Made by a program: the position numbers and the translations under genes
The notes under the pieces: generated by a model
Seen by the model: only the letters and a program-made list of their open reading frames with translations
Database searches by the model: none
Told to the model about the DNA's origin: nothing
Source: Desulfobacterales bacterium
GTDB taxonomy: Bacteria > Desulfobacterota > Desulfobacteria > Desulfobacterales > Desulfosalsimonadaceae
Direction of reading: 5' to 3'
Assembly (NCBI GenBank): GCA_018335195.1
Contig: JAGXKN010000001.1
Span: 1 to 64,000 of the forward strand
DNA: 64,000 nucleotides
Shown here: positions 1 to 64,000 of the stretch, in pieces
How positions within the stretch are numbered: the first letter of the stretch is position 1
Layout: the number at the start of each line of letters is the position of its first letter

Positions 1-369
1 AGCGGAAATTGAGACTCGAAGAGGCTCCTGGAGCGAGGAAACGCCTTTTTCGCGCCGCCGATCAGCCAAGGTGCTTACGGATTTTCTTTCTGCAAAAATG
101 CCGCCGCAGCGGAATAAACAGCTTTTTACGGTGCCATCAAGATTTGTCCGGATTTTGAAAGATAAAAATTCATCCTACCCCGGCCAACCCAATAGATCAA
201 CCCATTCATCCCCCTTGCCTGCCTGCTGGTTTCGGCCCGCCATTTACAATCCCCGCCACCCGTTTTTTCTTCTGAAACAACCCTTGACATTTGGGCCAGA
301 CAAGACAAAATTTGCTTTATACACCCGATACCCGGATTAATGAAATAGACGGAAGAAAGGGTTTTACTT
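1..369. other. non-coding start of window with possible promoter
   Basis: No convincing gene is visible in the first 369 bases. The only open frames lack ribosome binding sites and overlap each other on both strands. A TTGACA hexamer lies at 284-289, followed after 17 bases by a weak AAAATT, and could serve the gene at 370. The first 60 bases may be the tail of an upstream unit, but nothing in them is recognisable. Confidence 0.4.
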
Positions 370-801
370 ATGCCGCCCGCCACCAACACGGAACTGAAGA
401 ATTTTCTGGATCAATGGCGCGATGATGCAAACGGATGCAAACAGGTTTTTCTCCATCTGAAATCGCATATCGCGGCGTTATCCGATATCGAGCTGAATTT
501 CGTTGCCCGTCCCGGCGTGACCTACTCCCTTCGCGCCGCACGAACCGACCGGACCGACCGAGCGCTGTTTGCCTTAATCGACATGATTGACGAAAACCCG
601 CGCTGGCTTTCGGTCTGCTTTTACAAAGACCTGGTCTCGGACCCCGAAGAGCTGGGAGATCTGGTGCCTGGTGGCATTATGGGAGAAGACGGGTACTGTT
701 TTGACGTGGAATCCCAGGATCCGGCATTTACAAATTACCTCTGCAGGCGCATAGACGAGGCCCGTGAGAACAACTCGCCCCGGGCGGCAAATCCCTTTTG
801 A
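370..801 (+). CDS. hypothetical protein, 143 aa
   Basis: I do not recognise this family. It is a soluble acidic protein of 143 residues with no signal peptide and no membrane segment. It has a helical start (residues 5-35), a central region rich in Arg and Asp, and aromatic and glycine-rich stretches near residues 75-105. The ATG at 370 follows a purine-rich AGAAAGG about 13 bases upstream. The next gene starts 21 bases after its stop, so the two are probably co-transcribed with the metalloprotease. The even codon quality and lack of competing frames make it likely to be a real gene. Confidence 0.7.
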   Translation: MPPATNTELKNFLDQWRDDANGCKQVFLHLKSHIAALSDIELNFVARPGVTYSLRAARTDRTDRALFALIDMIDENPRWLSVCFYKDLVSDPEELGDLVPGGIMGEDGYCFDVESQDPAFTNYLCRRIDEARENNSPRAANPF

Positions 802-822
802 AAAAGAGAGGAACATCCTGCC

Positions 823-1629
823 ATGCACAAACTGAAACAAATGCTGCTTTTTTTTCTCATTGCGCTGATCCTTGCGGCCTGTACCACGGTGCCCATCACC
901 GGTCGCCAACAACTCAGCTTGATTCCCGGAGACACCATGCTTTCCATGAGCTATCAGCAGTATGACGCGTTTCTGGAAGAACACGAATTAAGCGACAACC
1001 GGGCTGACAAGGAGATGGTCAAGGAAGTCGGCCGCAATATCGCAGCCGCCGTGGAGACATACTTCAAACAAAACGGCATGGCAAACCGGCTGAACAATTA
1101 CGACTGGGAATTCCACCTGGTAAAAGACGATGCCGTCAATGCCTGGTGCATGCCCGGGGGCAAGGTCGTGGTCTATACCGGCATTCTGCCGGTTGCAAAG
1201 GGCAAGGCGGGTCTTGCCGTTGTCATGGGCCATGAAATCGCCCACGCGGTGGCAGATCACGGAAACGAGCGCATGAGCCAGGGCATGCTTGTCCAGTTCG
1301 GCGGAGTGGCGCTTTCAGAAGCAATGAAAACAAAGCCGGCAGTCACCCAACAGCTCTGGATGGCAGCCTACGGGGCGGGCGCCCAGGTGGGCATGCTTCT
1401 GCCATACAGCCGGCTGCACGAAAAGGAGGCAGATCGACTAGGACTGGTCTTCATGGCCATGGCCGGGTATGATCCGCGGGAGGCCGCGGATTTCTGGCAG
1501 CGCATGGCTGCAGAAAAAGACGGCAAGACCCCGCCGGAATTTTTGAGCACCCACCCGGCAGATGATAAGCGTATTGCCAACATCCGGTCCATGCTCCCCG
1601 AGGCCATGCGATATTACAGAAGACAATAA
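823..1629 (+). CDS. M48-family zinc metalloprotease lipoprotein
   Basis: Predicted outer-membrane-associated or periplasmic metalloprotease of the M48 (LoiP/YcaL/BepA-like) type, acting in envelope protein quality control. A short basic N-terminus and hydrophobic stretch end in a lipobox, LAAC, with the acylated Cys at residue 20. The zinc motif HEIAH is at 137-141, and the downstream EKEAD supplies the third zinc ligand, as usual in M48. No TPR repeats follow, so this is the short, single-domain form (268 aa). The RBS AGAGAGGAA sits about 9 bases before the ATG. It follows the unknown gene by 21 bases and is separated from the arsR promoter downstream. Confidence 0.88.
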   Translation: MHKLKQMLLFFLIALILAACTTVPITGRQQLSLIPGDTMLSMSYQQYDAFLEEHELSDNRADKEMVKEVGRNIAAAVETYFKQNGMANRLNNYDWEFHLVKDDAVNAWCMPGGKVVVYTGILPVAKGKAGLAVVMGHEIAHAVADHGNERMSQGMLVQFGGVALSEAMKTKPAVTQQLWMAAYGAGAQVGMLLPYSRLHEKEADRLGLVFMAMAGYDPREAADFWQRMAAEKDGKTPPEFLSTHPADDKRIANIRSMLPEAMRYYRRQ

Positions 1630-1767
1630 CAATTCCATGCGCACATTGACCGCCCGAACCCTGCGGCTATCCGAAGAACCGGCATTTGTTGTCTTACAGC
1701 AAAAACCCCGGTAAATCATGTTTTGACCCTGCCTGCAAAACAGAAAACGATTTTATTTTCCGCCTGC

Positions 1768-1813
1768 TTGACATCTTGAAAAATTATTTATATATTACAA
1801 TTTAACGATATAG
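1768..1813 (+). promoter_or_regulatory. arsR promoter with putative ArsR operator
   Basis: TTGACA at 1768-1773 and TATATT at 1791-1796 are separated by exactly 17 bases, a near-consensus sigma-70 promoter. Immediately downstream lies ATTTAACGATATAG. The same arrangement (TATATT, three bases, then AT-TAACGATATA) recurs in front of the permease gene at 8526-8548. The operator would cover the start of transcription, as expected for ArsR autoregulation. The promoter is seen directly; its binding by ArsR is inferred. Confidence 0.7.
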
Positions 1814-1862
1814 TTGGCGGGAATGGAAATACCCGTTCTGTTTGCAGCCGGAGGCAAAAGAA

Positions 1863-2237
1863 ATGAAAAAATTCACAAAGGTCATGAAGGCCCTGTCTGA
1901 TCCGAGCCGAGTCAAAATCGCAAAAATGCTGCAACGCAGAAAGATGTGCGTCTGCGAAATCCAGGAAGCCCTGAACATCGCCCAGTCCACGGCAAGCAAG
2001 CACCTGAAAATCCTGGAAGAAGCTGGACTGGCGACCTACAAAAAAGACGGCCTGTGGGTGAACTACACCCTGGCAGACGGATCTGACAGTCCGTATGCGG
2101 CCAGCATGATTGGAAACCTGAGACACTGGCTCGAAGACGACCCGGAAGTCGGCGAGCTGGTACGCCGGCTTCCGGAAATCCGGCGCGAGGACATTTGCTG
2201 TACCCGCACCCCCCGGGCCAGACAGGCACGGGGCTGA
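1863..2237 (+). CDS. arsR: ArsR-family arsenite-responsive repressor
   Basis: Winged-helix metalloid sensor of the ArsR/SmtB family, 124 aa. The recognition region contains STASKHLKILEEAGL, the typical HTH. Just before it lies MCVCE, whose CVC pair matches the arsenite-binding cysteines of classic E. coli-type ArsR (ELCVCDL). A Cys-Cys pair also occurs near the C-terminus (DICCTR) and could add a third thiol ligand. The start at 1863 is preferred to the upstream TTG at 1842 because GGAGG at 1850-1854 is correctly spaced from it. It is first in a long same-strand run of redox and arsenic genes and presumably represses its own promoter and the matching one near 8504. Confidence 0.9.
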   Translation: MKKFTKVMKALSDPSRVKIAKMLQRRKMCVCEIQEALNIAQSTASKHLKILEEAGLATYKKDGLWVNYTLADGSDSPYAASMIGNLRHWLEDDPEVGELVRRLPEIRREDICCTRTPRARQARG

Positions 2238-2264
2238 ATTTTTTTCAAAAAGAGGAGGTTTAAA

Positions 2265-2495
2265 ATGGATATCAAAGTACTGGGCCCGGGCTGCCCGAAA
2301 TGCGCCCAAACCGAAGAAACCGTCAAGCAGGCCATCGCAGAGGCCGGCGCGGAGGCAAACGTGGAAAAAGTCACCGATACCATGGAAATTGCCAAATACG
2401 GGGTCTTCGGCACCCCGGCAGTGGTGGTGGACGGCGAGGTCAAGATCGTGGGCAAGATCCCGAAAAAAGACGATGTGCTCAAGTGGATCAAGTAG
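2265..2495 (+). CDS. mini-thioredoxin (redox-active disulfide protein 2 family)
   Basis: A 76-residue stand-alone thioredoxin fold of the TM0996/MTH895 type: short beta strand, CPKC active site at residues 10-13, then VFGTPAVVVDG containing the cis-proline loop. These proteins act as cytoplasmic dithiol carriers and commonly sit beside arsR, where a role as reductant or metalloid carrier has been suggested. It has no signal sequence, so it is cytoplasmic. A strong AGGAGG lies about 7 bases before the ATG, and the gap to arsR is 27 bases, indicating one operon. The substrate cannot be told from the sequence. Confidence 0.88.
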   Translation: MDIKVLGPGCPKCAQTEETVKQAIAEAGAEANVEKVTDTMEIAKYGVFGTPAVVVDGEVKIVGKIPKKDDVLKWIK

Positions 2496-2524
2496 ATAAG
2501 GACCCGCCCGAAGAGGCAAACAAA

Positions 2525-3046
2525 ATGCTGCTGCAGTCTTACACAAAAAGCATTTTCCGGCCGGAGTGCAACCCGAGCTTTGAATCTGTTCACTGCATTG
2601 CCCGGCTGGATCAGGACATTTCCACGGCCCTGCCCTACTTGAATGCAGAGCTGGGCGGCACCCAGTATTTCAGGGATCCGCCTGCGGTCATGCTCCACGT
2701 GCACGGCAAGATCATCAAGGTCGGGGCCAACGAGATTGCTATCAACGCGCTTGAAGATGAGGCCGAAGCCGAAAAAATCCTGCAATGGCTCAGAAACGAG
2801 ATCAATCGGGTCTGGACGGAAAAAGACAGCATCACCCCGAGCGAGGAAAGCCGGGCAAAGCCGCAGATATTTGAAATTTTAAAGCTGCTGCCCAAAACCA
2901 ACTGCAGAAAATGCGGGCAGCCAACCTGTATGGTCTTTGCCGCCCAGGCCGCAGATGGCGGCCGGGGGGCTGAGGATTGCCCTGAGATCGACCCGGAAAA
3001 CAAGGAAAAGCTCAACACCTATCTTGCAGAATTTGACTTCGGATAA
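2525..3046 (+). CDS. 4Fe-4S cluster (Fe-S domain) protein
   Basis: Protein of 173 residues with an N-terminal alpha/beta region (about 1-110) of unknown function and a C-terminal iron-sulfur module. The cysteines are C127, C130, C135 and C152 (C-X2-C-X4-C-X16-C), as in the Fe-S domain seen in the corrinoid Fe-S protein and RnfB. It probably carries electrons for the neighbouring thioredoxin or reductase reactions, but no enzymatic domain is visible. The ATG at 2525 has GAGG about 8 bases upstream, and the upstream extension of the frame lies inside the thioredoxin gene and was not used. It is 29 bases after the mini-thioredoxin and in the same operon. Confidence 0.75.
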
Positions 3047-3093
3047 ATTCCAAGCAGGCACAAAACCGAAAACCGCGACAAGGCAATCGTTAT

Positions 3094-4185
3094 ATGACTG
3101 AATCTACAGCAAAAAAACTGCCGATTCTCGACCGATTCCTGACCTTGTGGATATTTCTGGCCATGACCTTTGGCGTCTCAGTCGGGTATTTCTATCCGGC
3201 CATCACCGAAGCCATGGACTACGTGACCGTGGGTACGACCAATATGCCCATTGCCATCGGCCTGATCCTGATGATGTATCCGCCCCTGGCCAAGGTGCGC
3301 TACGAAAAGCTGGGCGAGGTCTTCCGGGATTACAAGATTTTGGGCCTGTCCCTGGTGCAGAACTGGGTGATCGGGCCGGTCCTGATGTTTCTGCTGGCAA
3401 TTGCATTTCTGTCCGGTCATCACGAATACATGGTGGGCCTGATCATGATCGGCCTGGCGCGCTGCATTGCCATGGTGCTGGTGTGGAACGAACTGGCCCG
3501 CGGCGATGCCGAGTACTGCGCCGGGCTGGTGGCATTCAACTCGGTTTTCCAGGTGCTTTTTTTCTCTGTTTATGCCTGGTTTTTTATCACCATCCTGCCG
3601 GGCTGTTTCGGGCTGGAGGGCACGGCCGTGGATGTCACCATCGGCCGGATTGCCGAAAGCGTCTTCATCTACCTGGGCATCCCGTTTATCGCGGGGATTG
3701 TCTCGCGCTTTATCGGCCTGAAGACCAAGGGCGATGACTGGTACATGGGAAAATTCATCCCCAGAATCAGTCCGCTCACTCTGATCGCGCTGCTGTTCAC
3801 CATCGTGGTCATGTTTTCGCTAAAGGGCGAATACATCGTAAAGCTGCCGCTTGACGTCGTTCGCATCGCCATCCCGCTGTGCATCTATTTCGTGGCCATG
3901 TTTCTGATCACCTTTTACATGTCCATGAAGTTTAAGGCCACCTACGAGCAATCCACCACGTTGTCGTTTACCGCGGCCTCCAACAATTTTGAGCTGGCCA
4001 TTGCCGTGTCCGTTGCCGTGTTCGGCATAAACTCGGGCGTGGCATTTGCCGCGGTGATCGGCCCGCTGGTGGAGGTGCCGGTGCTGATCTCGCTTGTCAA
4101 CGTGGCCTTATGGTTGAAGCGAAAGTATTTCCCCTATGCCGTGGAGACCCCGACCGGCGTCTGCCACGTGACGTGCCGGGATTGA
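3094..4185 (+). CDS. acr3: Acr3-type arsenite efflux permease
   Basis: Integral membrane arsenite exporter of the Acr3 (BASS superfamily) type, 363 aa with about ten hydrophobic segments. The hallmark [16 protein letters not shown] is present, with the conserved transport cysteine at residue 124. Near the C-terminus, [18 protein letters not shown] matches the second signature of Acr3 proteins. It should expel arsenite made by the ArsC-like protein or entering from arsenate respiration. It lies 47 bases after the Fe-S gene within the arsR operon, and the linkage with arsR agrees with the call. Confidence 0.95.
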
Positions 4186-4212
4186 AAAAAAGAATATCCG
4201 AAAGGACCGCCA

Positions 4213-4731
4213 ATGATCCCGGAAATCAATCATGTGCTTTATGCAACAGACCTTTCAGAGGACGCGCCCAGAGCGCTGGCCTACGCAGTGGCCCTGGCCG
4301 ATAAATTTGCCGCATCCTTGACTGTTACCCACGTGATTCGCGAGACCAACCCCAATGCGGAGCTGCTGATCAGCGCTTTTTTGGAATATCGCTCCAGGGA
4401 AGAGATCAAGCAGAAAAGCCGGGGGCAGCTCGCCGAGGAAATAAAAGAGCGCCTGGCGCAAATGTGCAATGAACTCGGATGCCAGCTCCCGGACTGCCGG
4501 TTTTCCCTTGCCGATGTGATCGTGGAATTCGGCCAACCCCGGGAGATGATTCTGAATCATGCGGAAACCGGCAAATACGATCTGCTGGTAATGGGGCGCC
4601 ACGATTACGGATTCGTTGAAAGCGCCATAACGGGACATTCAACAAAAGGACTGCCCAGGCACACCCCCGTACCGGTCCTGCTGGTGCCAATGGCAAGCAG
4701 CACAGATCCGGCCGGGCAGCCGGGGGAATAA
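4213..4731 (+). CDS. universal stress protein (UspA) domain protein
   Basis: Cytoplasmic single-domain Usp protein of 172 aa. It opens with INHVLYATDLSEDAPRALAYAVALADKF, typical of the first beta strand and helix, and ends with the nucleotide-binding type signature DLLVMGRHDYG followed by HSTKGLPRHTPVPVLLV. The usual G-x2-G-x9-G(S/T) is only partly kept (GRHDYG...GHSTKG), so ATP binding is plausible but not certain. RBS AAAGGA precedes the ATG. It is 27 bases after acr3 and would be co-induced with the arsenic genes. Confidence 0.85.
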   Translation: MIPEINHVLYATDLSEDAPRALAYAVALADKFAASLTVTHVIRETNPNAELLISAFLEYRSREEIKQKSRGQLAEEIKERLAQMCNELGCQLPDCRFSLADVIVEFGQPREMILNHAETGKYDLLVMGRHDYGFVESAITGHSTKGLPRHTPVPVLLVPMASSTDPAGQPGE

Positions 4732-4757
4732 AATAAACACCCAAGACTAAAAATCCA

Positions 4758-4937
4758 ATGGAAACAAAGCAGGGAAATAGGTCCATGCGAAGGCTCAAGG
4801 ACATCCAGATGGAGCTGTCCACAGACGAGGTCCGGGAGATTCTCTCCATCGCCCTGGGCGAGGACCGGGAAAAGGCCATGGCTTTTATCCGGGACCATCT
4901 GGCAAAAAAAGTGGACAAAAAACTACAGGAGAGGTGA
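4758..4937 (+). CDS. small hypothetical protein, 59 aa
   Basis: Short open frame encoding a highly charged, helical protein of 59 residues. It contains STDEVREILSIALGED, then a run of Lys, Asp and Arg. No cysteine, signal or membrane segment is present. It fills the space between the Usp gene and the anchored thioredoxin on the same strand, which supports it being real. The start at 4758 has no strong Shine-Dalgarno; an internal ATG at 4785 with an upstream GGAAATAGG is an alternative. I do not recognise the family. Confidence 0.5.
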   Translation: METKQGNRSMRRLKDIQMELSTDEVREILSIALGEDREKAMAFIRDHLAKKVDKKLQER

Positions 4938-5036
4938 GTTCCGGTATTCGAGGTCAGTTACGGCCCCGGTCAGATGGATCGTTTCTCATAATCCAGGCAG
5001 TATCGCATACAAGAAAAGAAAAACATCAGGAAACCT

Positions 5037-5483
5037 ATGAAATCAAAAACAAAAATAACTATCAGTGCTGTTGCGGCGGTTGCTGCTGCGGCTTTGGTCT
5101 GGGGGCTGCTTCAGGCAGACACTGCATTTCAATCCGATTCCCGGTCTGCTTCGCCGGAGATACAAAGCAAATCCCCCGCCCCCGGAAAAGTCACAATGCT
5201 TGATCTGGGCGCGGACAAGTGCCGGCCGTGCAAAATGATGGCCCCCATTTTGGAAGAACTTGAAAAGGCCTACGAAGACCGGGCGGAAATCATCTTCATC
5301 GATGTCTGGAAAAACCGGGAGGTGGCGGAAAAATATGGTATCCGCGCCATTCCCACACAGATCTTTTTCAATGAAGAAGGCGAGGAGGTCCGGCGCCACA
5401 CCGGATTCATGGACAAAAAAACCATCATCAAAAACCTGTCCAATCTGGGGGTGACTCCTCCCGAAAAGTACCGGGATTCGTAA
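5037..5483 (+). CDS. membrane-anchored periplasmic thioredoxin
   Basis: Thioredoxin-fold protein of 148 aa with an uncleaved or cleavable N-terminal hydrophobic segment (residues 7-25), so the catalytic domain is extracytoplasmic. The active site is KCRPCKMM with Cys62 and Cys65, and the cis-Pro loop is RAIPTQIFF. The end of the domain, VRRHTGFMDKK, closely resembles the thioredoxin domain of the fusion protein at 10518 (VFRHTGFLTKD), suggesting a shared origin. It is followed 50 bases later by the first rhodanese gene. A reductant supply from the membrane proteins MauE-like (6036) or CcdA (9779) is inferred. Confidence 0.88.
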   Translation: MKSKTKITISAVAAVAAAALVWGLLQADTAFQSDSRSASPEIQSKSPAPGKVTMLDLGADKCRPCKMMAPILEELEKAYEDRAEIIFIDVWKNREVAEKYGIRAIPTQIFFNEEGEEVRRHTGFMDKKTIIKNLSNLGVTPPEKYRDS

Positions 5484-5533
5484 CCCGGCAGCAGGCAGGA
5501 AGCAACAGTACTGAAATAATGGCCCAGGAAACC

Positions 5534-6043
5534 ATGAATTCCGGCAAAGCCCGGATGATAAAGGCAACCGGGCAGGCGGCGGCAATCATTGCGATTGCCT
5601 GCATGCTTGCGGCGTGTGTAAACCTGCTGCGCGAAGACGGCATATCGTTTGTGGGCGACTGGTCCACTGATTCGCGCTTTATCGATGATTCCGGGCAAAG
5701 CCTGGTAATCAGCTTAACTGAGGCCAGCCGCCTGTACGCGCAAAAAAAGGCCGTGTTCGTGGATGCCCGCCCCAAAAGCCAGTATGAACGGGGCCGCATC
5801 AAGGGGGCAGTGAGCCTGCCCTGGCATGAGGTCAATAAACGATTCATGGAAGTCGCAGATCAACTGGAGGGCGGAAAAACCATCATTTGCTATTGCGACG
5901 GGGAAAGCTGCGAACTTAGCCACGACCTGGCGTTGTTTCTTTCAGACATGGGGTTTGAAAACACCCGTGTACTGGTAAACGGCTGGACAAAATGGCGGCA
6001 GGCAGGGCTTCCCACACAAACCGGAGGCCAGGGCAATGAATAA
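5534..6043 (+). CDS. rhodanese-domain lipoprotein (first copy)
   Basis: Sulfurtransferase-like protein with one rhodanese domain. The start at 5534 is chosen because AGGA lies 6 bases upstream; the ATG at 5519 lacks a Shine-Dalgarno. The N-terminus has basic residues, a hydrophobic stretch and a lipobox LAAC (Cys28), so it is probably a periplasm-facing lipoprotein. The domain shows VFVDARPKSQYERGRIKGA and the active loop CYCDGESCELS with Cys121 and a second Cys126. The second rhodanese at 11995 shares the LR-DGI--V-DWS linker, so the two are paralogues. The gene overlaps the MauE-like gene by 8 bases. Its sulfur donor and acceptor are unknown. Confidence 0.87.
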   Translation: MNSGKARMIKATGQAAAIIAIACMLAACVNLLREDGISFVGDWSTDSRFIDDSGQSLVISLTEASRLYAQKKAVFVDARPKSQYERGRIKGAVSLPWHEVNKRFMEVADQLEGGKTIICYCDGESCELSHDLALFLSDMGFENTRVLVNGWTKWRQAGLPTQTGGQGNE

Positions 6044-6512
6044 GGCGCATTTTTTAAAAACAGAAAAAACCTGCTTTGCGGCTGCAAGAATTTTTCTGGG
6101 CGCAGTCTTCTTGTATGCCAGCTATGACAAGATCCTGCATCCGCAGGCTTTTGCAGAAGCCGTCTACAACTACCAGATTCTTCCGGATGCCGCGGTAAAC
6201 CTGGTTGCCCTGTTTTTGCCGTGGATTGAACTTGCAGCAGGGCTTTGCCTTATTGCAGGAGCATGGCTGCCCGGGGCCACAATGATCTGCGCCCTGCTGA
6301 TGACCGCGTTTACAGCCGCCCTGGTCTTTAACGAGATCCGGGGGTTGGATGTTCACTGCGGCTGCTTTTCCACCCAGGCCACCCATGATCCGGCAAGCCT
6401 GTTAACGGTGCTCCGGGATCTCTTCTTTTTGGCGGTGTCGGTGTACCTGCTGGTGCGCGCCGTGTTTGCGCCCCTGAAAATAACAGGCAACATGCCCGGC
6501 CGGAGCGCGTGA
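6036..6512 (+). CDS. MauE/DoxX-like membrane redox protein
   Basis: Four-helix membrane protein of 158 aa of the MauE/DoxX type. Characteristic features are the start ARIFLGAVFLYASYDKILHPQAFAEAVYNYQILP, and a Cys-containing GLDVHCGCF before the last helices. MauE-like proteins are associated with disulfide handling in the periplasm (methylamine dehydrogenase maturation), and the two cysteines here could carry electrons across the membrane. It overlaps the rhodanese stop and is itself overlapped by the next gene (GTGA), indicating tight translational coupling. A quinone-oxidising role of the DoxD type is an alternative. Confidence 0.8.
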   Translation: MNKAHFLKTEKTCFAAARIFLGAVFLYASYDKILHPQAFAEAVYNYQILPDAAVNLVALFLPWIELAAGLCLIAGAWLPGATMICALLMTAFTAALVFNEIRGLDVHCGCFSTQATHDPASLLTVLRDLFFLAVSVYLLVRAVFAPLKITGNMPGRSA

Positions 6513-7957
6513 AAAGAATCCGGGCTGCTGATAAAGTTAAAAGGATTTTAACCGCTTTGACCCAAGAAGCGTACCAGGAGCAGACGTCATCATGCAACTT
6601 TGTCAGGCAGGTGATGGATGCATGTGCGGACTGCAACACCTGCCGCTTTTTAATGGATGAGAGCTGTCTGTTTTTCCCTGAGCTCTACAGGCTTTACGAC
6701 AAGGAGAAAGAAACCGGCCAGCCGCCTGCAGAAAAAGAACTGCACCGGCTGGCCGACATGTGCACCCTCTGCGGGCTTTGCCCGTGCCCCGACATCCGCG
6801 CAGACATTGTTCGGGCCAAAATCGCCCGGGCACAGGAAAAGGGTTTGCCGGCAGGCGTCCGCCTGCTGGCCGACGTGCAGAACGTGGGCCGCTGGGGCTG
6901 CCGCCTTCCGGGAATTTACAACGCCCTGCTCAGGGCCCCGGGCGCGGCCAGAACACTTAAACACCTGGCCGGCATTGCCAGGGACCGGGAGCTTCCCCGG
7001 CTCCCGAAAGAGGATTTTTTCTTTTGGGCAAACAGGAAAGGACTGACCGGCCTGCCATCTGGCAACCCGAAGGCAGCCTACTTTGCCGGGTGCACGGCCG
7101 CCTACCTGTTTCCCGAAGTGGCCAGGGCCGCAGTTGCCGTACTGAAAAAAAACGGAATTGCGGTTTATGTGCCGCCCCAGCAGTGCTGCGGTATGCCCAC
7201 CCTGCTGGAGGGAGAAGACAGCCTGACCCGCAGACGGGTAAACAAAAACCTCCAAGCCCTTCTGGATGCCGCGGAGTCGGGTTGCGACCTGGTGTGCTCA
7301 TGCCCCACCTGCGGATTTTTCATGAAGGTGCTTTTACAGGAAGGCGCCTTTTATTCCCGGGCCTACCAGGAATCGGTGAATGCTGGCGAAGATGAAATCC
7401 GGATTCCGGATAAAAGAGCGGGCATCAACCGGCATGTTTCGCTTCAAAAATCCGTATACGGAAAAATCCTGAAGGACGATTCATGCTTTTCCGATATCGA
7501 TCCGCTGGCGCGTATCAACCTTTCGGAAAAAATCCGGGACATGGGACAGTACCTGGACCACCTGCATGACAAGGGATACCTGGACACAAATTTTTGCCCT
7601 GTCAATGCCCGCATGGCCTACTTTGCCCCCTGCCACCAGCGGGAACAGGACATGGGCAGTCCCTACGAAAAAATTCTTGCCCTGGTTCCCGGCTTAGAGA
7701 TCAAGAGAGCGGGCGGGGCCATGGACTGCTGCGGCATGGGTGGAAGCCTCGGATTCAAGGAAAGCTTCCATGAAGCATCCATCCGGCTCGGCAGGCGGCT
7801 GGCTGAAAAAATCAGGGCAGCCGCCCCTGAGGCCATTGTGACCGAATGCCTGAGCTGCCGGCTTCAGTTCCGGCACCTGATGCCGGAGATCCGGGTGTTT
7901 CACCCGCTTGAAATATTGAAAAAAGCCTACGATAAAAAGGAGGATGAAAATGACTGA
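6509..7957 (+). CDS. 4Fe-4S and double CCG-domain protein (HdrD/GlpC-like)
   Basis: Iron-sulfur protein of 482 aa related to HdrD, GlpC and LutA. The N-terminal ferredoxin part has CADCNTC and later MCTLCGLCPCP, giving two cluster sites. Two CCG domains follow, with CCGMPTLLEG near residue 230 and CCGMGGSLGF near 413, each able to bind a non-cubane or 4Fe-4S cluster that handles thiol/disulfide chemistry in this family. No signal peptide is seen, so it is cytoplasmic or peripheral. The start is a GTG overlapping the previous stop. It probably exchanges electrons between a membrane or quinone donor and a thiol substrate. Confidence 0.85.
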   Translation: MKRIRAADKVKRILTALTQEAYQEQTSSCNFVRQVMDACADCNTCRFLMDESCLFFPELYRLYDKEKETGQPPAEKELHRLADMCTLCGLCPCPDIRADIVRAKIARAQEKGLPAGVRLLADVQNVGRWGCRLPGIYNALLRAPGAARTLKHLAGIARDRELPRLPKEDFFFWANRKGLTGLPSGNPKAAYFAGCTAAYLFPEVARAAVAVLKKNGIAVYVPPQQCCGMPTLLEGEDSLTRRRVNKNLQALLDAAESGCDLVCSCPTCGFFMKVLLQEGAFYSRAYQESVNAGEDEIRIPDKRAGINRHVSLQKSVYGKILKDDSCFSDIDPLARINLSEKIRDMGQYLDHLHDKGYLDTNFCPVNARMAYFAPCHQREQDMGSPYEKILALVPGLEIKRAGGAMDCCGMGGSLGFKESFHEASIRLGRRLAEKIRAAAPEAIVTECLSCRLQFRHLMPEIRVFHPLEILKKAYDKKEDEND

Positions 7958-8409
7958 AAATTGCTGCGAAACAACAGGGATCACTGCCATGCTGCTTCCC
8001 TGCTCGGGCGGCTCCAACGTGGGCCAGCTTGCAAACCGCGCCGCCGTGGAATTGACCACGGAGGGATTCGGCAAAATATTCTGCCTGGCCGGCATCGGCG
8101 GCCGCATCTCCGGCTTTGTCCAGTCGGCTAAGGATGCCGAATCCGTGATCGTCATAGACGGATGTGAAATCGGCTGCGGCAAGGCCACGCTGCAGGGTGC
8201 GGGGTGCGGGGGTGCCGCTGCCCCGCCACAGGCACCTGGTGGTAACCGAATACGGAATCGAGAAAAACAAGGATTTCAACCTGAATCCAGAAGACGTGGA
8301 CCTGGTAAAGCAGGCTGTGAAAAACGCGACCTCCGGGGCGGCATCCGAGGCCGGGGATCTGCCGCTGTCTGCCTACCCGGCACCCGGAGGCGGCTGCTGC
8401 TGCGGATAA
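7950..8409 (+). pseudogene. DGC-domain putative zinc-binding protein, frameshifted
   Basis: The first part encodes ITAMLLPCSGGSNVGQLANRA and IDGCEIGCGKATLQ, the hallmarks of the DGC (putative zinc-binding) family; the rest, HLVVTEYGIEKNKDFNLNPED, lies in another frame. The break coincides with a perfect tandem duplication of GGTGCGG at 8196-8202 and 8203-8209. Removing one 7-base copy restores a single 152-residue reading frame (counted from the ATG at 7944) ending in GGGCCCG at 8409. The start at 7950 is preferred because AGGAGG at 7938-7943 abuts the upstream ATG at 7944. It could be a genuine mutation, a phase-variable tract or an assembly error. Confidence 0.8.
8196..8209 (+). repeat. 7-bp tandem duplication (GGTGCGG)x2
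   Basis: Two adjacent copies of GGTGCGG inside the DGC-domain gene. Without one copy the downstream frame, which carries the conserved second half of the protein, becomes continuous with the upstream frame. A short perfect duplication of this sort is typical of replication slippage. Confidence 0.9.
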
Positions 8410-8492
8410 AAAGAAGGCTTTTCAGAAAGCAGCCCGATGGATTTGTAAATTGTTTAAAAACAATATGTTATGATTCCATCAGGCTTCTTTTT
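8408..8492 (+). terminator. nested stem-loop ending in T-run, possible terminator
   Basis: AAAAAGAAG(G)C at 8408-8418 can pair with GCTTCTTTTT at 8483-8492. Inside this, GATGGA (8436-8441) pairs with TCCATC (8475-8480), and a short ATTGTTT/AAACAAT stem sits at the centre. The right arm ends in TCTTTTT. It starts at the stop codon of the DGC gene and lies just before the ArsP-like promoter, so it probably separates two transcription units. Confidence 0.45.
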
Positions 8493-8503
8493 GGGCGCCC
8501 CTG

Positions 8504-8552
8504 TTGACAAAACAATTCTAATTCATATATTCCGATATAACGATATATATTC
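8504..8552 (+). promoter_or_regulatory. promoter and ArsR-like operator of the permease operon
   Basis: TTGACA at 8504-8509 and TATATT at 8526-8531 (16-base spacing) form a good sigma-70 promoter. Right after it lies GATATAACGATATAT, in the same position relative to the -10 box as the related sequence at the arsR promoter (18 of 23 positions agree from the TATATT on). The site contains a direct repeat of CGATATA. Control by the ArsR at 1863 is inferred. Confidence 0.7.
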
Positions 8553-8580
8553 ACGACCATATAAATCAGGGAGAATTACA

Positions 8581-9759
8581 ATGAATATCAAGGAACGCTA
8601 CAAACTCCTGCTGCTTGTGGTCTTTTTCCTGGTGGCCTATTATGTACCCTGGAACCATGAAATCATTCGCCAGGCCGGCCTGGAAGCCTTTATGATGCTC
8701 CGGGAATACGCCCGGGAGCATGTTTTGACCTGCCTGATCCCCGCATTCTTTATTGCCGGGGCCATTGCCGTGTTTATCTCCCAGGCCTCGGTGATCAAGT
8801 ATTTCGGGGCCCAGGCAAACAAGCTGCTGTCCTATTCCGTGGCTTCGGTCTCGGGCACCATCCTGGCGGTCTGCTCCTGCACCGTGCTGCCACTGTTTGC
8901 CGGCATATATTCCCGGGGCGCGGGCATCGGACCGGCCACGGCATTTCTGTATTCCGGCCCGGCCATCAACGTACTGGCCATCGTTTTCACCGCCCGGGTG
9001 CTGGGCTGGCAGCTCGGCCTGGCAAGGGCGATCGGCGCCATATTTTTTGCCGCAATCGTTGGGCTTTCCATGCATTTTATCTTCCGCAGGGAAGATGAGC
9101 AAAGAGCAGCCGGCGCCATGCATCTGCCCGAAGAAGAAGACACCGGCCGATCCCTTGCCCAGGAGGCAATGTTTATGCTGGTGATGGTCCTGATCCTGAT
9201 TTTTGCGGCTTTTGCAAAGCCCTCAGGGGATGCGGCCACGCTGTGGCAAGCCATATTTCATGCCAAGTGGATCATTACCGGAATTCTCCTGGTAATCCTG
9301 GGCTTTATCCTTTACTCTTGGTTTCAGCGAGAAGAGCTCGGACAGTGGGTGGACTCCACCTGGGGGTTTATGAAGCAGATTTTCCCGCTGCTTTTTGCAG
9401 GCGTGCTTTTTGCCGGTTTTTTCCTGGGCCGGCCCGGGCATCCGGCCTTGATTCCCGAGCATTTCGTGGCCGAACTGGTGGGCGGAAACTCTGTATGGGC
9501 CAACCTGTTTGCCGCCCTTGCCTCGGCGCTGATGTATTTTGCCACCCTGACCGAGGTGCCCATCCTCCAGGGACTATTGGGCTCCGGCATGGGCCAGGGA
9601 CCGGCCCTGACCATGCTTCTGGCCGGACCTGCGCTTTCGCTGCCAAACCTGGTGGTGATCGGCAGCGTCATGGGCTGGAAAAAAACCGGCACTTTCGCCT
9701 GCATCATCGTGGTGCTGTCCACTATCGTGGGCATGCTCTACGGCGCCCTTATAACATAG
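8581..9759 (+). CDS. ArsP-type permease (DUF318 family)
   Basis: Polytopic membrane protein of 392 aa with eight or more hydrophobic segments in two halves separated by a charged loop (about residues 195-215). The segment AVCSCTVLPLFAGIYSRGAGIGPATAFLYSGPAIN is the signature of the ArsP/DUF318 permease family, including a vicinal Cys-x-Cys; the second half repeats the pattern with TEVPILQGLLGSGMGQGPALTMLLAGPALS. ArsP members export trivalent organoarsenicals, and other family members have unknown substrates. The ATG at 8581 has GGGAG 8 bases upstream; the longer frame starting at 8470 runs through the promoter and was not used. It leads the second operon of the cluster. Confidence 0.85.
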   Translation: MNIKERYKLLLLVVFFLVAYYVPWNHEIIRQAGLEAFMMLREYAREHVLTCLIPAFFIAGAIAVFISQASVIKYFGAQANKLLSYSVASVSGTILAVCSCTVLPLFAGIYSRGAGIGPATAFLYSGPAINVLAIVFTARVLGWQLGLARAIGAIFFAAIVGLSMHFIFRREDEQRAAGAMHLPEEEDTGRSLAQEAMFMLVMVLILIFAAFAKPSGDAATLWQAIFHAKWIITGILLVILGFILYSWFQREELGQWVDSTWGFMKQIFPLLFAGVLFAGFFLGRPGHPALIPEHFVAELVGGNSVWANLFAALASALMYFATLTEVPILQGLLGSGMGQGPALTMLLAGPALSLPNLVVIGSVMGWKKTGTFACIIVVLSTIVGMLYGALIT

Positions 9760-9778
9760 AAAAACAAAGAATGACGAT

Positions 9779-10489
9779 ATGTTCGACCAATTTCTGATCA
9801 CCGTAAACCAGATGATGACAGGCGGCCTTGCTGCGGCTTCCCTGGGCGCATTTGCCTGGGGCATGATCAGCGTGCTCTTTTCCCCCTGTCACCTGGCATC
9901 CATCCCGCTGATCGTGGCCTACGTGGGCGGACAGCAGACTACTGTGAACCCGAAACGGGCCGGGTGGTACGCCGGGGCCTTTACCCTGGGGCTGTTTATC
10001 ACCATTGCCGCGGTGGGCATTGTGTGTGCCATGCTGGGCCGCATGCTGGGCGACGTGGGGATATGGCTTCAGGTGGCCGTAGGCGCGGTGCTGATCTGGG
10101 TGGCCCTGGGCATGATGGGCGTGCAGGCATGCACCATGTCCGGCGGGCTGCTCTACAGGCTCAATCTAAGGGGCATCCACGGGGCATTTGGCCTGGGACT
10201 GGCCTACGGGATCCTGTCCGGATCGTGCACCTTCGGCTTTATTGCGCCGATTCTGGCCATTGTCACCGTCCAGCAGGAAATTTTCGCCGGGTCCGTGATG
10301 ATGCTGCTGTTTGCCCTGGGCCACTGCCTGCCCATTGTATTTGCCGGAAGCTCTGCCGCGGCGGTGCGCAGGCTTACCGAAAGCGTCGCTTGGCAGGGGG
10401 CCGGGGTCTGGTTCCGCAAGGGCGCCGGGGTGGTCATCGGGCTGCTGGGCGTTTATTTTGTCGTTGGACCGTTTGCCGGCATCATCTGA
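9779..10489 (+). CDS. ccdA: CcdA-family thiol-disulfide transporter
   Basis: Six-helix membrane protein of 236 aa of the CcdA/DsbD-beta type, which moves reducing equivalents from cytoplasmic thioredoxin to extracytoplasmic thiol proteins. The two redox cysteines are seen in FSPCHLASIPLI (Cys37) and SGSCTFGFIAPI (Cys150), each near the start of a three-helix half. It lies 19 bases after the permease and 28 bases before the large thioredoxin-fold fusion, which is its likely partner. No cytochrome c maturation genes are near, so the client is more likely the local thioredoxins and rhodaneses than apocytochrome. Confidence 0.9.
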   Translation: MFDQFLITVNQMMTGGLAAASLGAFAWGMISVLFSPCHLASIPLIVAYVGGQQTTVNPKRAGWYAGAFTLGLFITIAAVGIVCAMLGRMLGDVGIWLQVAVGAVLIWVALGMMGVQACTMSGGLLYRLNLRGIHGAFGLGLAYGILSGSCTFGFIAPILAIVTVQQEIFAGSVMMLLFALGHCLPIVFAGSSAAAVRRLTESVAWQGAGVWFRKGAGVVIGLLGVYFVVGPFAGII

Positions 10490-10517
10490 AACAAAGCGGA
10501 TATTAAGAGGATATGAT

Positions 10518-11990
10518 ATGCATCAGACCATAAGGCATAAGGCATTTAAAAAGACATTGGGTACGTTTATAATCATGTCCGTTGCGCTTCTGCTCATCGC
10601 GGACCCGGGTTTCTGCCAATCGGCAGGCCAAACCGTTGATGAGAAATACCCGGGGCTTGCCAGCGGCGTATTGAAAAACGCCCGCCTCGAACCCATGGAT
10701 AAACAGATTCTGCTCAAATCAGAGGATGTTACAATCCGACGGACCGAGTTGACAGAGAAGCTCAATAACCTGGACGCCGAAATCCGTTCGCAGATGGAAA
10801 AAAATCTGCTCTTTTTGCTGGACCAGGAAGCGACCCGGAAAATTCTGCGAAACGAAGCAGAAAAAGCCGGACTGGCAGCCGGGGATATGAGCGAGCAGGA
10901 AATTTTCCAGGCCCTTATTGATCGCAAAACCGAAACAATGGAAGTCACTGAAAAAGAGGCCCGCAACTTTTATCGGAACAACAAGGACATGGTCCGGGAT
11001 ATGCCGTTTGAGCAGGTCAAAGACGCCATCCGCGGCTATCTGCTGCAGGAAAAAAAGCAGCAATTCTTTTCAGATTATGTTGGTGAATTGGCTGCGGATG
11101 TCAACATGCGGGTAAATAAGCAGTGGGTCACAAAGCAGAGCCGTATTGCCATGAACAACCCCGTGGACAAGGCCCGGAATTCAGGACTGCCCACAATGGT
11201 GGAATTCGGCGCCGACGGGTGTGAGCCGTGCGACAGGATGCAGCCAATACTGGATCAAATGCGCAAAGATTATCCGGACAGTCTCAATGTGGTATTCGTG
11301 CACGTGGGTGAAAATCAGATGCTGGCAGCCCGCTTCGGTGTCCGGTCAATTCCGGTGCAGGTATTCTACGATGAAAACGGCAAAGAGGTGTTCCGGCACA
11401 CGGGGTTTCTGACTAAAGACAAGGTTTACCGGCAGCTGGCTCAAATGGGCGTGGGTCAGCAATCTGAAGCCGTGTTCTCCCGCGGAAGCGGACCTGTTGA
11501 AGTTGTGCTTTATTCAGACTATTTTTGTCCCTCCTGCCAGAGACTCGAGGCCTACCTCGAGGAAAGCCTGCCTGAACTGGTATCTTCGGGACTAAAAGTA
11601 ACCTTTGTGGATGCGCCCTTCAATCAAAAATCCTCTTTATATGCCCGCTATTTTCTTTATGCCGCCAAAAAGGCGTCTTCGCTGGAATCGCTCATAGACG
11701 CCCGAAGTGTGCTCTTTGAGCTGGCCGAAAACCACAGCATTGAATCCGAACCGGACTTGCTCCAGGCCCTGAAAGAAAACAATGTGGATATCGAGCTTTT
11801 CGACACCCAGCCCCTGATGAATCAATGGAAAGAAATCATGGAGAAATACAATTTCCGCAGCACGCCCACCTGCGTGATTATCAAGCCCGGACAAAAACCG
11901 GAACAACACCGGGGCGCCAAGGCAATACCCGAGGCCCTGGACCGTTTGCTCGACGAAGTGTCACAAGAAGAATCGAAAGTTTCAGATTGA
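10518..11990 (+). CDS. secreted PPIase-like / thioredoxin / DsbA-like fusion
   Basis: Exported protein of 490 aa with three parts. A signal peptide (residues 10-34) is followed by a helical region (about 45-205) resembling the N-terminal part of SurA/PpiC-type chaperones but with no parvulin catalytic domain. Next comes a thioredoxin domain (about 215-315) with CEPC at 235-238 and RSIPVQVF as cis-Pro loop. Last is a second, DsbA/DsbG-like thioredoxin fold (about 325-480) with CPSC at 337-340 and RSTPTCVI. Two active sites in one periplasmic chain suggest an internal relay. The start at 10518 has AGAGG 7 bases upstream. CcdA just upstream is the obvious electron donor. Confidence 0.85.
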   Translation: MHQTIRHKAFKKTLGTFIIMSVALLLIADPGFCQSAGQTVDEKYPGLASGVLKNARLEPMDKQILLKSEDVTIRRTELTEKLNNLDAEIRSQMEKNLLFLLDQEATRKILRNEAEKAGLAAGDMSEQEIFQALIDRKTETMEVTEKEARNFYRNNKDMVRDMPFEQVKDAIRGYLLQEKKQQFFSDYVGELAADVNMRVNKQWVTKQSRIAMNNPVDKARNSGLPTMVEFGADGCEPCDRMQPILDQMRKDYPDSLNVVFVHVGENQMLAARFGVRSIPVQVFYDENGKEVFRHTGFLTKDKVYRQLAQMGVGQQSEAVFSRGSGPVEVVLYSDYFCPSCQRLEAYLEESLPELVSSGLKVTFVDAPFNQKSSLYARYFLYAAKKASSLESLIDARSVLFELAENHSIESEPDLLQALKENNVDIELFDTQPLMNQWKEIMEKYNFRSTPTCVIIKPGQKPEQHRGAKAIPEALDRLLDEVSQEESKVSD

Positions 11991-11994
11991 CGCC

Positions 11995-12522
11995 GTGAGA
12001 CATCAAAGGTTGCAAAACGTCAAAAACACCTTTTGGCAGGTGGCTGCTATTGTTATCATTGCGGCTCTCCCGGCCCTTGCGGTCAATGCCCTTCGGCCCG
12101 ACGGCATTGCACTTGTATCGGACTGGTCGCCCGCGGCCAGGCTGGAAGCTGCAACAGACGGCAGCAATATGATGATCCCGATGGAGCAGGCAGTTTCCTT
12201 CCATGAATCGCGGGAGGCGGTGTTCATTGACACCCGTTCTCCGGAAGCATTCTCCGAAGGGCGTATCACCGGCGCGATCAATATCCCGGAAAATGATATA
12301 TTCGATCGTCTGGCGGGCCTCATGGACGCAGTACCCGATAAAAACAGGATTCTTGTCGTTTATTGCAAGAAAGCCCCCTGCCCTCTGAGCCAAGAGTTGG
12401 TGCGGCTTCTCAAGGACATGGGCTATGAAAATGCCAGGTTCCTTGAAAACGGCTGGGCTGGTTGGCAGGACCGGGGATATCCTGCTGCCGAGGGGGAAAA
12501 GGGGTTAAATTTTTATTTTTGA
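11995..12522 (+). CDS. membrane-anchored rhodanese (second copy)
   Basis: Rhodanese-domain protein of 175 aa with an N-terminal hydrophobic anchor (residues 14-31) and no lipobox. The domain reads AVFIDTRSPEAFSEGRITGAINIP, then the active loop VYCKKAPCPLSQE with the catalytic Cys in YCKK and a second Cys five residues on. The linker LRPDGIALVSDWS matches LREDGISFVGDWS of the first rhodanese at 5534. The start is taken as a GTG five bases after the fusion gene stop, with no clear Shine-Dalgarno. As at 5037-6043, it follows a CXXC thioredoxin protein, so the thioredoxin-rhodanese pair occurs twice. Confidence 0.85.
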   Translation: MRHQRLQNVKNTFWQVAAIVIIAALPALAVNALRPDGIALVSDWSPAARLEAATDGSNMMIPMEQAVSFHESREAVFIDTRSPEAFSEGRITGAINIPENDIFDRLAGLMDAVPDKNRILVVYCKKAPCPLSQELVRLLKDMGYENARFLENGWAGWQDRGYPAAEGEKGLNFYF

Positions 12523-12566
12523 CAAATAGAAAAAAAGATACAAACGGCAATGAGCTTATGTCAAAA

Positions 12567-13385
12567 TTAAAGATTTGCCCCCCACTGCTCTCTGATCTTC
12601 AGACCCTTGGTAATTTCAGCTTCCCCGGCTGAATAAAGACCGTCGAGAAAGGCGGTATAGAAGCTGCCCGGCTTATCGCTGACACTTGCTGCCAGCTCGG
12701 CGCACCGGCCGTAAAAGGCAAACGCAGCCACTGCCGCCTCAAGCAGCCGGTCCGGTGCAACCGCGCAAAAAGCTGATGTAACCGCGGACAAGCCGCACCC
12801 CGTGCCCGTGACCCGCGTCATGAGGCGATGGCCGTTTGCCACCCGGAAAACCCGGTGGCCGTCAGTGATACAGTCCGTTTGTCCGGAGACGGCCACAATG
12901 CAATTGTTTGCAGCAGCCAGGGCCATCAATTCAGAGACCGCATCATCCGGGAGGCCAAGAACAGATTCCACCCCCCGGGTGCGCACATCTTCAGACACAA
13001 GGGAAAGCACTTCCGAGACGTTGCCCCGCAGCACTGAAATCCGGCAGGCAGACAGGATTTTTTCCACGGCATGGGTGCGAAATTGCGTGGCACCCGCTCC
13101 CACCGGGTCGAGCACCACCGGGATGCCTTTTTGGTTTGCCGCCCTGCCGGCGCGGACCATGGCATCCAGCCAGGTTTGATCCAAAGTGCCGATATTTAAC
13201 ACCAGGGCCCCGGCCATGGCCGCCATCTCCTCGACTTCGTCTGTGCTGTGGGCCATGACCGGGGATGCGCCAATGGCCAGCAAAATATTGGCCGAAGCGT
13301 TCATCACCACAAAATTGGTGATGTTGTGCACCAAGGGCGCACCCTGTCGGATCTGCCCGAGCAGTTCAATGGTTTGGTTTTCCAT
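12567..13385 (-). CDS. thiM: hydroxyethylthiazole kinase
   Basis: ThiM phosphorylates 4-methyl-5-(2-hydroxyethyl)thiazole in thiamine salvage. The 272-residue length is normal. Typical stretches are APLVHNITNFVVMNASANILLAIGASPVMAH at the N-terminus, VVLDPVGAGAT in the middle and the ATP/catalytic motif VTGTGCGLSAVTSAF with its conserved Cys. No thiamine pyrophosphate riboswitch is recognisable in the 37 bases upstream. It is the last gene of a minus-strand group with the MOSC protein and converges on the second rhodanese, with only 44 bases between the stops. Confidence 0.95.
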   Translation of the reverse strand: MENQTIELLGQIRQGAPLVHNITNFVVMNASANILLAIGASPVMAHSTDEVEEMAAMAGALVLNIGTLDQTWLDAMVRAGRAANQKGIPVVLDPVGAGATQFRTHAVEKILSACRISVLRGNVSEVLSLVSEDVRTRGVESVLGLPDDAVSELMALAAANNCIVAVSGQTDCITDGHRVFRVANGHRLMTRVTGTGCGLSAVTSAFCAVAPDRLLEAAVAAFAFYGRCAELAASVSDKPGSFYTAFLDGLYSAGEAEITKGLKIREQWGANL

Positions 13386-13422
13386 GTCCCTTATTGACCT
13401 TTATGACTTTTTCTTTGATCTC

Positions 13423-13854
13423 CTATTTATAAACGACCACCGGATCGCCGCAGGAAATGCGCCCGCTCCGGCAGACCCGGGCAAAAACGCCCTCTTTAGG
13501 CATAATGCAGTCGCCGGCTTTGTAATAAATGGCGCACTTGTTATGGCATGTTTTGCCGATCTGGGTGATTTCCACCAACGCCGAGGTCCCGATTGCCACC
13601 CGGGTGCCAACAGGCAGGCTTTTCCAGTCAATGCCGGTGGTGGCGATATTTTCGGCAAAATCCCCAAAAGAGACATCCGGGCCCTGCTGCCGGACGTTTT
13701 CTATTTCTTCTGCGGCCAGAAAGCTCACCTGCCGGTGCCAGTCGCCGGCATGGGCGTCCTGGTCAAGGCCATGGCCTTTTATGAGTTCAGCAGTGGTCAC
13801 CTGTTTTTTCGGGGTGCCTTTATGTTTGCTGATGGCAATGGAGACGATTTTCAA
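13423..13854 (-). CDS. MOSC-domain protein
   Basis: Single MOSC domain of 143 aa, a fold tied to molybdenum cofactor sulfuration and sulfur or metal delivery. Typical features are the start IVSIAISKHKGTPK, then LIKGHGLDQDAHAG, the core SFGDFAENIATTGIDWKSLPVGTRVAIG, and the loop TCHNKCAIYYKAGDCIMPKEGVFARV; Cys residues in these loops and in RISCGD are available for sulfur chemistry. It lies 37 bases upstream of thiM and 23 bases after the ArsR-ArsC fusion gene, so all three could be one transcript. Proximity to two Mo enzymes suggests cofactor work, but this is inferred. Confidence 0.88.
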   Translation of the reverse strand: MKIVSIAISKHKGTPKKQVTTAELIKGHGLDQDAHAGDWHRQVSFLAAEEIENVRQQGPDVSFGDFAENIATTGIDWKSLPVGTRVAIGTSALVEITQIGKTCHNKCAIYYKAGDCIMPKEGVFARVCRSGRISCGDPVVVYK

Positions 13855-13877
13855 TCGGAAACCTCCCTGATTGTCCT

Positions 13878-14729
13878 TTATAACAATTCCTTTTTACCGG
13901 TCTCCTGCCGGAGTCCGGCCTGCTTGAGCCAGTTCTGTATTTTTTCATCCAGCATATCCCGGACCTGCATGAAAACCTGCTTTTTTTCCTCTTCTGGGCC
14001 TTCGGCTTCCGCGGGGTCCGGCACCGGCCAGTGCAGGCGGCGGCTGACCCCGGGAAATACCGGGGTCTGCTGTTCGGCCACGGGACATACCGTGATCAGA
14101 TAGTCAAAATAGGTGATGCCGATATACTCCATGACGTTTTTGGACTTCTGGCCCCGGATGTCGATGCCGATTTCATCCATGACCGTCACGGTCAGAGGGG
14201 GAATTTCCTGCGGTGCAACCCCTGCGCTGCAGACCTCAAAAGCCGCCCCCCCCCTTTTTCGAAGCAGGGCTTCTGCCATCTGGCTGCGGCAGGAATTGCC
14301 GGAACACAGAAACAATACCCGGGAGGTATCGTTTGCCGGCACGGGCACCGGGGTTGACTGCACGGCCACCGCCCTTCTAGCGGCATCGGCCTCCAGCAAC
14401 GAATCCTGAATGGATGCCTGGCCCAGCCAGGCCAGCAGCGCCCGGACCGTTTGTTCTGAATTCTGACCCGGCCACTGGTAAAGGCGCCATCTTCCATGCC
14501 GGACGGCAACTAGCAGACCGGCGCTTTCCAGGATATGCAAATGCTTGGACAGGGTTGAGGGCGCCATTTTAAAAATCTCGGTAAAATGGTGAAGGGTCAG
14601 CGGACCGCCTTTTAAGCACATAAGCATCCGCACCCGGATAGGCTCTGATATGGCCCTGGCAATGCTGCAGATGTCATCCACCTTGAGTTCATTCATATTC
14701 TTGTCTGACTCCAAAAATTTGTCTTCCAT
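13878..14729 (-). CDS. ArsR-arsenate reductase (LMW-PTPase type) fusion
   Basis: Fusion of an ArsR-type winged helix (residues about 15-110, with APSTLSKHLHILESAGLL) and an arsenate reductase of the low-molecular-weight phosphatase fold (about 136-270). The CX5R loop is CSGNSCR (142-148), and VPDPA supplies the catalytic Asp. Cys215 (LITVC) matches the second redox cysteine of pI258-type ArsC, but position 222, where the third is expected, is Thr. The start is uncertain: Met1 at 14729 lacks a Shine-Dalgarno, and Met12 has GGAG 12 bases away. Divergent from the arrA gene, so it may repress the shared intergenic region. Function as arsenate reductase or as protein phosphatase-like sensor are both possible. 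Confidence 0.85.
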   Translation of the reverse strand: MEDKFLESDKNMNELKVDDICSIARAISEPIRVRMLMCLKGGPLTLHHFTEIFKMAPSTLSKHLHILESAGLLVAVRHGRWRLYQWPGQNSEQTVRALLAWLGQASIQDSLLEADAARRAVAVQSTPVPVPANDTSRVLFLCSGNSCRSQMAEALLRKRGGAAFEVCSAGVAPQEIPPLTVTVMDEIGIDIRGQKSKNVMEYIGITYFDYLITVCPVAEQQTPVFPGVSRRLHWPVPDPAEAEGPEEEKKQVFMQVRDMLDEKIQNWLKQAGLRQETGKKELL

Positions 14730-14930
14730 GTTGATACGGGATTAAAATTTATATATTTTTGTTTATATCATATTTCGTCAAACTACGAAAAAATTTTTCA
14801 ACCTCTTTATACGCTGTCGGAGACGGCTGCAAAAATGCAACCATCTTGTTTTTTTGCATCCCTTTTCCGGCCTGTTTAGCTTTAAACATATACGGTATGC
14901 AATACCCGAGACCAAATTCAAACACTAAAA
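14730..14930. promoter_or_regulatory. divergent arsR-arsC / arrA control region
   Basis: This 201-base AT-rich gap separates the divergent ArsR-ArsC and arrA genes. On the minus strand, TTGACG followed after 18 bases by AATATA is a candidate promoter for the fusion. An inverted repeat TTTCGT-N6-ACGAAA (14773-14790) and an AT-rich stretch TATATCATAT could be operators. No clear promoter for arrA was found by eye. The TAACGATATA motif of the other two ArsR-type sites is not clearly present. Confidence 0.4.
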
Positions 14931-17513
14931 ATGGACGGGAGCATGAAAAAAGACGATTCCATGACCAGTGCGGGAAGCGGCGGCATTGAGATCAGCCGCC
15001 GGGCGTTTGTCAAATCTTCGCTGGCCGCAGGTGCTGTGCTGGGCTCCGGACTGAGCTTGAGCGCCTTTGTGCCCATGAAAAGAGCCAATGCGGAAACCGG
15101 GAAACAATCGGCACAATGGATGCCTGCCGCCTGCCAGGGATGCACCTCCTGGTGTGCCAAACAAGTCTACGTCATTGACGGAAAAGCCGTCAAGGTACGA
15201 GGCAACCCCCATTCAAAGGTCAACCAGGGGGCCAGCTGCCCCAGGGCGCACATGGCCTTGCAGCAGGTCTATGATCCGGACCGGATCAAGGTGCCCATGA
15301 AAAGAACCAACCCGGAAAAGGGCCGGGACCAAGACCCGAAATTTGTGCCGGTTTCCTGGGACGAGGCTTTGGACATGATGGCAGACCGCGTCATGGAGCT
15401 TCGCGAAAACGGGGAATCCCACAAATACATGCTCATGCGCGGCCGCTACACCTACATGCGCGACATCCTTTACGACTCCATGACCAAGATCATCGGATCG
15501 CCCAACAACATCTCCCACAGCGCCATATGTGCAGAAGGCGAAAAATTCGGCCCCTACTATACCGAGGGCTTCTGGGGCTACCGGCAATATGACGTGGAAA
15601 ATACCCGATACATACTGCTCTGGGGCGCCGATCCCCTGGCTGCCAACCGCCAGGTCTCCTATTATTCCAAGGCCTGGGGCAGCGCCCTGGACCGGGCCAA
15701 GGTGGCCATCGTGGAGCCCAGGCTGTCAGCCACGGCCGCCAAGGCCGATGAATGGATTCCGGCGCGTCCCGGATACGACGGGGCCCTGGCTGTGGCCATG
15801 GCCCACGTGATCCTTACAGAAGGGCTGTGGTACAGGGATTTTGTGGGTGATTTCAAAGACGGGAAAAACCGTTTCATTGAAGGGCGTGAAGTGGATGAAG
15901 ACCTGTTTGCGGAAAAACATACACACGGCGTGGTCCGGTGGTGGAACCTGGAACTAAAAGACAAGACCCCGCAATGGGCCGAGGAAATCTCCGGGGTGGA
16001 GGCCGCGCAGATCCGCAGGGTAGCCGTGGAATTTGCACAAGCCGCCCCGCACGTCATGTCCTGGCTGGGCGGCGGGCCGGTCATGCAGGTAAGGGGAGGC
16101 TATGCCAGCATGGCCTGCCACGCCCTAAACGGCCTTGTGGGCGCCTGTGACAATCTGGGCGGCACCATGGTATCAAACAAGGAATATACCAGCGGATTTC
16201 CCGGATATGATCAATACCTGGATGATATCGCCAAAAAAGGCACCCAGCATGAAAAAATCGACCAGCGCGGCCGCCTGGAATTTCCCTGCCTCAAGAAAGG
16301 AAAATCCGGGGGCGGCGTGATCACCAACCGGGCCGCAGACGGCATCGCAGATGAAGATCCCTATGAAATCAAAATGGCAATCGCCTACATGAACAACTTC
16401 AACTTCTCCGCCCCCCAGGGACAGCGGTGGGACAAGGCGCTTTCCAAAATCCCCTTCCTGGTCCACATCACCACCAACGCCTCGGAATTTTCCTGGTTTG
16501 CCGATCTGGTCCTGCCGGATACCCATCACATGTTTGAAAAATGGGGGTATTTGAAATCCACGGGCAACGGCTACCGCCATGTGCCGCTTTTGCAGCCCAT
16601 CATTGACATGCCCTTTGATTTTAAGATCGATGAGACCGAAATCCCCTTTCTGCTGGGCAAAAAACTGGCCGAGCGCGGCTTTGACAACCTGCACCGCTAT
16701 CACGTGGAGCAGTTTGCCGACCCGGAAACCGGAAAATCGCCTGAAGATGAAAAACAGTTTTCCGAATATGCCGCAAAAATCGCCACCCGGGATCTGTGGG
16801 ACCCCAAACGCCACAAGGGCGGGGACAAAATCAACGGCTGGGAGGAATTCAAAAAAATCGGGGTCTGGAACTCGGACCCCTATCCCTACCGCGCCAGGTG
16901 GAGCAAAATGAAAACCGAAACCGGAAAATTTGAATTCTACTCCCAGACCCTGAAAACCGCCCTGGAAAAACACGGCAAAAAACACGACACAGATGTGGAC
17001 CACGTGCTTGAGGTCTGCAAATACGAGGCACGCGGGGAACTGGCCTTTGTGCCGCATCACGAGGAACCTTATGTGCACGGTGATCCCGGGGAATATCCGC
17101 TTTTGTTTGTGGATCACAAGGCCCGGCTCAACCGCGAGGGCCGGTCTGCCAACTGCTCCTGGTATTATGAGCTAAAGGACCTGGATCCCGGGGATGTGAA
17201 CTACCAGGACGCGGCCAAGCTCAACCCCAAAGATGCGGCTGCCCTGGGGATTGAAAAAGGGGATAAAATCAAGATCATCTCCCCGGTGGGGGAAATCGAG
17301 TGCACGGCCACGCTGTGGGAAGGCGTCCGGCCAGGATGTGTGGCCAAATGCTACGGCCAGGGCCACTGGGCCTACGGCAGCCGGGCAGCCGAGGTTTTCG
17401 GCAAAAAACCCCGGGGCGGAAACAACAACTACATTCTTCCCGCAGATTATGACCGTTTGAGCGGATCTTCGGCTTATTACAGCACCACCCGGGTGAAAAT
17501 CGTCAAGCTGTAA
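14931..17513 (+). CDS. arrA: respiratory arsenate reductase catalytic subunit
   Basis: Mo-bisPGD enzyme of the DMSO reductase superfamily, 860 aa, that reduces arsenate to arsenite as terminal step of respiration. A Tat signal is present (SRRAFVK at 22-28 and a hydrophobic run), so it is exported folded. The 4Fe-4S motif is C68-X2-C71-X3-C75-X27-C103. Cys200 in SHSAICAEGEKFG is the likely Mo ligand. RGRY at 170-173 is the form reported for ArrA, where arsenite-oxidising ArxA has a different motif, and FVGDFKDGKNRF is also ArrA-like. The exact start is unclear (14931, 14943 or 14961), none with an ideal RBS. Genes for the Fe-S, anchor and chaperone subunits follow directly. Confidence 0.88.
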   Translation: MDGSMKKDDSMTSAGSGGIEISRRAFVKSSLAAGAVLGSGLSLSAFVPMKRANAETGKQSAQWMPAACQGCTSWCAKQVYVIDGKAVKVRGNPHSKVNQGASCPRAHMALQQVYDPDRIKVPMKRTNPEKGRDQDPKFVPVSWDEALDMMADRVMELRENGESHKYMLMRGRYTYMRDILYDSMTKIIGSPNNISHSAICAEGEKFGPYYTEGFWGYRQYDVENTRYILLWGADPLAANRQVSYYSKAWGSALDRAKVAIVEPRLSATAAKADEWIPARPGYDGALAVAMAHVILTEGLWYRDFVGDFKDGKNRFIEGREVDEDLFAEKHTHGVVRWWNLELKDKTPQWAEEISGVEAAQIRRVAVEFAQAAPHVMSWLGGGPVMQVRGGYASMACHALNGLVGACDNLGGTMVSNKEYTSGFPGYDQYLDDIAKKGTQHEKIDQRGRLEFPCLKKGKSGGGVITNRAADGIADEDPYEIKMAIAYMNNFNFSAPQGQRWDKALSKIPFLVHITTNASEFSWFADLVLPDTHHMFEKWGYLKSTGNGYRHVPLLQPIIDMPFDFKIDETEIPFLLGKKLAERGFDNLHRYHVEQFADPETGKSPEDEKQFSEYAAKIATRDLWDPKRHKGGDKINGWEEFKKIGVWNSDPYPYRARWSKMKTETGKFEFYSQTLKTALEKHGKKHDTDVDHVLEVCKYEARGELAFVPHHEEPYVHGDPGEYPLLFVDHKARLNREGRSANCSWYYELKDLDPGDVNYQDAAKLNPKDAAALGIEKGDKIKIISPVGEIECTATLWEGVRPGCVAKCYGQGHWAYGSRAAEVFGKKPRGGNNNYILPADYDRLSGSSAYYSTTRVKIVKL

Positions 17514-17547
17514 TCCGCCGGAAAACCAATTTGAGGAGGCTTAAAGC

Positions 17548-18273
17548 ATGAAATACGCAATGGTCATAGACCTCCAGCGATGCGTTGGCTGCGGGGCCTG
17601 CATTATCGCCTGCAAAAATGAGAACAATCTCACAGAAGGCATCAGCTGGTCCTACAAGATCACCGAAACCGTGGGGACATTTCCAAATGTGCGCTTTCAC
17701 TACATCCCCACACTTTGCAATCACTGCGCATATGCGCCCTGCGTGCGGGGATGCCCCACCCGGGCCATGCACAAGGCAGAAGGCGGGATCACCATGCATG
17801 ACCCCAACAAGTGCATCGGGTGCCGGTACTGCATTGCCAACTGTCCCTACGGGGTGATTTCCTATAACTGGGAGGAGCCGCACCAGCAATGGAGACAAAA
17901 AAAAGTGCTTATCAAGGACTGCACCACTTCCGGTGCTGAACAGGCATCTGCCTACGGCACCCCCCGCAGGCCCCCTTATGAAAATCCTGAGCGGGGCACA
18001 ACCCTTCCCGCGGAAAGGCCCATGGGCGTGGTGGAAAAATGCACTTTCTGCGACCACCGGCTGATGCGCGGACTGCTTCCCTACTGCGTGGAGGCATGTC
18101 CGGCAGACGCCCGGATTTTCGGGGACTTAGACGACCCGAAAAGCGAGGTAAGCAAGCTGATTGGCAAATACAGGCCTTACAGGCTAAAAGAGCACCTGGG
18201 AACCGAGCCCAAGATATACTATATCCGGAGCTTTAACCCCGGAACCTATACACAGACCAAAGGAGGATTCTGA
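17548..18273 (+). CDS. arrB: respiratory arsenate reductase Fe-S subunit
   Basis: Ferredoxin-like subunit of 241 aa with four 4Fe-4S motifs: CVGCGACIIAC near the N-terminus, CNHCAYAPCVRGC, CIGCRYCIANC and CTFCDHRL...YCVEAC. This is the normal layout of DmsB/PsrB/ArrB subunits that wire the catalytic subunit to the membrane. It has no own signal peptide, so it is presumably carried out with ArrA by the Tat system. A strong GAGGAGG lies before the ATG, 34 bases after arrA. Its stop overlaps the next start (TGATG). Confidence 0.92.
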   Translation: MKYAMVIDLQRCVGCGACIIACKNENNLTEGISWSYKITETVGTFPNVRFHYIPTLCNHCAYAPCVRGCPTRAMHKAEGGITMHDPNKCIGCRYCIANCPYGVISYNWEEPHQQWRQKKVLIKDCTTSGAEQASAYGTPRRPPYENPERGTTLPAERPMGVVEKCTFCDHRLMRGLLPYCVEACPADARIFGDLDDPKSEVSKLIGKYRPYRLKEHLGTEPKIYYIRSFNPGTYTQTKGGF

Positions 18274-19412
18274 TGGCTGCCAGCAAAACATTTACCAGGG
18301 CCTGGACATTGCTGCTGATCCTGGGGCTTGCACTGGGCCTCTTTGCGGCCCTGACAACCATAATTGCCGGCTTGGGCGTCTATAACACAAGAGACGTTGT
18401 ATTCTGGGGACTTCCCATGGCAGGATACCTGTTTTTCGGCCTGACCGCCGCCGGGCTGACCCTGCTGTCCTCGCTGCCCACGGTATTCGGAGCCAAACAT
18501 CTTTATCCGGTGGCCAAAAGGGCCGCGCTGCTGGCCTTTGCCACGCTGCTGGCAGGCCTGATGTGCAAGGGGCTGGATCTGGGCCCCATCAGCACCCTGA
18601 CCAACCTGATCTGGATCGCTTTTTCTCCGAACCTGACCTCGCCCATCTGGTGGATGGCCATTCTTTATGGTTTTTATTTTGCATTTGTGGTGTTTAAGTT
18701 TCTGACCATGCACCAGGGCAAATGGCATCGGGCAGAAGGGGTGTTTGCCGCCATCGGCGCACTGCTGCTGTCTTTTTTCTCTTATTTGTCCCTGTCTGTG
18801 GTATTTGGCACGGTGCAGGCAAGACTGGGATTTTTCGGATTCACCCTGGGCCTGTATTTTCTGGTCACCGCCCTTGCCAGCGGACTGGCGGCCCTGCTGT
18901 TGTCCTCGGTGATCAATGACTCGCTGAAGGCGGGCAAAAACGAGGGAGAAATCCGGGCGCGAGGTGATCTGAGCCTGTATCTGGGCATTGCCCTGGGCGC
19001 CACCCTGGTGGTGTTTCTGCTCCGGGTCATCCGGGCGTTTGCCGCCGAAACCGAGCAGATGGCCGGATTCGTGCATATGATGACCAGCCTGTCTTTTAAT
19101 GTCGAATTAATCGCCGGCATACTCATCCCCTTGGCAATACTGGCTTTTGCCGCCCTGCGCAAAAACGCCGCAGCCCAGCTTGCCGCCGCTGTCTTGGTGC
19201 TGGTCGGAATGTTTGCGGGCCGGTTTGAACAGCTTTTGTCCGGCAACGTCAAACCCATGGGCGTGCAGGCAGAAGGAGCCCCGCAGTTTATCCATTACGT
19301 GCCCAGCATTTATGAATGGGGAATTATTCTGCTGGTGTTAAGCCTTGTTTTGACCATTTATACCCTGGCGGAACGCTATCTGGACCTGGGAGCGGCCCCG
19401 GAGGAAGCCTGA
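18273..19412 (+). CDS. arrC: NrfD/PsrC-type membrane anchor subunit
   Basis: Hydrophobic protein of 379 aa with about ten membrane helices, of the NrfD/PsrC type that oxidises menaquinol and passes electrons to the Fe-S subunit. Charged loops alternate with segments such as SPIWWMAILYGFYFAFVVFKF. The start overlaps the arrB stop (TGATG) with AGGAGG upstream, and its stop overlaps the chaperone start in the same manner, so translation is coupled. Some Arr systems lack an anchor and use CymA instead; here the anchor makes a self-sufficient quinol-dependent arsenate reductase likely. Confidence 0.88.
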   Translation: MAASKTFTRAWTLLLILGLALGLFAALTTIIAGLGVYNTRDVVFWGLPMAGYLFFGLTAAGLTLLSSLPTVFGAKHLYPVAKRAALLAFATLLAGLMCKGLDLGPISTLTNLIWIAFSPNLTSPIWWMAILYGFYFAFVVFKFLTMHQGKWHRAEGVFAAIGALLLSFFSYLSLSVVFGTVQARLGFFGFTLGLYFLVTALASGLAALLLSSVINDSLKAGKNEGEIRARGDLSLYLGIALGATLVVFLLRVIRAFAAETEQMAGFVHMMTSLSFNVELIAGILIPLAILAFAALRKNAAAQLAAAVLVLVGMFAGRFEQLLSGNVKPMGVQAEGAPQFIHYVPSIYEWGIILLVLSLVLTIYTLAERYLDLGAAPEEA

Positions 19413-19993
19413 TGTTTTTTCCCGAGGCGTTTGCGGCCATGGCGGCCTTTTATGCAGAGCCGGCCGCCGGGCTGGCTCAAAAGCTGGATCCGTTGTGCGG
19501 CCCGGAACCTGTGCACGAAGGCATTGCTCCCCTCGACATCCGGGAATTGAAAAACCGGTTTGAAACAACTGATCCCGATGAACTGCGCCTGGACCATGCA
19601 CGTCTTTTCGTCGGCCCGTTTGAACTGGTGGCACCGCCGTTCGGGTCGGTGTATCTCGACGGCAAACGGACCCTGATGGGCGAATCCACCCGTAGTGCAA
19701 TGGAATTATACCGCCGGGCCGGCCTGGATATGGCCGAGGATTTCAACAACCCCCCGGACCACGTGATTGCAGAGCTTGAGTTTCTGGCCTATCTTCATTC
19801 CGCCCGCCGGGCCGCAGATGACGATACCCAACACCTGCTCCGGGATCTGCATCACCAATTTGTCCGGCAGCACCTGGGCGCCTGGATAGAACCTTTTACC
19901 CGCAAGATGGAACAAGGCGCTGAAACCGGTTTTTATCAGCTGCTGGCTCCGGTCACCAACAGCCTTGTGCTGGCCGAGGCCCGGAGGGCCTGA
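19412..19993 (+). CDS. arrD: TorD-family assembly chaperone
   Basis: Cytoplasmic helical chaperone of 193 aa of the TorD/DmsD family, which binds the Tat signal and helps insert the Mo cofactor. Family features are DELRLDHARLFVGPFELVAPPFGSVYLDGKRTLMG and later DHVIAELEFLAYL, corresponding to the conserved Y/F-x-x-L-F-x-G and E-x-D-H motifs. The start at 19412 overlaps the arrC stop. It is the fourth gene of the arrABCD unit. Confidence 0.9.
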   Translation: MFFPEAFAAMAAFYAEPAAGLAQKLDPLCGPEPVHEGIAPLDIRELKNRFETTDPDELRLDHARLFVGPFELVAPPFGSVYLDGKRTLMGESTRSAMELYRRAGLDMAEDFNNPPDHVIAELEFLAYLHSARRAADDDTQHLLRDLHHQFVRQHLGAWIEPFTRKMEQGAETGFYQLLAPVTNSLVLAEARRA

Positions 19994-20030
19994 TGAGCTT
20001 GAGGCCCGATCACCCCCTGCAGAACCCGGG

Positions 20031-20050
20031 GGGCTTGCCTCCCCAAGCCC
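20031..20050 (+). terminator. possible terminator after arr operon
   Basis: GGGCTTG and CAAGCCC form a perfect 7-bp stem with a 6-base loop, 38 bases after the chaperone stop. The run after it is only GGTTTT after a few bases, so termination would be weak. Confidence 0.35.
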
Positions 20051-20092
20051 GGTCCGGTTTTCCGTTGATCCTGATTTAAGGAAAATAACGCC

Positions 20093-21457
20093 TTGCCTGT
20101 GAAACAAATGCTGATCATCGGCGCAAGTGATGCGGGCATCAGCGCGGCCCTGCGGATCCGGGAGCTTGCCCCGGAAGCCGAAGTCACGGTGATGGCAAAA
20201 GACGCCTACCCCAACTTCAGCATATGCGGCCTGCCGTTTTATTTGAGCGGCGAAGTGACCGACTGGCGGAAACTTGCCCACCGCACGGCAAAAGAGATCA
20301 CAGAGCAGGGAATACGCCTGCTGCTGGATCACGAGGCTACAGCCGTTGATCCGGCGGCAAAACAAGTAAGCGTGCGCGCCGGCGGGGATGTCCGCCGGAT
20401 CGAATATGACAAGCTGCTAATCGCCACCGGCGCCGAGTCAATCAAACCGCCCATTGAGGGCCTTGACGCTCCGGGCGTGTTTTTTCTGCGATGGATGGCA
20501 GACAGCTTTGCGATCAAGCGGTTCATGGATCAAAAGCAGCCGAAGCGCGCCGTTGTCATCGGCGGGGGCTACATCGGCCTGGAAATGGCAGATGCGTTGA
20601 CACGCAGGCAAATTGCGGTCACCCTGGTGGAGTTCGCCCCGGAGGTGCTGTCCACACTCGATCCGGATCTGGGGCAATTGATCCGGGCCGAGCTTGAATC
20701 CGGCGGCGTGCGGGTGATCACGGGAAAGGCGGTGCAGCGCATTTCGCAGAACGGAAGTGAACTGCGGGTGCATACCGATACCGGTGAAACCGAGGCAGCC
20801 GACATGGTGCTGACGGCGGCCGGGGCCCGGCCCGCCGCGGATCTGGCGCAAACTGCGGGTATCGGCACCGGAGCGGCAAACGCGATTTCCGTGGACCGCA
20901 CCATGGCCACTCAGATACCCGGCATCTGGGCAGCCGGCGACTGCGCACAGACCTGGCACCGCATCCTGGAGCGCCACGTCTACCTTCCCCTGGGGACCAC
21001 GGCCCACAAGCAGGGACGCGTGGCCGGGGAAAACATGCTCGGCGGAAGTTGCGAATTTCAGGGCAGCCTGGGCACCCAGGCGGTCAAGGTTTTTGACCGC
21101 GTGGCCGCCCGCACCGGTTTAAAAGACAAGGATGCGGCAGAAGCCGGATTTGATCCACTGACCGTGCCGCTTGTCACTCCGGATCACAAGGCCTACTACC
21201 CGGGGGCAAATCATCTGCACATCCGCATCACTGGCGACCGGTCATCCGGCCGTCTGCTCGGGGCGCAGATGGTCGGCCACCGCACCTCCGAGGTATCCAA
21301 GCGCATCGATATCCTTGCCGCGGCCCTTTACCACAAAATGCACGTCCGGGAACTCTGCAACCTGGATCTTTCCTACACCCCGCCGCTTTCCTCCCCCTGG
21401 GACCCGGTACAGGCCGCGGCTATGACCTGGTGCGGCAGCCGCGGAAAGCAGCATTAA
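20093..21457 (+). CDS. CoA-disulfide-reductase-like FAD/NAD(P)H oxidoreductase
   Basis: Flavoprotein of 454 aa of the CoA-disulfide reductase / NADH oxidase / Npsr family, which reduces CoA disulfide, persulfide, polysulfide or elemental sulfur. An FAD site IIGASDAGISAA opens the protein, the redox Cys is Cys45 in NFSICGLPFYLSG, the NAD site is VIGGGYIGLEMA, and ATQIPGIWAAGDCAQ binds FAD. The C-terminal dimerisation domain is normal, and no rhodanese domain is fused. TTG at 20093 is chosen as start because AAGGA lies 9 bases upstream. It sits 100 bases downstream of the arr genes and could recycle low-molecular-weight thiols used against arsenic. Confidence 0.87.
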   Translation: MPVKQMLIIGASDAGISAALRIRELAPEAEVTVMAKDAYPNFSICGLPFYLSGEVTDWRKLAHRTAKEITEQGIRLLLDHEATAVDPAAKQVSVRAGGDVRRIEYDKLLIATGAESIKPPIEGLDAPGVFFLRWMADSFAIKRFMDQKQPKRAVVIGGGYIGLEMADALTRRQIAVTLVEFAPEVLSTLDPDLGQLIRAELESGGVRVITGKAVQRISQNGSELRVHTDTGETEAADMVLTAAGARPAADLAQTAGIGTGAANAISVDRTMATQIPGIWAAGDCAQTWHRILERHVYLPLGTTAHKQGRVAGENMLGGSCEFQGSLGTQAVKVFDRVAARTGLKDKDAAEAGFDPLTVPLVTPDHKAYYPGANHLHIRITGDRSSGRLLGAQMVGHRTSEVSKRIDILAAALYHKMHVRELCNLDLSYTPPLSSPWDPVQAAAMTWCGSRGKQH

Positions 21458-21550
21458 TACGAGCAGTTCCAAGGCCCGCTTTTATACAAAACCGTCTGTA
21501 TTTCCGTTTCCCGCGCGAACAACCCGGGGCCTCTTATTCGTATGTTGATT

Positions 21551-21580
21551 TTGCCGTATAATAGAGCTATTATACGGCAA
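21551..21580. promoter_or_regulatory. perfect 14-bp inverted repeat containing -10 boxes
   Basis: TTGCCGTATAATAG and its exact complement CTATTATACGGCAA flank a central AG. Each arm contains a TATAAT hexamer, so the palindrome overlaps a possible -10 box on both strands. It lies 144 bases upstream of the mntA start and is a plausible autoregulatory operator for the toxin-antitoxin pair. Confidence 0.6.
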
Positions 21581-21723
21581 ACAGGACCTTACGCTTAAAT
21601 TGCGCGTTTCAAATTTTTAAACTTTTTGTTTTCATATTATTTTAAAGGATTTGAATCAATTTTACCTTTAAAAATTTGAAACCCTTCGGGATTTCCGAAG
21701 AATCGCCTATAACAGAGGTACCC

Positions 21724-22116
21724 ATGGTGGAGGAAATATCCCGCATATTATCAGAATTCACACCACGTGTGCTTTTTGCCTATGTGTTCGGCTCCACCGG
21801 CACGGCGATGGAAAATTCGCTGAGCGACCTGGATGTTGCCGTATACCTGGATGCCGAAGCCGGCTCAATCGAACTGAACCATAAGTTGTCTCTTTACGCA
21901 GAGATCTCCCGTGTGACAAAACGGAATGACATTGATGTGGTTATTCTAAATACATGCTCCAACCAACTCCTTGTTTATGACATCATGATCAACGGCAAAC
22001 TGATTTATGATGCCGATCCCGGGGCCAGAGCCGTTTTTGAGCAACAGATGCTGCATGCCGCCATTGATTTTAAGGAAAGCCGGGACAGGATTTTGTATGA
22101 TACAAGAGCGGATTGA
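21724..22116 (+). CDS. mntA: MntA-type nucleotidyltransferase antitoxin
   Basis: Minimal nucleotidyltransferase of 130 aa. The signature GS-X10-DXD is complete: GS at 23-24 and D35, D37 (SLSDLDVAV). In characterised HepT-MntA systems such an enzyme AMPylates a tyrosine of the HEPN toxin and silences it. The ATG at 21724 is chosen over an upstream TTG because AGAGG lies 5 bases before it. It overlaps the toxin gene by 20 bases, the usual coupling of these pairs. Confidence 0.88.
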   Translation: MVEEISRILSEFTPRVLFAYVFGSTGTAMENSLSDLDVAVYLDAEAGSIELNHKLSLYAEISRVTKRNDIDVVILNTCSNQLLVYDIMINGKLIYDADPGARAVFEQQMLHAAIDFKESRDRILYDTRAD

Positions 22117-22510
22117 GCAGAAAAAAGCCCGTATCCTCGAATATGTTGGTTTGATCAAAAGCCTTCGGGAGGATTGCTCGGAGCGCTTTGACACCGATCC
22201 GGTATATCGCGGAGCACTGCTTCATTACCTCTATTTAACGGCGGATTCATGCATCGCCCTGGCGATCCTGACAATAAAGCTCAAGGCGCTGCGACCGCCG
22301 CAAACGTATGCGGAAGCATTTGATATTCTATCTGAAAATCGTATTCTCGCCCCCGAATTTGCCCACTCCTTTGCCAGAATTGCAGGTTTTCGAAACTTCC
22401 TTGCCCATGATTATGAGTCTGTGGACGGCCGGCAAATTTGTAATTACCTGTTTTCCGGGATTGAGGAGGTAGAAGAATATATCTCCAGAATAGAACAGGC
22501 AGTGAGATGA
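22097..22510 (+). CDS. hepT: HepT-type HEPN toxin (DUF86)
   Basis: Helical HEPN-domain protein of 137 aa. The ribonuclease motif RX4HXY is intact as RNFLAHDY (Arg99, His104, Tyr106); the tyrosine is the known AMPylation target of the partner. The start at 22097 has AGGA 6 bases upstream and lies inside the end of mntA. It is likely the toxin of a type VII toxin-antitoxin pair. Confidence 0.9.
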   Translation: MIQERIEQKKARILEYVGLIKSLREDCSERFDTDPVYRGALLHYLYLTADSCIALAILTIKLKALRPPQTYAEAFDILSENRILAPEFAHSFARIAGFRNFLAHDYESVDGRQICNYLFSGIEEVEEYISRIEQAVR

Positions 22511-22652
22511 AACGGCCGCCAATCAAGGATCCGCGCTTTTCCTAATCCGTGCATAAGCATATAGATATCAACTAAAGTTTTAGTTCTTTCCCTGCCCTTG
22601 ACAAGGTTGCAGAAAAACTTCAAAACCCGCGCAAGCAGCAAGGAGGTATGAA

Positions 22653-23456
22653 ATGCACTTTCAAGATGAATTTCAGGGCCGGTCGATTATCGTGACCGGA
22701 TCCGCGGGCGGCATCGGAAAGGAAACCGCCCTGCGCTTTGCACAGGAGGGTGCGAAAGTCGCGATATGCGATGTGAAAGTTGAGGCCGGAGAGCAAACGG
22801 CCAAGGAGATCAACAATTCCGGAGGCAGTGCTTTTTTTGCCGAAATGGATGTCTCGGATCCGGCGGCGGTGGACCGGGTGGTGGAACAGACACTTGCAAA
22901 TTTCGGTGGCATCGACGTGCTGGTCAACAGCGCGGGCATTTCCGGCAGCGGATTCCGGAATCTTTCCAAGGTCGAAGATGCCGAATGGGACCGCACCTAC
23001 CAGGTAAACCTGCGGGGCACAGCGCATTGCTGCCGTTCGGTTTTCGGGGTGTTTCGAAAACAGCAGCACGGCAAAATCATCAATGTTTCTTCGGTGGCCG
23101 GCCGGATGCCAGCACCGGGCATGACGCCTTATGCCGCATCCAAGGCCGGGGTGATCAGCCTGACCCAGAGCCTGGCCGCCGAAATGGGCCGGTATAACGT
23201 CAATGTCAACGCCCTGTGCCCGGGCTGGGTCTGGACGCCCATATACAGCCAGAACCAGGAGCTGCAGGCGTATGCGGAAAAAGTCGGCTCCACGCCCCGG
23301 GCCGTGTTCCAGGGCATGGTGGAATCGCTTTGTCCGCTCAAACGGGAGCAGACCGAAGCGGACATGGCCAATGCAATTTTGTTTCTCGCCTCTGAAGCCG
23401 CCGGAAACATCACCGGCCAGGCCATTCACGTGGACGGCGGTGCGGTCATGCGGTAA
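22653..23456 (+). CDS. short-chain dehydrogenase/reductase
   Basis: Classical SDR of 267 aa: NAD(P) motif TGSAGGIGKETA, NSAG (NNAG variant) at the active core, the Ser in NVSSVAG, YAASKAG with catalytic Tyr and Lys, and PGWVWTP after it. Asp in CDVKVE after beta-2 favours NAD. AGGAGG lies 9 bases before the ATG. The substrate is unknown; it begins a same-strand group with the HisF-like and Mo-enzyme genes. Confidence 0.88.
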   Translation: MHFQDEFQGRSIIVTGSAGGIGKETALRFAQEGAKVAICDVKVEAGEQTAKEINNSGGSAFFAEMDVSDPAAVDRVVEQTLANFGGIDVLVNSAGISGSGFRNLSKVEDAEWDRTYQVNLRGTAHCCRSVFGVFRKQQHGKIINVSSVAGRMPAPGMTPYAASKAGVISLTQSLAAEMGRYNVNVNALCPGWVWTPIYSQNQELQAYAEKVGSTPRAVFQGMVESLCPLKREQTEADMANAILFLASEAAGNITGQAIHVDGGAVMR

Positions 23457-23590
23457 GTATTTCAGTGCGGGATTGCCGCTGAAAATATGCAGCACTTCTT
23501 GTATCAGCCCTGCAACTTGTGCTATGCAAAAAACGTTTATGCGCAAGCAATAAAATATGAATTCAAGAAATTGGAAGGCGTGAACAAATT

Positions 23591-24370
23591 ATGGATAAGC
23601 CGATTCGAATCATGCCGTGCCTGGACATGCAAAACGGGCGGGTTGTCAAGGGGGTACACTTTGTGGATATCCGGGATGCCGGCGACCCGGTGGAATGCGC
23701 CAGGGCCTATTGTGCAGCCGGCGCGGATGAACTGGCCCTGCTCGATATCACGGCCACGGTGGAAGGCCGGGCCACCATGCTGGATGTGGTCAGCCGCGTG
23801 GCGGATGTGGTCACCGTGCCGTTTACCGTGGGCGGCGGGATCTCGGATGTCAAATCCGCAGAGTTGATACTGGAAGCGGGCGCAGACAAGGTTTCCACAA
23901 GCAGTGCGGCCTTTCGCAAGCCCGAGTTGATACCGGACATGGTAAAAGCTTTCGGCGCAGACAAGGTGACCGTGGCCATTGACGTGGACCGGAACCCGGC
24001 CATGGCCTCGGGCTATGAAGTGTATATCGACGGCGGCCGAACCGCAACCGGCGCGGATGCCATTGAATGGGCAAAGCGCGTGGAGGGATACGGGGTGCCC
24101 GTGATTCTGCCCACCAGCAAAGCCGGGGACGGCGCGCGCACCGGCTACGATCTGCCGGTGATCCGGGCCTTGAAACAGGCCGTATCCGCCGAAATCGTGG
24201 CTTCCGGCGGGGCTGGGCAAATGGCGCATTTCCGTGAAGCCGCAGAAGCCGGCGCAACGATTCTGCTGGCCGCATCCGTATTTCATTTCGGAACAATAGA
24301 CATCGGCGAGTTAAAAGCTTACCTGGAAAAACAAGGCCTTCCCGTATATCAGGAAAAGGCGGGCCAATAG
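23591..24370 (+). CDS. hisF: HisF-family cyclase, divergent
   Basis: TIM-barrel protein of 259 aa of the HisF family (imidazole glycerol phosphate synthase cyclase subunit). Both catalytic aspartates are present: Asp12 in PCLDMQNGRVVKGV and Asp131 in VAIDVDR. The phosphate-binding loops TVGGGIS and ASGGAG are also kept. However, the highly conserved TS-(M/I)-DRDGT segment reads TSKAGDGA at 175-182. There is no hisH, hisA or other his gene nearby, so this may be a paralogue serving another pathway, or a dispersed hisF. The start at 23591 has GGAAGG at a long 11-base spacing. Confidence 0.75.
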   Translation: MDKPIRIMPCLDMQNGRVVKGVHFVDIRDAGDPVECARAYCAAGADELALLDITATVEGRATMLDVVSRVADVVTVPFTVGGGISDVKSAELILEAGADKVSTSSAAFRKPELIPDMVKAFGADKVTVAIDVDRNPAMASGYEVYIDGGRTATGADAIEWAKRVEGYGVPVILPTSKAGDGARTGYDLPVIRALKQAVSAEIVASGGAGQMAHFREAAEAGATILLAASVFHFGTIDIGELKAYLEKQGLPVYQEKAGQ

Positions 24371-24451
24371 GCGATACCGGCACCGGATGTCGAAAACAAC
24401 CATACACGTAAATCAAAACACCAATCATATTCTTCCTCCGGGAGAACACCC

Positions 24452-26698
24452 ATGGAAAATTGGCACAAGACCGGCTGTGTTTTATGCGCCCAGAACTGCG
24501 GCCTGGAAATCAAGGTCGAAGACGGCCGCATGGTCCGGGTGCGGCCGGACAAGGACAATCCGAGAAGCAAGGGCTATGCCTGCCGCAAGGGTCTTAATGT
24601 CACATACCACCAGTATCCGGCAGACCGGATCACCGAACCGCTCAAACGGGTCGGAGACCGGTTTGAGCCGATTTCCTGGGAGCAGGCCGTCGATGAGATC
24701 GCTGAAAAACTGCAGAACTTGCTGGACCGCCATGGCCCCCGGTGCCTGGCCTACATGGGCGGCAGCGCCCAGGGCGGGCACATGGAGGCGGGTTTCGGCC
24801 TGGGCCTGATCCGCGCGCTGGGCTCAAAGTACTACTATTCTTCGGCAGGCCAGGAATTTTCCGGGGTCTGGTGGGTGTACGGCCGGATGCTGGGCCGGCA
24901 GTACAATGTCCCCATACCTGACGAACATGCCGCGGACATGCTGGTGGGCTGGGGATGGAACGGCATGGAAAGCCACCAGATGCCCCGGGCGCCGATCGTG
25001 CTAAAAGAGTTCAGCAAAAACCCGGACAAGCTGCTGGTATCCGTGGATCCGCGCAAAAGCGAAACCGCTGCCGTCGCTGATATTCACCTGGCCGTGCGGC
25101 CGGGCACAGACGCCCTGCTGGCCCGGGCCATGATCGCGTTGATCCTGGATGAAGGATGGGAAAACCGGCAATACCTGAAAGATTGCGTGCAGGGATGGGA
25201 ACGCATCCGCCCCTGGTTTGAAAATTTTGATGTCAAAGGCGCCCTTTCGGTCTGCGGGCTGGATTTTGAAACCGTGCGCGAGGTCTGCCGGCTCATGACC
25301 ACCCGGCGCTGGTGCCTGCACCCGGACCTGGGCATTTACATGGGGCGCCACAGTACGCTCAACTCCTACCTGCTTTCCATCCTGGGGGCGGTATGCGGCA
25401 TCTTCGGCGTGCGCGGCGGAAACGTGATTCCCGGCATGGTCATGCCCATGGGGTTTCATGCCGATGAAAGGGATCCCAAAACCTGGCGGACCACGGCAAC
25501 CAACATGCCGCCAGCCGCAGCCGGCTCGTTTCCGCCTGCGGTGATGCCCGAAGAGATTCTTTCCGGACGCGAAGACCGGCTGCGGGCCGTGATTGTCAGC
25601 GCCTGCAACCCACTGCGCGCCTATCCGGACACCAAAGCCTATGAAAAGGCCTTCAACAGCCTGGACCTGCTGGTGGTAAACGACATTGTCCTGAGCGAAA
25701 CAGCCCGGCACGCCCATTACGTGCTGCCCTGCCGCACCTTTTACGAGGCCTGGGACACCACCTTTTTCCCCGTGACCTACCCGGAGGTCTTTTTGCAGCT
25801 CCGGCGACCGGTGGTGGATCCGCCGGAAAACTGTCTGGAAGCCTCCCAGATCCTGACCCGGATCGCCGACCGGATGGGTCTGATCCCGGAAATCCCGGAC
25901 GATCTGCAGGCCGCGGCCCGGGGCGGCAGCCGGCTCGACTTTGGCGCCAGGCTCATGGAATATGCGGGGCGGGTCCCTGAAGCCCTCCAGCGGATGCCTT
26001 TTGTTCTGGCAAAAACCTTGGGACAGACATGGGACAGCGCTGCCTGTGCCGGCCTCTGGGGCCTGCTGGCAACCGCGCCCAAGAGCTTTCAGAAAAATGC
26101 GGCCCGGGAGGGTTTTGCATCCGGGCCCGACCAGGGCGACCGGATTTTTCAGGCTCTGCTCGACCGCCCCGAGGGACTCTGGGTCGGCAAGGCGGATGCG
26201 GACAATCCCATGGCCGGCATCCGGACCGAGTCCGGAAAAATCGAGGTGTTTATCCCGGAGCTTGAAGAAGGCGTGCGCGGCCTGAACCCGGAAAACGAGG
26301 CGCGGGATCTGCAGATGCCGGACGATTTCCCGCTGATTTTAAACGCGGGCCGTCACATGAAGTACAACGCCAACACCCTGATGCGCAACCCGGAGTGGAA
26401 CCGCGGCAAACGGGCCTGTACAGTCACATTGAGCCCGGCGGATGCAGAAGCCCTCAGCCTGGCAGACGGCGATCCGGTGCGGGTGGTCACCAAGGCCGGA
26501 AGCCAGACCGGCGAACTCGAGGTCAGCAACCGGGTCCGCACGGGCATGGTCCTGGTCCCCCACGGGTTCGGCCTGATTTACAACGGCAAGATGTACGGCA
26601 TCAACGTAAATGACCTGACCGACGCCGCTCACCGGGACCCGCTGGGCACCCCCATGCACCGGTTTTTACCCTGTCGCATAGAGCCGGCGCGCAGGTAA
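24452..26698 (+). CDS. cytoplasmic Mo/W-bisPGD oxidoreductase
   Basis: DMSO-reductase-superfamily protein of 748 aa without Tat signal, so cytoplasmic. The N-terminal 4Fe-4S motif is C9-X2-C12-X3-C16-X27-C44. The core has VSVDPRKSETAAVADIHLAVRPGTDALLARAM and the C-terminal cofactor-binding domain has LNAGRHMKYNANTLMRNPEWN. In the region where the metal ligand is normally Cys, Sec or Ser the protein reads YYSSAGQEFSGVWW, with no Cys. No Fe-S or membrane subunit follows. The substrate cannot be told; formate dehydrogenase-like or hydratase/transhydroxylase-like activity are options. Confidence 0.85.
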   Translation: MENWHKTGCVLCAQNCGLEIKVEDGRMVRVRPDKDNPRSKGYACRKGLNVTYHQYPADRITEPLKRVGDRFEPISWEQAVDEIAEKLQNLLDRHGPRCLAYMGGSAQGGHMEAGFGLGLIRALGSKYYYSSAGQEFSGVWWVYGRMLGRQYNVPIPDEHAADMLVGWGWNGMESHQMPRAPIVLKEFSKNPDKLLVSVDPRKSETAAVADIHLAVRPGTDALLARAMIALILDEGWENRQYLKDCVQGWERIRPWFENFDVKGALSVCGLDFETVREVCRLMTTRRWCLHPDLGIYMGRHSTLNSYLLSILGAVCGIFGVRGGNVIPGMVMPMGFHADERDPKTWRTTATNMPPAAAGSFPPAVMPEEILSGREDRLRAVIVSACNPLRAYPDTKAYEKAFNSLDLLVVNDIVLSETARHAHYVLPCRTFYEAWDTTFFPVTYPEVFLQLRRPVVDPPENCLEASQILTRIADRMGLIPEIPDDLQAAARGGSRLDFGARLMEYAGRVPEALQRMPFVLAKTLGQTWDSAACAGLWGLLATAPKSFQKNAAREGFASGPDQGDRIFQALLDRPEGLWVGKADADNPMAGIRTESGKIEVFIPELEEGVRGLNPENEARDLQMPDDFPLILNAGRHMKYNANTLMRNPEWNRGKRACTVTLSPADAEALSLADGDPVRVVTKAGSQTGELEVSNRVRTGMVLVPHGFGLIYNGKMYGINVNDLTDAAHRDPLGTPMHRFLPCRIEPARR

Positions 26699-26707
26699 GC
26701 GGCCCGG

Positions 26708-29536
26708 TCATACTTCCAGCACGGCCCGCACCGCCTCGGCCAAGTCGGCCAGGTCCACGGGTTTTTCCAGGTACCGGTCAATACCGGCTTGGCCGGCGGT
26801 TTCCGCAGAGATTTTCTCGCTGTAGCCGGTGCAGAGGATGATTTTCATGTCCGGCCGGATCTTGAGAATTTCCCGGGCAAGCATGTCGCCGGTCATTTTC
26901 GGCATGGTCATGTCCGTGATCACAAGGTCAAAACCGTCCGGATCCGCGGCAAAACGCTCCAGTGCCTTTTCCGGATCCGCTTCGCACTCCACCCGGTACC
27001 CCAGCCGCTGCAGGCGGATCTCATTGAGCTGAACCACCGAGACTTCGTCGTCGATGAACAGTATCCGCTCGCTGCCGCCGGGCATCGTCTCCCGGGGCTG
27101 CTGCGCCGGTGTTTCGGGCGGTTCGGCCAGGGCCGGAAAAAATAGTTCAAACCGGGTCCCCTCCCCGTTTTCACTTTCCACCCGGATGCCGCCGCCCAGA
27201 TCCCGGACAATGCCCAGCACGACCGAAAGCCCCAGGCCGGTGCCCTTGTCCACCTCCTTGGTGGTATAATACGGGTCAAAAATCCGCTCCAGGCTGCCTG
27301 CGGAAATGCCGTGGCCGGTATCTCCCACCGTGAGTTTCACGTAATCGCCCGGGCTCAGGTCAAACCCGAATGCCGGACTCTGTTTTTCCAGGGTTACAGG
27401 CGCCAGTGCAACCGTGAGTGTCCCCCCGTTTTCCGCCATGGCATCGGCGGCGTTTTTGCACAGATTGATGATCAGCTGGTGGATCTGTGTGGGGTTGGCC
27501 ATAACCATGGGCAGGCTGGTCTGGATCCGCTCATCAATGTCAATGAAAGCCGGGATTGTCGAACGCATCATGCGCATGCCCTCCTTGATGATCAGGCCGA
27601 GGTTCTGGGCGTTTTTTTCCTCTTCCCCGGTGCGGCTGAAGGTCAGCAGCTGGCGCACCACGTCCCGAGCCCGGATGCCGGCGGCACTGATCTGGCGCAG
27701 CCCCTTGGATGCAGGATGATCCGCCGGCAGATCAGCCATTTCGGTCTGAACCAGCTCGGTGTATCCCAGAATAATGCTCAGGATATTGTTGAAATCATGG
27801 GCTACCCCGCCTGTAAGGGTTCCCAGGGCCTCGATTTTCTGGGCCTGCCGGAGCCGGTCTTCCAGTTCCCGCCGCTCCTGCTGTGCTTTTTTCTCTTCTG
27901 TAATGTCAACCACGAGATTCAGGGTGGCCGGCCCGCCCGCCCATTCAACATAAACCCCCCTTAACGCCGCCCACTTCACCTCTCCGGAGCGATGAATTAT
28001 CCGAAAATCATAATCCGGCATGGTTTCAATGCCCTGCATACGATTGTAATGTCGCTCAAGAACCACCTGGCGGTCTTCCGGATGCAGAAATTCAGTAAAC
28101 GGCCGGGAGGTCAGTTCCCCGGGGCTGTAACCGGTCAGATTAACTGCGGCTGCATTGACAAAGCGGAGCATACCGTCCTGGGCCACAAAAATCGCCTCCC
28201 GAACGTTTTCCACCACGAGGCGGTATTTTTCCTCGCTTTGCCGCAAAGCGTTTTCAGCCTTTTTGCGCTCGGTGATGTCCTCTATTATCCCCACGCCGCC
28301 CAGAATTCTGCCGCTGCTGTCCACAAAAGGCGCAAAAAGCACCCGCGCCGGGGTCGTCTTGTCTGCGGTCGTGGATTCATAAAGCCCCTCATAGAACCCA
28401 TACTGCCCTGCCAGCGAGGTCTTTACCGCTGCAACAACATTTTGATCCGGCAAACCGAGCATATTCAGCCCGATCAGCTTATCGCGCGAAGAGCCGATAA
28501 GCGCCACGAACCGATCATTGCAAGCAGTAATCGCACCGTTTTGATCAAAATGCAGAACCCCGAGCGGTGCATTTTCGAAAATGAGGCGGTATTTTTCCTC
28601 GCTGTTTTTCAGGGCCCGGCGGGCGGCTTCGGCCTCTTTTGCCCGACTTTCAGCCTCCTGCGCCCGGTTGCGCAGCTCATCGACCATCTGGGAAATGGAC
28701 TCCTTGAGCCGGCGCATTTCTCCGGTGAATCCTCCCTGAATCTGCGCATGGGCATCTCCGCCTGCAACCTGTTCGGCAAAACCCACCAGCCGGTTTATGG
28801 GCCGGGTAATGGTGCGCATCACCAGAAACGTGCCCACCAGAGCGGCCAGCAGGATGGCCGCTGCCATTGAGATGATGGTCCATTTCAAATTATTCATCTG
28901 CGCATATACGTCCTGGACATATATGCCTGTGCCAATGATCCAATCCCAGGGGCCAAACAGCCGGACATATGATATTTTCGGATACGTGGCCTCGGTGACC
29001 CCGTCAGCAGTGGGACGTCGCCACCGGTATTGCACAAAGCCGCTGCCGTTCTTTGCGGCCACTTCCAGAAACACCTTGAAAAAATGACGTTTTTCCCCGT
29101 CAAAACGCACTTCCTCGCTGTTCATGCCAAGCTGGAAGGCCGAAGCGGTCCTGTAGAAGGCATCGTCCATGACGCGTCCTTCGAGTGCCGGCATGGCCGG
29201 ATGCAGAACCATCTTGGGATAGGGTCGGTCGGTATCGTTGATCCAGATATAGCCGTTGTCTAAAAACCGCATGGAGCGGATGCGGTCAATGGCCCTCTGC
29301 CTGGCCTGTTTCTGCGTCATCTCCCCGTTTTCCGCGCGGGCATGGTAGTCTTCAACCATGCTGCATACCGAATCCACCAGGTTTTTGGTGGCCATTTTCC
29401 GGGAGTCAAACAACGCATCCTGCACAAGGGGAAAAATAAAGGCAAACAGAAAAACCAGGAACAGGGAGATGATACCCAGGGCAATGGCCAGGATTTTTAC
29501 GGCGGTCTTTTCCAGCAAGCGTCCGGAAAATTGCAT
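26708..29536 (-). CDS. hybrid sensor histidine kinase (Cache-HAMP-PAS-PAS-HK-REC)
   Basis: Membrane hybrid kinase of about 942 aa, taken from the ATG at 29536 just before the first membrane helix (12-40); the longer frame starting at 29773 overlaps the divergent gene. Order: single-Cache sensor (about 45-215, NGYIWINDTDRPYPKMVLHP and PWDWIIGTGIYVQDV), second helix, HAMP (TITRPINRLV), two PAS domains (about 310-430 and 435-560), HisKA with GGVAHDFNNILS, HATPase with GTGLGLSVVLGI, and a receiver (LFIDDE...DLVITDMTMPKMTG) in the last 120 residues. Small organic acids are usual Cache ligands. No separate response regulator is adjacent. Confidence 0.9.
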   Translation of the reverse strand: MQFSGRLLEKTAVKILAIALGIISLFLVFLFAFIFPLVQDALFDSRKMATKNLVDSVCSMVEDYHARAENGEMTQKQARQRAIDRIRSMRFLDNGYIWINDTDRPYPKMVLHPAMPALEGRVMDDAFYRTASAFQLGMNSEEVRFDGEKRHFFKVFLEVAAKNGSGFVQYRWRRPTADGVTEATYPKISYVRLFGPWDWIIGTGIYVQDVYAQMNNLKWTIISMAAAILLAALVGTFLVMRTITRPINRLVGFAEQVAGGDAHAQIQGGFTGEMRRLKESISQMVDELRNRAQEAESRAKEAEAARRALKNSEEKYRLIFENAPLGVLHFDQNGAITACNDRFVALIGSSRDKLIGLNMLGLPDQNVVAAVKTSLAGQYGFYEGLYESTTADKTTPARVLFAPFVDSSGRILGGVGIIEDITERKKAENALRQSEEKYRLVVENVREAIFVAQDGMLRFVNAAAVNLTGYSPGELTSRPFTEFLHPEDRQVVLERHYNRMQGIETMPDYDFRIIHRSGEVKWAALRGVYVEWAGGPATLNLVVDITEEKKAQQERRELEDRLRQAQKIEALGTLTGGVAHDFNNILSIILGYTELVQTEMADLPADHPASKGLRQISAAGIRARDVVRQLLTFSRTGEEEKNAQNLGLIIKEGMRMMRSTIPAFIDIDERIQTSLPMVMANPTQIHQLIINLCKNAADAMAENGGTLTVALAPVTLEKQSPAFGFDLSPGDYVKLTVGDTGHGISAGSLERIFDPYYTTKEVDKGTGLGLSVVLGIVRDLGGGIRVESENGEGTRFELFFPALAEPPETPAQQPRETMPGGSERILFIDDEVSVVQLNEIRLQRLGYRVECEADPEKALERFAADPDGFDLVITDMTMPKMTGDMLAREILKIRPDMKIILCTGYSEKISAETAGQAGIDRYLEKPVDLADLAEAVRAVLEV

Positions 29537-29765
29537 GGGTTTCTGATGATTCCGTTTAAGGGAAAGGCAAATGACGGGAAAAATGAAGTGCGATGTATTC
29601 CCGCCCACTACAGCTATTTTTACGGTGCATAAACCATGGGCGTCAATAATAATTTCAGATGGCAGCAGATATTGTTTTAAGATGGAAATCCCTGCCTTAC
29701 CGTGATATATGTAAAGTTTAAAATTCCGAGCCATTGTCTGAACGAGCCATGCAAGGAGACAACCC

Positions 29766-30764
29766 ATGTTCAAGCAAGAACGGTGTGACCTTTGCGGAGA
29801 ATGCCTGGTGAAATGTCAGTGGATCCGGGCCGATACAGATCAGGCGACCCAGTGGATGGCCGCCATGATCAAGGGAGAAAAAACCCCGGTTCTGGATCAG
29901 TGCATTACCTGCTATGCCTGCGATGAATACTGCCCTTCGGATGCCGCGCCTTTTGACCTGATTGCCGAACTCCAGGAAAAATATCAAGTCGTGCCTGCCC
30001 GGCAAATCGAAAAAACCGAGACCCGGTTTTCCTTTTCCGGAGAATTGCGGGACGTGCCGTCTGCAGAACGCATCATGAGCACCTGCGTCTTCGGCAAAAC
30101 AGACGCGCACCTGATCGGCGGCAAAATCTACGATCTTCCGCAAATCGGCGGCAAACCGTATTTCTGCTGGATTATGTTTACCCACATGGGGGCCCCGAGC
30201 ATCCAGGAAAAACACGCCCGGGAATTCGTCGATCGCCTGGCGGCCACCAATGCCCGGGAAATCGTGTGCTTCCATGATGACTGCTACGCCATGCTCGTAC
30301 GGTATGCACCGGAATACGGAATTCGCGTACCGTTTCGCCCTGTACACCTGTCCGAATACCTGGTGGAATACCTCTCATCGCACCGGAATGAAATAACGCC
30401 GTTGAACATGCCCATAGCCTACCAGCGGCCGTGTGCCTCCCGCCATACCCCGGAAAAAGAACATTTTATCGATGAAATGTTTGAATTATGCGGTGTGCAG
30501 CGGGTAAAACGAAATTATGACGGGGTAAACGCGCTCTGCTGTGCCGGCATCAAGACGGTGCTGGGCATGGGCGATCCCCGCCCGGACATGGAAACCAATA
30601 TCCGGGATGCGAAAAACGCCGGGGCAAAGGCCCTGGTCTGTCTCTGTCCCATGTGCATGCACGCGCTCAAGGATGTGGCGGCTGATCTCCAAATGCCGCT
30701 GATTTTTCTCGGCGACCTGACTCGCATGGCAATAGGAGAAATCCCCCGCCCGGACATGGATTAA
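29766..30764 (+). CDS. Fe-S protein with ferredoxin and CCG-like domain
   Basis: Cytoplasmic iron-sulfur protein of 332 aa. Two N-terminal 4Fe-4S motifs are CDLCGECLVKC and CITCYACDEYCP. The rest resembles one HdrB/HdrD-type module but with changed spacing: CFHDDC, PCASRH, ALCCAGIKTVLG and CLCPMCMHAL. It would move electrons to a thiol or disulfide substrate, as in other Hdr-like proteins. AAGGAG lies about 9 bases before the ATG. It is divergent from the kinase gene and 62 bases before the DUF192 gene. The partner is not evident. Confidence 0.8.
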   Translation: MFKQERCDLCGECLVKCQWIRADTDQATQWMAAMIKGEKTPVLDQCITCYACDEYCPSDAAPFDLIAELQEKYQVVPARQIEKTETRFSFSGELRDVPSAERIMSTCVFGKTDAHLIGGKIYDLPQIGGKPYFCWIMFTHMGAPSIQEKHAREFVDRLAATNAREIVCFHDDCYAMLVRYAPEYGIRVPFRPVHLSEYLVEYLSSHRNEITPLNMPIAYQRPCASRHTPEKEHFIDEMFELCGVQRVKRNYDGVNALCCAGIKTVLGMGDPRPDMETNIRDAKNAGAKALVCLCPMCMHALKDVAADLQMPLIFLGDLTRMAIGEIPRPDMD

Positions 30765-30826
30765 ATATTATTAAATCCAGGTTGCCGGGATTATACGGCA
30801 TGAAACTCCCAGCCGGTCGGCTGTTT

Positions 30827-31297
30827 ATGCGTAAACTACGACAGATTCTTTTTTGGGGGATTGTTTGCATCCCAGTATGTCTTTGCGGCTGGGCCGGCGC
30901 CCGGGCCGGAGAAATGCAGACCGCAGAGATTCAAATCCGGGGCCGGTCATATTCTGTTGAAATCGCGGCAACCCCGCAGGCAAGAGCGAAAGGACTGATG
31001 TTTCGCAGATCCCTGGAAGAAAATACCGGCATGCTCTTTGTCTATCCAGATGAAGAATACAGATGCTTTTACATGAAAAATACGTTTATTCCGCTGGATA
31101 TCGCCTTTATCAGCCGAAAACTGCAAATCGTGGATACCCGGCAGATGCAGCCCCTGGACGAATCCCCGGTGTGTTCACGGGAAAAAGCCCGCTATGCGCT
31201 GGAGGTCAATAGCGGTTTTTTTGATCGCCACGGCATCCAGGTGGGGGACCCGATCCGGATACTTGAATGCGGGTTCTGCTCCGAACCAGGTCCCTGA
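30827..31297 (+). CDS. exported DUF192 protein
   Basis: DUF192 family protein with an N-terminal signal (residues 3-28) when started at 30827; an in-frame ATG at 30800 is an alternative and neither has a clear RBS. The family core is intact: RAKGLMFRRSLEENTGMLFVYPDEEYRCFYMKNTFIPLDIAFI and the ending ALEVNSGFFDRHGIQVGD. The function of DUF192 is not established. It lies 62 bases after the Fe-S gene. Confidence 0.85.
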   Translation: MRKLRQILFWGIVCIPVCLCGWAGARAGEMQTAEIQIRGRSYSVEIAATPQARAKGLMFRRSLEENTGMLFVYPDEEYRCFYMKNTFIPLDIAFISRKLQIVDTRQMQPLDESPVCSREKARYALEVNSGFFDRHGIQVGDPIRILECGFCSEPGP

Positions 31298-31512
31298 ACA
31301 TGGTGATTTCTTTTTTTTGCTTCCGTTTAAACTGCCGGGCAGGCTTTGGCCCACCGGCTACAAACCCGCCGAACAGCTCATCAAGAGCATACCGATACAG
31401 CCGCCCCATCAGCTCGAAGGCCCCGGCCGGCTTGACATGCCGGCCGATTCATGCGAAGAATAACTGCATCTGCCACAGAAATCCTTCCTCACCACAGAAA
31501 TGGAGATATGCC

Positions 31513-32280
31513 ATGGAATACAAACATCTGCTGCTCTCTGTTGACGGCAGGGTCGCCACGGTCACCATTAACCGGCCGGACAAGGGAAACAGCCTTTCCC
31601 CCGAGGTCCTGACGGAAATCCGGGACCTTTTCACGGAATTAAGCGGCCGCGAGGACATCTCCGTGGTTGTTTTTACGGGCGGTGAACGTTATTTTTCCGC
31701 GGGATTTGACCTAAATGAAATCCGCAAGCTGGAAAAAAGCGCCAATGAAGAGTATGTCGCCCTTTTTCACCAGGCCTACCGCGCCATTTACTTCTGCAGC
31801 CAGCCGGTAATCTGCGCCGTGGGCGGGCCGGCCATTGCCGGCGGATTTGACCTGACCATGATGTGCGACATCCGCTATGCATCAGAGCGCGCCAAATTCG
31901 GACAAAGGGAAATTGCCCTTTCTCTTACCCCCATCATGGATCCGCTGTGGAGAATCATCGGCATGGGCAGGGCCAGGGAAGTGGCCATGACCGGCCGGAT
32001 CTATGACACCCGGGAAGCCGAACAGATGGGCTATGTCAGCCGGGTGTTTGCAAAAGACGCGCTGCTGAGCTCCGTGGCCGAAATTGCACAGGGGATGGCC
32101 GATTTTAACCGGGACTGCTTAAAGGAAACCAAGCAGCTGGCCAACACGGTTTCACACCAGGATCCCGACAGCGCCATGCGGATCCAGGAATGGCTGTTTC
32201 GTTCATATATCGGCTCCGAGGATAACCACCGGCGGATTGACGCCCTTCAGGCCGAGCTTGCGGCGCGACAGAAAAAATAA
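31513..32280 (+). CDS. enoyl-CoA hydratase/isomerase family protein
   Basis: Crotonase-fold protein of 255 aa. Oxyanion-hole segments are FSAGFDLNEIR and AVGGPAIAGGFDLTMMCDIRYA. The catalytic Glu positions of enoyl-CoA hydratase are not obvious (QREIALSLTPIMDPLW), so the reaction may be isomerisation or hydrolysis rather than hydration. The start at 31513 has GGAG 7 bases upstream. It is 3 bases before the small CGGC protein gene and near an acyl-CoA ligase, pointing to acyl-CoA metabolism. Confidence 0.85.
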   Translation: MEYKHLLLSVDGRVATVTINRPDKGNSLSPEVLTEIRDLFTELSGREDISVVVFTGGERYFSAGFDLNEIRKLEKSANEEYVALFHQAYRAIYFCSQPVICAVGGPAIAGGFDLTMMCDIRYASERAKFGQREIALSLTPIMDPLWRIIGMGRAREVAMTGRIYDTREAEQMGYVSRVFAKDALLSSVAEIAQGMADFNRDCLKETKQLANTVSHQDPDSAMRIQEWLFRSYIGSEDNHRRIDALQAELAARQKK

Positions 32281-32283
32281 TCC

Positions 32284-32571
32284 ATGGACGGTCGGGATGT
32301 GGATGCGCCCATCAAAATCGGGCTGAAATACTGCGGGGGCTGCAGTCCGGATTACGACCGGGTGGAACTGGTCCGGCAGATGAAGCAACGGCTTGGCGGA
32401 AAAGTCGAATTTCTGCCCCATGACGCCCCGGGAATTTCAATGGGGGTTGCCGTGCAGGGATGTCCCACGGCATGTGCGGACCTGTCTTCGTTTGCCGGCC
32501 TGCCCGTCTGGATCATCACCTGCTGTACGGATGCAGAGGCGTTTATCCGGCACATGGAGGCAACGAAATGA
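32284..32571 (+). CDS. small CGGC-motif protein, 95 aa
   Basis: Small soluble protein of 95 residues with a striking N-terminal GLKYCGGCSPDYDRVELV and later GCPTACADL and TCCTDAE. The six or seven cysteines suggest metal or cluster binding or thiol chemistry. I cannot name the family. It starts 3 bases after the enoyl-CoA hydratase stop, so they are translationally coupled and probably functionally linked. The start codon lacks an ideal RBS but reads well from the upstream gene. Confidence 0.75.
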   Translation: MDGRDVDAPIKIGLKYCGGCSPDYDRVELVRQMKQRLGGKVEFLPHDAPGISMGVAVQGCPTACADLSSFAGLPVWIITCCTDAEAFIRHMEATK

Positions 32572-32603
32572 GAGCGAAGACTTTGACAAACTCCCTCTTT
32601 TTT

Positions 32604-32630
32604 TTGACATTCCCGCTTTTTTTTGATAAT
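32604..32630 (+). promoter_or_regulatory. possible promoter of acyl-CoA ligase gene
   Basis: TTGACA at 32604-32609 and GATAAT at 32625-32630 with a short 15-base spacing (TAATAG at 17 bases is the alternative -10). It sits in a T-rich stretch 63 bases upstream of the ligase ATG. Confidence 0.4.
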
Positions 32631-32692
32631 AGATTGTTTCCAACCTGATGTGCTACCCAACCCATAAACCCCAAAAATGATAAGGAGTCACC

Positions 32693-34441
32693 ATGGTTGC
32701 TACATCCTGGCCGACTGACAAATGGCCCGAAGGGGTCGCCACAGACATCGATCCCAAGGAATACGAAAAGCCGCTTTTTTCCGCAATAGATGAATCCGCG
32801 CGGGATTACCCGGACAAGACCTATACGATTTTCAACGACGGCACCCGCACATTTGCCCAGGTCAAGGACACCGCGGACCGGGTGGCCAACTTTCTGGCAT
32901 CTGCGGGAATCAAAAAAGGCGACCGGGTGGCGATCTTTCTGCCAAACATTCCGCAATATCCGGCCATATTTTTCGGCATCCTCAAGGCCGGCGCAATCTG
33001 TGTCACCTGCAACCCGTTGTATACCGCATCCGAACTTAACTACCAGTTAAACGATTCCGGCGCCAAGGCGGTCTTCTGCATGGATCACCCCCAGTTCTAC
33101 CCCACGGCCCAGGAAGCGGTAAAAAACACCAGCGTGGAAAAAGTGGTCTACTGCAATATCAAGTCATACCTGCCCAAGATCAAAGGCATCCTGGGCTCCC
33201 TGCTGGGTAAGATTCCCAAGGCCGCCAGCCACGATCCGTCCCACCACGATTTTGACAATATCGTGGCCTCAGCCGAGCCCAAACCGCCGCAGGTCAGCAT
33301 TGATCCGGTAGAGGACCTGGCCCTGATCATCTACACCGGCGGCACCACCGGCAAACCCAAGGGCGCCGCCCTTACCCACACAAACTTCTACTATGATTTA
33401 AAGGGCCTGGAAGAATGGGGGGAACTGGTTCACGAACCGGGCAAGCCTGCGGAAAAGCTTCGCAAAGGCGGGTTTCACACCTATCTCGGCGTGCTTCCCT
33501 GGTATCACAGTTTCGGATTAACCGTGTGCATGCTCGCCTCCTGCGCACAAGGCAGCCGCCTGATCTGCATCCCCGATCCCAGGGCCGGCAATCCGCCGTT
33601 TACCGAAGTGCTCCAGGCCGTGCAGAAGTACAAGGCCACCATTATGCCGGCCGTGCCCACGATTTTCGTGGCATTTACGAATCATCCCAACATTGACCAA
33701 TTCGACCTGACCTCGCTGATGGGCTGTTTTTCCGGCGGCGCGCCGCTGCCGCCCGAAGTCTGCAAGCAGTTTGAGGCCAAAACCGGTGCGGTGATCTTTG
33801 AAGGATACGGCCTGAGCGAGACCGCCCCGGTGGTCACCTCCAACCCGACATACCAGGACAAACGCAAGATCGGGAGCATCGGATTTCCGCTGCCGGGCAC
33901 GGATGTTAAGGCAGTGGACCTGGAAACCGGGCAAAGCGAAATGCCCAGGGGCGAAGACGGGGAACTCGCGGTTTCCGGGCCGCAGGTGATGAAGGGCTAC
34001 TGGAACCGGCCGGAGGAAAACCAGGCCGTTTTCCGGCAGATCGACGGCAGGCGTTATTTTCTCACCGGTGATATCGGCCATATTGACGAGGAGGGCTATA
34101 TCAAGATTACGGACCGCAAAAAGGACATGGTCCTTGTGGGCGGATTCAACGTCTATCCCCGGGACGTCGAAGACATCCTCTATACCCATCCCAAGGTTCA
34201 GCTCGCGGCCGTGGTGGGCATTCCGGACGAAAAAAGCGGCGAGGCGGTCAAGGCGTTTATCCAGGCCAAACCCGGAGAGGACCTCACCGAGGACGAAATC
34301 CGCCAGTTCTGCAAGGACAACATGGCCGGCTACAAGCGGCCCAAATACATTGAATTCAGAGAAGACATCCCGGTATCCCCGGTGGGCAAAGTCCTGCGCC
34401 GGGTATTAAGAGACGAGGAAATGGGCCAGAAATCCGAATAG
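32693..34441 (+). CDS. fadD: long-chain acyl-CoA synthetase (AMP-forming)
   Basis: ANL-superfamily ligase of 582 aa that activates fatty or other carboxylic acids to CoA thioesters. Motifs: the P-loop-like YTGGTTGKPKGA, FEGYGLSETAP, YFLTGDIGHIDEEGYIKITDRKKDMV and the C-terminal catalytic Lys in PVSPVGKVLRR. AAGGAG lies 6 bases before the ATG. A clear terminator follows. The natural chain length cannot be read from sequence. Confidence 0.92.
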   Translation: MVATSWPTDKWPEGVATDIDPKEYEKPLFSAIDESARDYPDKTYTIFNDGTRTFAQVKDTADRVANFLASAGIKKGDRVAIFLPNIPQYPAIFFGILKAGAICVTCNPLYTASELNYQLNDSGAKAVFCMDHPQFYPTAQEAVKNTSVEKVVYCNIKSYLPKIKGILGSLLGKIPKAASHDPSHHDFDNIVASAEPKPPQVSIDPVEDLALIIYTGGTTGKPKGAALTHTNFYYDLKGLEEWGELVHEPGKPAEKLRKGGFHTYLGVLPWYHSFGLTVCMLASCAQGSRLICIPDPRAGNPPFTEVLQAVQKYKATIMPAVPTIFVAFTNHPNIDQFDLTSLMGCFSGGAPLPPEVCKQFEAKTGAVIFEGYGLSETAPVVTSNPTYQDKRKIGSIGFPLPGTDVKAVDLETGQSEMPRGEDGELAVSGPQVMKGYWNRPEENQAVFRQIDGRRYFLTGDIGHIDEEGYIKITDRKKDMVLVGGFNVYPRDVEDILYTHPKVQLAAVVGIPDEKSGEAVKAFIQAKPGEDLTEDEIRQFCKDNMAGYKRPKYIEFREDIPVSPVGKVLRRVLRDEEMGQKSE

Positions 34442-34465
34442 CATAAGCATGTAAAACCGGAAACA

Positions 34466-34508
34466 AAAAAGCCGCTCTCAGGCACGCCTGAGGGCGGCTT
34501 TTTTTTGC
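34466..34508. terminator. bidirectional rho-independent terminator
   Basis: A-run, then GCCGCTCTCAGGC, short loop and GCCTGAGGGCGGC followed by eight T; one mismatch in the stem. It lies between the convergent ligase and mpl genes and the A-run makes it work on both strands. Confidence 0.92.
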
Positions 34509-34583
34509 CGTTATTCTCCCTGCGCAACGGGCAACAGGCCGGTAACCCCCGATAAAAATTTCGGCTCGGGTCGCCGATAAAAA

Positions 34584-35999
34584 TCACAAAGCTTCCAGCA
34601 ACCTTTCGTGGATGTTGTCAAACCCGCCGTTTGACATGACCAGGATCACGTCTCCGTCTGCGGCCGCCCGGGCCGCAAATGAAACAATATCCCCGGTGTC
34701 CGTGAAATAATGGGCATCCATGCCCCGGGCCCGAAGGTCTGCGACCAGATGCCCGGAGGAAAACCGCTGGTCTTGCGGCACCTTGTGCAGCAGCGGGGGC
34801 TTGCGCACGCACACGATATCCGCATCGTCAAAAACCGTTGGATAAACCGCCTGGAACACCTTTCGCATGCTGGTGTTGGTCCGGGGCTCAAATACCGCGA
34901 TCAGCCGGTTTTCCGGGTAAAAGGAACGAATCGCGGAAATGGTTTCGCGCACCGCGGTGGGATGGTGGGCAAAGTCGTCAATCACGGTCACGCCGTTTTT
35001 CACCCCCCGCACCTCCTGGCGCCGGCGGATCCCGGCAAACGTTTCCAGGCCCCGGGCGATGGCCTCCGGGGCAAGCCCCAGGTCTGCTGCGGCAGCCACC
35101 GCAGACAGGGCGTTTAAACGGTTATGCGCCCCCACGGCTTTCATCCGGAAACGGCCGAACAAATGCGAACCGCGAAAAACCGAAAACCGGTTCCATCCCG
35201 GCTGCCGGATTTCCGGCTCCAGGCGCCAGAAATCAGAAGACCGGGTGCCGTAGGTTTCCACCCGGCAGGACCGGCCGGCCAAAAGGGTTTCCGCCCCGGG
35301 GTCTTCCCCGTGGGCCATCAGGGTGCTGTCGCCGGGGATCTGTGCGAAAAATGCGTCAAAAGCCGTGCGCACGTGATCCAGATCCCTGAAGATATCTGCG
35401 TGATCGAATTCCGCGCCGGTCCAGATGGCGATATCCGGCCGGTAATGCAGAAACTTCGGTCCCTTGTCAAAAAAGGCCGTATCATACTCATCGCCCTCGA
35501 TGACCATGTATCCGCCGTTTCCAACCCGGAAATTGGCCTCGAAATTATTCAATATGCCGCCGATCATAAACGCGGGGTCGCATCCGGCTGACTGCAGCAG
35601 CCATGCCACCATGGAGGCGGTGGTGGTTTTGCCGTGGGTGCCGGTGACAACAACGGTGCGCCGGTTTTTTGCCATGAAGCGGTTGATGGCCTGGGGCATG
35701 GAGCAGTACGGTAGCCCCATCTCAAGCATGCACACGGCTTCGGGGTTGTCCCTTTTCACGGCGTTGCCCACGACCACCAGGTCCGGGCCGTGGGCCAGGT
35801 TCTTTTCCGAAAACCCGTCGCTTACGGCAATGCCCCGCTTTTCCAGAAACGTGCTCATGGGCGGGTACACCCCGGCATCCGAGCCGGTGACCGCAAGCCC
35901 CATCTCCTTTAAGGCGGCCGCAAGCGCCCCCATGCCCGTGCCGCACACCGCGATCAGGTGCACGGAAGCAACGCGCTGCGGGATCTGATTTTGATTCAC
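34584..35999 (-). CDS. mpl: UDP-MurNAc:L-Ala-gamma-D-Glu-mDAP ligase
   Basis: Mur-ligase family enzyme of 471 aa of the Mpl type, which reattaches recycled murein tripeptide to UDP-MurNAc. The N-terminus VHLIAVCGTGMGALAAALKEMGLAVTGSD, the ATP loop VVTGTHGKTTTASMVAWLL, EGDEYDTAFFDKGPKF (specific for Mpl rather than MurC) and DDFAHHPTAV are all present. GTG start at 35999, 14 bases after hemL on the same strand with AGGA upstream. Implies peptidoglycan recycling in this organism; the NamZ-like protein at 60927 fits that. Confidence 0.92.
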   Translation of the reverse strand: MNQNQIPQRVASVHLIAVCGTGMGALAAALKEMGLAVTGSDAGVYPPMSTFLEKRGIAVSDGFSEKNLAHGPDLVVVGNAVKRDNPEAVCMLEMGLPYCSMPQAINRFMAKNRRTVVVTGTHGKTTTASMVAWLLQSAGCDPAFMIGGILNNFEANFRVGNGGYMVIEGDEYDTAFFDKGPKFLHYRPDIAIWTGAEFDHADIFRDLDHVRTAFDAFFAQIPGDSTLMAHGEDPGAETLLAGRSCRVETYGTRSSDFWRLEPEIRQPGWNRFSVFRGSHLFGRFRMKAVGAHNRLNALSAVAAAADLGLAPEAIARGLETFAGIRRRQEVRGVKNGVTVIDDFAHHPTAVRETISAIRSFYPENRLIAVFEPRTNTSMRKVFQAVYPTVFDDADIVCVRKPPLLHKVPQDQRFSSGHLVADLRARGMDAHYFTDTGDIVSFAARAAADGDVILVMSNGGFDNIHERLLEAL

Positions 36000-36013
36000 T
36001 GGCGCGGCTTTCC

Positions 36014-37321
36014 TTACGTAACCCGGGTGTGGTCCTGGAGCCCGGCCATGACCGTTTCCGCGGCAGACAGGGTGGCGTCGATATCCGCGGTCTCGTGGGC
36101 CGAGGACACGAACACGGCCTCAAACTGCGCCGGCGGCAGATAGATCCCATGTTCCAGCATGCCGCGGTAATACCGGGCGAATTGCTCGGTATCCGAGCCC
36201 TTGGCCTGCTCAAAGTTGGTCACCGGCCCGGGGGTAAAAAACAGGCCCAGCATGGAACCCACCCGGTTGACCGTGGCGGGCATGCCCAGGCGGTCAATCA
36301 GCCGGAGCAGGCCCTCTTCGAGCCGGGCCGCGGTTTTCTCCAGGTTATCGTAAAACCCGGGCTGCTGGATCTGTTTTAAGGTGGCGATCCCGGCGGCCAT
36401 GGCCAGGGGGTTTCCCGCCAGGGTGCCTGCCTGGTAGACCGGCCCCTGCGGGGCGATCTGCTCCATGATCTCCTTTTTGCCGCCATAGGCGCCCACCGGC
36501 ATACCGCCGCCCACGATCTTGCCGAAACAGCTCATGTCCGGAATCACCCCGAAACGATGCTGGGCGCCCCCGTAAGCCACCCGGAACCCGGACATGACCT
36601 CGTCGAATATCAGAACGCATCCGTGTTTTTCCGTCTCCTCGCGCAGCGCCTGCAGAAATTCCGGATCCGGCGGCACCATGCCCATGTTGCCGGCCACCGG
36701 CTCCACCATGACCGCGGCCATATCCTCGCCCTTTTCCCGCATCATCGAGCGGAATGCTTCAGCGTCATTGTAGGGCAGCGACAGGGTATGGCCCACGAAC
36801 GAATCCGGCACCCCGGGGCTGCCCGGGATGTTCAGCGTTGCCACGCCCGATCCGGCCGCCACCAGGAGGCTGTCCACATGGCCGTGATAGCAACCGTCGA
36901 ACTTCACGATTCCGTCGCGGCCGGTGTAGGCCCGGGCCGCCCGGATGGCGCTCATGGTCGCCTCCGTGCCGGAATTGACCATCCGCACCATTTCCACCGA
37001 GTCCACGGCCGCAATGATCATTTCGGCAAGTTCCACCTCCAGGTCCACGGGGGCGCCAAAGCTCAGCCCGCGCGCCATGGCCTGTTCGACCGCCTCGATT
37101 ACGGCCGGATGCCGGTGTCCCAAAATCAGGGGGCCCCATGAACACACGTAATCGATGTATTCGCGTCCCTCCACGTCATAGATACGGCAGCCCTGACCTT
37201 TATCGATAAACAGCGGGTCCTGTCCAACGGACTTGGCCGCGCGCACCGGGCTGTTAACCCCGCCCGGGGTGGCTTCCTTGGCCCGTTGAAACAGCAGGTA
37301 AGATTTCGGATCCGATTTCAT
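36014..37321 (-). CDS. hemL: glutamate-1-semialdehyde 2,1-aminomutase
   Basis: PLP-dependent enzyme of 435 aa that makes 5-aminolevulinate in the C5 tetrapyrrole pathway. The PLP lysine lies in CFGKIVGGGMPVGAYGG, and LIFDEVMSGFRVAYGGAQ precedes it. The start at 37321 is chosen because AGGAGG is 4 bases upstream; an upstream extension to 37357 is unlikely. First gene of the hemL-mpl pair. Confidence 0.95.
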   Translation of the reverse strand: MKSDPKSYLLFQRAKEATPGGVNSPVRAAKSVGQDPLFIDKGQGCRIYDVEGREYIDYVCSWGPLILGHRHPAVIEAVEQAMARGLSFGAPVDLEVELAEMIIAAVDSVEMVRMVNSGTEATMSAIRAARAYTGRDGIVKFDGCYHGHVDSLLVAAGSGVATLNIPGSPGVPDSFVGHTLSLPYNDAEAFRSMMREKGEDMAAVMVEPVAGNMGMVPPDPEFLQALREETEKHGCVLIFDEVMSGFRVAYGGAQHRFGVIPDMSCFGKIVGGGMPVGAYGGKKEIMEQIAPQGPVYQAGTLAGNPLAMAAGIATLKQIQQPGFYDNLEKTAARLEEGLLRLIDRLGMPATVNRVGSMLGLFFTPGPVTNFEQAKGSDTEQFARYYRGMLEHGIYLPPAQFEAVFVSSAHETADIDATLSAAETVMAGLQDHTRVT

Positions 37322-37458
37322 TGATCCTCCTTTGTCATTCAAATCCTGTTGACACAATTACCCGTGAAAGTTAAAAACAATAGCAGACTCAGAATACCGG
37401 GTCAAGGCGGGCATTGCCGAGAGCCGCCCGGACAAACACGTGCTTGCATCATTGGTGT

Positions 37459-38217
37459 ATGAACCATAAAAAACAGATGCAGCAGCTCTCCAAACTGCTG
37501 TCCTATATCCTGGAAAGACAGCCCGACGAATTCGGCCTGATCCCGGATGCAGAAGGATTTGTCGGAATAAAGGAACTGCTCAAGGCCCTTGGCGAAACCG
37601 AAGAGTGGCGCCACATCCGGCGCAGTCACTTCAACGAATTGATGCTGGCCGACTCCGAGCCGCCAATTGAAATGCGGGACAACCGCATCCGGGGCAGATC
37701 CCGCGAAAACCTGCCAGCTGTCCGGCCGTGCGAAGAACCGCCCAGGTTTCTTTATACATTTATCCGCAAAAAAGCCTATCCCGCGGTATTGGAAAAAGGC
37801 GTGCGACCGGCGGGCCACGATCGCGTGATCTGCACCCCTGACCGGGAAACCGCCGAGCAGCTGGGCAAAAGAAAAGACAATCACCCGGTTGTCCTCACCG
37901 TGCACACGGACAAGGCTGCGGCCCGCGGCATTGCATTTGAACAGATGGGCGACCGGCTGTATCTGGCCGAATATCTTCCGGCAGATACCTTTACCGGCCC
38001 GCCCCTGCCCAAAATGCCCGAGCCGGCAAAGGACGGCAGGGATGCCAAAAAACCCGCGGACCTGGAAGAATACAAGAAAAAGGCCAAGGGCGGCACCTAT
38101 TCGATCCAGCCCGAAGATCTCGGCACGGCCCGCAACGAGGCCAAACCCAAAAAGGGCAAGGGCAAGAAAAAGGACCCTGCCTGGAAACAGCAGCAGCGAA
38201 AAAACCGCCGCCGGTAA
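37459..38217 (+). CDS. Tpt1/KptA-like protein with altered active site
   Basis: Protein of 252 aa resembling RNA 2'-phosphotransferase (Tpt1/KptA) over residues 7-195: LSKLLSYILERQPDEFGLIPDAEGFVGIKELL at the start and PPRFLYTFIRKKAYPAVLEKGV in the middle. Known KptA proteins have LRH where this has LER, YHGT where this has YTFI, and a VHLS segment where this has VICT, so catalytic and NAD-binding residues are changed. The C-terminus (200-252) is a Lys-rich tail, KPKKGKGKKK, suited to nucleic acid binding. The start at 37459 has no strong RBS; the frame is open back to 37414. It is divergent from hemL. Confidence 0.7.
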   Translation: MNHKKQMQQLSKLLSYILERQPDEFGLIPDAEGFVGIKELLKALGETEEWRHIRRSHFNELMLADSEPPIEMRDNRIRGRSRENLPAVRPCEEPPRFLYTFIRKKAYPAVLEKGVRPAGHDRVICTPDRETAEQLGKRKDNHPVVLTVHTDKAAARGIAFEQMGDRLYLAEYLPADTFTGPPLPKMPEPAKDGRDAKKPADLEEYKKKAKGGTYSIQPEDLGTARNEAKPKKGKGKKKDPAWKQQQRKNRRR

Positions 38218-38266
38218 ACCCGGCCTGATACATTCATCCATTCTTTTCAGTTAGGAAACGCCCCTG

Positions 38267-39640
38267 ATGACCCGAAAACAAAAAATCCTGTTTTTGTGCG
38301 ATGCCAGTGACATCGAGGAAGTTGAACACAGCTTTGCCGAGCAGTCCACCTATGACCTTACCATTGAAACCACGGAAAAAATCCTGAGCTTCGGGGTCCG
38401 GGACTATCTGTACCAGACCGTTGAGCGCATCAATCATTACCCGGAAATTTACGACGGGGTGGTCGGCACCCACGACTCCTCGGCCGTGTTTGCCGCCATT
38501 ATCGCAGAAGAAACCGGAAAACGTTTTGCCTCGGTGCAAAGCATCATCTCCTGCCAGAACAAATACCTCTGCCGACGGATCCAGCGCACCTGCGTTCCCG
38601 AATACACGCCGAACTTCTGCCTGGCCCTGGACTACCTGCGAAATCCCGAGCGGCTGCAGACCCCGTTTTTCATCAAGCCGGTGCGGGCCAATATTTCCTT
38701 TGGCACTCACCGGATCGAAACCCCGGAGCAGCTCGAATTTTATATCGGTGCCGAGAGCATGGACATCGCCCGGTTCAACCAGTACTATCTCGAAGCCATC
38801 GGCAGTTATGCCAGGCATTACAACGCCATTAACATGGCCACATCCAACAGCTTTCTCTGTGAAGACTTGATTGACGGCGACCAGGTTACGGTGGACGGCT
38901 ATATTTTCGAGGGCGAAGTCACCTGCTTCGGCGTGACCAAGGCCGTGTATCATCCCCGCACCAACTGCTTCAGCCATCACGAGTTTCCCTATGCACTGTC
39001 CGCCGAGATGCACGCGGCCATCACCTCGGCCTTAAGCCGCCTGATTCCCGCCACCGGCATCAACAACAGCTTTTTCAACGTGGAAATGAGAATCGACGAA
39101 ACAGCCGAAACCTTTAAAATCATCGAGGTCAACTCCCGCATCGCCTTCCAGTTCGCCCGGACCATCGAGGCGGTAACCGGGATTTCGCCCCTTCACATGC
39201 TCTGCGACGTGGCCGCGGGCAGACGCCCGGCCCTGACCCCCATGGCCGAAGACCAGTTGTTTAACTATTGTTACAACTTCGAGCTTCATCGCTTTTCTGA
39301 TGCAAAGATCCTGCAGACGCCCACCAAAAGCGTCTATGATGAAATCGCACTGAAATACCCGGAAGTCCGGATCCGCAACCTGATCCATGAAAACGTCAAT
39401 CTCTCGGATTTCAAGCACAACCCGGAAAGCTTCCGCTACTGCGTGCTCGACGTGCCCGGAAACAGCCGCGAGGAAATCATGTCCAAATACGATGACGTGG
39501 TGGCGATGCTGGCCTACAAATTCGATGTACCCGACGAGCACGCCCGCACCGGCGAACCCGCCGGCCCGCCCCCGCAGCTGAGCGCGGGCCGGGGCCATGA
39601 AATCGAATTTCAGCCCGAGCCGAGAAACCCGGACAGATAG
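38267..39640 (+). CDS. ATP-grasp ligase-like protein
   Basis: Protein of 457 aa with an ATP-grasp layout: N-terminal pre-ATP domain with DGVVGTHDSSAVFAAIIAEETGKRFAS, a central TPFFIKPVRANISFGTHRI segment with the ATP-binding Lys, CEDLIDGDQVTVDGYIFEG, and the metal-binding FNVEMRIDE...FKIIEVNSRIA. Such enzymes join a carboxylate to an amine or thiol; the substrate here is not evident. A C-terminal tail of about 40 residues is Pro-rich. It lies between the KptA-like gene and tRNA-Lys. Confidence 0.82.
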   Translation: MTRKQKILFLCDASDIEEVEHSFAEQSTYDLTIETTEKILSFGVRDYLYQTVERINHYPEIYDGVVGTHDSSAVFAAIIAEETGKRFASVQSIISCQNKYLCRRIQRTCVPEYTPNFCLALDYLRNPERLQTPFFIKPVRANISFGTHRIETPEQLEFYIGAESMDIARFNQYYLEAIGSYARHYNAINMATSNSFLCEDLIDGDQVTVDGYIFEGEVTCFGVTKAVYHPRTNCFSHHEFPYALSAEMHAAITSALSRLIPATGINNSFFNVEMRIDETAETFKIIEVNSRIAFQFARTIEAVTGISPLHMLCDVAAGRRPALTPMAEDQLFNYCYNFELHRFSDAKILQTPTKSVYDEIALKYPEVRIRNLIHENVNLSDFKHNPESFRYCVLDVPGNSREEIMSKYDDVVAMLAYKFDVPDEHARTGEPAGPPPQLSAGRGHEIEFQPEPRNPDR

Positions 39641-39722
39641 CCGCATGCTTCCGGGCGGGATTGACAAAAATTCATTGACAACCCGAAACAATTTGGTTAC
39701 ATGGTGACTTTTACTTTCCAAC

Positions 39723-39798
<76 letters not shown>

Positions 39799-39806
39799 AA
39801 GATTCC

Positions 39807-39840
39807 AAGGGGTTGTGGCCTTTGCCGTGGCCCCTTTTTT
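39807..39840 (+). terminator. terminator after tRNA-Lys
   Basis: AAGGGG at 39807-39812 pairs with CCCCTT at 39831-39836, with an inner GGC/GCC stem, followed by a T-run. It begins 9 bases after the tRNA CCA. Confidence 0.8.
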
Positions 39841-40122
39841 GTAAAACCTCTGCAAAATTACTTCATTCACAGCCGGCCCCTTACCTTCCTGTCTGGATTG
39901 ATAGCGATTGCGGCGGGTATCCTGGACAATTTTGGGTTGTCACAACGACCTCTCTTAACTGAAAGCAACCCCGGTTAAAATGGAGCCAGCCAGAGCGGGC
40001 GAATCCATATGATTCTGCTTGACAGCAGAACCAGATTCAAATAAGAATTTTTTAAGCTCTGCCATGAAGGCGGCCCAAAAGAAGCAATAAACATTTACCA
40101 CCAGCGAATGCTTTAATCTTTT

Positions 40123-40141
40123 ATTCGGCGCATAGCCGAAT
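40123..40141 (+). promoter_or_regulatory. leader stem-loop 1
   Basis: ATTCGGC and GCCGAAT form a perfect 7-bp stem with loop GCATA, 12 bases upstream of the larger terminator-like hairpin. Confidence 0.6.
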
Positions 40142-40153
40142 CTCGATAAAAAG

Positions 40154-40210
40154 GCCACGAAGGCCTCACTCCATTTGAAAAATGGGGCAGAGGCGTTCGT
40201 GGCTTTTTTT
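40154..40210 (+). promoter_or_regulatory. attenuator-like terminator hairpin before TonB receptor
   Basis: Nested stems: GCCACGAA (40154-40161) with TTCGTGGC (40196-40203), GCCTC (40163-40167) with GAGGC (40190-40194), and CCATTT with AAATGG at the tip, followed by seven T (40204-40210). It ends only 14 bases before the start codon, with the RBS GGAGG right after the T-run, so it would block the gene unless an alternative fold forms. It does not match the cobalamin, TPP or NiCo riboswitch consensus that I know. Confidence 0.7.
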
Positions 40211-40224
40211 ATGGAGGCGCGTCA

Positions 40225-42297
40225 ATGAAGGATTTGATTTCAGGAAAAAATTATGCGTTTGATACGGAAATCGGCCGGATCGTTTTATTGCTTTTTGCGG
40301 GCATTCTTTTTTTTACGGCCCCCGGGCTTGCAACGGCAGCGGATGCGCCGGTTTATAAACTCGACGACATCGTGGTGTCAACCACCCGGAATGAAATCCC
40401 GGTAAGCAATGCCGCCCAGAGCGTTACCGTGATCTCGGAAGACGATATCATGAGTTCCCCTTTTGAACGGGTGGAGGATATCATCCGGAGCGCCCCGGGC
40501 GTATACAATACCCGGCATTTCGGCACGCAAAGAAGCGGGGTGTCCAATCCCATCACCATTCGCGGGGCGGGCGGCAACCGGGTGCTGATGCTGGTCGACG
40601 GTGTCCCGCAGAACGCCAATTTCAACAACTCCATTGCCTGGGTGGCCTGGGGGCATATCCCCAAAGAGGCTATTGCGCGCATCGAAATCGTCAGGGGGCC
40701 CACATCCGCGATGTACGGCTCGGAAGGCATTGGCGGGGTGATTCACATTATCACGAAACAGCCGCAAAAACAGCGGCAGACCTCGGTGCGGGCCGAGGCC
40801 GGCACCTCTGACACCTACGCCGGCCACGGGTTTTTCAGCCAGAGATTTGACGATTTCGGCATGCTGGCTGCCGGCGGGTACGAGGAATCCGACGGATTTT
40901 ACATGACCCAAGATCCCGAGCCCTACGAAATCAAGCGGCACCGGGAAATCGGAAAAGTGTTCGGCAAGGCGAGCTATGATCTCGATGACATGTCCCGGCT
41001 TGATTTTTCGGCCCTTTATTACGACCACGAAACCGGGAAAGGCAGAAAGTTTTTTTATGACGAACTCCGGCTTGGTCAGTATGCACTGAATTACACCCGG
41101 CAGGCGGGCAGCGGCGCGGATATTAAAGGACTGCTGTATTATAACCGGGCGGACAAGACCGCCTTTCAGGACAGCGCCAAGGACGATTTTGCATCACTGT
41201 TTCGCAGAGAAGAATCGCCGTCAACCACCTGGGGCGCAGATCTGCAGACCACGCTGCCGGTTGCAGACCCGGCAACCCTGACGATCGGGGCGGCCTTTAA
41301 GGAGTCTTCATGGGATTATGACAATGAATATGTCAACAGTAACCGCGATGAAGGGGCCGAGGGCACGCAGCGGTACCTGTCGCCTTTTGCCAACATGGAC
41401 CTGGAGTTTTTCAAACAGCGACTGCTGGTCAATCTGGGGGCCAGATATGACTGGATCCGGACCTCGGACGGGGCGAACTGGGACGACGATCCGGATGCCG
41501 GAGATCCTTATCACAATACATACGGATCCGAAGAAAACAGCAGCTTTTCGCCAAAAATCGGCATTACCTGGCACCCGGACGAAAAAACCACCCTGCGGGC
41601 CTCGGCGGGCAAGGGTTTTCGCGCCCCAAGCCTGTTTGAGCTCTACAAGGTCCACGTGCGCCAGGGCGGCAAGTATTTCCGGCACGCCAACCCGGATCTG
41701 GAACCCGAAAAGATCTGGTCCTACGACGTCGGGGTGGACAGAAGCATTACGAACAGGCTTCAGGGCAGCCTGACCTACTATCAATCTTATGCCGAGGATT
41801 ATATCGGCACGCGGGTTACCAACACCTACGAACAGGGCGGACAAACGTATAAGGAATACATCCTGGACAACATCAGCGAAGTGGATATTCACGGGATTGA
41901 GGCGGAGCTGAACTGGTATCCTCGAATGGACCTGGATTTGTTTGTCAATTATACCTGGAATGTTTCCGCAATTGAAGAAAACCAGGCAGATCCGTTTGAG
42001 CAAGGCCAGTACCTGACCAACGACCCCCGGCACAAGTTCCACGCGGGGGCGATCTATCGCAATCCAAGAATCGTCAATGTCACCGTGGTCTGGAACCGCT
42101 ATATTGACAAGTATTATGATGTGGATGAAACCACCCAGGACAAGGACAGTTTCTGGAGTGTTGATCTGCGGGTTTCCCGGCGGTTTTTTGCCGGCCTGAG
42201 CGCTTATCTCAACATTGAAAATGTTTTTGACAGCGTTGACAATGAGGCCATTGCGCCCGGGGCGATTTACACGGGCGGGGTAAAATTTGAATTCTAA
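40225..42297 (+). CDS. TonB-dependent outer membrane receptor
   Basis: Outer-membrane receptor of 690 aa. Signal peptide at residues 20-40, a TonB-box-like DDIVVSTTRN, plug domain (about 50-165) with VTVISEDDIMSSPFERVEDIIRSAPGVYNT, ITIRGAGGNRVLMLVDGVPQN and IEIVRGPTSAMYGSEGIGGVIHIITK, then a beta barrel ending in Phe (GGVKFEF) as required for insertion. BtuB/CirA-like by plug. The two genes after it encode DUF4198-like periplasmic proteins often found with nickel or cobalt uptake, so a metal chelate is a likely ligand. RBS GGAGG 9 bases upstream. Confidence 0.92.
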   Translation: MKDLISGKNYAFDTEIGRIVLLLFAGILFFTAPGLATAADAPVYKLDDIVVSTTRNEIPVSNAAQSVTVISEDDIMSSPFERVEDIIRSAPGVYNTRHFGTQRSGVSNPITIRGAGGNRVLMLVDGVPQNANFNNSIAWVAWGHIPKEAIARIEIVRGPTSAMYGSEGIGGVIHIITKQPQKQRQTSVRAEAGTSDTYAGHGFFSQRFDDFGMLAAGGYEESDGFYMTQDPEPYEIKRHREIGKVFGKASYDLDDMSRLDFSALYYDHETGKGRKFFYDELRLGQYALNYTRQAGSGADIKGLLYYNRADKTAFQDSAKDDFASLFRREESPSTTWGADLQTTLPVADPATLTIGAAFKESSWDYDNEYVNSNRDEGAEGTQRYLSPFANMDLEFFKQRLLVNLGARYDWIRTSDGANWDDDPDAGDPYHNTYGSEENSSFSPKIGITWHPDEKTTLRASAGKGFRAPSLFELYKVHVRQGGKYFRHANPDLEPEKIWSYDVGVDRSITNRLQGSLTYYQSYAEDYIGTRVTNTYEQGGQTYKEYILDNISEVDIHGIEAELNWYPRMDLDLFVNYTWNVSAIEENQADPFEQGQYLTNDPRHKFHAGAIYRNPRIVNVTVVWNRYIDKYYDVDETTQDKDSFWSVDLRVSRRFFAGLSAYLNIENVFDSVDNEAIAPGAIYTGGVKFEF

Positions 42298-42317
42298 CAA
42301 AAAAAGGATGATTTTAA

Positions 42318-43031
42318 ATGCGGTTTGTAAACAAGATTCTGATATTGATGCTTCCGGTGCTGCTGTCTGCCATGCCGGCTTTCGGCCACCACCTCTGGGT
42401 AAGTGCTGATAACGGAAATTATACGGTCAACCGCGGTATCATTTCGGAGCGAACCGATACCTATGATCCCGCCTGCGTGCAGGCAATCAAGGCCTGGAAT
42501 AAAGACGGCAAGCCGCTTTCAGTGCACCGGATCAACAAGGACCAACAGGTGCAGTTTAAAACACAAGCCCCGGCTGCCCTGATCCGTGTTGTCTCCGAGT
42601 GGGGGAACCGGGTAAATACCACTCGCGGCAAAAAGCTGATGGATCGAAAACAAGCTGAAAAAGCCGGCCTGACCGTGATCAGCGCGTTTTTTTCAACCCA
42701 GTTTGCAAAAACCCTGTTGATCCCGTCCGAGCAGAATCTGAAGCCGCTGGGCATGAAGTTTGAAATCTTGCCGCAGCAAAGCCCGCTTTCGACGGAACCC
42801 GGACAACCGATTTCCTTTAAAGTCCTGTTTGAGGGCAAACCGCTTGAAAATACCGCTGTTTATACGCAGGCCGACCGGGCAATCCGTACCGATGCAAACG
42901 GGACGGCCCGGATTGCCTTTGCGGAAAAAGGCGTACATCTGCTTTATGCAAAACATCAGGTGCCGGATCAAAGCAACAGGCAACTGGATTATCAAAAATT
43001 CATGACATTTCTAACATTCGAGGTGCGATAA
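42318..43031 (+). CDS. DUF4198 periplasmic protein (NikM-like)
   Basis: Exported protein of 237 aa: signal peptide ending after FGHH, then a His-rich N-terminus (GHHLWVSADNG) that could bind metal, and a beta-sandwich domain ending with LLYAKHQVPDQ...TFLTFEVR. This matches the DUF4198 family, linked to cobalt/nickel uptake (NikM-like). RBS AAAAGGATG upstream. It follows the TonB receptor by 20 bases and precedes its partner by 5 bases. Confidence 0.82.
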   Translation: MRFVNKILILMLPVLLSAMPAFGHHLWVSADNGNYTVNRGIISERTDTYDPACVQAIKAWNKDGKPLSVHRINKDQQVQFKTQAPAALIRVVSEWGNRVNTTRGKKLMDRKQAEKAGLTVISAFFSTQFAKTLLIPSEQNLKPLGMKFEILPQQSPLSTEPGQPISFKVLFEGKPLENTAVYTQADRAIRTDANGTARIAFAEKGVHLLYAKHQVPDQSNRQLDYQKFMTFLTFEVR

Positions 43032-43036
43032 CGATT

Positions 43037-43501
43037 ATGCGATCAACGCGTTTGCTTTTAACTGTGATACTGATCATGGCCCTGCCGGCGGGTGCGGGCG
43101 CCCACGGCACGGATTACCGGGTCCTTGACGAAGCCCGGGTGGTTGCCGCGGAATTTTTCTACTCGGACAAGGAGCCCATGCGATATGCCGAGGTGCTGGT
43201 GTTTAGTCCCGAAAACCGGGAAGTGGAGTATCAAAACGGCAGAACCGATCAAAACGGCAGGTTTGCATTCTGCCCGGAAACAGCCGGAAAATGGCAGATT
43301 CACGTCAACGACGGCATGGGCCACGCCGTTCGCGCCGAAATCCCGGTCGATTCCCCGGAGACCGGCAGCAAGGAAGTCAAGGGGCTATCGGATAAAAAAC
43401 CCCTTGCGGCCACGTCCAGATGGATAAAAATCCTCCTTGGCCTGAGCCTCATGCTGAATCTTTTCCTGGGAATCTATGTCAAGAAAAAGGGGGCCGCATA
43501 G
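43037..43501 (+). CDS. membrane-anchored periplasmic protein (NikL-like)
   Basis: Protein of 154 aa with a signal peptide (ALPAGAGAHG), a beta-sandwich domain containing EPMRYAEVLVFSPENREVEYQNGRTDQNGRFAFCPETAGKWQIHVNDGMGHAV, and a C-terminal membrane helix (about 131-150) ending in KKKGAA. The layout resembles NikL-type accessory proteins. It starts 5 bases after the DUF4198 gene. No ATPase or permease for nickel is next to it. Confidence 0.75.
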   Translation: MRSTRLLLTVILIMALPAGAGAHGTDYRVLDEARVVAAEFFYSDKEPMRYAEVLVFSPENREVEYQNGRTDQNGRFAFCPETAGKWQIHVNDGMGHAVRAEIPVDSPETGSKEVKGLSDKKPLAATSRWIKILLGLSLMLNLFLGIYVKKKGAA

Positions 43502-43972
43502 ATATTTCAAAAAGTAAGCGCTTCCCTGCCACTCCAGGTCTTGCCCGTTTTCATAAAATCCAAACGATTATGACTTCTTTTCTCAGGGCGGAGAAATTGT
43601 CTTGACTATTAGGCCCGCCATGGGACAATTTTTGCGAGCGCATCAAATTCTAAAAGGTTGAAAAATACTGTCAGATCGGGGCGGTATCAGGAAGACGCAG
43701 CAAGCTGCTTACCTGCCGGTGTGGATCGAAAACCAGGCGGCCGCCGGAGATGAAAAGCGTATGATCGGGTGGATTTTCTCGCTTTGAAAACGCTGCAGCG
43801 TTTCATCGCCGGAAAAACAGCGATTTTTGCGAAAATTCCTGCATGCGGAAATGTGCATTGTTCGGGCAGGTGTTGATAAAAAATCAAGCAATATCCTTGT
43901 ATTCCTTGACCTTCCGATAAACTTGCCGATATTGTTAATATAAAAACAAAGGCACAATACAAGGCGGCCGGA
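43502..43972. other. 471-base intergenic region with promoter signals
   Basis: No convincing protein gene. TTGACT at 43602-43607 with GACAAT at 43624-43629 (16-base spacing) is a fair promoter, yet lies more than 340 bases from the next start. A perfect 16-base palindrome AAACGCTGCAGCGTTT is at 43788-43803. A second weak promoter (TTGACC at 43906, GATATT at 43928) is nearer the PilZ-REC gene. A long leader or small RNA is possible. Confidence 0.4.
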
Positions 43973-45856
43973 ATGAACACAAACAATGCCCAGGACAGCC
44001 TCAGGGAAAAACGGAGGTATATACGAATCAATACCTCGAATTTTATAGAATATATTTTGTATGATGAAAAACAAAACAAGCTGGAGCGCGGTGAAGGGCG
44101 AACGTTGAATCTGAGTCAGGGCGGGGCCCTGCTGGAAACCCAGAAACCCCTGCTTGGTTCATTTGTCGTAATTTTCGCATCAGTCTCAAAGAAAAACAAC
44201 CTGCAGGTAAAAGGACGGATCGTACATACCCGCAAACCAGATAATTCCAGTTTTTTCCTGACCGGAATCGAATTTGTTGACACCAGAGATGAACAGATAA
44301 ATGACCTTATTGCATTTGTAAAGGCCTACAGCTCCTGCACGAAAGTCATGGTCATTGACGATGACCCGACAACGCGCTCGTTTCTGGAAAACATTTTGCG
44401 CAAGCGGGAGTTCCAGACGCTGCAGGCGCAAAACGGAAAGATCGCCCTGAATGAAATACAATCCGCACCGCCGGACCTCATCATCTCCGATGTCATGATG
44501 CCGGAAATGGGCGGCTTTGAGCTCTGTGAAAAGCTGCGCCAGTCCCCGGCCACCGCTGATATTCCATTTATCTTCCTTTCGGTCAAAGATGACCCGGTGG
44601 ATCAGCTTAAGGGATTGCGCATGGGGGCGGACGAATATCTGGTGAAGCCGTTTAAATCCACCGAAATTCTGCAGGCCGTGACCCGAGTGATGGAAAAGTC
44701 CGCACGGCTTAAGGGTTTGCGGGCGGATGTGGATATTGAAGGCAATCTCGCACGCATCGGCTTAATCGAGGTGATCCAGATGATTGAATTCAATGAAAAA
44801 ACCGGCACACTTTTTCTGCTGTCTCCCGCCAACAGAGTTAAAGGCGCTGTTTATATCAAAGAAGGACAGGTGGTCAACGCGGTTTCCGGAGACCTTGACG
44901 GAGAAGATGCGTTTTATGACCTTGCCGGACAAACCGAAGGATTTTTCAAATTCAACATCCAGGAAACGATCCTGAGCAACAAGATCCGACAGAAGAACAT
45001 GAATCTTCTGATGGAGGCTTCCCGCCTGCTCGACGAGGCGGCCGCCCTCCGGTCCATGATCAGCGAAGCGGATGTCCGGCTCATTCTGTTAACATCTGCG
45101 GTGCCGCGCCATGTCGTCGATCGGATTCCGGCAGAAGTGCTCCGCAGCATAATGAATCTTATCAGAAGCGGCAGAACCGTTAACGAAATTCAAAACAATG
45201 CCGGCATAAGCAGACTGCGGGCATCTGCCGTGCTCGCAGAACTGATCAACTGCGGAATCCTTGCCGAACACAAGGCCGACCGACAGACCGGCCCGCAAAT
45301 TTTACCGGAAACCGCCGGAACGCTGCAGGAAGATGAAGGCCTGAAAGGAACGCTAGTCAAGATGCTCGAGCGCATGGAGAAAAACTCTTTTACCGGCACG
45401 ATCAGCGTTCAGGGGCGCTCGGAACCAGCGGCCATTTACATGGTCGATGGAATGATTGTCAACGCCACGTTCGGGAAAGCAACCGGGAGAAAGGCGCTTT
45501 TCCGGATATTCTCCGAGCGCGGCGGTACCTGCAGCAAAACCAAAGGCCCGGTTAAAACAGACAGGCGCATTGATGCATACCTCTCGGATTTGCTCAGGGA
45601 TGCCGGGGCTGAAATCGTGTGGCGGAAAAACCTGAACACGGATTTTTCCGGCGTAAGCATCATGCTTTCCGAAAACAGCACGGAACAGCAAAGCGCCCTT
45701 CAGACGGATCCGCATAAATCCGGCCTGCTGCGAGCAATTCGCGAAAATTCGAACTTAAAAGACATTATCGAGTCCAGTCCCTTCCCTGATCTGGAGACCT
45801 GCCGCCTGATAGACCAATGGCGCAAAAAGGGCGTTCTGCTGTTTAAACGCTTATAA
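43973..45856 (+). CDS. PilZ-REC-DUF4388 regulatory protein
   Basis: Cytoplasmic protein of 627 aa. PilZ domain (about 8-105) with REKRR at 11-15 and NLSQGG at 46-51, the two c-di-GMP binding motifs. Receiver domain (about 122-240) with acidic DDD at 129-131 and phosphoacceptor Asp173 in ISDVMMPEMGG. Then two DUF4388 domains (about 255-345 and 455-540) flanking a helical, winged-helix-like part (RTVNEIQNNAGISRLRASAVLAELINCGIL). No output domain is recognised. It could couple c-di-GMP and phosphorylation to motility or attachment. Confidence 0.88.
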   Translation: MNTNNAQDSLREKRRYIRINTSNFIEYILYDEKQNKLERGEGRTLNLSQGGALLETQKPLLGSFVVIFASVSKKNNLQVKGRIVHTRKPDNSSFFLTGIEFVDTRDEQINDLIAFVKAYSSCTKVMVIDDDPTTRSFLENILRKREFQTLQAQNGKIALNEIQSAPPDLIISDVMMPEMGGFELCEKLRQSPATADIPFIFLSVKDDPVDQLKGLRMGADEYLVKPFKSTEILQAVTRVMEKSARLKGLRADVDIEGNLARIGLIEVIQMIEFNEKTGTLFLLSPANRVKGAVYIKEGQVVNAVSGDLDGEDAFYDLAGQTEGFFKFNIQETILSNKIRQKNMNLLMEASRLLDEAAALRSMISEADVRLILLTSAVPRHVVDRIPAEVLRSIMNLIRSGRTVNEIQNNAGISRLRASAVLAELINCGILAEHKADRQTGPQILPETAGTLQEDEGLKGTLVKMLERMEKNSFTGTISVQGRSEPAAIYMVDGMIVNATFGKATGRKALFRIFSERGGTCSKTKGPVKTDRRIDAYLSDLLRDAGAEIVWRKNLNTDFSGVSIMLSENSTEQQSALQTDPHKSGLLRAIRENSNLKDIIESSPFPDLETCRLIDQWRKKGVLLFKRL

Positions 45857-46203
45857 ATTCGCATCTTCAGCAATGCCCGGGCACCGAAAGGAACGCAAGG
45901 AATGAATTACAAACAATATATGCGGGAAGATATTGCAAAAAAGATACGACAGGTGCTGGATGGGGAAAAGGTTGAAGATGAAATAAAAAAGCCGCATAAT
46001 CAGGTTTAAGGCAGCTTGGCCGGGTCTGCTCCGCCTGGCTTGAGCCATGAGAGGGGGGCGGCTCTGCCCGGGAAATCCTGAGTTGCGCCGTCATACCTGA
46101 TTTGTGCCAAAGAACCGCCTTGACTACAGGGTCCTTCATGGTTTTTAATATGGCGTAATTGAAACCGAAACCCGGATAAGCATCCAAGAAGAAAGGAGCG
46201 CAC
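45857..46203. other. 347-base gap between regulator and BKACE gene
   Basis: Holds the small frame at 45902-46009 described separately. The remainder, 46010-46203, shows no gene and no clear promoter; GAAAGGAG just before 46204 is the RBS of the next gene. Confidence 0.4.
45902..46009 (+). CDS. possible small protein, 35 aa
   Basis: Open frame for a charged 35-residue helical peptide beginning MNYKQYMREDIAKKIRQVLDG. AAAGGA lies 9 bases upstream of the ATG. It follows the PilZ-REC gene by 45 bases on the same strand. The size makes the call uncertain. Confidence 0.35.
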   Translation: MNYKQYMREDIAKKIRQVLDGEKVEDEIKKPHNQV

Positions 46204-47082
46204 ATGCGCACAAACAACAAAGTCGTTCTCACCGCAGCAATCACCGGCGTGCTTACCAGTCCGAAGAAATTTAATGTGCCGGTCACCCCCGAAGAGATGG
46301 CCGATGCCACGGAGCAGGCGTATAACCAGGGAGCAACGATTGTGCACACCCATTTCAGAGATCAAAAAGAGGGTATGGGCGAAATGCCCACTTGGGATCT
46401 GGACACTGTCGGTGATATCCTCTCGGCCATCAGGGAAAGGGTTCCGGACATCATCATTTGCATGAGTACCGGCGTGATGGGCAACGATATATCCGGTCCC
46501 CTGGCGTGTCTTGAAAAATTCAAGCCGCAGATGGCTGCGTGCAATGCCGGTTCCCTGAACTATTTAAAAGTAAGAAAAGATGGAAACTGGGCATGGCCGC
46601 CCCTGATGTTTGACAATCCGGTTGAAAAAATAAACCGTTTTCTAGAAGTTATGAATGAAAATAACGTGATCCCCGAATTCGAGTGTTTTGATACCGGAAT
46701 TGTCAGAAGCGTAAAAATGTTTAAGGCCAATGGCATGTTTAAAGGAGATGCCCACGTATCTTTTGTGATGGGCGTGGACAGCGGCATGCCTGCAAATCCG
46801 GATCTTTTGCCGATATTGATTGAAGAACTTCCCGAAAATGCCCTGTTTCAAACCATCGCAACCGGATCCATGCGGGAGAACATATGGCGCGTGCATCGGC
46901 GGAGCCTGGAGCTGGGCGGAAACGTACGAACCGGAATGGAGGATACTTTTTATCTGCCAAACGGCGAGAAAGCAAGAGACAATGGCGAACTCGTCGAGGC
47001 CCTGGCCAATATCGCAAAGGAAGTCGGAAGAGAGGTGGCCACACCGGAAGAAGCGCACCGGATAATGGGTATTAACGCCTGA
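46204..47082 (+). CDS. beta-keto acid cleavage enzyme (BKACE, DUF849)
   Basis: TIM-barrel zinc enzyme of 292 aa of the BKACE family (Kce-like), which splits a beta-keto acid with acetyl-CoA into acetoacetate and a CoA ester. Zinc-binding His48 and His50 in IVHTHFRD, the catalytic Glu region VIPEFECFDTG, and LGGNVRTGMEDTFYL near the C-terminus are all present. RBS AAAGGAG 6 bases upstream. It is convergent with the DUF401 permease and near badI-badH, fitting organic acid degradation. Exact substrate unknown. Confidence 0.9.
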   Translation: MRTNNKVVLTAAITGVLTSPKKFNVPVTPEEMADATEQAYNQGATIVHTHFRDQKEGMGEMPTWDLDTVGDILSAIRERVPDIIICMSTGVMGNDISGPLACLEKFKPQMAACNAGSLNYLKVRKDGNWAWPPLMFDNPVEKINRFLEVMNENNVIPEFECFDTGIVRSVKMFKANGMFKGDAHVSFVMGVDSGMPANPDLLPILIEELPENALFQTIATGSMRENIWRVHRRSLELGGNVRTGMEDTFYLPNGEKARDNGELVEALANIAKEVGREVATPEEAHRIMGINA

Positions 47083-47092
47083 TTTATGATTC

Positions 47093-47142
47093 ATCACCTG
47101 CCGGGATCAAGTCCGGCGGCGGACTTGATCCCGGCAGGTGAT
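47093..47142. terminator. perfect 23-bp inverted repeat between convergent genes
   Basis: The arm starting ATCACCTGCCGGGATCAAGT (47093) continues to 47115 and is exactly repeated in reverse complement at 47120-47142, with a 4-base loop GCGG. It lies 10 bases after the BKACE stop and 8 bases before the permease stop. T-runs on either side are poor, yet the length and position suggest a bidirectional terminator. Confidence 0.7.
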
Positions 47143-47149
47143 CTTTCCA

Positions 47150-48451
47150 TCAGCCTTTCCAGTAGCACAGCATTTCAAAATAAACCACGGCACCGATCAC
47201 CAAAGACAGCAACGGCACAAGCATGATTGTGTAAACCGGGATGAGGGTTGTCCGGAAGTATTGGTTTGACAGGAGAAAACAAAGGTGCAGCGGTGATACG
47301 AGCACGCCCGCAAAGCCGCTGGCAAGTGCCAGCATCAGGTATGGCAGCAGCAGGGCATTGTTTCCCATCGTGTCGATCAATGAGATTAAAATCGGAAAAG
47401 TCGTGCCCACAAAAGCAATCGTAATGCCCGCCACGCCGCCGACAATAAACGGCAGCAACATGGTTATGGGCAATAAGGGCATATCCCAGCGCAGCATTTC
47501 CCGGCTGACCTGGGCCACCGCATGACTGTCTTCCAGAATGCCCTTAAAAATCAATATTGCCGCTACCATGTAGACCATTTTGACCAGGGCCGGATTTTTA
47601 ACGATGCGCCAACGGGTGTTCCAATCCATGCGATTTGCCCGCCACACCCAAAACAGCGCAATCAACAAAGCCAGTATGAGACCGGTCTCTTTGGCGACCG
47701 ATAGCAGGGGCGGGGCAAACAACCCGGAAAAAAGCAGGCCCAGAAGCAATCCGAACACGATTACAAAAACGATGGGGGCCAGTTCTTTTAAAAACGGCAG
47801 GACCGCCTTTCGCGGTCCGGTTGCCACGGGTACGGCAATCAGCCCGCGAAGCGGCCAATACCCGGCTACCAGTGCAACGATCGTCAAAGGCCCGGTAAAA
47901 GCCACCAGGCGCCACAGATCCACGTCTGCCAGTGCCGTGGTCAATAAAATCCCGGGATATAAGGGCCACCAATACTCCCAGATATGCCGGAACCAATAGT
48001 TGATATAGCTCAAATGCGCCGATGACAGCCGGTGTTCGTGCCCCAGGTTTTTGACCATGGGCGCCGAGAAAATGGCCCCGCCCGGCATGGGCAGCAATCC
48101 GATCAATGCCGGAAAGGTGACCAGGTTCACCTTCGGATTTCGGATCAAGCCCTTGAACCGTTCCAGCAGACGGGTCATCTGGCCCGAATTTTCAAGGCAG
48201 TGGCTGAGCACCAGGATCAATGAAACCACCGCGGCCAGGCTCAAGGTCTTGGGATGCATCAGGGCCAGACCCATTGAACGGGCGATGGCCAGCGGTCCCA
48301 TGCCGAAAACAATACCCAGCCCGAGCGATCCGGCCAAAAAAGCATTGCCCAGCGACCAGTTGCGCTTGATAATCAACAGGACCAGAACAAAGATCAGCGC
48401 AATGCGCACAACGGCGGGTATGGCATCAATCCAAGCAAAAACGGCGTCCAA
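47150..48451 (-). CDS. DUF401-family permease
   Basis: Polytopic membrane protein of 433 aa with about ten or eleven helices. The segments LLPMPGGAIFSAPMVKNLG and YINYWFRHIWEYWWPLYPG are typical of the DUF401 family in the ion-transporter/citrate-transporter group. Possibly an organic acid or anion transporter. It lies upstream of nothing on its own strand at the 3' side and 124 bases downstream of badI, so co-transcription with badH-badI is possible. Confidence 0.85.
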   Translation of the reverse strand: MDAVFAWIDAIPAVVRIALIFVLVLLIIKRNWSLGNAFLAGSLGLGIVFGMGPLAIARSMGLALMHPKTLSLAAVVSLILVLSHCLENSGQMTRLLERFKGLIRNPKVNLVTFPALIGLLPMPGGAIFSAPMVKNLGHEHRLSSAHLSYINYWFRHIWEYWWPLYPGILLTTALADVDLWRLVAFTGPLTIVALVAGYWPLRGLIAVPVATGPRKAVLPFLKELAPIVFVIVFGLLLGLLFSGLFAPPLLSVAKETGLILALLIALFWVWRANRMDWNTRWRIVKNPALVKMVYMVAAILIFKGILEDSHAVAQVSREMLRWDMPLLPITMLLPFIVGGVAGITIAFVGTTFPILISLIDTMGNNALLLPYLMLALASGFAGVLVSPLHLCFLLSNQYFRTTLIPVYTIMLVPLLSLVIGAVVYFEMLCYWKG

Positions 48452-48575
48452 TGCAAAATCCTCACATCCTTGCGCTCACCCCGTGCGGCAGAAGGCATGA
48501 TTTCAAAAAATAGACAGTTATCCGAAGCTCTCAGGACATAAAAGCAAAAAATCTGAAAAGATGTTGAATCCGGAT

Positions 48576-49370
48576 TTACTTGCGATATTTGGAAAACTCC
48601 GGTTTCCGCTTTTCCATGAATGCGTTTTTGCCTTCCACGGACTCGTCGGTTCCGTAAAACAGGCTCAGGCCGCCCACCCCCAGTTGGGTGACCCCAGAGA
48701 CCCCGTCGGTTTCGGCGTGAAAGGCGTACTTGATCATTTTCAGCGCGGTCGGGCTCTTTTCCAGCACTTCTGCGCACCACTTACCCACTTCCGCGTCAAG
48801 CTGATCAAAGGGCACCACCGCATTGACCAGTCCCATGTCCAAAGCCTCCTGCGCCGTATACAGCCGGCACATGTACCAGATTTCCTTGGCCTTCTTCAGT
48901 CCCACGCACCGGACCAGGTCGCCGGTACCGTATCCGGGATCAAAACTGCCGACCTTGGGACCGGCCTGGCCGAGTTTGGCGGATTCAGCCGCAATGGACA
49001 TGTCACAGACAACCTGGAATACGTTTCCTCCGCCTACGGCGTATCCGTTGACCCTGGCAATGACGGGTTTCGGGATTGTACGGATCAAATTGGAAACCGT
49101 CTGCCAAGCGACTTCCACCGGCAGGGCTGCAATCGTTCCGGCATATCCGCCCTTGTCCCGGATGGACTGATCGCCGCCGGTGCAAAATGCCTTTTCCCCG
49201 GCACCGGTAAACACCACCACGCCGATACTGTTGTCCACCCAGGCATCGGTTAAGGCCTGGTGCAGTTCCATGAGCGTCTGAGGCGTGCAGGCATTGTACT
49301 TTTCAGGCCGGTTGATGGTGACTCGTGCCACGCCCTGGCTTTTTTCATAAATGACTTCTTCAAAGTTCAT
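48576..49370 (-). CDS. badI: 2-ketocyclohexanecarboxyl-CoA hydrolase (BadI-like)
   Basis: Crotonase-fold ring-cleaving hydrolase of 264 aa related to MenB. BadI-like features are FEEVIYEKSQGVARVTINRPEKYNA, AFCTGGDQS, NGYAVGGGNVFQVVCDM, GSFDPGYGTGDLVR, AKEIWYMC and the ending EKRKPEFSKYRK. BadI opens the alicyclic ring of 2-ketocyclohexanecarboxyl-CoA to pimelyl-CoA. AGGAGG is 7 bases before the ATG. MenB (naphthoate synthase) is the main alternative, but the neighbour is a BadH-like dehydrogenase. Confidence 0.82.
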   Translation of the reverse strand: MNFEEVIYEKSQGVARVTINRPEKYNACTPQTLMELHQALTDAWVDNSIGVVVFTGAGEKAFCTGGDQSIRDKGGYAGTIAALPVEVAWQTVSNLIRTIPKPVIARVNGYAVGGGNVFQVVCDMSIAAESAKLGQAGPKVGSFDPGYGTGDLVRCVGLKKAKEIWYMCRLYTAQEALDMGLVNAVVPFDQLDAEVGKWCAEVLEKSPTALKMIKYAFHAETDGVSGVTQLGVGGLSLFYGTDESVEGKNAFMEKRKPEFSKYRK

Positions 49371-49397
49371 GCGGGCCTCCTTTTCCGAAATGGTTTT

Positions 49398-50162
49398 CTA
49401 ACTCATGGTCAGGCCGCCGCTGACGCTGAGGGTTTGACCGGTAATGAAATCCGCCTCCGCCGAAGCCAGAAATACCACTGCCGCGGCGATTTCCCCGGGC
49501 GTTCCGGTGCGTCCGAGCGGAATGACCTTGTCCATTTTGGACAGAATCTTTTGCGCAAACTCGCTTTCCGCCTGCATCTGCCGGGTCAGCGGCGTGTCCG
49601 TGGGACCCGGGCATATGACATTGACCGTTATCTGATTTCTCGCCAGCTCGCGGGCCAGGGACTTGCTGAATGAAATTACCGCGCCCTTGGCGCCGGCATA
49701 GACGGATTCACCAGTGCTGCCCACCCGGGCGGCATCGGATGCGATATTGATGATTTTGCCGCGGTTTTTCTCGATCATGTCGGGGATGACCGCAAATACG
49801 CAATTGAGCACGCCCTTGTAATTGATATCAATCACCTTGTCCCAGAAATCCGGGGTGGTTTCGACAAACGGGATCATGCGGTCCCAGCCGGCATTATTGA
49901 CCAGCACGTCCACGGCGCCGAACTGTTTCCTGACCCCGGTCACCGCCTGTTTCACCTTTTCCAAATCCGTGATATCGGCCTGTACCGACATTGCCGTCCC
50001 GTTTTGCCGATTGATTTCATCTGCGGTCTGCCCGGCAACAGCCTCATCAATATCAGCAATCGCAACCCTGGCGCCCTGTCCGGCCAGAGCCGAGGAAATG
50101 GCTTTTCCAATCCCCTGCGCCCCGCCGGTAACCATGATTGTGTTGTCTTTGAGTTCAAACAT
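49398..50162 (-). CDS. badH: 2-hydroxycyclohexanecarboxyl-CoA dehydrogenase (BadH-like)
   Basis: SDR of 254 aa. NAD motif TGGAQGIGKAI, NNAGWDRMIPFVETTPDFWDKVIDINYKG, catalytic Ser in NIASDAARVGSTGES, YAGAKGA with Tyr and Lys, and the ending GQTLSVSGGLTMS. The NNAGWD and SDAARVGS stretches resemble BadH. The start at 50162 has GGAGG 6 bases upstream. It would supply the keto substrate for the next gene, badI, 27 bases downstream. Confidence 0.82.
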   Translation of the reverse strand: MFELKDNTIMVTGGAQGIGKAISSALAGQGARVAIADIDEAVAGQTADEINRQNGTAMSVQADITDLEKVKQAVTGVRKQFGAVDVLVNNAGWDRMIPFVETTPDFWDKVIDINYKGVLNCVFAVIPDMIEKNRGKIINIASDAARVGSTGESVYAGAKGAVISFSKSLARELARNQITVNVICPGPTDTPLTRQMQAESEFAQKILSKMDKVIPLGRTGTPGEIAAAVVFLASAEADFITGQTLSVSGGLTMS

Positions 50163-50522
50163 GGGTTCCTCCCATTTTATAAGAGTCATTTATGCGGATC
50201 CGGTCCGCGTAAGCCTTTTCTCCGTCAATGGTCAGATTGTTCTCCGCGGTTTCCAGAGCCTGCCGGAAATTCTCACCAGCACCCCGGATGGTTTGCCGCC
50301 CCCTTTCCACTTGCCCGAAAGCAACAGCAGTATACCGCTGTCTTCACGCTCCAGGGACGTGGTCATCTTTTTGGCCGCATTGATGCTGCGGTAATTGTCA
50401 TCAAGCAATGACTGGACAGGGGAACCAATGGTTTTGAGCCGGTATATGGAAAAGGCCCCTGCCACGGCAAGCATGATCGCCAGGGTCAGAAATCCCGGCA
50501 TGATTTTTGTCCGGACTTTTAT
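50155..50522 (-). pseudogene. decayed N-terminal fragment of a membrane sensor
   Basis: The translation KVRTKIMPGFLTLAIMLAVAGAFSIYRL, then SLEREDSGILLLLSGKW, is typical of the first helix and periplasmic part of NtrY/4HB-type sensor kinases. Three defects are visible: the codon at the expected start (50520-50522, after GGGAGGAG) reads ATA rather than ATG; a one-base slip in a G-run near 50305 moves the frame, after which ENFRQALETAENNLTIDGEK continues; and the frame stops at 50155 with no second helix, HAMP or kinase. It overlaps the badH start. Confidence 0.7.
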
Positions 50523-50650
50523 CGCTCCTCCCGGCAGATTTAGTAAAATTCACAAGCGTTTTATATATGATCCGGCTTCCGATTGCAAGCCGCGGATGTC
50601 TGCAGAATTCGACACCCGGCCATAAAATATTGACACGAAAAATTGGATGT

Positions 50651-50741
50651 TATAAAAAAATCAAATTCGGCTCCACCGGAGGCGAATCATTGAAATCATC
50701 GTTTCCAGGCGGCCTTTCGAGATGACCTGAAAGGCTTTTTT
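50651..50741 (+). ncRNA. candidate small RNA with own promoter and terminator
   Basis: TTGACA at 50630-50635 with TATAAA at 50651-50656 (15-base spacing) or TAAAAA at 17 could start a transcript near 50663. It would contain a stem ATTCGGCTCC/GGAGGCGAAT with one mismatch (about 50670-50692) and end at GCCTTTC (50712-50718) / GAAAGGC (50729-50735) followed by six T. No plus-strand gene lies upstream that would need this terminator. Confidence 0.4.
50712..50741 (+). terminator. rho-independent terminator
   Basis: GCCTTTC and GAAAGGC form a 7-bp stem with a 10-base loop followed by TTTTTT. Confidence 0.75.
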
Positions 50742-50786
50742 ATTTGCCGGAAATGCAGCTGAGGCATCGGCTCCTTTAAATTATGC

Positions 50787-50815
50787 TTGACAGAAATGAT
50801 GAAAATCCGTTTAAT
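50787..50815 (+). promoter_or_regulatory. rpsF operon promoter
   Basis: TTGACA at 50787-50792 and TTTAAT at 50810-50815 with a 17-base spacer, 78 bases upstream of the rpsF ATG. Confidence 0.7.
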
Positions 50816-50892
50816 AAATGGATTTGCACAGTTGCTTATCCTTGCTCTGATCCGGAGTTGATCAGGGCTATTAAAAGCCAAAAGGAGGCGGC

Positions 50893-51339
50893 ATGAACAG
50901 GTACGAAAACATTACCATCATTGATGCGGACGTCGGCGAGGACGACAAGAAGGCGCTGCTCGAACGCATCGAATCGCAAATTACAAAACGCAACGGCACC
51001 CTTCTCGCATTTGACGACTGGGGCATGCGAAAGCTGGCTTACGAAATCCGCAAGAAAAAACAGGGGCAGTATGTGCGCACCGATTTCTGCGGCACCGGAG
51101 AGATCGTCGATGCAATTGAGCAGATGCTGCGCCACGACCAGCGGGTACTCCGGTTTATGACGGTCCGCATGGAAGAAAATGTGGACCCGGAGGCATTGCA
51201 GGCAGGTTCTGAGGAAGAAGCCGGGGAACAGGAAAGTGCAGCAGAAACCGCCGAGCCTGAAACCGCATCCGCGGAAACCGGGGCGCCTGCTGCTGAGACC
51301 GAAGAATCCACGCCGGCAAGCCAAGAAGAGGAGTCATAA
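50893..51339 (+). CDS. rpsF: 30S ribosomal protein S6
   Basis: bS6 of 148 aa: an S6 fold over residues 1-100 with [37 protein letters not shown] and [16 protein letters not shown], plus a C-terminal tail of about 45 residues rich in Glu and Ala. The tail is longer than in E. coli but common in related bacteria. AGGAGG about 5 bases before the ATG. Confidence 0.96.
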
Positions 51340-51340
51340 G

Positions 51341-51586
51341 ATGGCTGTAATGAACAAACGACGTTTTTTCCATCGGCGCAAGGTCTGCCGGTTCTGTGCG
51401 GACCCGAACCTGGTGATTGACTATAAAGATCCCGGCATGCTCAAATACTTTATCACGGAACGCGGCAAGATCATTCCCAGGCGCATTTCAGGCACCTGCG
51501 CAAGGCACCAGAGGCGCCTGGCCGTGGCCATTAAGCGGGCCCGCAAAATCGCCCTGCTGCCCTACGTGGGCTCGGCGGATCTGTAA
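51341..51586 (+). CDS. rpsR: 30S ribosomal protein S18
   Basis: bS18 of 81 aa: [55 protein letters not shown] is the full domain. The CRFC...C pattern suggests the zinc-binding form. The start at 51341 directly follows the rpsF stop with GAAGAGGAG upstream. S18 partners S6 in the ribosome platform. Confidence 0.97.
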
Positions 51587-51643
51587 CGCCGGGTCGCCGC
51601 CGGCCGGCATTGACGCGCATACGGCAGACGGGGGCAAAAATTC

Positions 51644-52615
51644 GTGTCCGGACAAATCATGGCGGAAAACACCAGGGATATTATTACCGGAGCGACCATT
51701 CTGGTCTTTTGCGGTACGGTTTCCCTTTACTTTCCGGTGTTCGGATTTATATGCTTTCTGCTGATGCCCCTGCCGGTAATCTTTTACCGGGTCAAGCTCG
51801 GTTCCGGGGCAAGCGGGGCAATGGTGATCCTTGCCCTGGGCTTTATCTGGATCATCGGCTCGAAAAACACCGTGGATGCCTGGCTGATGCTGTGCATGCT
51901 GGGCCTTGGCTTTGCACTCGGCGATGTCCTGGAAAGAAACCTTTCCGTGGAAAAAACCATTGCTTACCCCTGCGGGCTGGTACTGGCCGGGGGGTTGGCG
52001 GCCCTGGTGCTGCTGGGCAATGCCGCCGGCTCCGGGCCCTGGGATCTGACATCGGCGTATGTCCGCAAAAACCTGGAGATGACGGCCGCTGCATACGAAA
52101 CCATGGACATGTCCGAGCGGAGCCTCCGGCTGCTGACCAATTCAATGGACCGGGTGCATTACGTGGTCATGCGGCTCATGCCCGCCCTGGCAGTGGCCGG
52201 GCTGGTTTTTTCGGCCTGGGCGAACCTGCTTCTGGCAAGGCTGGCACTTCGCGCCGGCGGATTACGGCAGCCGGATTTCGGGCACCTCAACCGGTGGCAG
52301 GCTCCGGACATGTTGGTGTGGGCGGTGATCACATGCGGGTTGCTGGTGCTGATTGCAGGCGAGCCGCTTTCGTTTATCGGAATCAACGGCCTGATCCTGC
52401 TGATGCTGGTCTACCTTTTCCAGGGCGTGGCGGTGGTCTCGTATTATTTTGAACGCAAGCAGGTGCCGCTTTTTTTGCGCATACTGGTTTATGCGTTTAT
52501 TGCCGTGCAGCAAATTTTTACCCTAGTGGTCATCGGTTTGGGCTTTTTCGATACATGGGCCGATTTCAGGCGCCTGGACGCACAAGGCGGCAGCCGCGGT
52601 GGCCCCGGCGAATAA
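51644..52615 (+). CDS. DUF2232 membrane protein
   Basis: Membrane protein of 323 aa with about eight helices, DUF2232 (YybS-like), a family often found between rpsR and rplI. Charged loop at about 130-165 and helices such as FLRILVYAFIAVQQIFTLVVIGLGFFD at the end. Start is GTG 51644 or ATG 51659; neither has a strong RBS. Function is not established. Confidence 0.88.
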   Translation: MSGQIMAENTRDIITGATILVFCGTVSLYFPVFGFICFLLMPLPVIFYRVKLGSGASGAMVILALGFIWIIGSKNTVDAWLMLCMLGLGFALGDVLERNLSVEKTIAYPCGLVLAGGLAALVLLGNAAGSGPWDLTSAYVRKNLEMTAAAYETMDMSERSLRLLTNSMDRVHYVVMRLMPALAVAGLVFSAWANLLLARLALRAGGLRQPDFGHLNRWQAPDMLVWAVITCGLLVLIAGEPLSFIGINGLILLMLVYLFQGVAVVSYYFERKQVPLFLRILVYAFIAVQQIFTLVVIGLGFFDTWADFRRLDAQGGSRGGPGE

Positions 52616-52651
52616 ATTACACAAAACTCCCCCAATCATCGGAGGTTAAAG

Positions 52652-53098
52652 ATGAGAGTCATATTAAAGGAAACCATTGAGTCCCTGGGCATTATCGGCT
52701 CCGAGGTGGATGTGAAAAAGGGCTATGCCAGAAATTACCTCATTCCCCAGAGCAAGGCCGTTCCCGCCACCGAAGAAAACCGCAAGAAAATGGAGCAGGA
52801 GCGCAAGAAGATCGAGCTTCAACTGGCCAAGGAACGCGAGCGGGCCGAGGAGATGGCTGACCGGCTCAAGGATGTTACCGTCCAGATCCCGGCCAAGGTG
52901 GCCGATGAAGACCGGCTCTATGGGTCGGTGGCGGTCCGGGATATCGCGGATGCACTTGCACAACAGGGGATTGAAGTCCAGCGAAGGTCCATCCTGCTGC
53001 CAAATACCATCAAGAACTTGGGCACCTACCAGGTTCCCGTCCGGGTCTACCGGGATATCGAACCGGAAATCACGGTGGAAGTGGTCCCTGAGCAATAG
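52652..53098 (+). CDS. rplI: 50S ribosomal protein L9
   Basis: bL9 of 148 aa: N-terminal domain MRVILKETIESLGIIGSEVDVKKGYARNYLIPQSKAV, the long connecting helix with EENRKKMEQERKKIELQ, and C-terminal domain with RLYGSVAVRDIADALAQQGIEV. RBS GGAGG 8 bases upstream. Confidence 0.97.
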   Translation: MRVILKETIESLGIIGSEVDVKKGYARNYLIPQSKAVPATEENRKKMEQERKKIELQLAKERERAEEMADRLKDVTVQIPAKVADEDRLYGSVAVRDIADALAQQGIEVQRRSILLPNTIKNLGTYQVPVRVYRDIEPEITVEVVPEQ

Positions 53099-53123
53099 GG
53101 CTTGTGCCATTTTTTTGGATTCA

Positions 53124-53155
53124 GCCCGCCGGAAGTGGCAATCCGCCCGGCGGGC
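53124..53155 (+). terminator. GC-rich hairpin after rplI
   Basis: GCCCGCCGG and CCGGCGGGC form a perfect 9-bp stem with a 14-base loop, 26 bases after rplI. The following run is CGTCTTTT after five bases, so termination may be partial and dnaB could be read through. Confidence 0.5.
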
Positions 53156-53233
53156 CGAATCGTCTTTTCGGCTCGCCGGATCAGCCGTTGACAAAGCCTT
53201 TTATTTGATGCATGGTAGAAATCGGTATCGCCC

Positions 53234-54601
53234 ATGAGCAAGGACCCCTCTCTTCAAAAACTGCCGCCCCAGAGCATCGAGGCTGAAGAGTCCATTATCA
53301 GCGCAGCTCTGCTGGACAACAATATCCTTCTGGATATCCTCGACATTTTAAGGCCTGAAGCGTTCTATAAGTCCGCCCATCAAAAAATCTTTACCGGTAT
53401 CACCGAACTTTTCGCAAATGATCAGCCCGTGGACCTGGTGACCCTGAGCGAACACCTCAAGAGCCGCAATCAGCTCGAAACCATCGGCGGGGCGGTGTAT
53501 CTGGCAAAGATCGTGGATACCGCGCCCGTGCCTGCCAATGCCAAGCACTACGCCAAGATCATTCACGACAAGGCCGTGCTCAGGAACCTGATCGGTACAG
53601 CAAACAACATCGTGCAAAAATGCTACGACGAATCCGGCAACACAGACGACGTGATTGATTTTGCCGAAGGGTCCCTGTTTGATATCGCAGATCAGAAGCA
53701 AAAGCAGAATTTCTACCCCATCAGCAAGCTCATTGAATCCAACATCGATTCCCTGGAAGCCCGGCAAGGCAACAGGGCCCTGATCAGCGGCATTCCCTCG
53801 GGATTTAAAAAGCTCGATCAGCTCACATCCGGATTCCAGGCATCGGACCTGATTATCACGGCCGCCCGGCCCGGTATGGGCAAAACCGCGCTGGCCCTGA
53901 ACATGGCCCGCTACGCCGCAGTGGAGGCAGACACCCCGGTCGCCCTGTTTTCCCTGGAAATGTCCAAGGAACAGCTCTCGCTTCGCCTGCTGTGCTCGGA
54001 GGCACGCATTGACTCGGCAAGGGTGCGCGACGGGTTTTTCAACGAAGACGACTGGTACAGCCTTACCAATGCCGCGGGCGTACTCTCGTCCGCCCCGATT
54101 TACATTGATGATTCCCCGGAGCTGTCCTCGCTGGACATCAAGACCAAGACCCGGCGTTTGAAACGGGAAAAGGGGGTGGGCATGATCATCATCGACTACC
54201 TCCAGCTTTTGCGGCCGCGCAAATCCTATGAGCGACGGGAACTGGAAATCTCGGAAATGTCGCGGACACTGAAAGGCCTGGCCAAGGAGATGGACATCCC
54301 GGTCATTGCCCTTTCCCAGTTAAACCGCCGGCTGGAGGAGCGCAGCGACAAGCGCCCCCAGCTTTCTGACCTGCGGGAATCCGGTGCCCTTGAACAAGAC
54401 GCGGATCTGGTTATATTTATATACAGGGATGAAGTTTATAATACGGATGAAAACAATCCCAACAAAAACATTGCCGAAATTCACCTGGCAAAACAGCGCA
54501 ACGGTCCCACCGGGACGTGCTCGCTGGTCTTTAAGGGTGAATACACGCGGTTTGAAAACATGGCCTACGGCGATTACACGCCGGAACTGGAAGGCGCATG
54601 A
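53234..54601 (+). CDS. dnaB: replicative DNA helicase DnaB
   Basis: Hexameric helicase of 455 aa. N-terminal domain with LPPQSIEAEESIISAALLD, then the RecA-like ATPase with Walker A ARPGMGKTALALNMA, SLEMSKEQL, Walker B MIIIDYLQLL and SQLNRRLEER. A TTGACA at 53188 may be a promoter of its own. Next to rplI as in many bacteria. No intein is present. Confidence 0.97.
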   Translation: MSKDPSLQKLPPQSIEAEESIISAALLDNNILLDILDILRPEAFYKSAHQKIFTGITELFANDQPVDLVTLSEHLKSRNQLETIGGAVYLAKIVDTAPVPANAKHYAKIIHDKAVLRNLIGTANNIVQKCYDESGNTDDVIDFAEGSLFDIADQKQKQNFYPISKLIESNIDSLEARQGNRALISGIPSGFKKLDQLTSGFQASDLIITAARPGMGKTALALNMARYAAVEADTPVALFSLEMSKEQLSLRLLCSEARIDSARVRDGFFNEDDWYSLTNAAGVLSSAPIYIDDSPELSSLDIKTKTRRLKREKGVGMIIIDYLQLLRPRKSYERRELEISEMSRTLKGLAKEMDIPVIALSQLNRRLEERSDKRPQLSDLRESGALEQDADLVIFIYRDEVYNTDENNPNKNIAEIHLAKQRNGPTGTCSLVFKGEYTRFENMAYGDYTPELEGA

Positions 54602-54650
54602 AAACCGCCTCAAAAACACAGCGTGAAAAGGATATCCATCCAGAACGCGA

Positions 54651-56354
54651 ATGAAAAAAATTTCAGGTAACACCGGCGGATTAAAAGCCACGCAGATCCG
54701 CCGGATCGAAAACCTTTACCACCACCGGATACCTCCGGAATCCATTATCAACCCCCGGTTAGTCGAAGAAATATGCAGCCTGAGTGCCGAAACCCGTCGG
54801 CAGATCGGTCTGCTCGTGGATCGGTCCGGCAAGATCGCGCGCGTGATCGTGGGCGACAACCAGAAGATCATGCTCCCGGATACCGACGAGTACCGCACCC
54901 CGCCAGGACGGCTCAAGGGGCTGCGCTGCGTGCACACGCACTTAAATGACGAGGCCCTGACCCGGGATGATTTAACAGACCTGTCCCTGCTGCGCCTGGA
55001 CCTGATGGCCGCTGTGGGCACGGACAAGGAGGGGAATCCCGGGCAGATGCATGCGGCCCATATTCTGCCGTCTCCTTCGGACAACGGGCCGCATCAGATC
55101 CTGGTACCGCAAGACCCCATGGATCCGGAGACCAACTGCATCCAGCTTATCCGGGCCATCGAGGACGAGCTTTCCCAGTACCAGGCCACCCGCAGGGTCG
55201 CCACCGGCAAGGAAAAGGCCGTGCTGGTAAGCGTTACATCCGCATCCAAGCAGCAGGCAAGGGCCTCGCTGGAGGAGCTCAAGGAACTGGCGCGCTCCAG
55301 CGGCATCCACGTGCTGGACACCGTGCTGCAGCAGCGCAAGAAGATCAATCCCCGCTTTCTGATGGGCACCGGCAAGCTCGAGGAGCTCACGATCCATGCC
55401 ATGCAGCTGGGCGCCACGCTCATTATTTTCGACCAGGAGTTAAACCCCTCCCAGATGCGCTCGATTACCGACCAGATCGAATCGCGGGTCCTGGACCGCA
55501 CGCAGTTGATCCTGGACATCTTTTCCCAGCGTGCCCAGTCCAGGGAGGGAAAAATCCAGGTGGAACTGGCCCAGCTCAAGTACATGCTGCCCCGGCTGAC
55601 CACCAAGAACACGGCCATGTCGCGCCTGACCGGCGGCATCGGCGGCCGGGGCCCGGGAGAAACCAAGCTGGAAATCAACCGTCGCCGGGTCAGAGACCGG
55701 ATTACGCGACTGGAAAAGGCGCTCGGCAAGGTGCGTAAACAAAGGCATCAGCAAAAAGCCAGGCGCGCCAAGCGGGGCCTGCCGATTATATCCATTATCG
55801 GATACACCAATGCCGGAAAATCCACGCTGCTCAACACCCTGACAAACAGCTCGGTAATGGCGGAAAGCCGGCTGTTTGCAACGCTGGACCCCTCCAGCCG
55901 GCGCCTGAAGTTCCCCAGGGACACCGAGGTGATCATCACGGATACGGTGGGCTTTATCAAGGACCTGCCCCGCGAGCTGCAGGGAGCCTTCCGGGCCACC
56001 CTGGAAGAGCTTGAAAGCGCGGACCTGCTGATGCATGTCATTGACGCGGCCAATGACGCTTACCCGTCTCAGATCGCATCGGTCAACCGGATCCTCGAGG
56101 ACCTGCACCTGGACCGGATTCCGGTGATCAAGGTGATCAACAAGACCGATCTCGTGGACCGCGAAACCCGGGACCAGATGGCTGCCGAAACAGGCGGCAT
56201 CCCCATATGCGCCAAAAAGAGTCAAACCCTTCACCCGTTGATCGAAAAAATGGAACAGGCCATTTCCGGCCGCGGCGTCCGGGTGGATGAACAGGCGGCA
56301 TCCGGGGGGTTTGACAGGACGGAAAATCCGATGTTGACGGACTCATTGACCTGA
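54651..56354 (+). CDS. hflX: GTPase HflX, long form
   Basis: Ribosome-associated GTPase of 567 aa, longer than the usual 420-430 because of an N-terminal extension of about 190 residues (with RCVHTHLNDEALTRDDLTDL). The HflX domain has NPRFLMGTGKLEEL, FDQELNPSQMR and LTGGIGGRGPGETKLEINRRR; the G domain has G1 IGYTNAGKST, G3 DTVGFI and G4 NKTDL. It splits or rescues stalled ribosomes in other bacteria. 49 bases after dnaB. Confidence 0.94.
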   Translation: MKKISGNTGGLKATQIRRIENLYHHRIPPESIINPRLVEEICSLSAETRRQIGLLVDRSGKIARVIVGDNQKIMLPDTDEYRTPPGRLKGLRCVHTHLNDEALTRDDLTDLSLLRLDLMAAVGTDKEGNPGQMHAAHILPSPSDNGPHQILVPQDPMDPETNCIQLIRAIEDELSQYQATRRVATGKEKAVLVSVTSASKQQARASLEELKELARSSGIHVLDTVLQQRKKINPRFLMGTGKLEELTIHAMQLGATLIIFDQELNPSQMRSITDQIESRVLDRTQLILDIFSQRAQSREGKIQVELAQLKYMLPRLTTKNTAMSRLTGGIGGRGPGETKLEINRRRVRDRITRLEKALGKVRKQRHQQKARRAKRGLPIISIIGYTNAGKSTLLNTLTNSSVMAESRLFATLDPSSRRLKFPRDTEVIITDTVGFIKDLPRELQGAFRATLEELESADLLMHVIDAANDAYPSQIASVNRILEDLHLDRIPVIKVINKTDLVDRETRDQMAAETGGIPICAKKSQTLHPLIEKMEQAISGRGVRVDEQAASGGFDRTENPMLTDSLT

Positions 56355-56566
56355 TATAAGCTAGTTTATTTAAATCTTCGAATTTTTAATTTTTTGGCTC
56401 AAAAAAGGCGTATTCGCGATTATTTGCCGTAGACGCGATTGGAATTTATTTAAACTTGGACAGCATTGCCTGTTTCGAATTTCGGATTTCGGGCTTTGAA
56501 TTCATGGCTGAAAAAAGTTCAAAAACTGTCTGGTAATATGCACCAGGCGATAAGAACTGACCCACT

Positions 56567-57343
56567 ATGGATTATAACTACATTAAAAATACCGCCATCG
56601 GTGCGGCATACGGCAGCGGCAAAATCCTGTGCAGCCACCTGGGCAACCTGGAACGCGTTGACAAAAAAGGGCCCCAGGATCTGGTCACCCCTGCGGATAT
56701 CGCCTCTGAGAATCACATCCTGGAAACCCTCCGGGAAAAATTCCCGGACCACGATGTGCTGGCCGAGGAAAGCGGCAATCGGGCCAACGGCGAAAACGGC
56801 TGCCAGTGGATCATCGACCCGCTGGACGGCACGACCAATTTCGCCCATCAACTGCCCGTTTTCTCGGTTTCCATTGCATTTGCCAAAGACGGAAAACTCC
56901 GGGTAGGCGTTGTATTAAACCCGGTAGCCGGGGAACTTTTCACCGCGGTTGCCGACCAGGGTGCATCCCTGAACGGACGGCCGATAAAGGTTTCGGATTG
57001 CCGCAAGCTCTCGGAAAGCCTGCTGGTTACGGGCTTTCCATATGACGTCAAGGAAGATACGGCACCTTACATGAAGCGATTTGAACGGTGCCTCAAAGCG
57101 GCCATGGGCATCCGCAGGCTCGGATCCGCGGCATTGGATCTGTGCTTTGTAGCCTGCGGCCGGTTTGAAGGCTTCTGGGAGGAAAACCTCAAGCCCTGGG
57201 ATACTGCCGCCGGCACCCTGATCGCACGGGAAGCCGGGGCCCGGGTCACCGATTTTTCAGGCGAGCCCTACGATCCGGAGAAAAAAGAAATCCTGGCCAC
57301 CAACGGTCATATGCACGAAGCGCTGCGTTCAATTCTGACATGA
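56567..57343 (+). CDS. suhB: inositol-1-monophosphatase family protein
   Basis: Mg-dependent phosphatase of 258 aa. Metal-binding motifs: EESGN, WIIDPLDGTTNFAHQLPVFSVSIA and KPWDTAAGTLIAREAGARVTDFSG. Substrate may be inositol phosphate or, as in SuhB, also a role in rRNA antitermination. The region 56355-56566 upstream is AT-rich and shows no gene. Confidence 0.93.
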   Translation: MDYNYIKNTAIGAAYGSGKILCSHLGNLERVDKKGPQDLVTPADIASENHILETLREKFPDHDVLAEESGNRANGENGCQWIIDPLDGTTNFAHQLPVFSVSIAFAKDGKLRVGVVLNPVAGELFTAVADQGASLNGRPIKVSDCRKLSESLLVTGFPYDVKEDTAPYMKRFERCLKAAMGIRRLGSAALDLCFVACGRFEGFWEENLKPWDTAAGTLIAREAGARVTDFSGEPYDPEKKEILATNGHMHEALRSILT

Positions 57344-57362
57344 CAGAAAGAGACGAAATAAA

Positions 57363-57566
57363 ATGGAACAAATGGATTTGCAGAATACACTAAGCGGAAA
57401 TGACGACGTTGTCGAATGCTACGGCAGGTTTGACATCCGCGCCCGGATCTGCCGGAAATACTGCGCCCTTCGACTCCGGTGCGCAATCGAGCAGTCTGAA
57501 CAGATGCGCAGCGAGCAGCTCGAAGACCTGATGAACTCCTATGAAATCTCCACCAACATCCAGTAA
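57363..57566 (+). CDS. small Cys-containing hypothetical protein, 67 aa
   Basis: Protein of 67 residues with four cysteines in VECYGRFDIRARICRKYCALRLRCAI. Soluble, charged, no signal. It follows suhB by 19 bases and converges on the flavoprotein gene. Spacing of cysteines suggests a metal site. I do not recognise the family. Confidence 0.65.
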   Translation: MEQMDLQNTLSGNDDVVECYGRFDIRARICRKYCALRLRCAIEQSEQMRSEQLEDLMNSYEISTNIQ

Positions 57567-57578
57567 GGCTGGGGCGGC

Positions 57579-58997
57579 CTAAAGCAGCATCTTGCCGGGA
57601 TTTAAGATCCCTGCGGGATCGAATGCCGACTTGATCCGCTTCATCAGGGCAAGGGTTTCCGGGCGGATCTCGCGGGACATGTACGGCGCCTTGGCAATAC
57701 CGACGCCGTGCTCACCGGATATGGTACCGCCAAGGGCCAGTGTATAGTCAAAAATTTCCTCCACCGCCTGGCTGGCTGCAACCGACTGTTCCGGGCTGGC
57801 CTTGTCGTACATGATGTTGAAATGAATGTTGCCGTCTCCGGCATGCCCGAAGCTCACCATGGTCAGGCCGGTCTTTTCCCCGAGGCGGCCGATGAAGTCC
57901 ACCATTTCCGGCAGGCGGCTGCGGGGCACCACGATATCCTCGTTGATCTTGTCCGGCCCGTAGGTGTACAGGGCGGGTGAGATGGCCTTGCGCGCCTTCC
58001 ACAGGCTTTGTACGGCTTCTTCGGTGCGGGCGACCTCTATGTGCCCGGCATTGTTTTCCTCCAGCACGCCGACAATTCGCCGGAGAGCTTCCTCTGCTTC
58101 CGGGTGCGTGCCGTCGGCTTCGATTAAAAGCATGGCCTCGGCGTCTTTTCCGGCCCCTTCCTGCAGATAGCTTTCCACGCACGCAATTGCGTGTTTATCC
58201 ATGTATTCCACGGCCCGGGGCACGATTTTCTGCCGCAAGATTTCCACCACGCATTGCGCGGCCTGCTGCATGCTGCCAAATACCGCGGAAAGGGTTTTTA
58301 CGGTTTCAGGCTGCGGCAACAGGCGCAGGGTAACTTCGGTGATCACGCCCAGGGTGCCCTCGGAACCCACAAGCAGGCGGGTCAGATCATATCCCACCAC
58401 GCCCTTTGCGGTCTGTACCCCGGTACGGATAATCTCGCCGGTCGGCAGTACGGCTTCCAGGCCGAGCACGTAATCGCGGGTTACGCCGTACTTGACCGCA
58501 CGGGCCCCGCCCGCGCATTCGGCCAGATTGCCGCCGAGCGTTGAGAAATCCGCACTTGAAGGATCCGGCGGATACAGCAGGCCGTGTTCCTGCACGGCTC
58601 TCTGGAAGGTGCCCGTGACCACCCCGGGCTGGACAATGCCGATAAAATTATCCGCATCAATTTCAACAATCCGGTCAAACCGGGACATGGCCATGATCAG
58701 GCCGTGCGCTACGGCCACGGCCCCGCCGCTCATGCCCGATCCCGCCCCGCGCGGGGTAACGGGAAAGCCGTGTTTTGAGGCCAGGTCCAGGATCCGGCCC
58801 ACCTGGTCGGCATTTTCGGGAAATACCACGGCCTCGGGCACGCAATACCTGCGCGTGGCGTCATAGGCATAGCATACCCGGTCTTCCTTCTGCCGGGAAA
58901 AATTGTCTTCGCCTACGATCTGCCGGAGCTGCTTTTCGATTCTGGCGGAAATCGGTTTAATCGCTTCCAGACTCCAGTTTTTTCTCAAGGATCTCAA
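57579..58997 (-). CDS. FAD-linked oxidase (glycolate/D-lactate dehydrogenase type)
   Basis: Flavoprotein of up to 472 aa of the GlcD/D-LDH family. The FAD domain has PEAVVFPENADQVGRILDLASKHGFPVTPRGAGSGMSGGAVAV and PPDPSSADFSTLGGNLAECAGG; the C-terminal oxidase domain ends with SGEHGVGIAKAPYMSREIRPETLALMKRIKSAFDPAGILNPGKML. It oxidises a 2-hydroxy acid. The TTG start at 58997 lies 41 bases inside the dnaA-like gene end; no better RBS is seen. Confidence 0.9.
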   Translation of the reverse strand: MRSLRKNWSLEAIKPISARIEKQLRQIVGEDNFSRQKEDRVCYAYDATRRYCVPEAVVFPENADQVGRILDLASKHGFPVTPRGAGSGMSGGAVAVAHGLIMAMSRFDRIVEIDADNFIGIVQPGVVTGTFQRAVQEHGLLYPPDPSSADFSTLGGNLAECAGGARAVKYGVTRDYVLGLEAVLPTGEIIRTGVQTAKGVVGYDLTRLLVGSEGTLGVITEVTLRLLPQPETVKTLSAVFGSMQQAAQCVVEILRQKIVPRAVEYMDKHAIACVESYLQEGAGKDAEAMLLIEADGTHPEAEEALRRIVGVLEENNAGHIEVARTEEAVQSLWKARKAISPALYTYGPDKINEDIVVPRSRLPEMVDFIGRLGEKTGLTMVSFGHAGDGNIHFNIMYDKASPEQSVAASQAVEEIFDYTLALGGTISGEHGVGIAKAPYMSREIRPETLALMKRIKSAFDPAGILNPGKMLL

Positions 58998-60333
58998 CCT
59001 GCCGGAAGACTTCGCCCTTGAGCTTTAATTCCTTTTCCACGGCATTGATGGAATGAATCACAGTGGCATGCATCCGGTTAAACTTTCTGCCGATTGCCTG
59101 AAGCGGGGTGCCTGTATGCCGGCGAGACAGAAAAATGGCCACTTGGCGGGATCTGACCACGGATTTCTTGCGGGACTTGGAAACCATGTCCTTGACCGGA
59201 ACCCCGAACTCCTTTGCCACCAGTTTGGTGATGGAATCGATTGTGATGGTCTTTTTACTGGAAACAATGTTTTTGACCACCTGCTCGGCCAGATCCAGGT
59301 CAATGGGCTCGCCCATCAGGCAGGACCGGGAAGCCACCCCGATTAATCCGTTTTCCAGCTGACGCACATTGTCTGCCAGCTCGCCGGCCATATACTCGGC
59401 CACTTCCCTGGGCAGGCAAAGGCCTTTGCATTCGGCCTTGCGCATCAGGATTCGCACGCGGGTCTGGAAATCCGGGGGCTCGATCACGGTCATCATGCTC
59501 TGGCCGAGCCTGGAGACCAATTGATCGCTCATTTTCGGAATTTCCGCAGGAGAGGCGGTACTGGAGAAAATCAGCTTTTTGCCGGATTCATACAGATGGT
59601 CCAGCATGATGGCCAGCTCGCTCTGGGTGCGGGTTCTGCCCGAGAGCATATGAATTTCCTCAAGCAGCAGCACATCGCAGCCTTCCCGGTAGCGCCGCTT
59701 GAAGGTGTCCATGGAATTGCTTTTGATGGAATGGACCAGCTCGTTGGTAAAATCCTCGGCGCTCATGTAATAAACCCGTTCCCGCGGATATGCCGAAAGG
59801 ATCTTGTGACCCACGGCCTGGGAAAGATGGCTTTTTCCCAGGCCTGTTCTTGAAAGCAGAAACAGGGAATTGAAATCCGACTGTTTGCTGGCGGCCAGGG
59901 TAAAGGCCGCCTGGTATGCCAGGTTGCAGTTGTTTCCCACCACAAACCGGTCAAACGTGTAGTCCCGCCGCAATATCCGGCCGTTCATGGGCTGGGCCGA
60001 AACCCCGGGCAGGGAAAGCTGTCTTTCCCTCTCGGTTTTTCGCGGCCGCCGCTTTCGGGCGGCGGCATCCGGTGCCGGTTCTTCCTGTTGGCTGGTTTGG
60101 ACCTGCAGGGAGATCTGCATCTGCCGGCCCGCCTCCCGGCAGAGTTCATGGTTGATTAACCCCACGTAATTTGCCATAATCCGTTTTTTCATAAAGAAAT
60201 TCGGGCAGCTCAGCACCAGGTTGTCGTCCTCTGTGGCATCGAGGAAGCTGATCGGCTCAATCCAGAGACGGTAGACATTGGATGATACCTGGTTTTTAAT
60301 CGCGGTCTTGACATTGTTCCACACGGTTTCCAT
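58957..60333 (-). CDS. divergent DnaA-family protein
   Basis: Protein of 458 aa with the full DnaA layout: N-terminal domain (1-75), linker rich in charged residues (80-115), AAA+ (about 120-340) and C-terminal DNA-binding domain (about 365-458). Walker A is RTGLGKS (162-168) where DnaA usually has a GGxGxGKT; Walker B is LLLEEIHML where LIDDIQFL is usual. The arginine finger region SRLGQ keeps Arg. The DNA-contact motif normally reading GRDHTTV is NRMHATV (419-425), with Asp replaced by Met. No dnaN is adjacent and no DnaA boxes are seen upstream. It may be a DnaA paralogue. Confidence 0.82.
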   Translation of the reverse strand: METVWNNVKTAIKNQVSSNVYRLWIEPISFLDATEDDNLVLSCPNFFMKKRIMANYVGLINHELCREAGRQMQISLQVQTSQQEEPAPDAAARKRRPRKTERERQLSLPGVSAQPMNGRILRRDYTFDRFVVGNNCNLAYQAAFTLAASKQSDFNSLFLLSRTGLGKSHLSQAVGHKILSAYPRERVYYMSAEDFTNELVHSIKSNSMDTFKRRYREGCDVLLLEEIHMLSGRTRTQSELAIMLDHLYESGKKLIFSSTASPAEIPKMSDQLVSRLGQSMMTVIEPPDFQTRVRILMRKAECKGLCLPREVAEYMAGELADNVRQLENGLIGVASRSCLMGEPIDLDLAEQVVKNIVSSKKTITIDSITKLVAKEFGVPVKDMVSKSRKKSVVRSRQVAIFLSRRHTGTPLQAIGRKFNRMHATVIHSINAVEKELKLKGEVFRQVEILEKKLESGSD

Positions 60334-60926
60334 GGGGCCCTCTCCATTTCACAAATCACAGGATGAACGAAATAGAATCAACAACCAAATCAGCAATGGA
60401 TATGCGATGTCTTTTTCAAAAATCAATGTCATCAGAACCGGTTCTGAGGACAAAAAAATCACGGCAGGTATATAAACTAAGTATTATCGTGTCGGGAAAA
60501 TCGGGTTGAGGGGGGACCCTCCATCAGATTGGGTTCCTGTATAATACATCGGCCGCCATGAGATCAAGTTCGATGAGAAACGGTTTTACCGGTTTTAAAA
60601 TACACGGCCGGAGCTTTGTGAACAATTTTATATGTTCCGGAATCCTTGAACAATCAATTCGAAATAGTACAACTACTAAATTCAACGGCAAAATCTGTTT
60701 GACATGAATTTGTAACATTCATGGGACCCTTTTTCATTTCCGCCAAAAATTAACGGCCCTGGCGGTTTGTCACAAACTTTCATTTTCTTCAAATTTCGTT
60801 TCTTTTTATGGGCAAACAGTATTTACCCGCAGGATGGTAATTTAGAAATATTTACAAAAAAATCAAAAAGCTATGAACCAGCCAGCACACTTCTGGCCAT
60901 AATCGCCAAATTACGGGAAAAACGCC
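60334..60926. other. 593-base AT-rich intergenic region
   Basis: Separates the divergent dnaA-like gene and the NamZ-like gene. No TTATCCACA-type DnaA box could be found, so it is not an obvious origin. TTGACA (60699-60704) lacks a -10 at normal distance; ATGAAT/ATTCAT (60704-60722) is a small inverted repeat. Open frames here are short and lack RBS. Confidence 0.45.
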
Positions 60927-62105
60927 ATGCAAAAGGTTCAAACCGGACTGGAAAACCTGATCCATAACCCGCCGGCCGGGCTCGAGAAAAAGCGCCTGGC
61001 ACTGCTGTGCAACCCCGCTTCCGTGGACAGCCGGTTTTGCCATGCCCGGAATCTCATTGAAAGCCGGTTCCCGGGAACGCTGAAAACCCTGTTTTCCCCA
61101 CAGCACGGCTTTTTTGCCGAAAAACAGGACAACATGGTCGAGTCCGATGATCTAACAGATGATCGGCTGGCCGTCCCGGTATTCAGCCTGTACGGCGCCA
61201 CCCGCACTCCCACCGAGACCATGCTGGACAGATTCGATGTGCTCATCGTGGATATGCAGGACGTCGGCACCCGGGTCTATACCTTTTTCACCACCCTGTC
61301 ATATTGCATGGAAGCCGCCGCGAAAACGGGGAAAAGCGTGCTGGTCGCAGACCGGCCCAATCCCGTCGGCGGGGTGCAGGTAGCGGGCAACTGCCTGAAC
61401 CCGGAATACGCCTCATTTGTGGGCCGCTATCCCATTCCCATGCGTCACGGGCTGACCATCGGCGAGTATGCCAGGTATATCAACCAGGCCTTCGAGATCG
61501 GGTGCGATCTGTCGGTGATCCCCATGAAAGGCTGGAAACGGGGGATGTACTTTGACGATACGGGTCTTGCATGGATCGCCCCCTCGCCCAATCTGCCCAC
61601 GCCTTCATCGGTGCAGGTCTATCCGGGCCAGGTCATCTGGGAGGGGACCAACATCTCCGAAGGCCGCGGCACTGCCCTGCCGTTTGAACTTTTCGGCGCG
61701 CCGTTTGTGGAAGCCGACGCCGTGGGGCAGGCCCTGGGCGGCACGGAAATCCCCGGGGCCGTGCTCCGGCCGGCCGTGTTTGAACCCACCTCGGGCAAAT
61801 GGGCGCAAACCCCGTGCAGCGGATTTCAAATTCATGTCACGGACCGTTCTCAATTCGAGCCCTACACGACAAGCCTGAAACTGCTTTCCGCGATCCTGGC
61901 GCTCTACCCGGACGACTTCGCATGGAAGGCGCCGCCTTATGAATACGAGTGGGAAAAGCTGCCGTTTGACCTGATTACCGGTGATCCGGAAATTCGCCGG
62001 CAACTGAGCGCAGGGGCGGACGTGGCGGAAATGGCCCGCGCCTGGCAGCCGGGAGTGCAGAAATACCTCCGGGAAGTCCGGCGGTTTTACCTTTATGAAA
62101 AATAA
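60927..62105 (+). CDS. DUF1343 / NamZ-like exo-N-acetylmuramidase
   Basis: Protein of 392 aa of the DUF1343 family, for which NamZ is an exo-beta-N-acetylmuramidase in peptidoglycan turnover. Motifs: LALLCNPASVD, TLFSPQHGFFAE, VPVFSLYG, VDMQDVGTRVYTFFTTL, DRPNPVGG, PIPMRHGLTIGE and EGTNISEGRGTALPFELFGAPF. No clear signal peptide is seen, suggesting cytoplasmic recycling. Together with mpl it points to murein recycling. Confidence 0.9.
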   Translation: MQKVQTGLENLIHNPPAGLEKKRLALLCNPASVDSRFCHARNLIESRFPGTLKTLFSPQHGFFAEKQDNMVESDDLTDDRLAVPVFSLYGATRTPTETMLDRFDVLIVDMQDVGTRVYTFFTTLSYCMEAAAKTGKSVLVADRPNPVGGVQVAGNCLNPEYASFVGRYPIPMRHGLTIGEYARYINQAFEIGCDLSVIPMKGWKRGMYFDDTGLAWIAPSPNLPTPSSVQVYPGQVIWEGTNISEGRGTALPFELFGAPFVEADAVGQALGGTEIPGAVLRPAVFEPTSGKWAQTPCSGFQIHVTDRSQFEPYTTSLKLLSAILALYPDDFAWKAPPYEYEWEKLPFDLITGDPEIRRQLSAGADVAEMARAWQPGVQKYLREVRRFYLYEK

Positions 62106-62140
62106 AAACGTCTTTACGTGGCCAAGCAAGAGAGGCAGTT

Positions 62141-62833
62141 ATGAGTCAAAACGAAGTGCCCGGCTGGAAGCGGATGCGGTTTAAGGGCAACAAGGTCTGG
62201 ATGGAACTCGATGATTCGGGACGCCCGGCTGTTGCCGACAAAAAAGTACGGATCAAATACCAGCTGGATCAGTCCCATGAATACCGGGTGAGCCCGAAAA
62301 GCCTCACCGAGCTGGACCAGGAGCCGCAGGAAAACCGGAAAAAAAAGCCCCGGACCGGATCCGCAAAGCCGGCCGGAAAGACCCGAGGGCCCGATGCCCG
62401 AAAGGAGGAAACGACCGCCGGCCGGAATGCGGTGGTCATCTATACCGACGGCGCCGCATCAGGCAACCCAGGCCCTTCCGGCATCGGCGCAGTGCTGCGC
62501 TACGGCGGGAAGACAAAGGAGATCTCGAAATACATCGGGATCGCCACCAACAATGTCGCCGAGCTCGAGGCGGTGCGGGCCGCGCTATCCGCGTTAAAAA
62601 GAAAGGACTTGCCGGTCCGGCTCTACACGGACAGCAGTTATGTCCACGGTCTGCTCGTGCTGGGCTGGCAGGCGAAAAAAAATCCGGAGCTGGTCGAAAA
62701 AGTCCGAGACCTGGTAAGGCAGTTCAAAGACATTGAAATTGTCAAGGTCCGGGGGCATGACGGGATTGCCGACAATGAGCAGGCAGATTTTCTGGCCACC
62801 TCTGCCATCAAAAATCAGGCGGGCGGAAAATGA
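62141..62833 (+). CDS. rnhA: ribonuclease HI with N-terminal extension
   Basis: RNase H fold at residues about 95-225: catalytic Asp in VIYTDGAASGNPGP, Glu in NNVAELEAV, Asp in YTDSSYV and His/Asp in VRGHDGIADNEQAD. An extra 95-residue N-terminus carries a short domain (WKRMRFKGNKVWMELDDSG) and a basic linker, likely for RNA-DNA binding. RBS GAGAGG before the ATG. Confidence 0.92.
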   Translation: MSQNEVPGWKRMRFKGNKVWMELDDSGRPAVADKKVRIKYQLDQSHEYRVSPKSLTELDQEPQENRKKKPRTGSAKPAGKTRGPDARKEETTAGRNAVVIYTDGAASGNPGPSGIGAVLRYGGKTKEISKYIGIATNNVAELEAVRAALSALKRKDLPVRLYTDSSYVHGLLVLGWQAKKNPELVEKVRDLVRQFKDIEIVKVRGHDGIADNEQADFLATSAIKNQAGGK

Positions 62834-62864
62834 AAAAAACCCCGCAAACGCAAGGCGCGCGGGG
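62833..62864 (-). terminator. terminator of minus-strand small gene
   Basis: CCCCGC (62840-62845) and GCGGGG (62859-62864) form a stem which, read on the minus strand, is followed by a run of T (A-run at 62833-62839 on plus). It lies 40 bases after the minus-strand stop. Confidence 0.7.
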
Positions 62865-62903
62865 CTTGATCGCAAAAGGCGCTTATTCATCAGCAAAAAC
62901 CGA

Positions 62904-63197
62904 TTACTTTTCCTCTTTGAGCTGCTCGATCTCTTTTTTCAGTTCTTCATTTTCCTTGCGGTACTTTTCCGCGTCGCTTTCCGCAGGTGTGGACTCGGCA
63001 ACACCCGGTTCCACGCCGCTTTCTTTCTGCCAAGTATCCTTGAGCTCGTCAAACCCCAGGTAAAGGGCCAGGCAGCCGCCGAGAAGCAGCATCACGGGAA
63101 TGGCGCCAGCCAGAAGCGTCAAAAAGTCGTCAAACCAGACTGCCAAACCGATCACACCGATCACGGCCGCGACCGCACCGCCAATTAAAGTCTTCAT
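62904..63197 (-). CDS. small membrane protein with coiled coil, 97 aa
   Basis: Two hydrophobic helices (about 3-23 and 28-48) with a short loop, then a charged tail ending in a Lys/Glu coiled coil (EKYRKENEELKKEIEQLKEEK). GGAGG lies about 11 bases before the ATG. I do not recognise a family; the layout resembles small scaffold or stress membrane proteins. Confidence 0.7.
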   Translation of the reverse strand: MKTLIGGAVAAVIGVIGLAVWFDDFLTLLAGAIPVMLLLGGCLALYLGFDELKDTWQKESGVEPGVAESTPAESDAEKYRKENEELKKEIEQLKEEK

Positions 63198-63502
63198 AAC
63201 CCTACTTCCTCCTTTTTTTTAAAAAATTCATGACCGCATCACAATATCGATTCGCCCGATTGGCAGGACATTGCAGGAAAACATCAATCCCTCTACCACA
63301 GACGATTCCGCGAAGCAAGCAAAAACCCCGCAGCACCCCGGAGACCTGATACCACATGGCATACCTGCTGTCTCGACTCCGGTTTCGCGCTTGAAAACCC
63401 GTTCATAACCTGTTATTTATGCGAAATCACCAAAACTTTTTCACGGTACAAAATATGGTTTGTTCTGCTTTGCTAATACAAATATAAAACGGTAAAATTA
63501 TC
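63198..63502. other. 305-base intergenic region
   Basis: Divergent spacer between the small membrane protein and the acyltransferase. Short A/T runs are present, but no clear promoter or gene could be identified by eye. Confidence 0.4.
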
Positions 63503-64000
63503 ATGCCACTGATTCCAGGCAGAATCCGGAAGAACAGGAAACGCCCGAGCGCCGGGGACGCCGGCAAATCCGAAGAGCAGCCCTTTTTCTGCTATCTTCC
63601 GCCGCAGACGGGATTGCTGGCCGGACTCATCCGCACCGTACTGTTCATGCGCCCGAAAATCGATCCGGACCTGCAAAAAACCTTAAAAGAACTCAAAAGC
63701 TCCGGCGTTATTGTTTTTGTCAACAAGTACCGAAGCCAATTCGATTATTTCTTTTACCACCTCCGATTCCGGCACCAGGGCCTGCCCCACCCGGCCCTGG
63801 GATTTGATTACCGGACGTTTTTCTGGCAGCCCTCAAAAAGACTGGTCAAAGGGATTTCTTTTTATCTTAAACACCTCCTGAAACATTTTCAACTGCCGGA
63901 TCCTTATCAAAGGCATTATTACCGCGATATGCTGCTGGAAGGCCATTGCGGGCTGGTCTCGCTCATTGAGGAAAAGGGGGTTTACCACCGCCTGGTGGAG
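63503..64000 (+). CDS. PlsB-like glycerol-3-phosphate acyltransferase, 5' part
   Basis: Open frame of 166 codons running off the window. After a basic start (PGRIRKNRKRPS) it has GVIVFVNKYRSQFDYFFYHLRFRHQGLPHPALGFDYRTFFW, which resembles the start of the acyltransferase region of large PlsB-type proteins in Desulfobacterota. The catalytic HX4D block lies further on and is not in the window. The start at 63503 lacks a strong RBS. Confidence 0.65.
   Translation, partial: MPLIPGRIRKNRKRPSAGDAGKSEEQPFFCYLPPQTGLLAGLIRTVLFMRPKIDPDLQKTLKELKSSGVIVFVNKYRSQFDYFFYHLRFRHQGLPHPALGFDYRTFFWQPSKRLVKGISFYLKHLLKHFQLPDPYQRHYYRDMLLEGHCGLVSLIEEKGVYHRLVE

What the first reader, a model, noticed from the sequence alone, without database searches (positions are those of the whole stretch)
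1863..12522. ArsR-controlled periplasmic thioredoxin/rhodanese relay: candidate undescribed system
Around an Acr3 pump, fifteen same-strand genes combine two anchored rhodaneses, two extracytoplasmic CXXC proteins (one with two active sites), two membrane thiol transducers (MauE-like and CcdA), a CCG Fe-S protein, a mini-thioredoxin, a second Fe-S protein, a DGC protein and an ArsP-like permease. All expected parts of an electron path from cytoplasm to periplasmic sulfane sulfur are present. Inference: the system handles thiolated arsenic (e.g. thioarsenate, common under sulfidic conditions) or repairs arsenite-blocked thiols outside the cell. Families are established; the joint role is not.
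Basis: partly seen in the sequence, partly recalled or inferred. Interest (0 to 1): 0.85.

Follow-up and report, generated by a model that had tools for sequence, protein, structure and literature searches.

The report
Arsenic-switched periplasmic thiol and sulfur relay
Sulfate-reducing bacteria carry a conserved set of genes, apparently placed under an arsenic-sensing switch, that looks built to pass electrons out of the cell to sulfur-handling proteins on its surface; it may be part of how they cope with arsenic in sulfide-rich places.

Summary
It is not chance. Among 80 loci with relatives of rhodanese A, MauE accompanies 70 and at least two ars-type genes 39; CcdA is in 30 of those 39 but in 4 of the other 41. 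A promoter signature from 14 other loci finds exactly two strong sites in 64 kb, before arsR and before arsP, so both rhodanese blocks are probably under one ArsR. Linked ArsRs mostly keep a C-x-C arsenite-type motif. An ArrA-type cluster lies just downstream.

[quoted passage not shown] one TsoB sits inside such a cassette. Not found in print: the rhodanese/MauE pair, its OS_HP2 neighbour, the second operator. The pair also occurs without ars genes, so its chemistry is general. Arsenic-induced periplasmic thiol/sulfane-sulfur reduction is likely; thioarsenate as substrate is untested.

The parts
1790..1813 (+). promoter/operator-like signature (overlaps the -10 element) before arsR
   Evidence: matrix from 14 other loci, 32.7 bits; ArsR binding inferred
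1863..2237 (+). ArsR repressor, C29-x-C31 and C112-C113
   Evidence: PF01022, NF033788; Cys29 in 39, Cys31 in 37 of 42 linked ArsRs
2265..2495 (+). ArsE-type cytosolic mini-thioredoxin (CPKC)
   Evidence: TIGR00412 103.6 bits over cut-off 62
2525..3046 (+). Fe-S protein
   Evidence: PF04060
3094..4185 (+). Acr3 arsenite efflux pump
   Evidence: TIGR00832 451.3 bits over cut-off 282.8
4213..4731 (+). universal stress protein
   Evidence: PF00582
4758..4937 (+). 59-aa ORF, fifteenth gene, recurs in other loci
   Evidence: tblastn to L058, L082, L070 (twice), L081 at 43-48%; no Pfam match
5037..5483 (+). TrxP: membrane-anchored exported thioredoxin (CRPC)
   Evidence: PF00085; one N-terminal hydrophobic segment
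5519..6043 (+). RhoA: anchored rhodanese with C-x4-C loop (CDGESC)
   Evidence: PF00581; both Cys invariant in A1; rhodanese fold in AlphaFold model
6036..6512 (+). MauE-like membrane protein with CGC motif
   Evidence: PF07291 99.5 bits; CGC invariant in A2
6509..7957 (+). CCG-domain (GlpC/HdrB-like) Fe-S protein
   Evidence: PF02754, two stretches
7944..8409 (+). DGC protein, frameshifted here
   Evidence: PF08859 split over two frames; intact relative in L035
8525..8548 (+). second promoter/operator-like signature, before arsP
   Evidence: matrix score 32.5 bits
8581..9759 (+). ArsP_1 permease
   Evidence: PF03773 245 bits
9779..10489 (+). CcdA/DsbD_TM transmembrane thiol electron carrier (cysteines in FSPCHL and GSCTFGF)
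   Evidence: PF02683; sequence
10518..11990 (+). DblTrx: helical SurA/PpiC-like part + Trx (CEPC) + DsbA-like Trx (CPSC); parts are separate genes in other loci
11995..12522 (+). RhoB: second anchored rhodanese (CKKAPC)
   Evidence: PF00581, A1
13878..14729 (-). ArsR-ArsC (thioredoxin-type arsenate reductase) fusion, divergent
   Evidence: TIGR02691 118.5 bits, below cut-off 174.3; HTH_5
14931..17513 (+). ArrA-type respiratory arsenate reductase (RGRY motif)
   Evidence: NF041714 1333.8 bits, below its cut-off 1600; 6cz7 ArrA 1149.9 bits; motif rule from PMC6549141 passages
17548..19993 (+). ArrB-type subunit, NrfD-like membrane subunit, TorD-like chaperone
   Evidence: NF041715 332.1 bits, below cut-off 450; the other two match weaker models, below cut-offs

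Best explanation
It is an arsenite-inducible transmembrane thiol relay that reduces sulfane sulfur and disulfides on the outer face of the membrane. Arsenite releases ArsR from two operators and both gene blocks are expressed (inferred). Cytosolic ArsE (CPKC) hands electrons to CcdA, CcdA to the exported thioredoxins TrxP and DblTrx, and these reduce the C-x4-C loop of the anchored rhodaneses (inferred from motifs, topology and the TsoB fusion). The rhodanese takes a sulfur atom from a periplasmic donor onto its first cysteine; the second cysteine expels it as sulfide and leaves a disulfide, which the relay reduces (inferred). MauE (CGC), with OS_HP2 in other species, is a second outlet of the same kind (inferred). 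In a sulfidic, arsenate-respiring cell the likely donors are thioarsenates, polysulfides and arsenite-damaged thiols; Acr3 and ArsP clear the arsenicals that reach the cytosol.
For: Cassette on one strand: 247 of 250 nearest cassette genes share RhoA's strand in the 39 ars-linked loci; TrxP-CcdA within 600 bp in 25 of 30; RhoA-MauE within 1.5 kb in 67 of 70. The relay genes go with ars linkage: CcdA in 30 of 39 ars-linked and 4 of 41 other loci, TrxP 28 of 39 and 5 of 41. Two sites in the window at 32.7 and 32.5 bits, next 18.7, best of 20 random windows 15.5; outside the training loci, hits of 21 bits or more in 9 of 27 ars-linked, 3 of 33 unclassified and 1 of 7 MtnA loci. Small ArsR-RhoA-MauE sets in L056, L129, L167, L175 put an ArsR beside the pair itself. 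ArsR C-x-C: 39 and 37 of 42. TsoB aligns RhoA to 35-159, CcdA to 178-391, TrxP to 441-570 of one protein, and in L219 a TsoB follows ArsP-ArsE-DGC-TrxP-CcdA-Acr3 on one strand. Redox cysteines present. ArrA-type cluster adjacent. RhoA and acr3 within 12 kb in 10 of 37 genomes.
Against: No activity, expression or binding is shown. RhoA/MauE stands without ars genes in many loci: of 46 loci with long flanks, 27 are ars-linked, 2 sit by mtnA and 17 fit neither class, though L056 and L129 of these have ArsR. CcdA has no match near RhoA in L035 and L037, and L037 also lacks Acr3; the window genome has another DsbD. CDF transporters (21 of 80) and RND pumps (6 of 80) in these loci suggest a broader metal stress. 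The signature was not found at 21 bits in L129, L167 or L175, and L096 has two hits away from cassette genes. ArsRs were chosen by similarity to the window ArsR, which favours the motif. ArsR was seen in only 31 of 80 loci, partly because contigs are short. In most TsoB loci read (11 of 13) no Acr3 was found.
Confidence: 0.6

Rival explanations
1. The redox genes feed arsenate reductase: ArsE and Trx give electrons to thioredoxin-type ArsC in the cytosol, with CcdA accessory (the 2010 proposal of Castillo and Saier).
For: [quoted passage not shown] An ArsR-ArsC fusion lies close by.
Against: TrxP, DblTrx and both rhodaneses have an N-terminal hydrophobic segment and are predicted outside the membrane, where ArsC is not; [quoted passage not shown] The ArsR-ArsC query matched in only 12 of 80 loci, and its ArsR half could account for some of these.
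Confidence: 0.15
2. Sulfane-sulfur stress system: ArsR senses persulfide or polysulfide, like SqrR/BigR/SoxR/YgaV, and arsenic genes are passengers.
For: Sulfide-responsive ArsR-family regulators are known (PMC9774250, title and abstract start; PMC10451225 passages). RhoA's fold neighbours include the YgaP rhodanese. The RhoA/MauE pair stands alone in many genomes.
Against: The linked ArsRs carry C29-x-C31 (39 and 37 of 42), not a pair spaced like Cys50/Cys116 of SoxR; BigR model 37 bits against cut-off 155. Arsenic pumps are frequent neighbours.
Confidence: 0.15
3. General thiophilic-metal resistance island in which efflux pumps, CDF, RND and redox genes accumulate by selection, without a joint pathway.
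For: Variable content even among the nearest relatives (L035-L039); CDF 21 of 80, RND 6 of 80.
Against: Close spacing of TrxP-CcdA and RhoA-MauE and strand agreement 247 of 250; shared promoter signature; fusion of the same domains in TsoB and a TsoB inside one cassette.
Confidence: 0.1

Closest known systems
[quoted passage not shown]
   Same: Same trio: CcdA, Trx, and by its name the ArsE/TIGR00412-type protein (equation of the two names is mine), with ars genes.
   Different: No rhodanese, MauE, DGC or OS_HP2 in the passages seen; read there as feeding ArsC.
TsoB / Tso 'three selenoprotein operon' (NF045694; Haft and Tolstoy 2025, paper not held; seen only through review PMC13188914, passages)
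   Same: Rhodanese, DsbD and Trx parts in one protein; two TGA codons in 22 of 23 rows over cut-off, catalogued as UxxxxU, the spacing of C-x4-C here; ArsR-type gene in 10 of 13 loci; in L219 TsoB stands in a cassette with ArsP, ArsE, DGC, TrxP, CcdA and Acr3.
   Different: Here three separate Cys genes. In the 13 TsoB loci read, no MauE matched, and Acr3 only in L219 and L224. Mostly a separate setting with like architecture.
ArsEFG (Chen et al. 2019; title seen in a reference list; role recalled)
   Same: ArsE family protein; L035 carries ArsE, ArsF and ArsG together with RhoA-MauE.
   Different: Window has ArsE, but CcdA does not match ArsG and no scanned window protein matched ArsF.
OS_HP2 (seleno)protein, DUF1573 with UGC (NF041425; PMC9312934 passages, lists a DUF1573 UGC selenoprotein)
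   Same: Within 1.2 kb of MauE on the same strand in 15 of 17 loci holding both; UGCT in 9 of the 10 loci read through.
   Different: Not in the window cassette; the window genome has one on contig C76.
YgaVP and SqrR/BigR persulfide systems
   Same: ArsR-family regulator; for YgaVP a membrane rhodanese (recalled).
   Different: Different cysteine pattern in the regulator; that they lack a CcdA relay is recalled, not tested.

Membership tests
CcdA-Trx-RDP2 ars operon (Castillo and Saier) | CcdA, thioredoxin and TIGR00412-type protein with ars genes | tested here: met
CcdA-Trx-RDP2 ars operon (Castillo and Saier) | arsC in the same operon (7 of 8 published cases) | tested here: not met
   ArsC is part of an ArsR-ArsC fusion at 13878-14729 on the other strand
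Tso system | TsoB-length fusion over cut-off 805 bits with Sec | tested here: not met
   RhoA, CcdA, TrxP are separate: 41.8, 43.9 and 25.5 bits
Tso system | TsoR regulator (cut-off 115) | tested here: not met
   43 bits
ArsEFG | ArsE present | tested here: met
   TIGR00412 103.6 bits
ArsEFG | ArsF and ArsG present | tested here: not met
   no NF040494/NF040495 match among the window proteins scanned; both match in L035
Persulfide-sensing ArsR (SqrR/BigR/SoxR) | two distant conserved Cys as in SoxR Cys50/Cys116 | tested here: not met
   conserved pair is C29-x-C31; C112 in 22 of 42
Arsenite-sensing ArsR | C-x-C motif | tested here: met
   that this motif binds As(III) is recalled knowledge of E. 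coli ArsR
Arsenite-sensing ArsR | release from DNA by As(III) | not testable with these tools
   needs a binding assay
ArrA respiratory arsenate reductase | (R/K)GRY motif rather than XGRGWG of ArxA | tested here: met
   MRGRYTY in 14931-17513
ArrA respiratory arsenate reductase | NF041714 curated cut-off 1600 bits | tested here: not met
   1333.8 bits, though the best family by far, next 244.3; so 'ArrA-type', divergent
Rhodanese | rhodanese domain and fold | tested here: met
   PF00581; model mean pLDDT 82.9 with PDB rhodaneses among the best matches
Rhodanese | persulfide-forming activity | not testable with these tools
   needs an enzyme assay

The most novel reading that the evidence does not exclude
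The cassette is a genetic determinant of thioarsenate handling: an arsenite-induced, membrane-spanning thioarsenate desulfurase in which an anchored rhodanese strips sulfane sulfur from thioarsenate outside the cytosol and a dedicated ArsE-CcdA-Trx chain (in other species with a MauE/OS_HP2 selenoprotein branch) reduces it to sulfide.
Probability: 0.2. Interest if true: 0.85.

Novelty: new variant of a known kind. Interest (0 to 1): 0.58.

Why it matters
[quoted passage not shown] This cassette gives a concrete, conserved and testable gene set, present in at least one isolate with a strain number (Desulfobacter vibrioformis DSM 8776, L098) and next to an ArrA-type reductase in the window. It also supplies a genomic context for OS_HP2, a predicted selenoprotein, and places one TsoB in an arsenic setting (L219).

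Tried and rejected
Selenocysteine in RhoA: 14 rows are flagged with a TGA inside; in the seven read the TGA is the terminal stop and the loop is C-x4-C; the other seven were not read. TsoB loci as free of ars genes: my first reading (12 loci) used stretches cut close to TsoB and missed genes; re-read with wider flanks (13 loci) Acr3 appears in two and a full cassette in one, so that claim was dropped. Plasmid carriage: no match of RhoA-MauE DNA by blastn in the plasmid collection; no protein search was made there. Another substrate from non-ars RhoA/MauE neighbours: 12 loci inspected by eye, no shared theme. The same signature before arrA: no third strong site. MauE profile and one DGC protein against solved structures: no match. 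Literature searches: no paper in the lists shown describes rhodanese + MauE + ArsR; some lists were capped (one search showed 12 of 26) and the library misses most subscription journals.

Dropped rows: one search used 81 RhoA rows of at least 86.9 bits (so 33 of the 113 RhoA genomes, with weaker matches, count as negative) and only acr3 places that one search printed. One search took ArsR hits of at least 40% identity within 9 kb. The 80 loci are the best 80 of 128 relatives. One of the 14 training sites (L056) is from the window's genus; the sites were picked by eye.
Full report
What is there. The window is contig C61, bases 1-64000, of a 3.29 Mb, 99-contig genome. Between 1863 and 12522 lie 14 recognisable + strand genes and a 59-aa ORF: ArsR, ArsE, FeS, Acr3, Usp, ORF59, TrxP, RhoA, MauE, CCG, DGC, ArsP, CcdA, DblTrx, RhoB. 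DGC is frameshifted at a GC-rich direct repeat; whether that is biology or assembly cannot be told here. Then follow a thiM-type and a MOSC gene and an ArsR-ArsC fusion on the other strand, and an ArrA-type cluster with RGRY motif. ArrA and ArrB score best in their families but below the curated cut-offs (1333.8 of 1600 and 332.1 of 450 bits), so they are divergent.

Topology and redox sites. TrxP, RhoA, RhoB and DblTrx each have one N-terminal hydrophobic segment; ArsE, FeS and CCG have none; CcdA has six and ArsP nine. Redox motifs read directly: ArsE CPKC, TrxP CRPC, DblTrx CEPC and CPSC, CcdA FSPCHL and GSCTFGF, MauE CGC, rhodaneses C-x4-C. Both rhodanese cysteines are invariant in 15 aligned sequences including RhoB, and the MauE CGC in 8. 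The AlphaFold model of RhoA (mean pLDDT 82.9) matches PDB rhodaneses, YgaP among them. DblTrx models as a helical part and two Trx-like parts (mean pLDDT 84.6, pTM 0.53); L061, L065 and L106 have exported CPPC proteins of 196-230 aa that match it, and several loci have one-site proteins of 312-360 aa, so the window gene looks like a fusion.

Conservation. In the window's family, RhoA as query matches 29 of 36 genomes at E of 1e-8 or less, 24 of them at 1e-30 or less. Near relatives vary: L036 lacks FeS, Usp, CCG and DGC; L037 lacks Acr3 and CcdA and has only a CCG remnant; L038 has only ArsR-RhoA-MauE; L035, of another genus, lacks TrxP, CcdA, DblTrx and RhoB and has ArsF, ArsG and a YeeE/TsuA-like transporter instead. 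A scan of genome contigs with the RhoA alignment gave 128 relatives, of which the best 80 were kept; 77 titles name deltaproteobacterial or desulfobacterial taxa and three say only proteobacterium. Of the 80 loci, tblastn finds MauE in 70, ArsE 36, CcdA 34, ArsP 33, TrxP 33, ArsR 31, Acr3 27 (20 of them at 40% identity or more), CDF 21, OS_HP2 20, FeS 19, DGC 15, DblTrx 15, ArsR-ArsC query 12, MtnA 7, CCG 6, RND 6, Usp 2, ArrA 2. At least two of ArsR, ArsP, ArsE, Acr3, ArsR-ArsC occur in 39 of 80; none of the 7 MtnA loci is among them; 34 fit neither, many on short contigs. TrxP, CcdA, RhoA and MauE occur together in 29 of 80; CcdA is in 30 of the 39 ars-linked and 4 of the other 41 loci. Of the 46 loci with at least 5 kb upstream and 3 kb downstream, 27 are ars-linked, 2 MtnA, 17 neither. 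In a second sample, 113 of 395 genomes of the phylum have a RhoA match at E of 1e-18 or less and 222 of 395 have Acr3. With the 81 stronger RhoA rows, 57 of 80 RhoA genomes have Acr3 against 165 of 315 others (Fisher p = 0.0024), and in 10 of the 37 genomes where both places were listed they lie within 12 kb. Chance would give about 0.2 (inference: 24 kb in about 3.7 Mb).

Regulation. Upstream of ArsR in many loci is a TTGACA/TATATT promoter followed by a conserved box. A matrix from 14 such sites scores 32.7 bits at 1790-1813 and 32.5 at 8525-8548 in the window; the next site is 18.7, and 20 random windows reach 8.8 to 15.5. Outside the training loci, hits of 21 bits or more occur in 9 of 27 ars-linked loci, 3 of 33 unclassified and 1 of 7 MtnA loci, for example before ArsR in L090, L093 and L098, before ArsP in L055 and before ArsE in L058; L096 has two hits away from cassette genes, and L129, L167 and L175 (small ArsR-RhoA-MauE sets) have none. 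The box overlaps the -10 element; ArsR binding is inferred. In 42 linked ArsRs Cys29 is kept in 39, Cys31 in 37 and Cys112 in 22. Sulfane-sulfur sensors share two distant cysteines (SoxR Cys50 and Cys116, PMC10451225 passages), a different pattern.

Rosetta stone and selenium. NCBIfam TsoB is one protein with rhodanese, DsbD and Trx parts; RhoA aligns to 35-159, CcdA to 178-391, TrxP to 441-570, all far below the cut-off. TsoB over cut-off is in 22 of 395 genomes, 22 of 23 rows with two TGA codons, catalogued as UxxxxU (PMC13188914 passages), the spacing of C-x4-C here. Thirteen TsoB loci were read with wide flanks: an ArsR-like gene (30-38%) in 10, no MauE in any, Acr3 in two. In one of these, L219, the order on one strand is ArsP-type permease, ArsE (72%), DGC (63%), TrxP (61%), CcdA (66%), Acr3 (76%), TsoB: the selenoprotein stands where RhoA-MauE stands in other cassettes. 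Downstream of MauE, loci carry OS_HP2 (NF041425, DUF1573): of 10 read through TGA, 9 show UGCT and one (L108) is broken; two of these and an L098 copy without internal TGA exceed the family cut-off. The window genome has such a gene with UGCT elsewhere (G000:C76:52752). No SECIS search was made.

How it most likely works, and what is only inferred. Shown: gene set, order, conservation, a shared promoter signature, motifs. Inferred: direction of electron flow (ArsE to CcdA to TrxP/DblTrx to rhodanese), persulfide chemistry, arsenic induction, substrate. The relay logic follows DsbD/CcdA biochemistry (recalled) and a published model in which CcdA feeds periplasmic thioredoxins that may reduce polysulfides (PMC3543383 passages). 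That RhoA/MauE also stands alone in housekeeping settings says that its reaction is probably a general one on periplasmic sulfur; the cassette puts a copy under arsenic control. Where CcdA is missing (L035, L037) another DsbD-type protein would have to serve.

What is known. [quoted passage not shown] The P. carbinolicus paper (passages) noted a CCG oxidoreductase beside an ArsR gene and a DUF318 membrane protein. Not seen in the lists my searches returned: the rhodanese/MauE pair as an ars-linked module, its OS_HP2 neighbour, or the two-site layout. Hence 'new variant of a known kind'. Interest is held at 0.58: solid comparative evidence and an open question made testable, but the substrate is unproven and part is in print.

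Noticed in passing
window 7944-8409: DGC gene frameshifted at a GC-rich direct repeat; the relative in L035 is intact.
   Followed up: partly
window 4758-4937: 59-aa ORF without Pfam match; homologues in L058, L070 (two), L081, L082.
   Followed up: partly
window 14931-19993: Divergent ArrA-type arsenate reductase cluster next to the cassette, below NCBIfam cut-offs; ArrA-like matches (61-68%) also near RhoA in L064 and L091.
   Followed up: partly
window 20093-21457: CoA-disulfide-reductase-like FAD enzyme after torD; relatives also lie near RhoA in L036, L065, L177, L178, L183.
   Followed up: no
L069, L070, L079, L082, L084, L089, L096, L101, L116, after RhoA or MauE: OS_HP2/DUF1573 genes with in-frame TGA giving UGCT, predicted selenoproteins; L123 and L127 have similar ORFs ending in TGA at that place, not read through.
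   Followed up: partly
L219 10471-15872: TsoB selenoprotein gene directly after ArsP-ArsE-DGC-TrxP-CcdA-Acr3 on one strand, in the place of RhoA-MauE.
   Followed up: partly
L043, L046, L112, L121: A CDF metal transporter gene lies between RhoA and MauE in the mtnA setting as well as in ars cassettes.
   Followed up: no
window 24452-26698: Second molybdopterin oxidoreductase; best NCBIfam match formate dehydrogenase alpha, far below cut-off.
   Followed up: no
window 40225-43501: TonB-dependent receptor followed by two proteins with DUF4198 matches (the second weak), possibly metal uptake.
   Followed up: no
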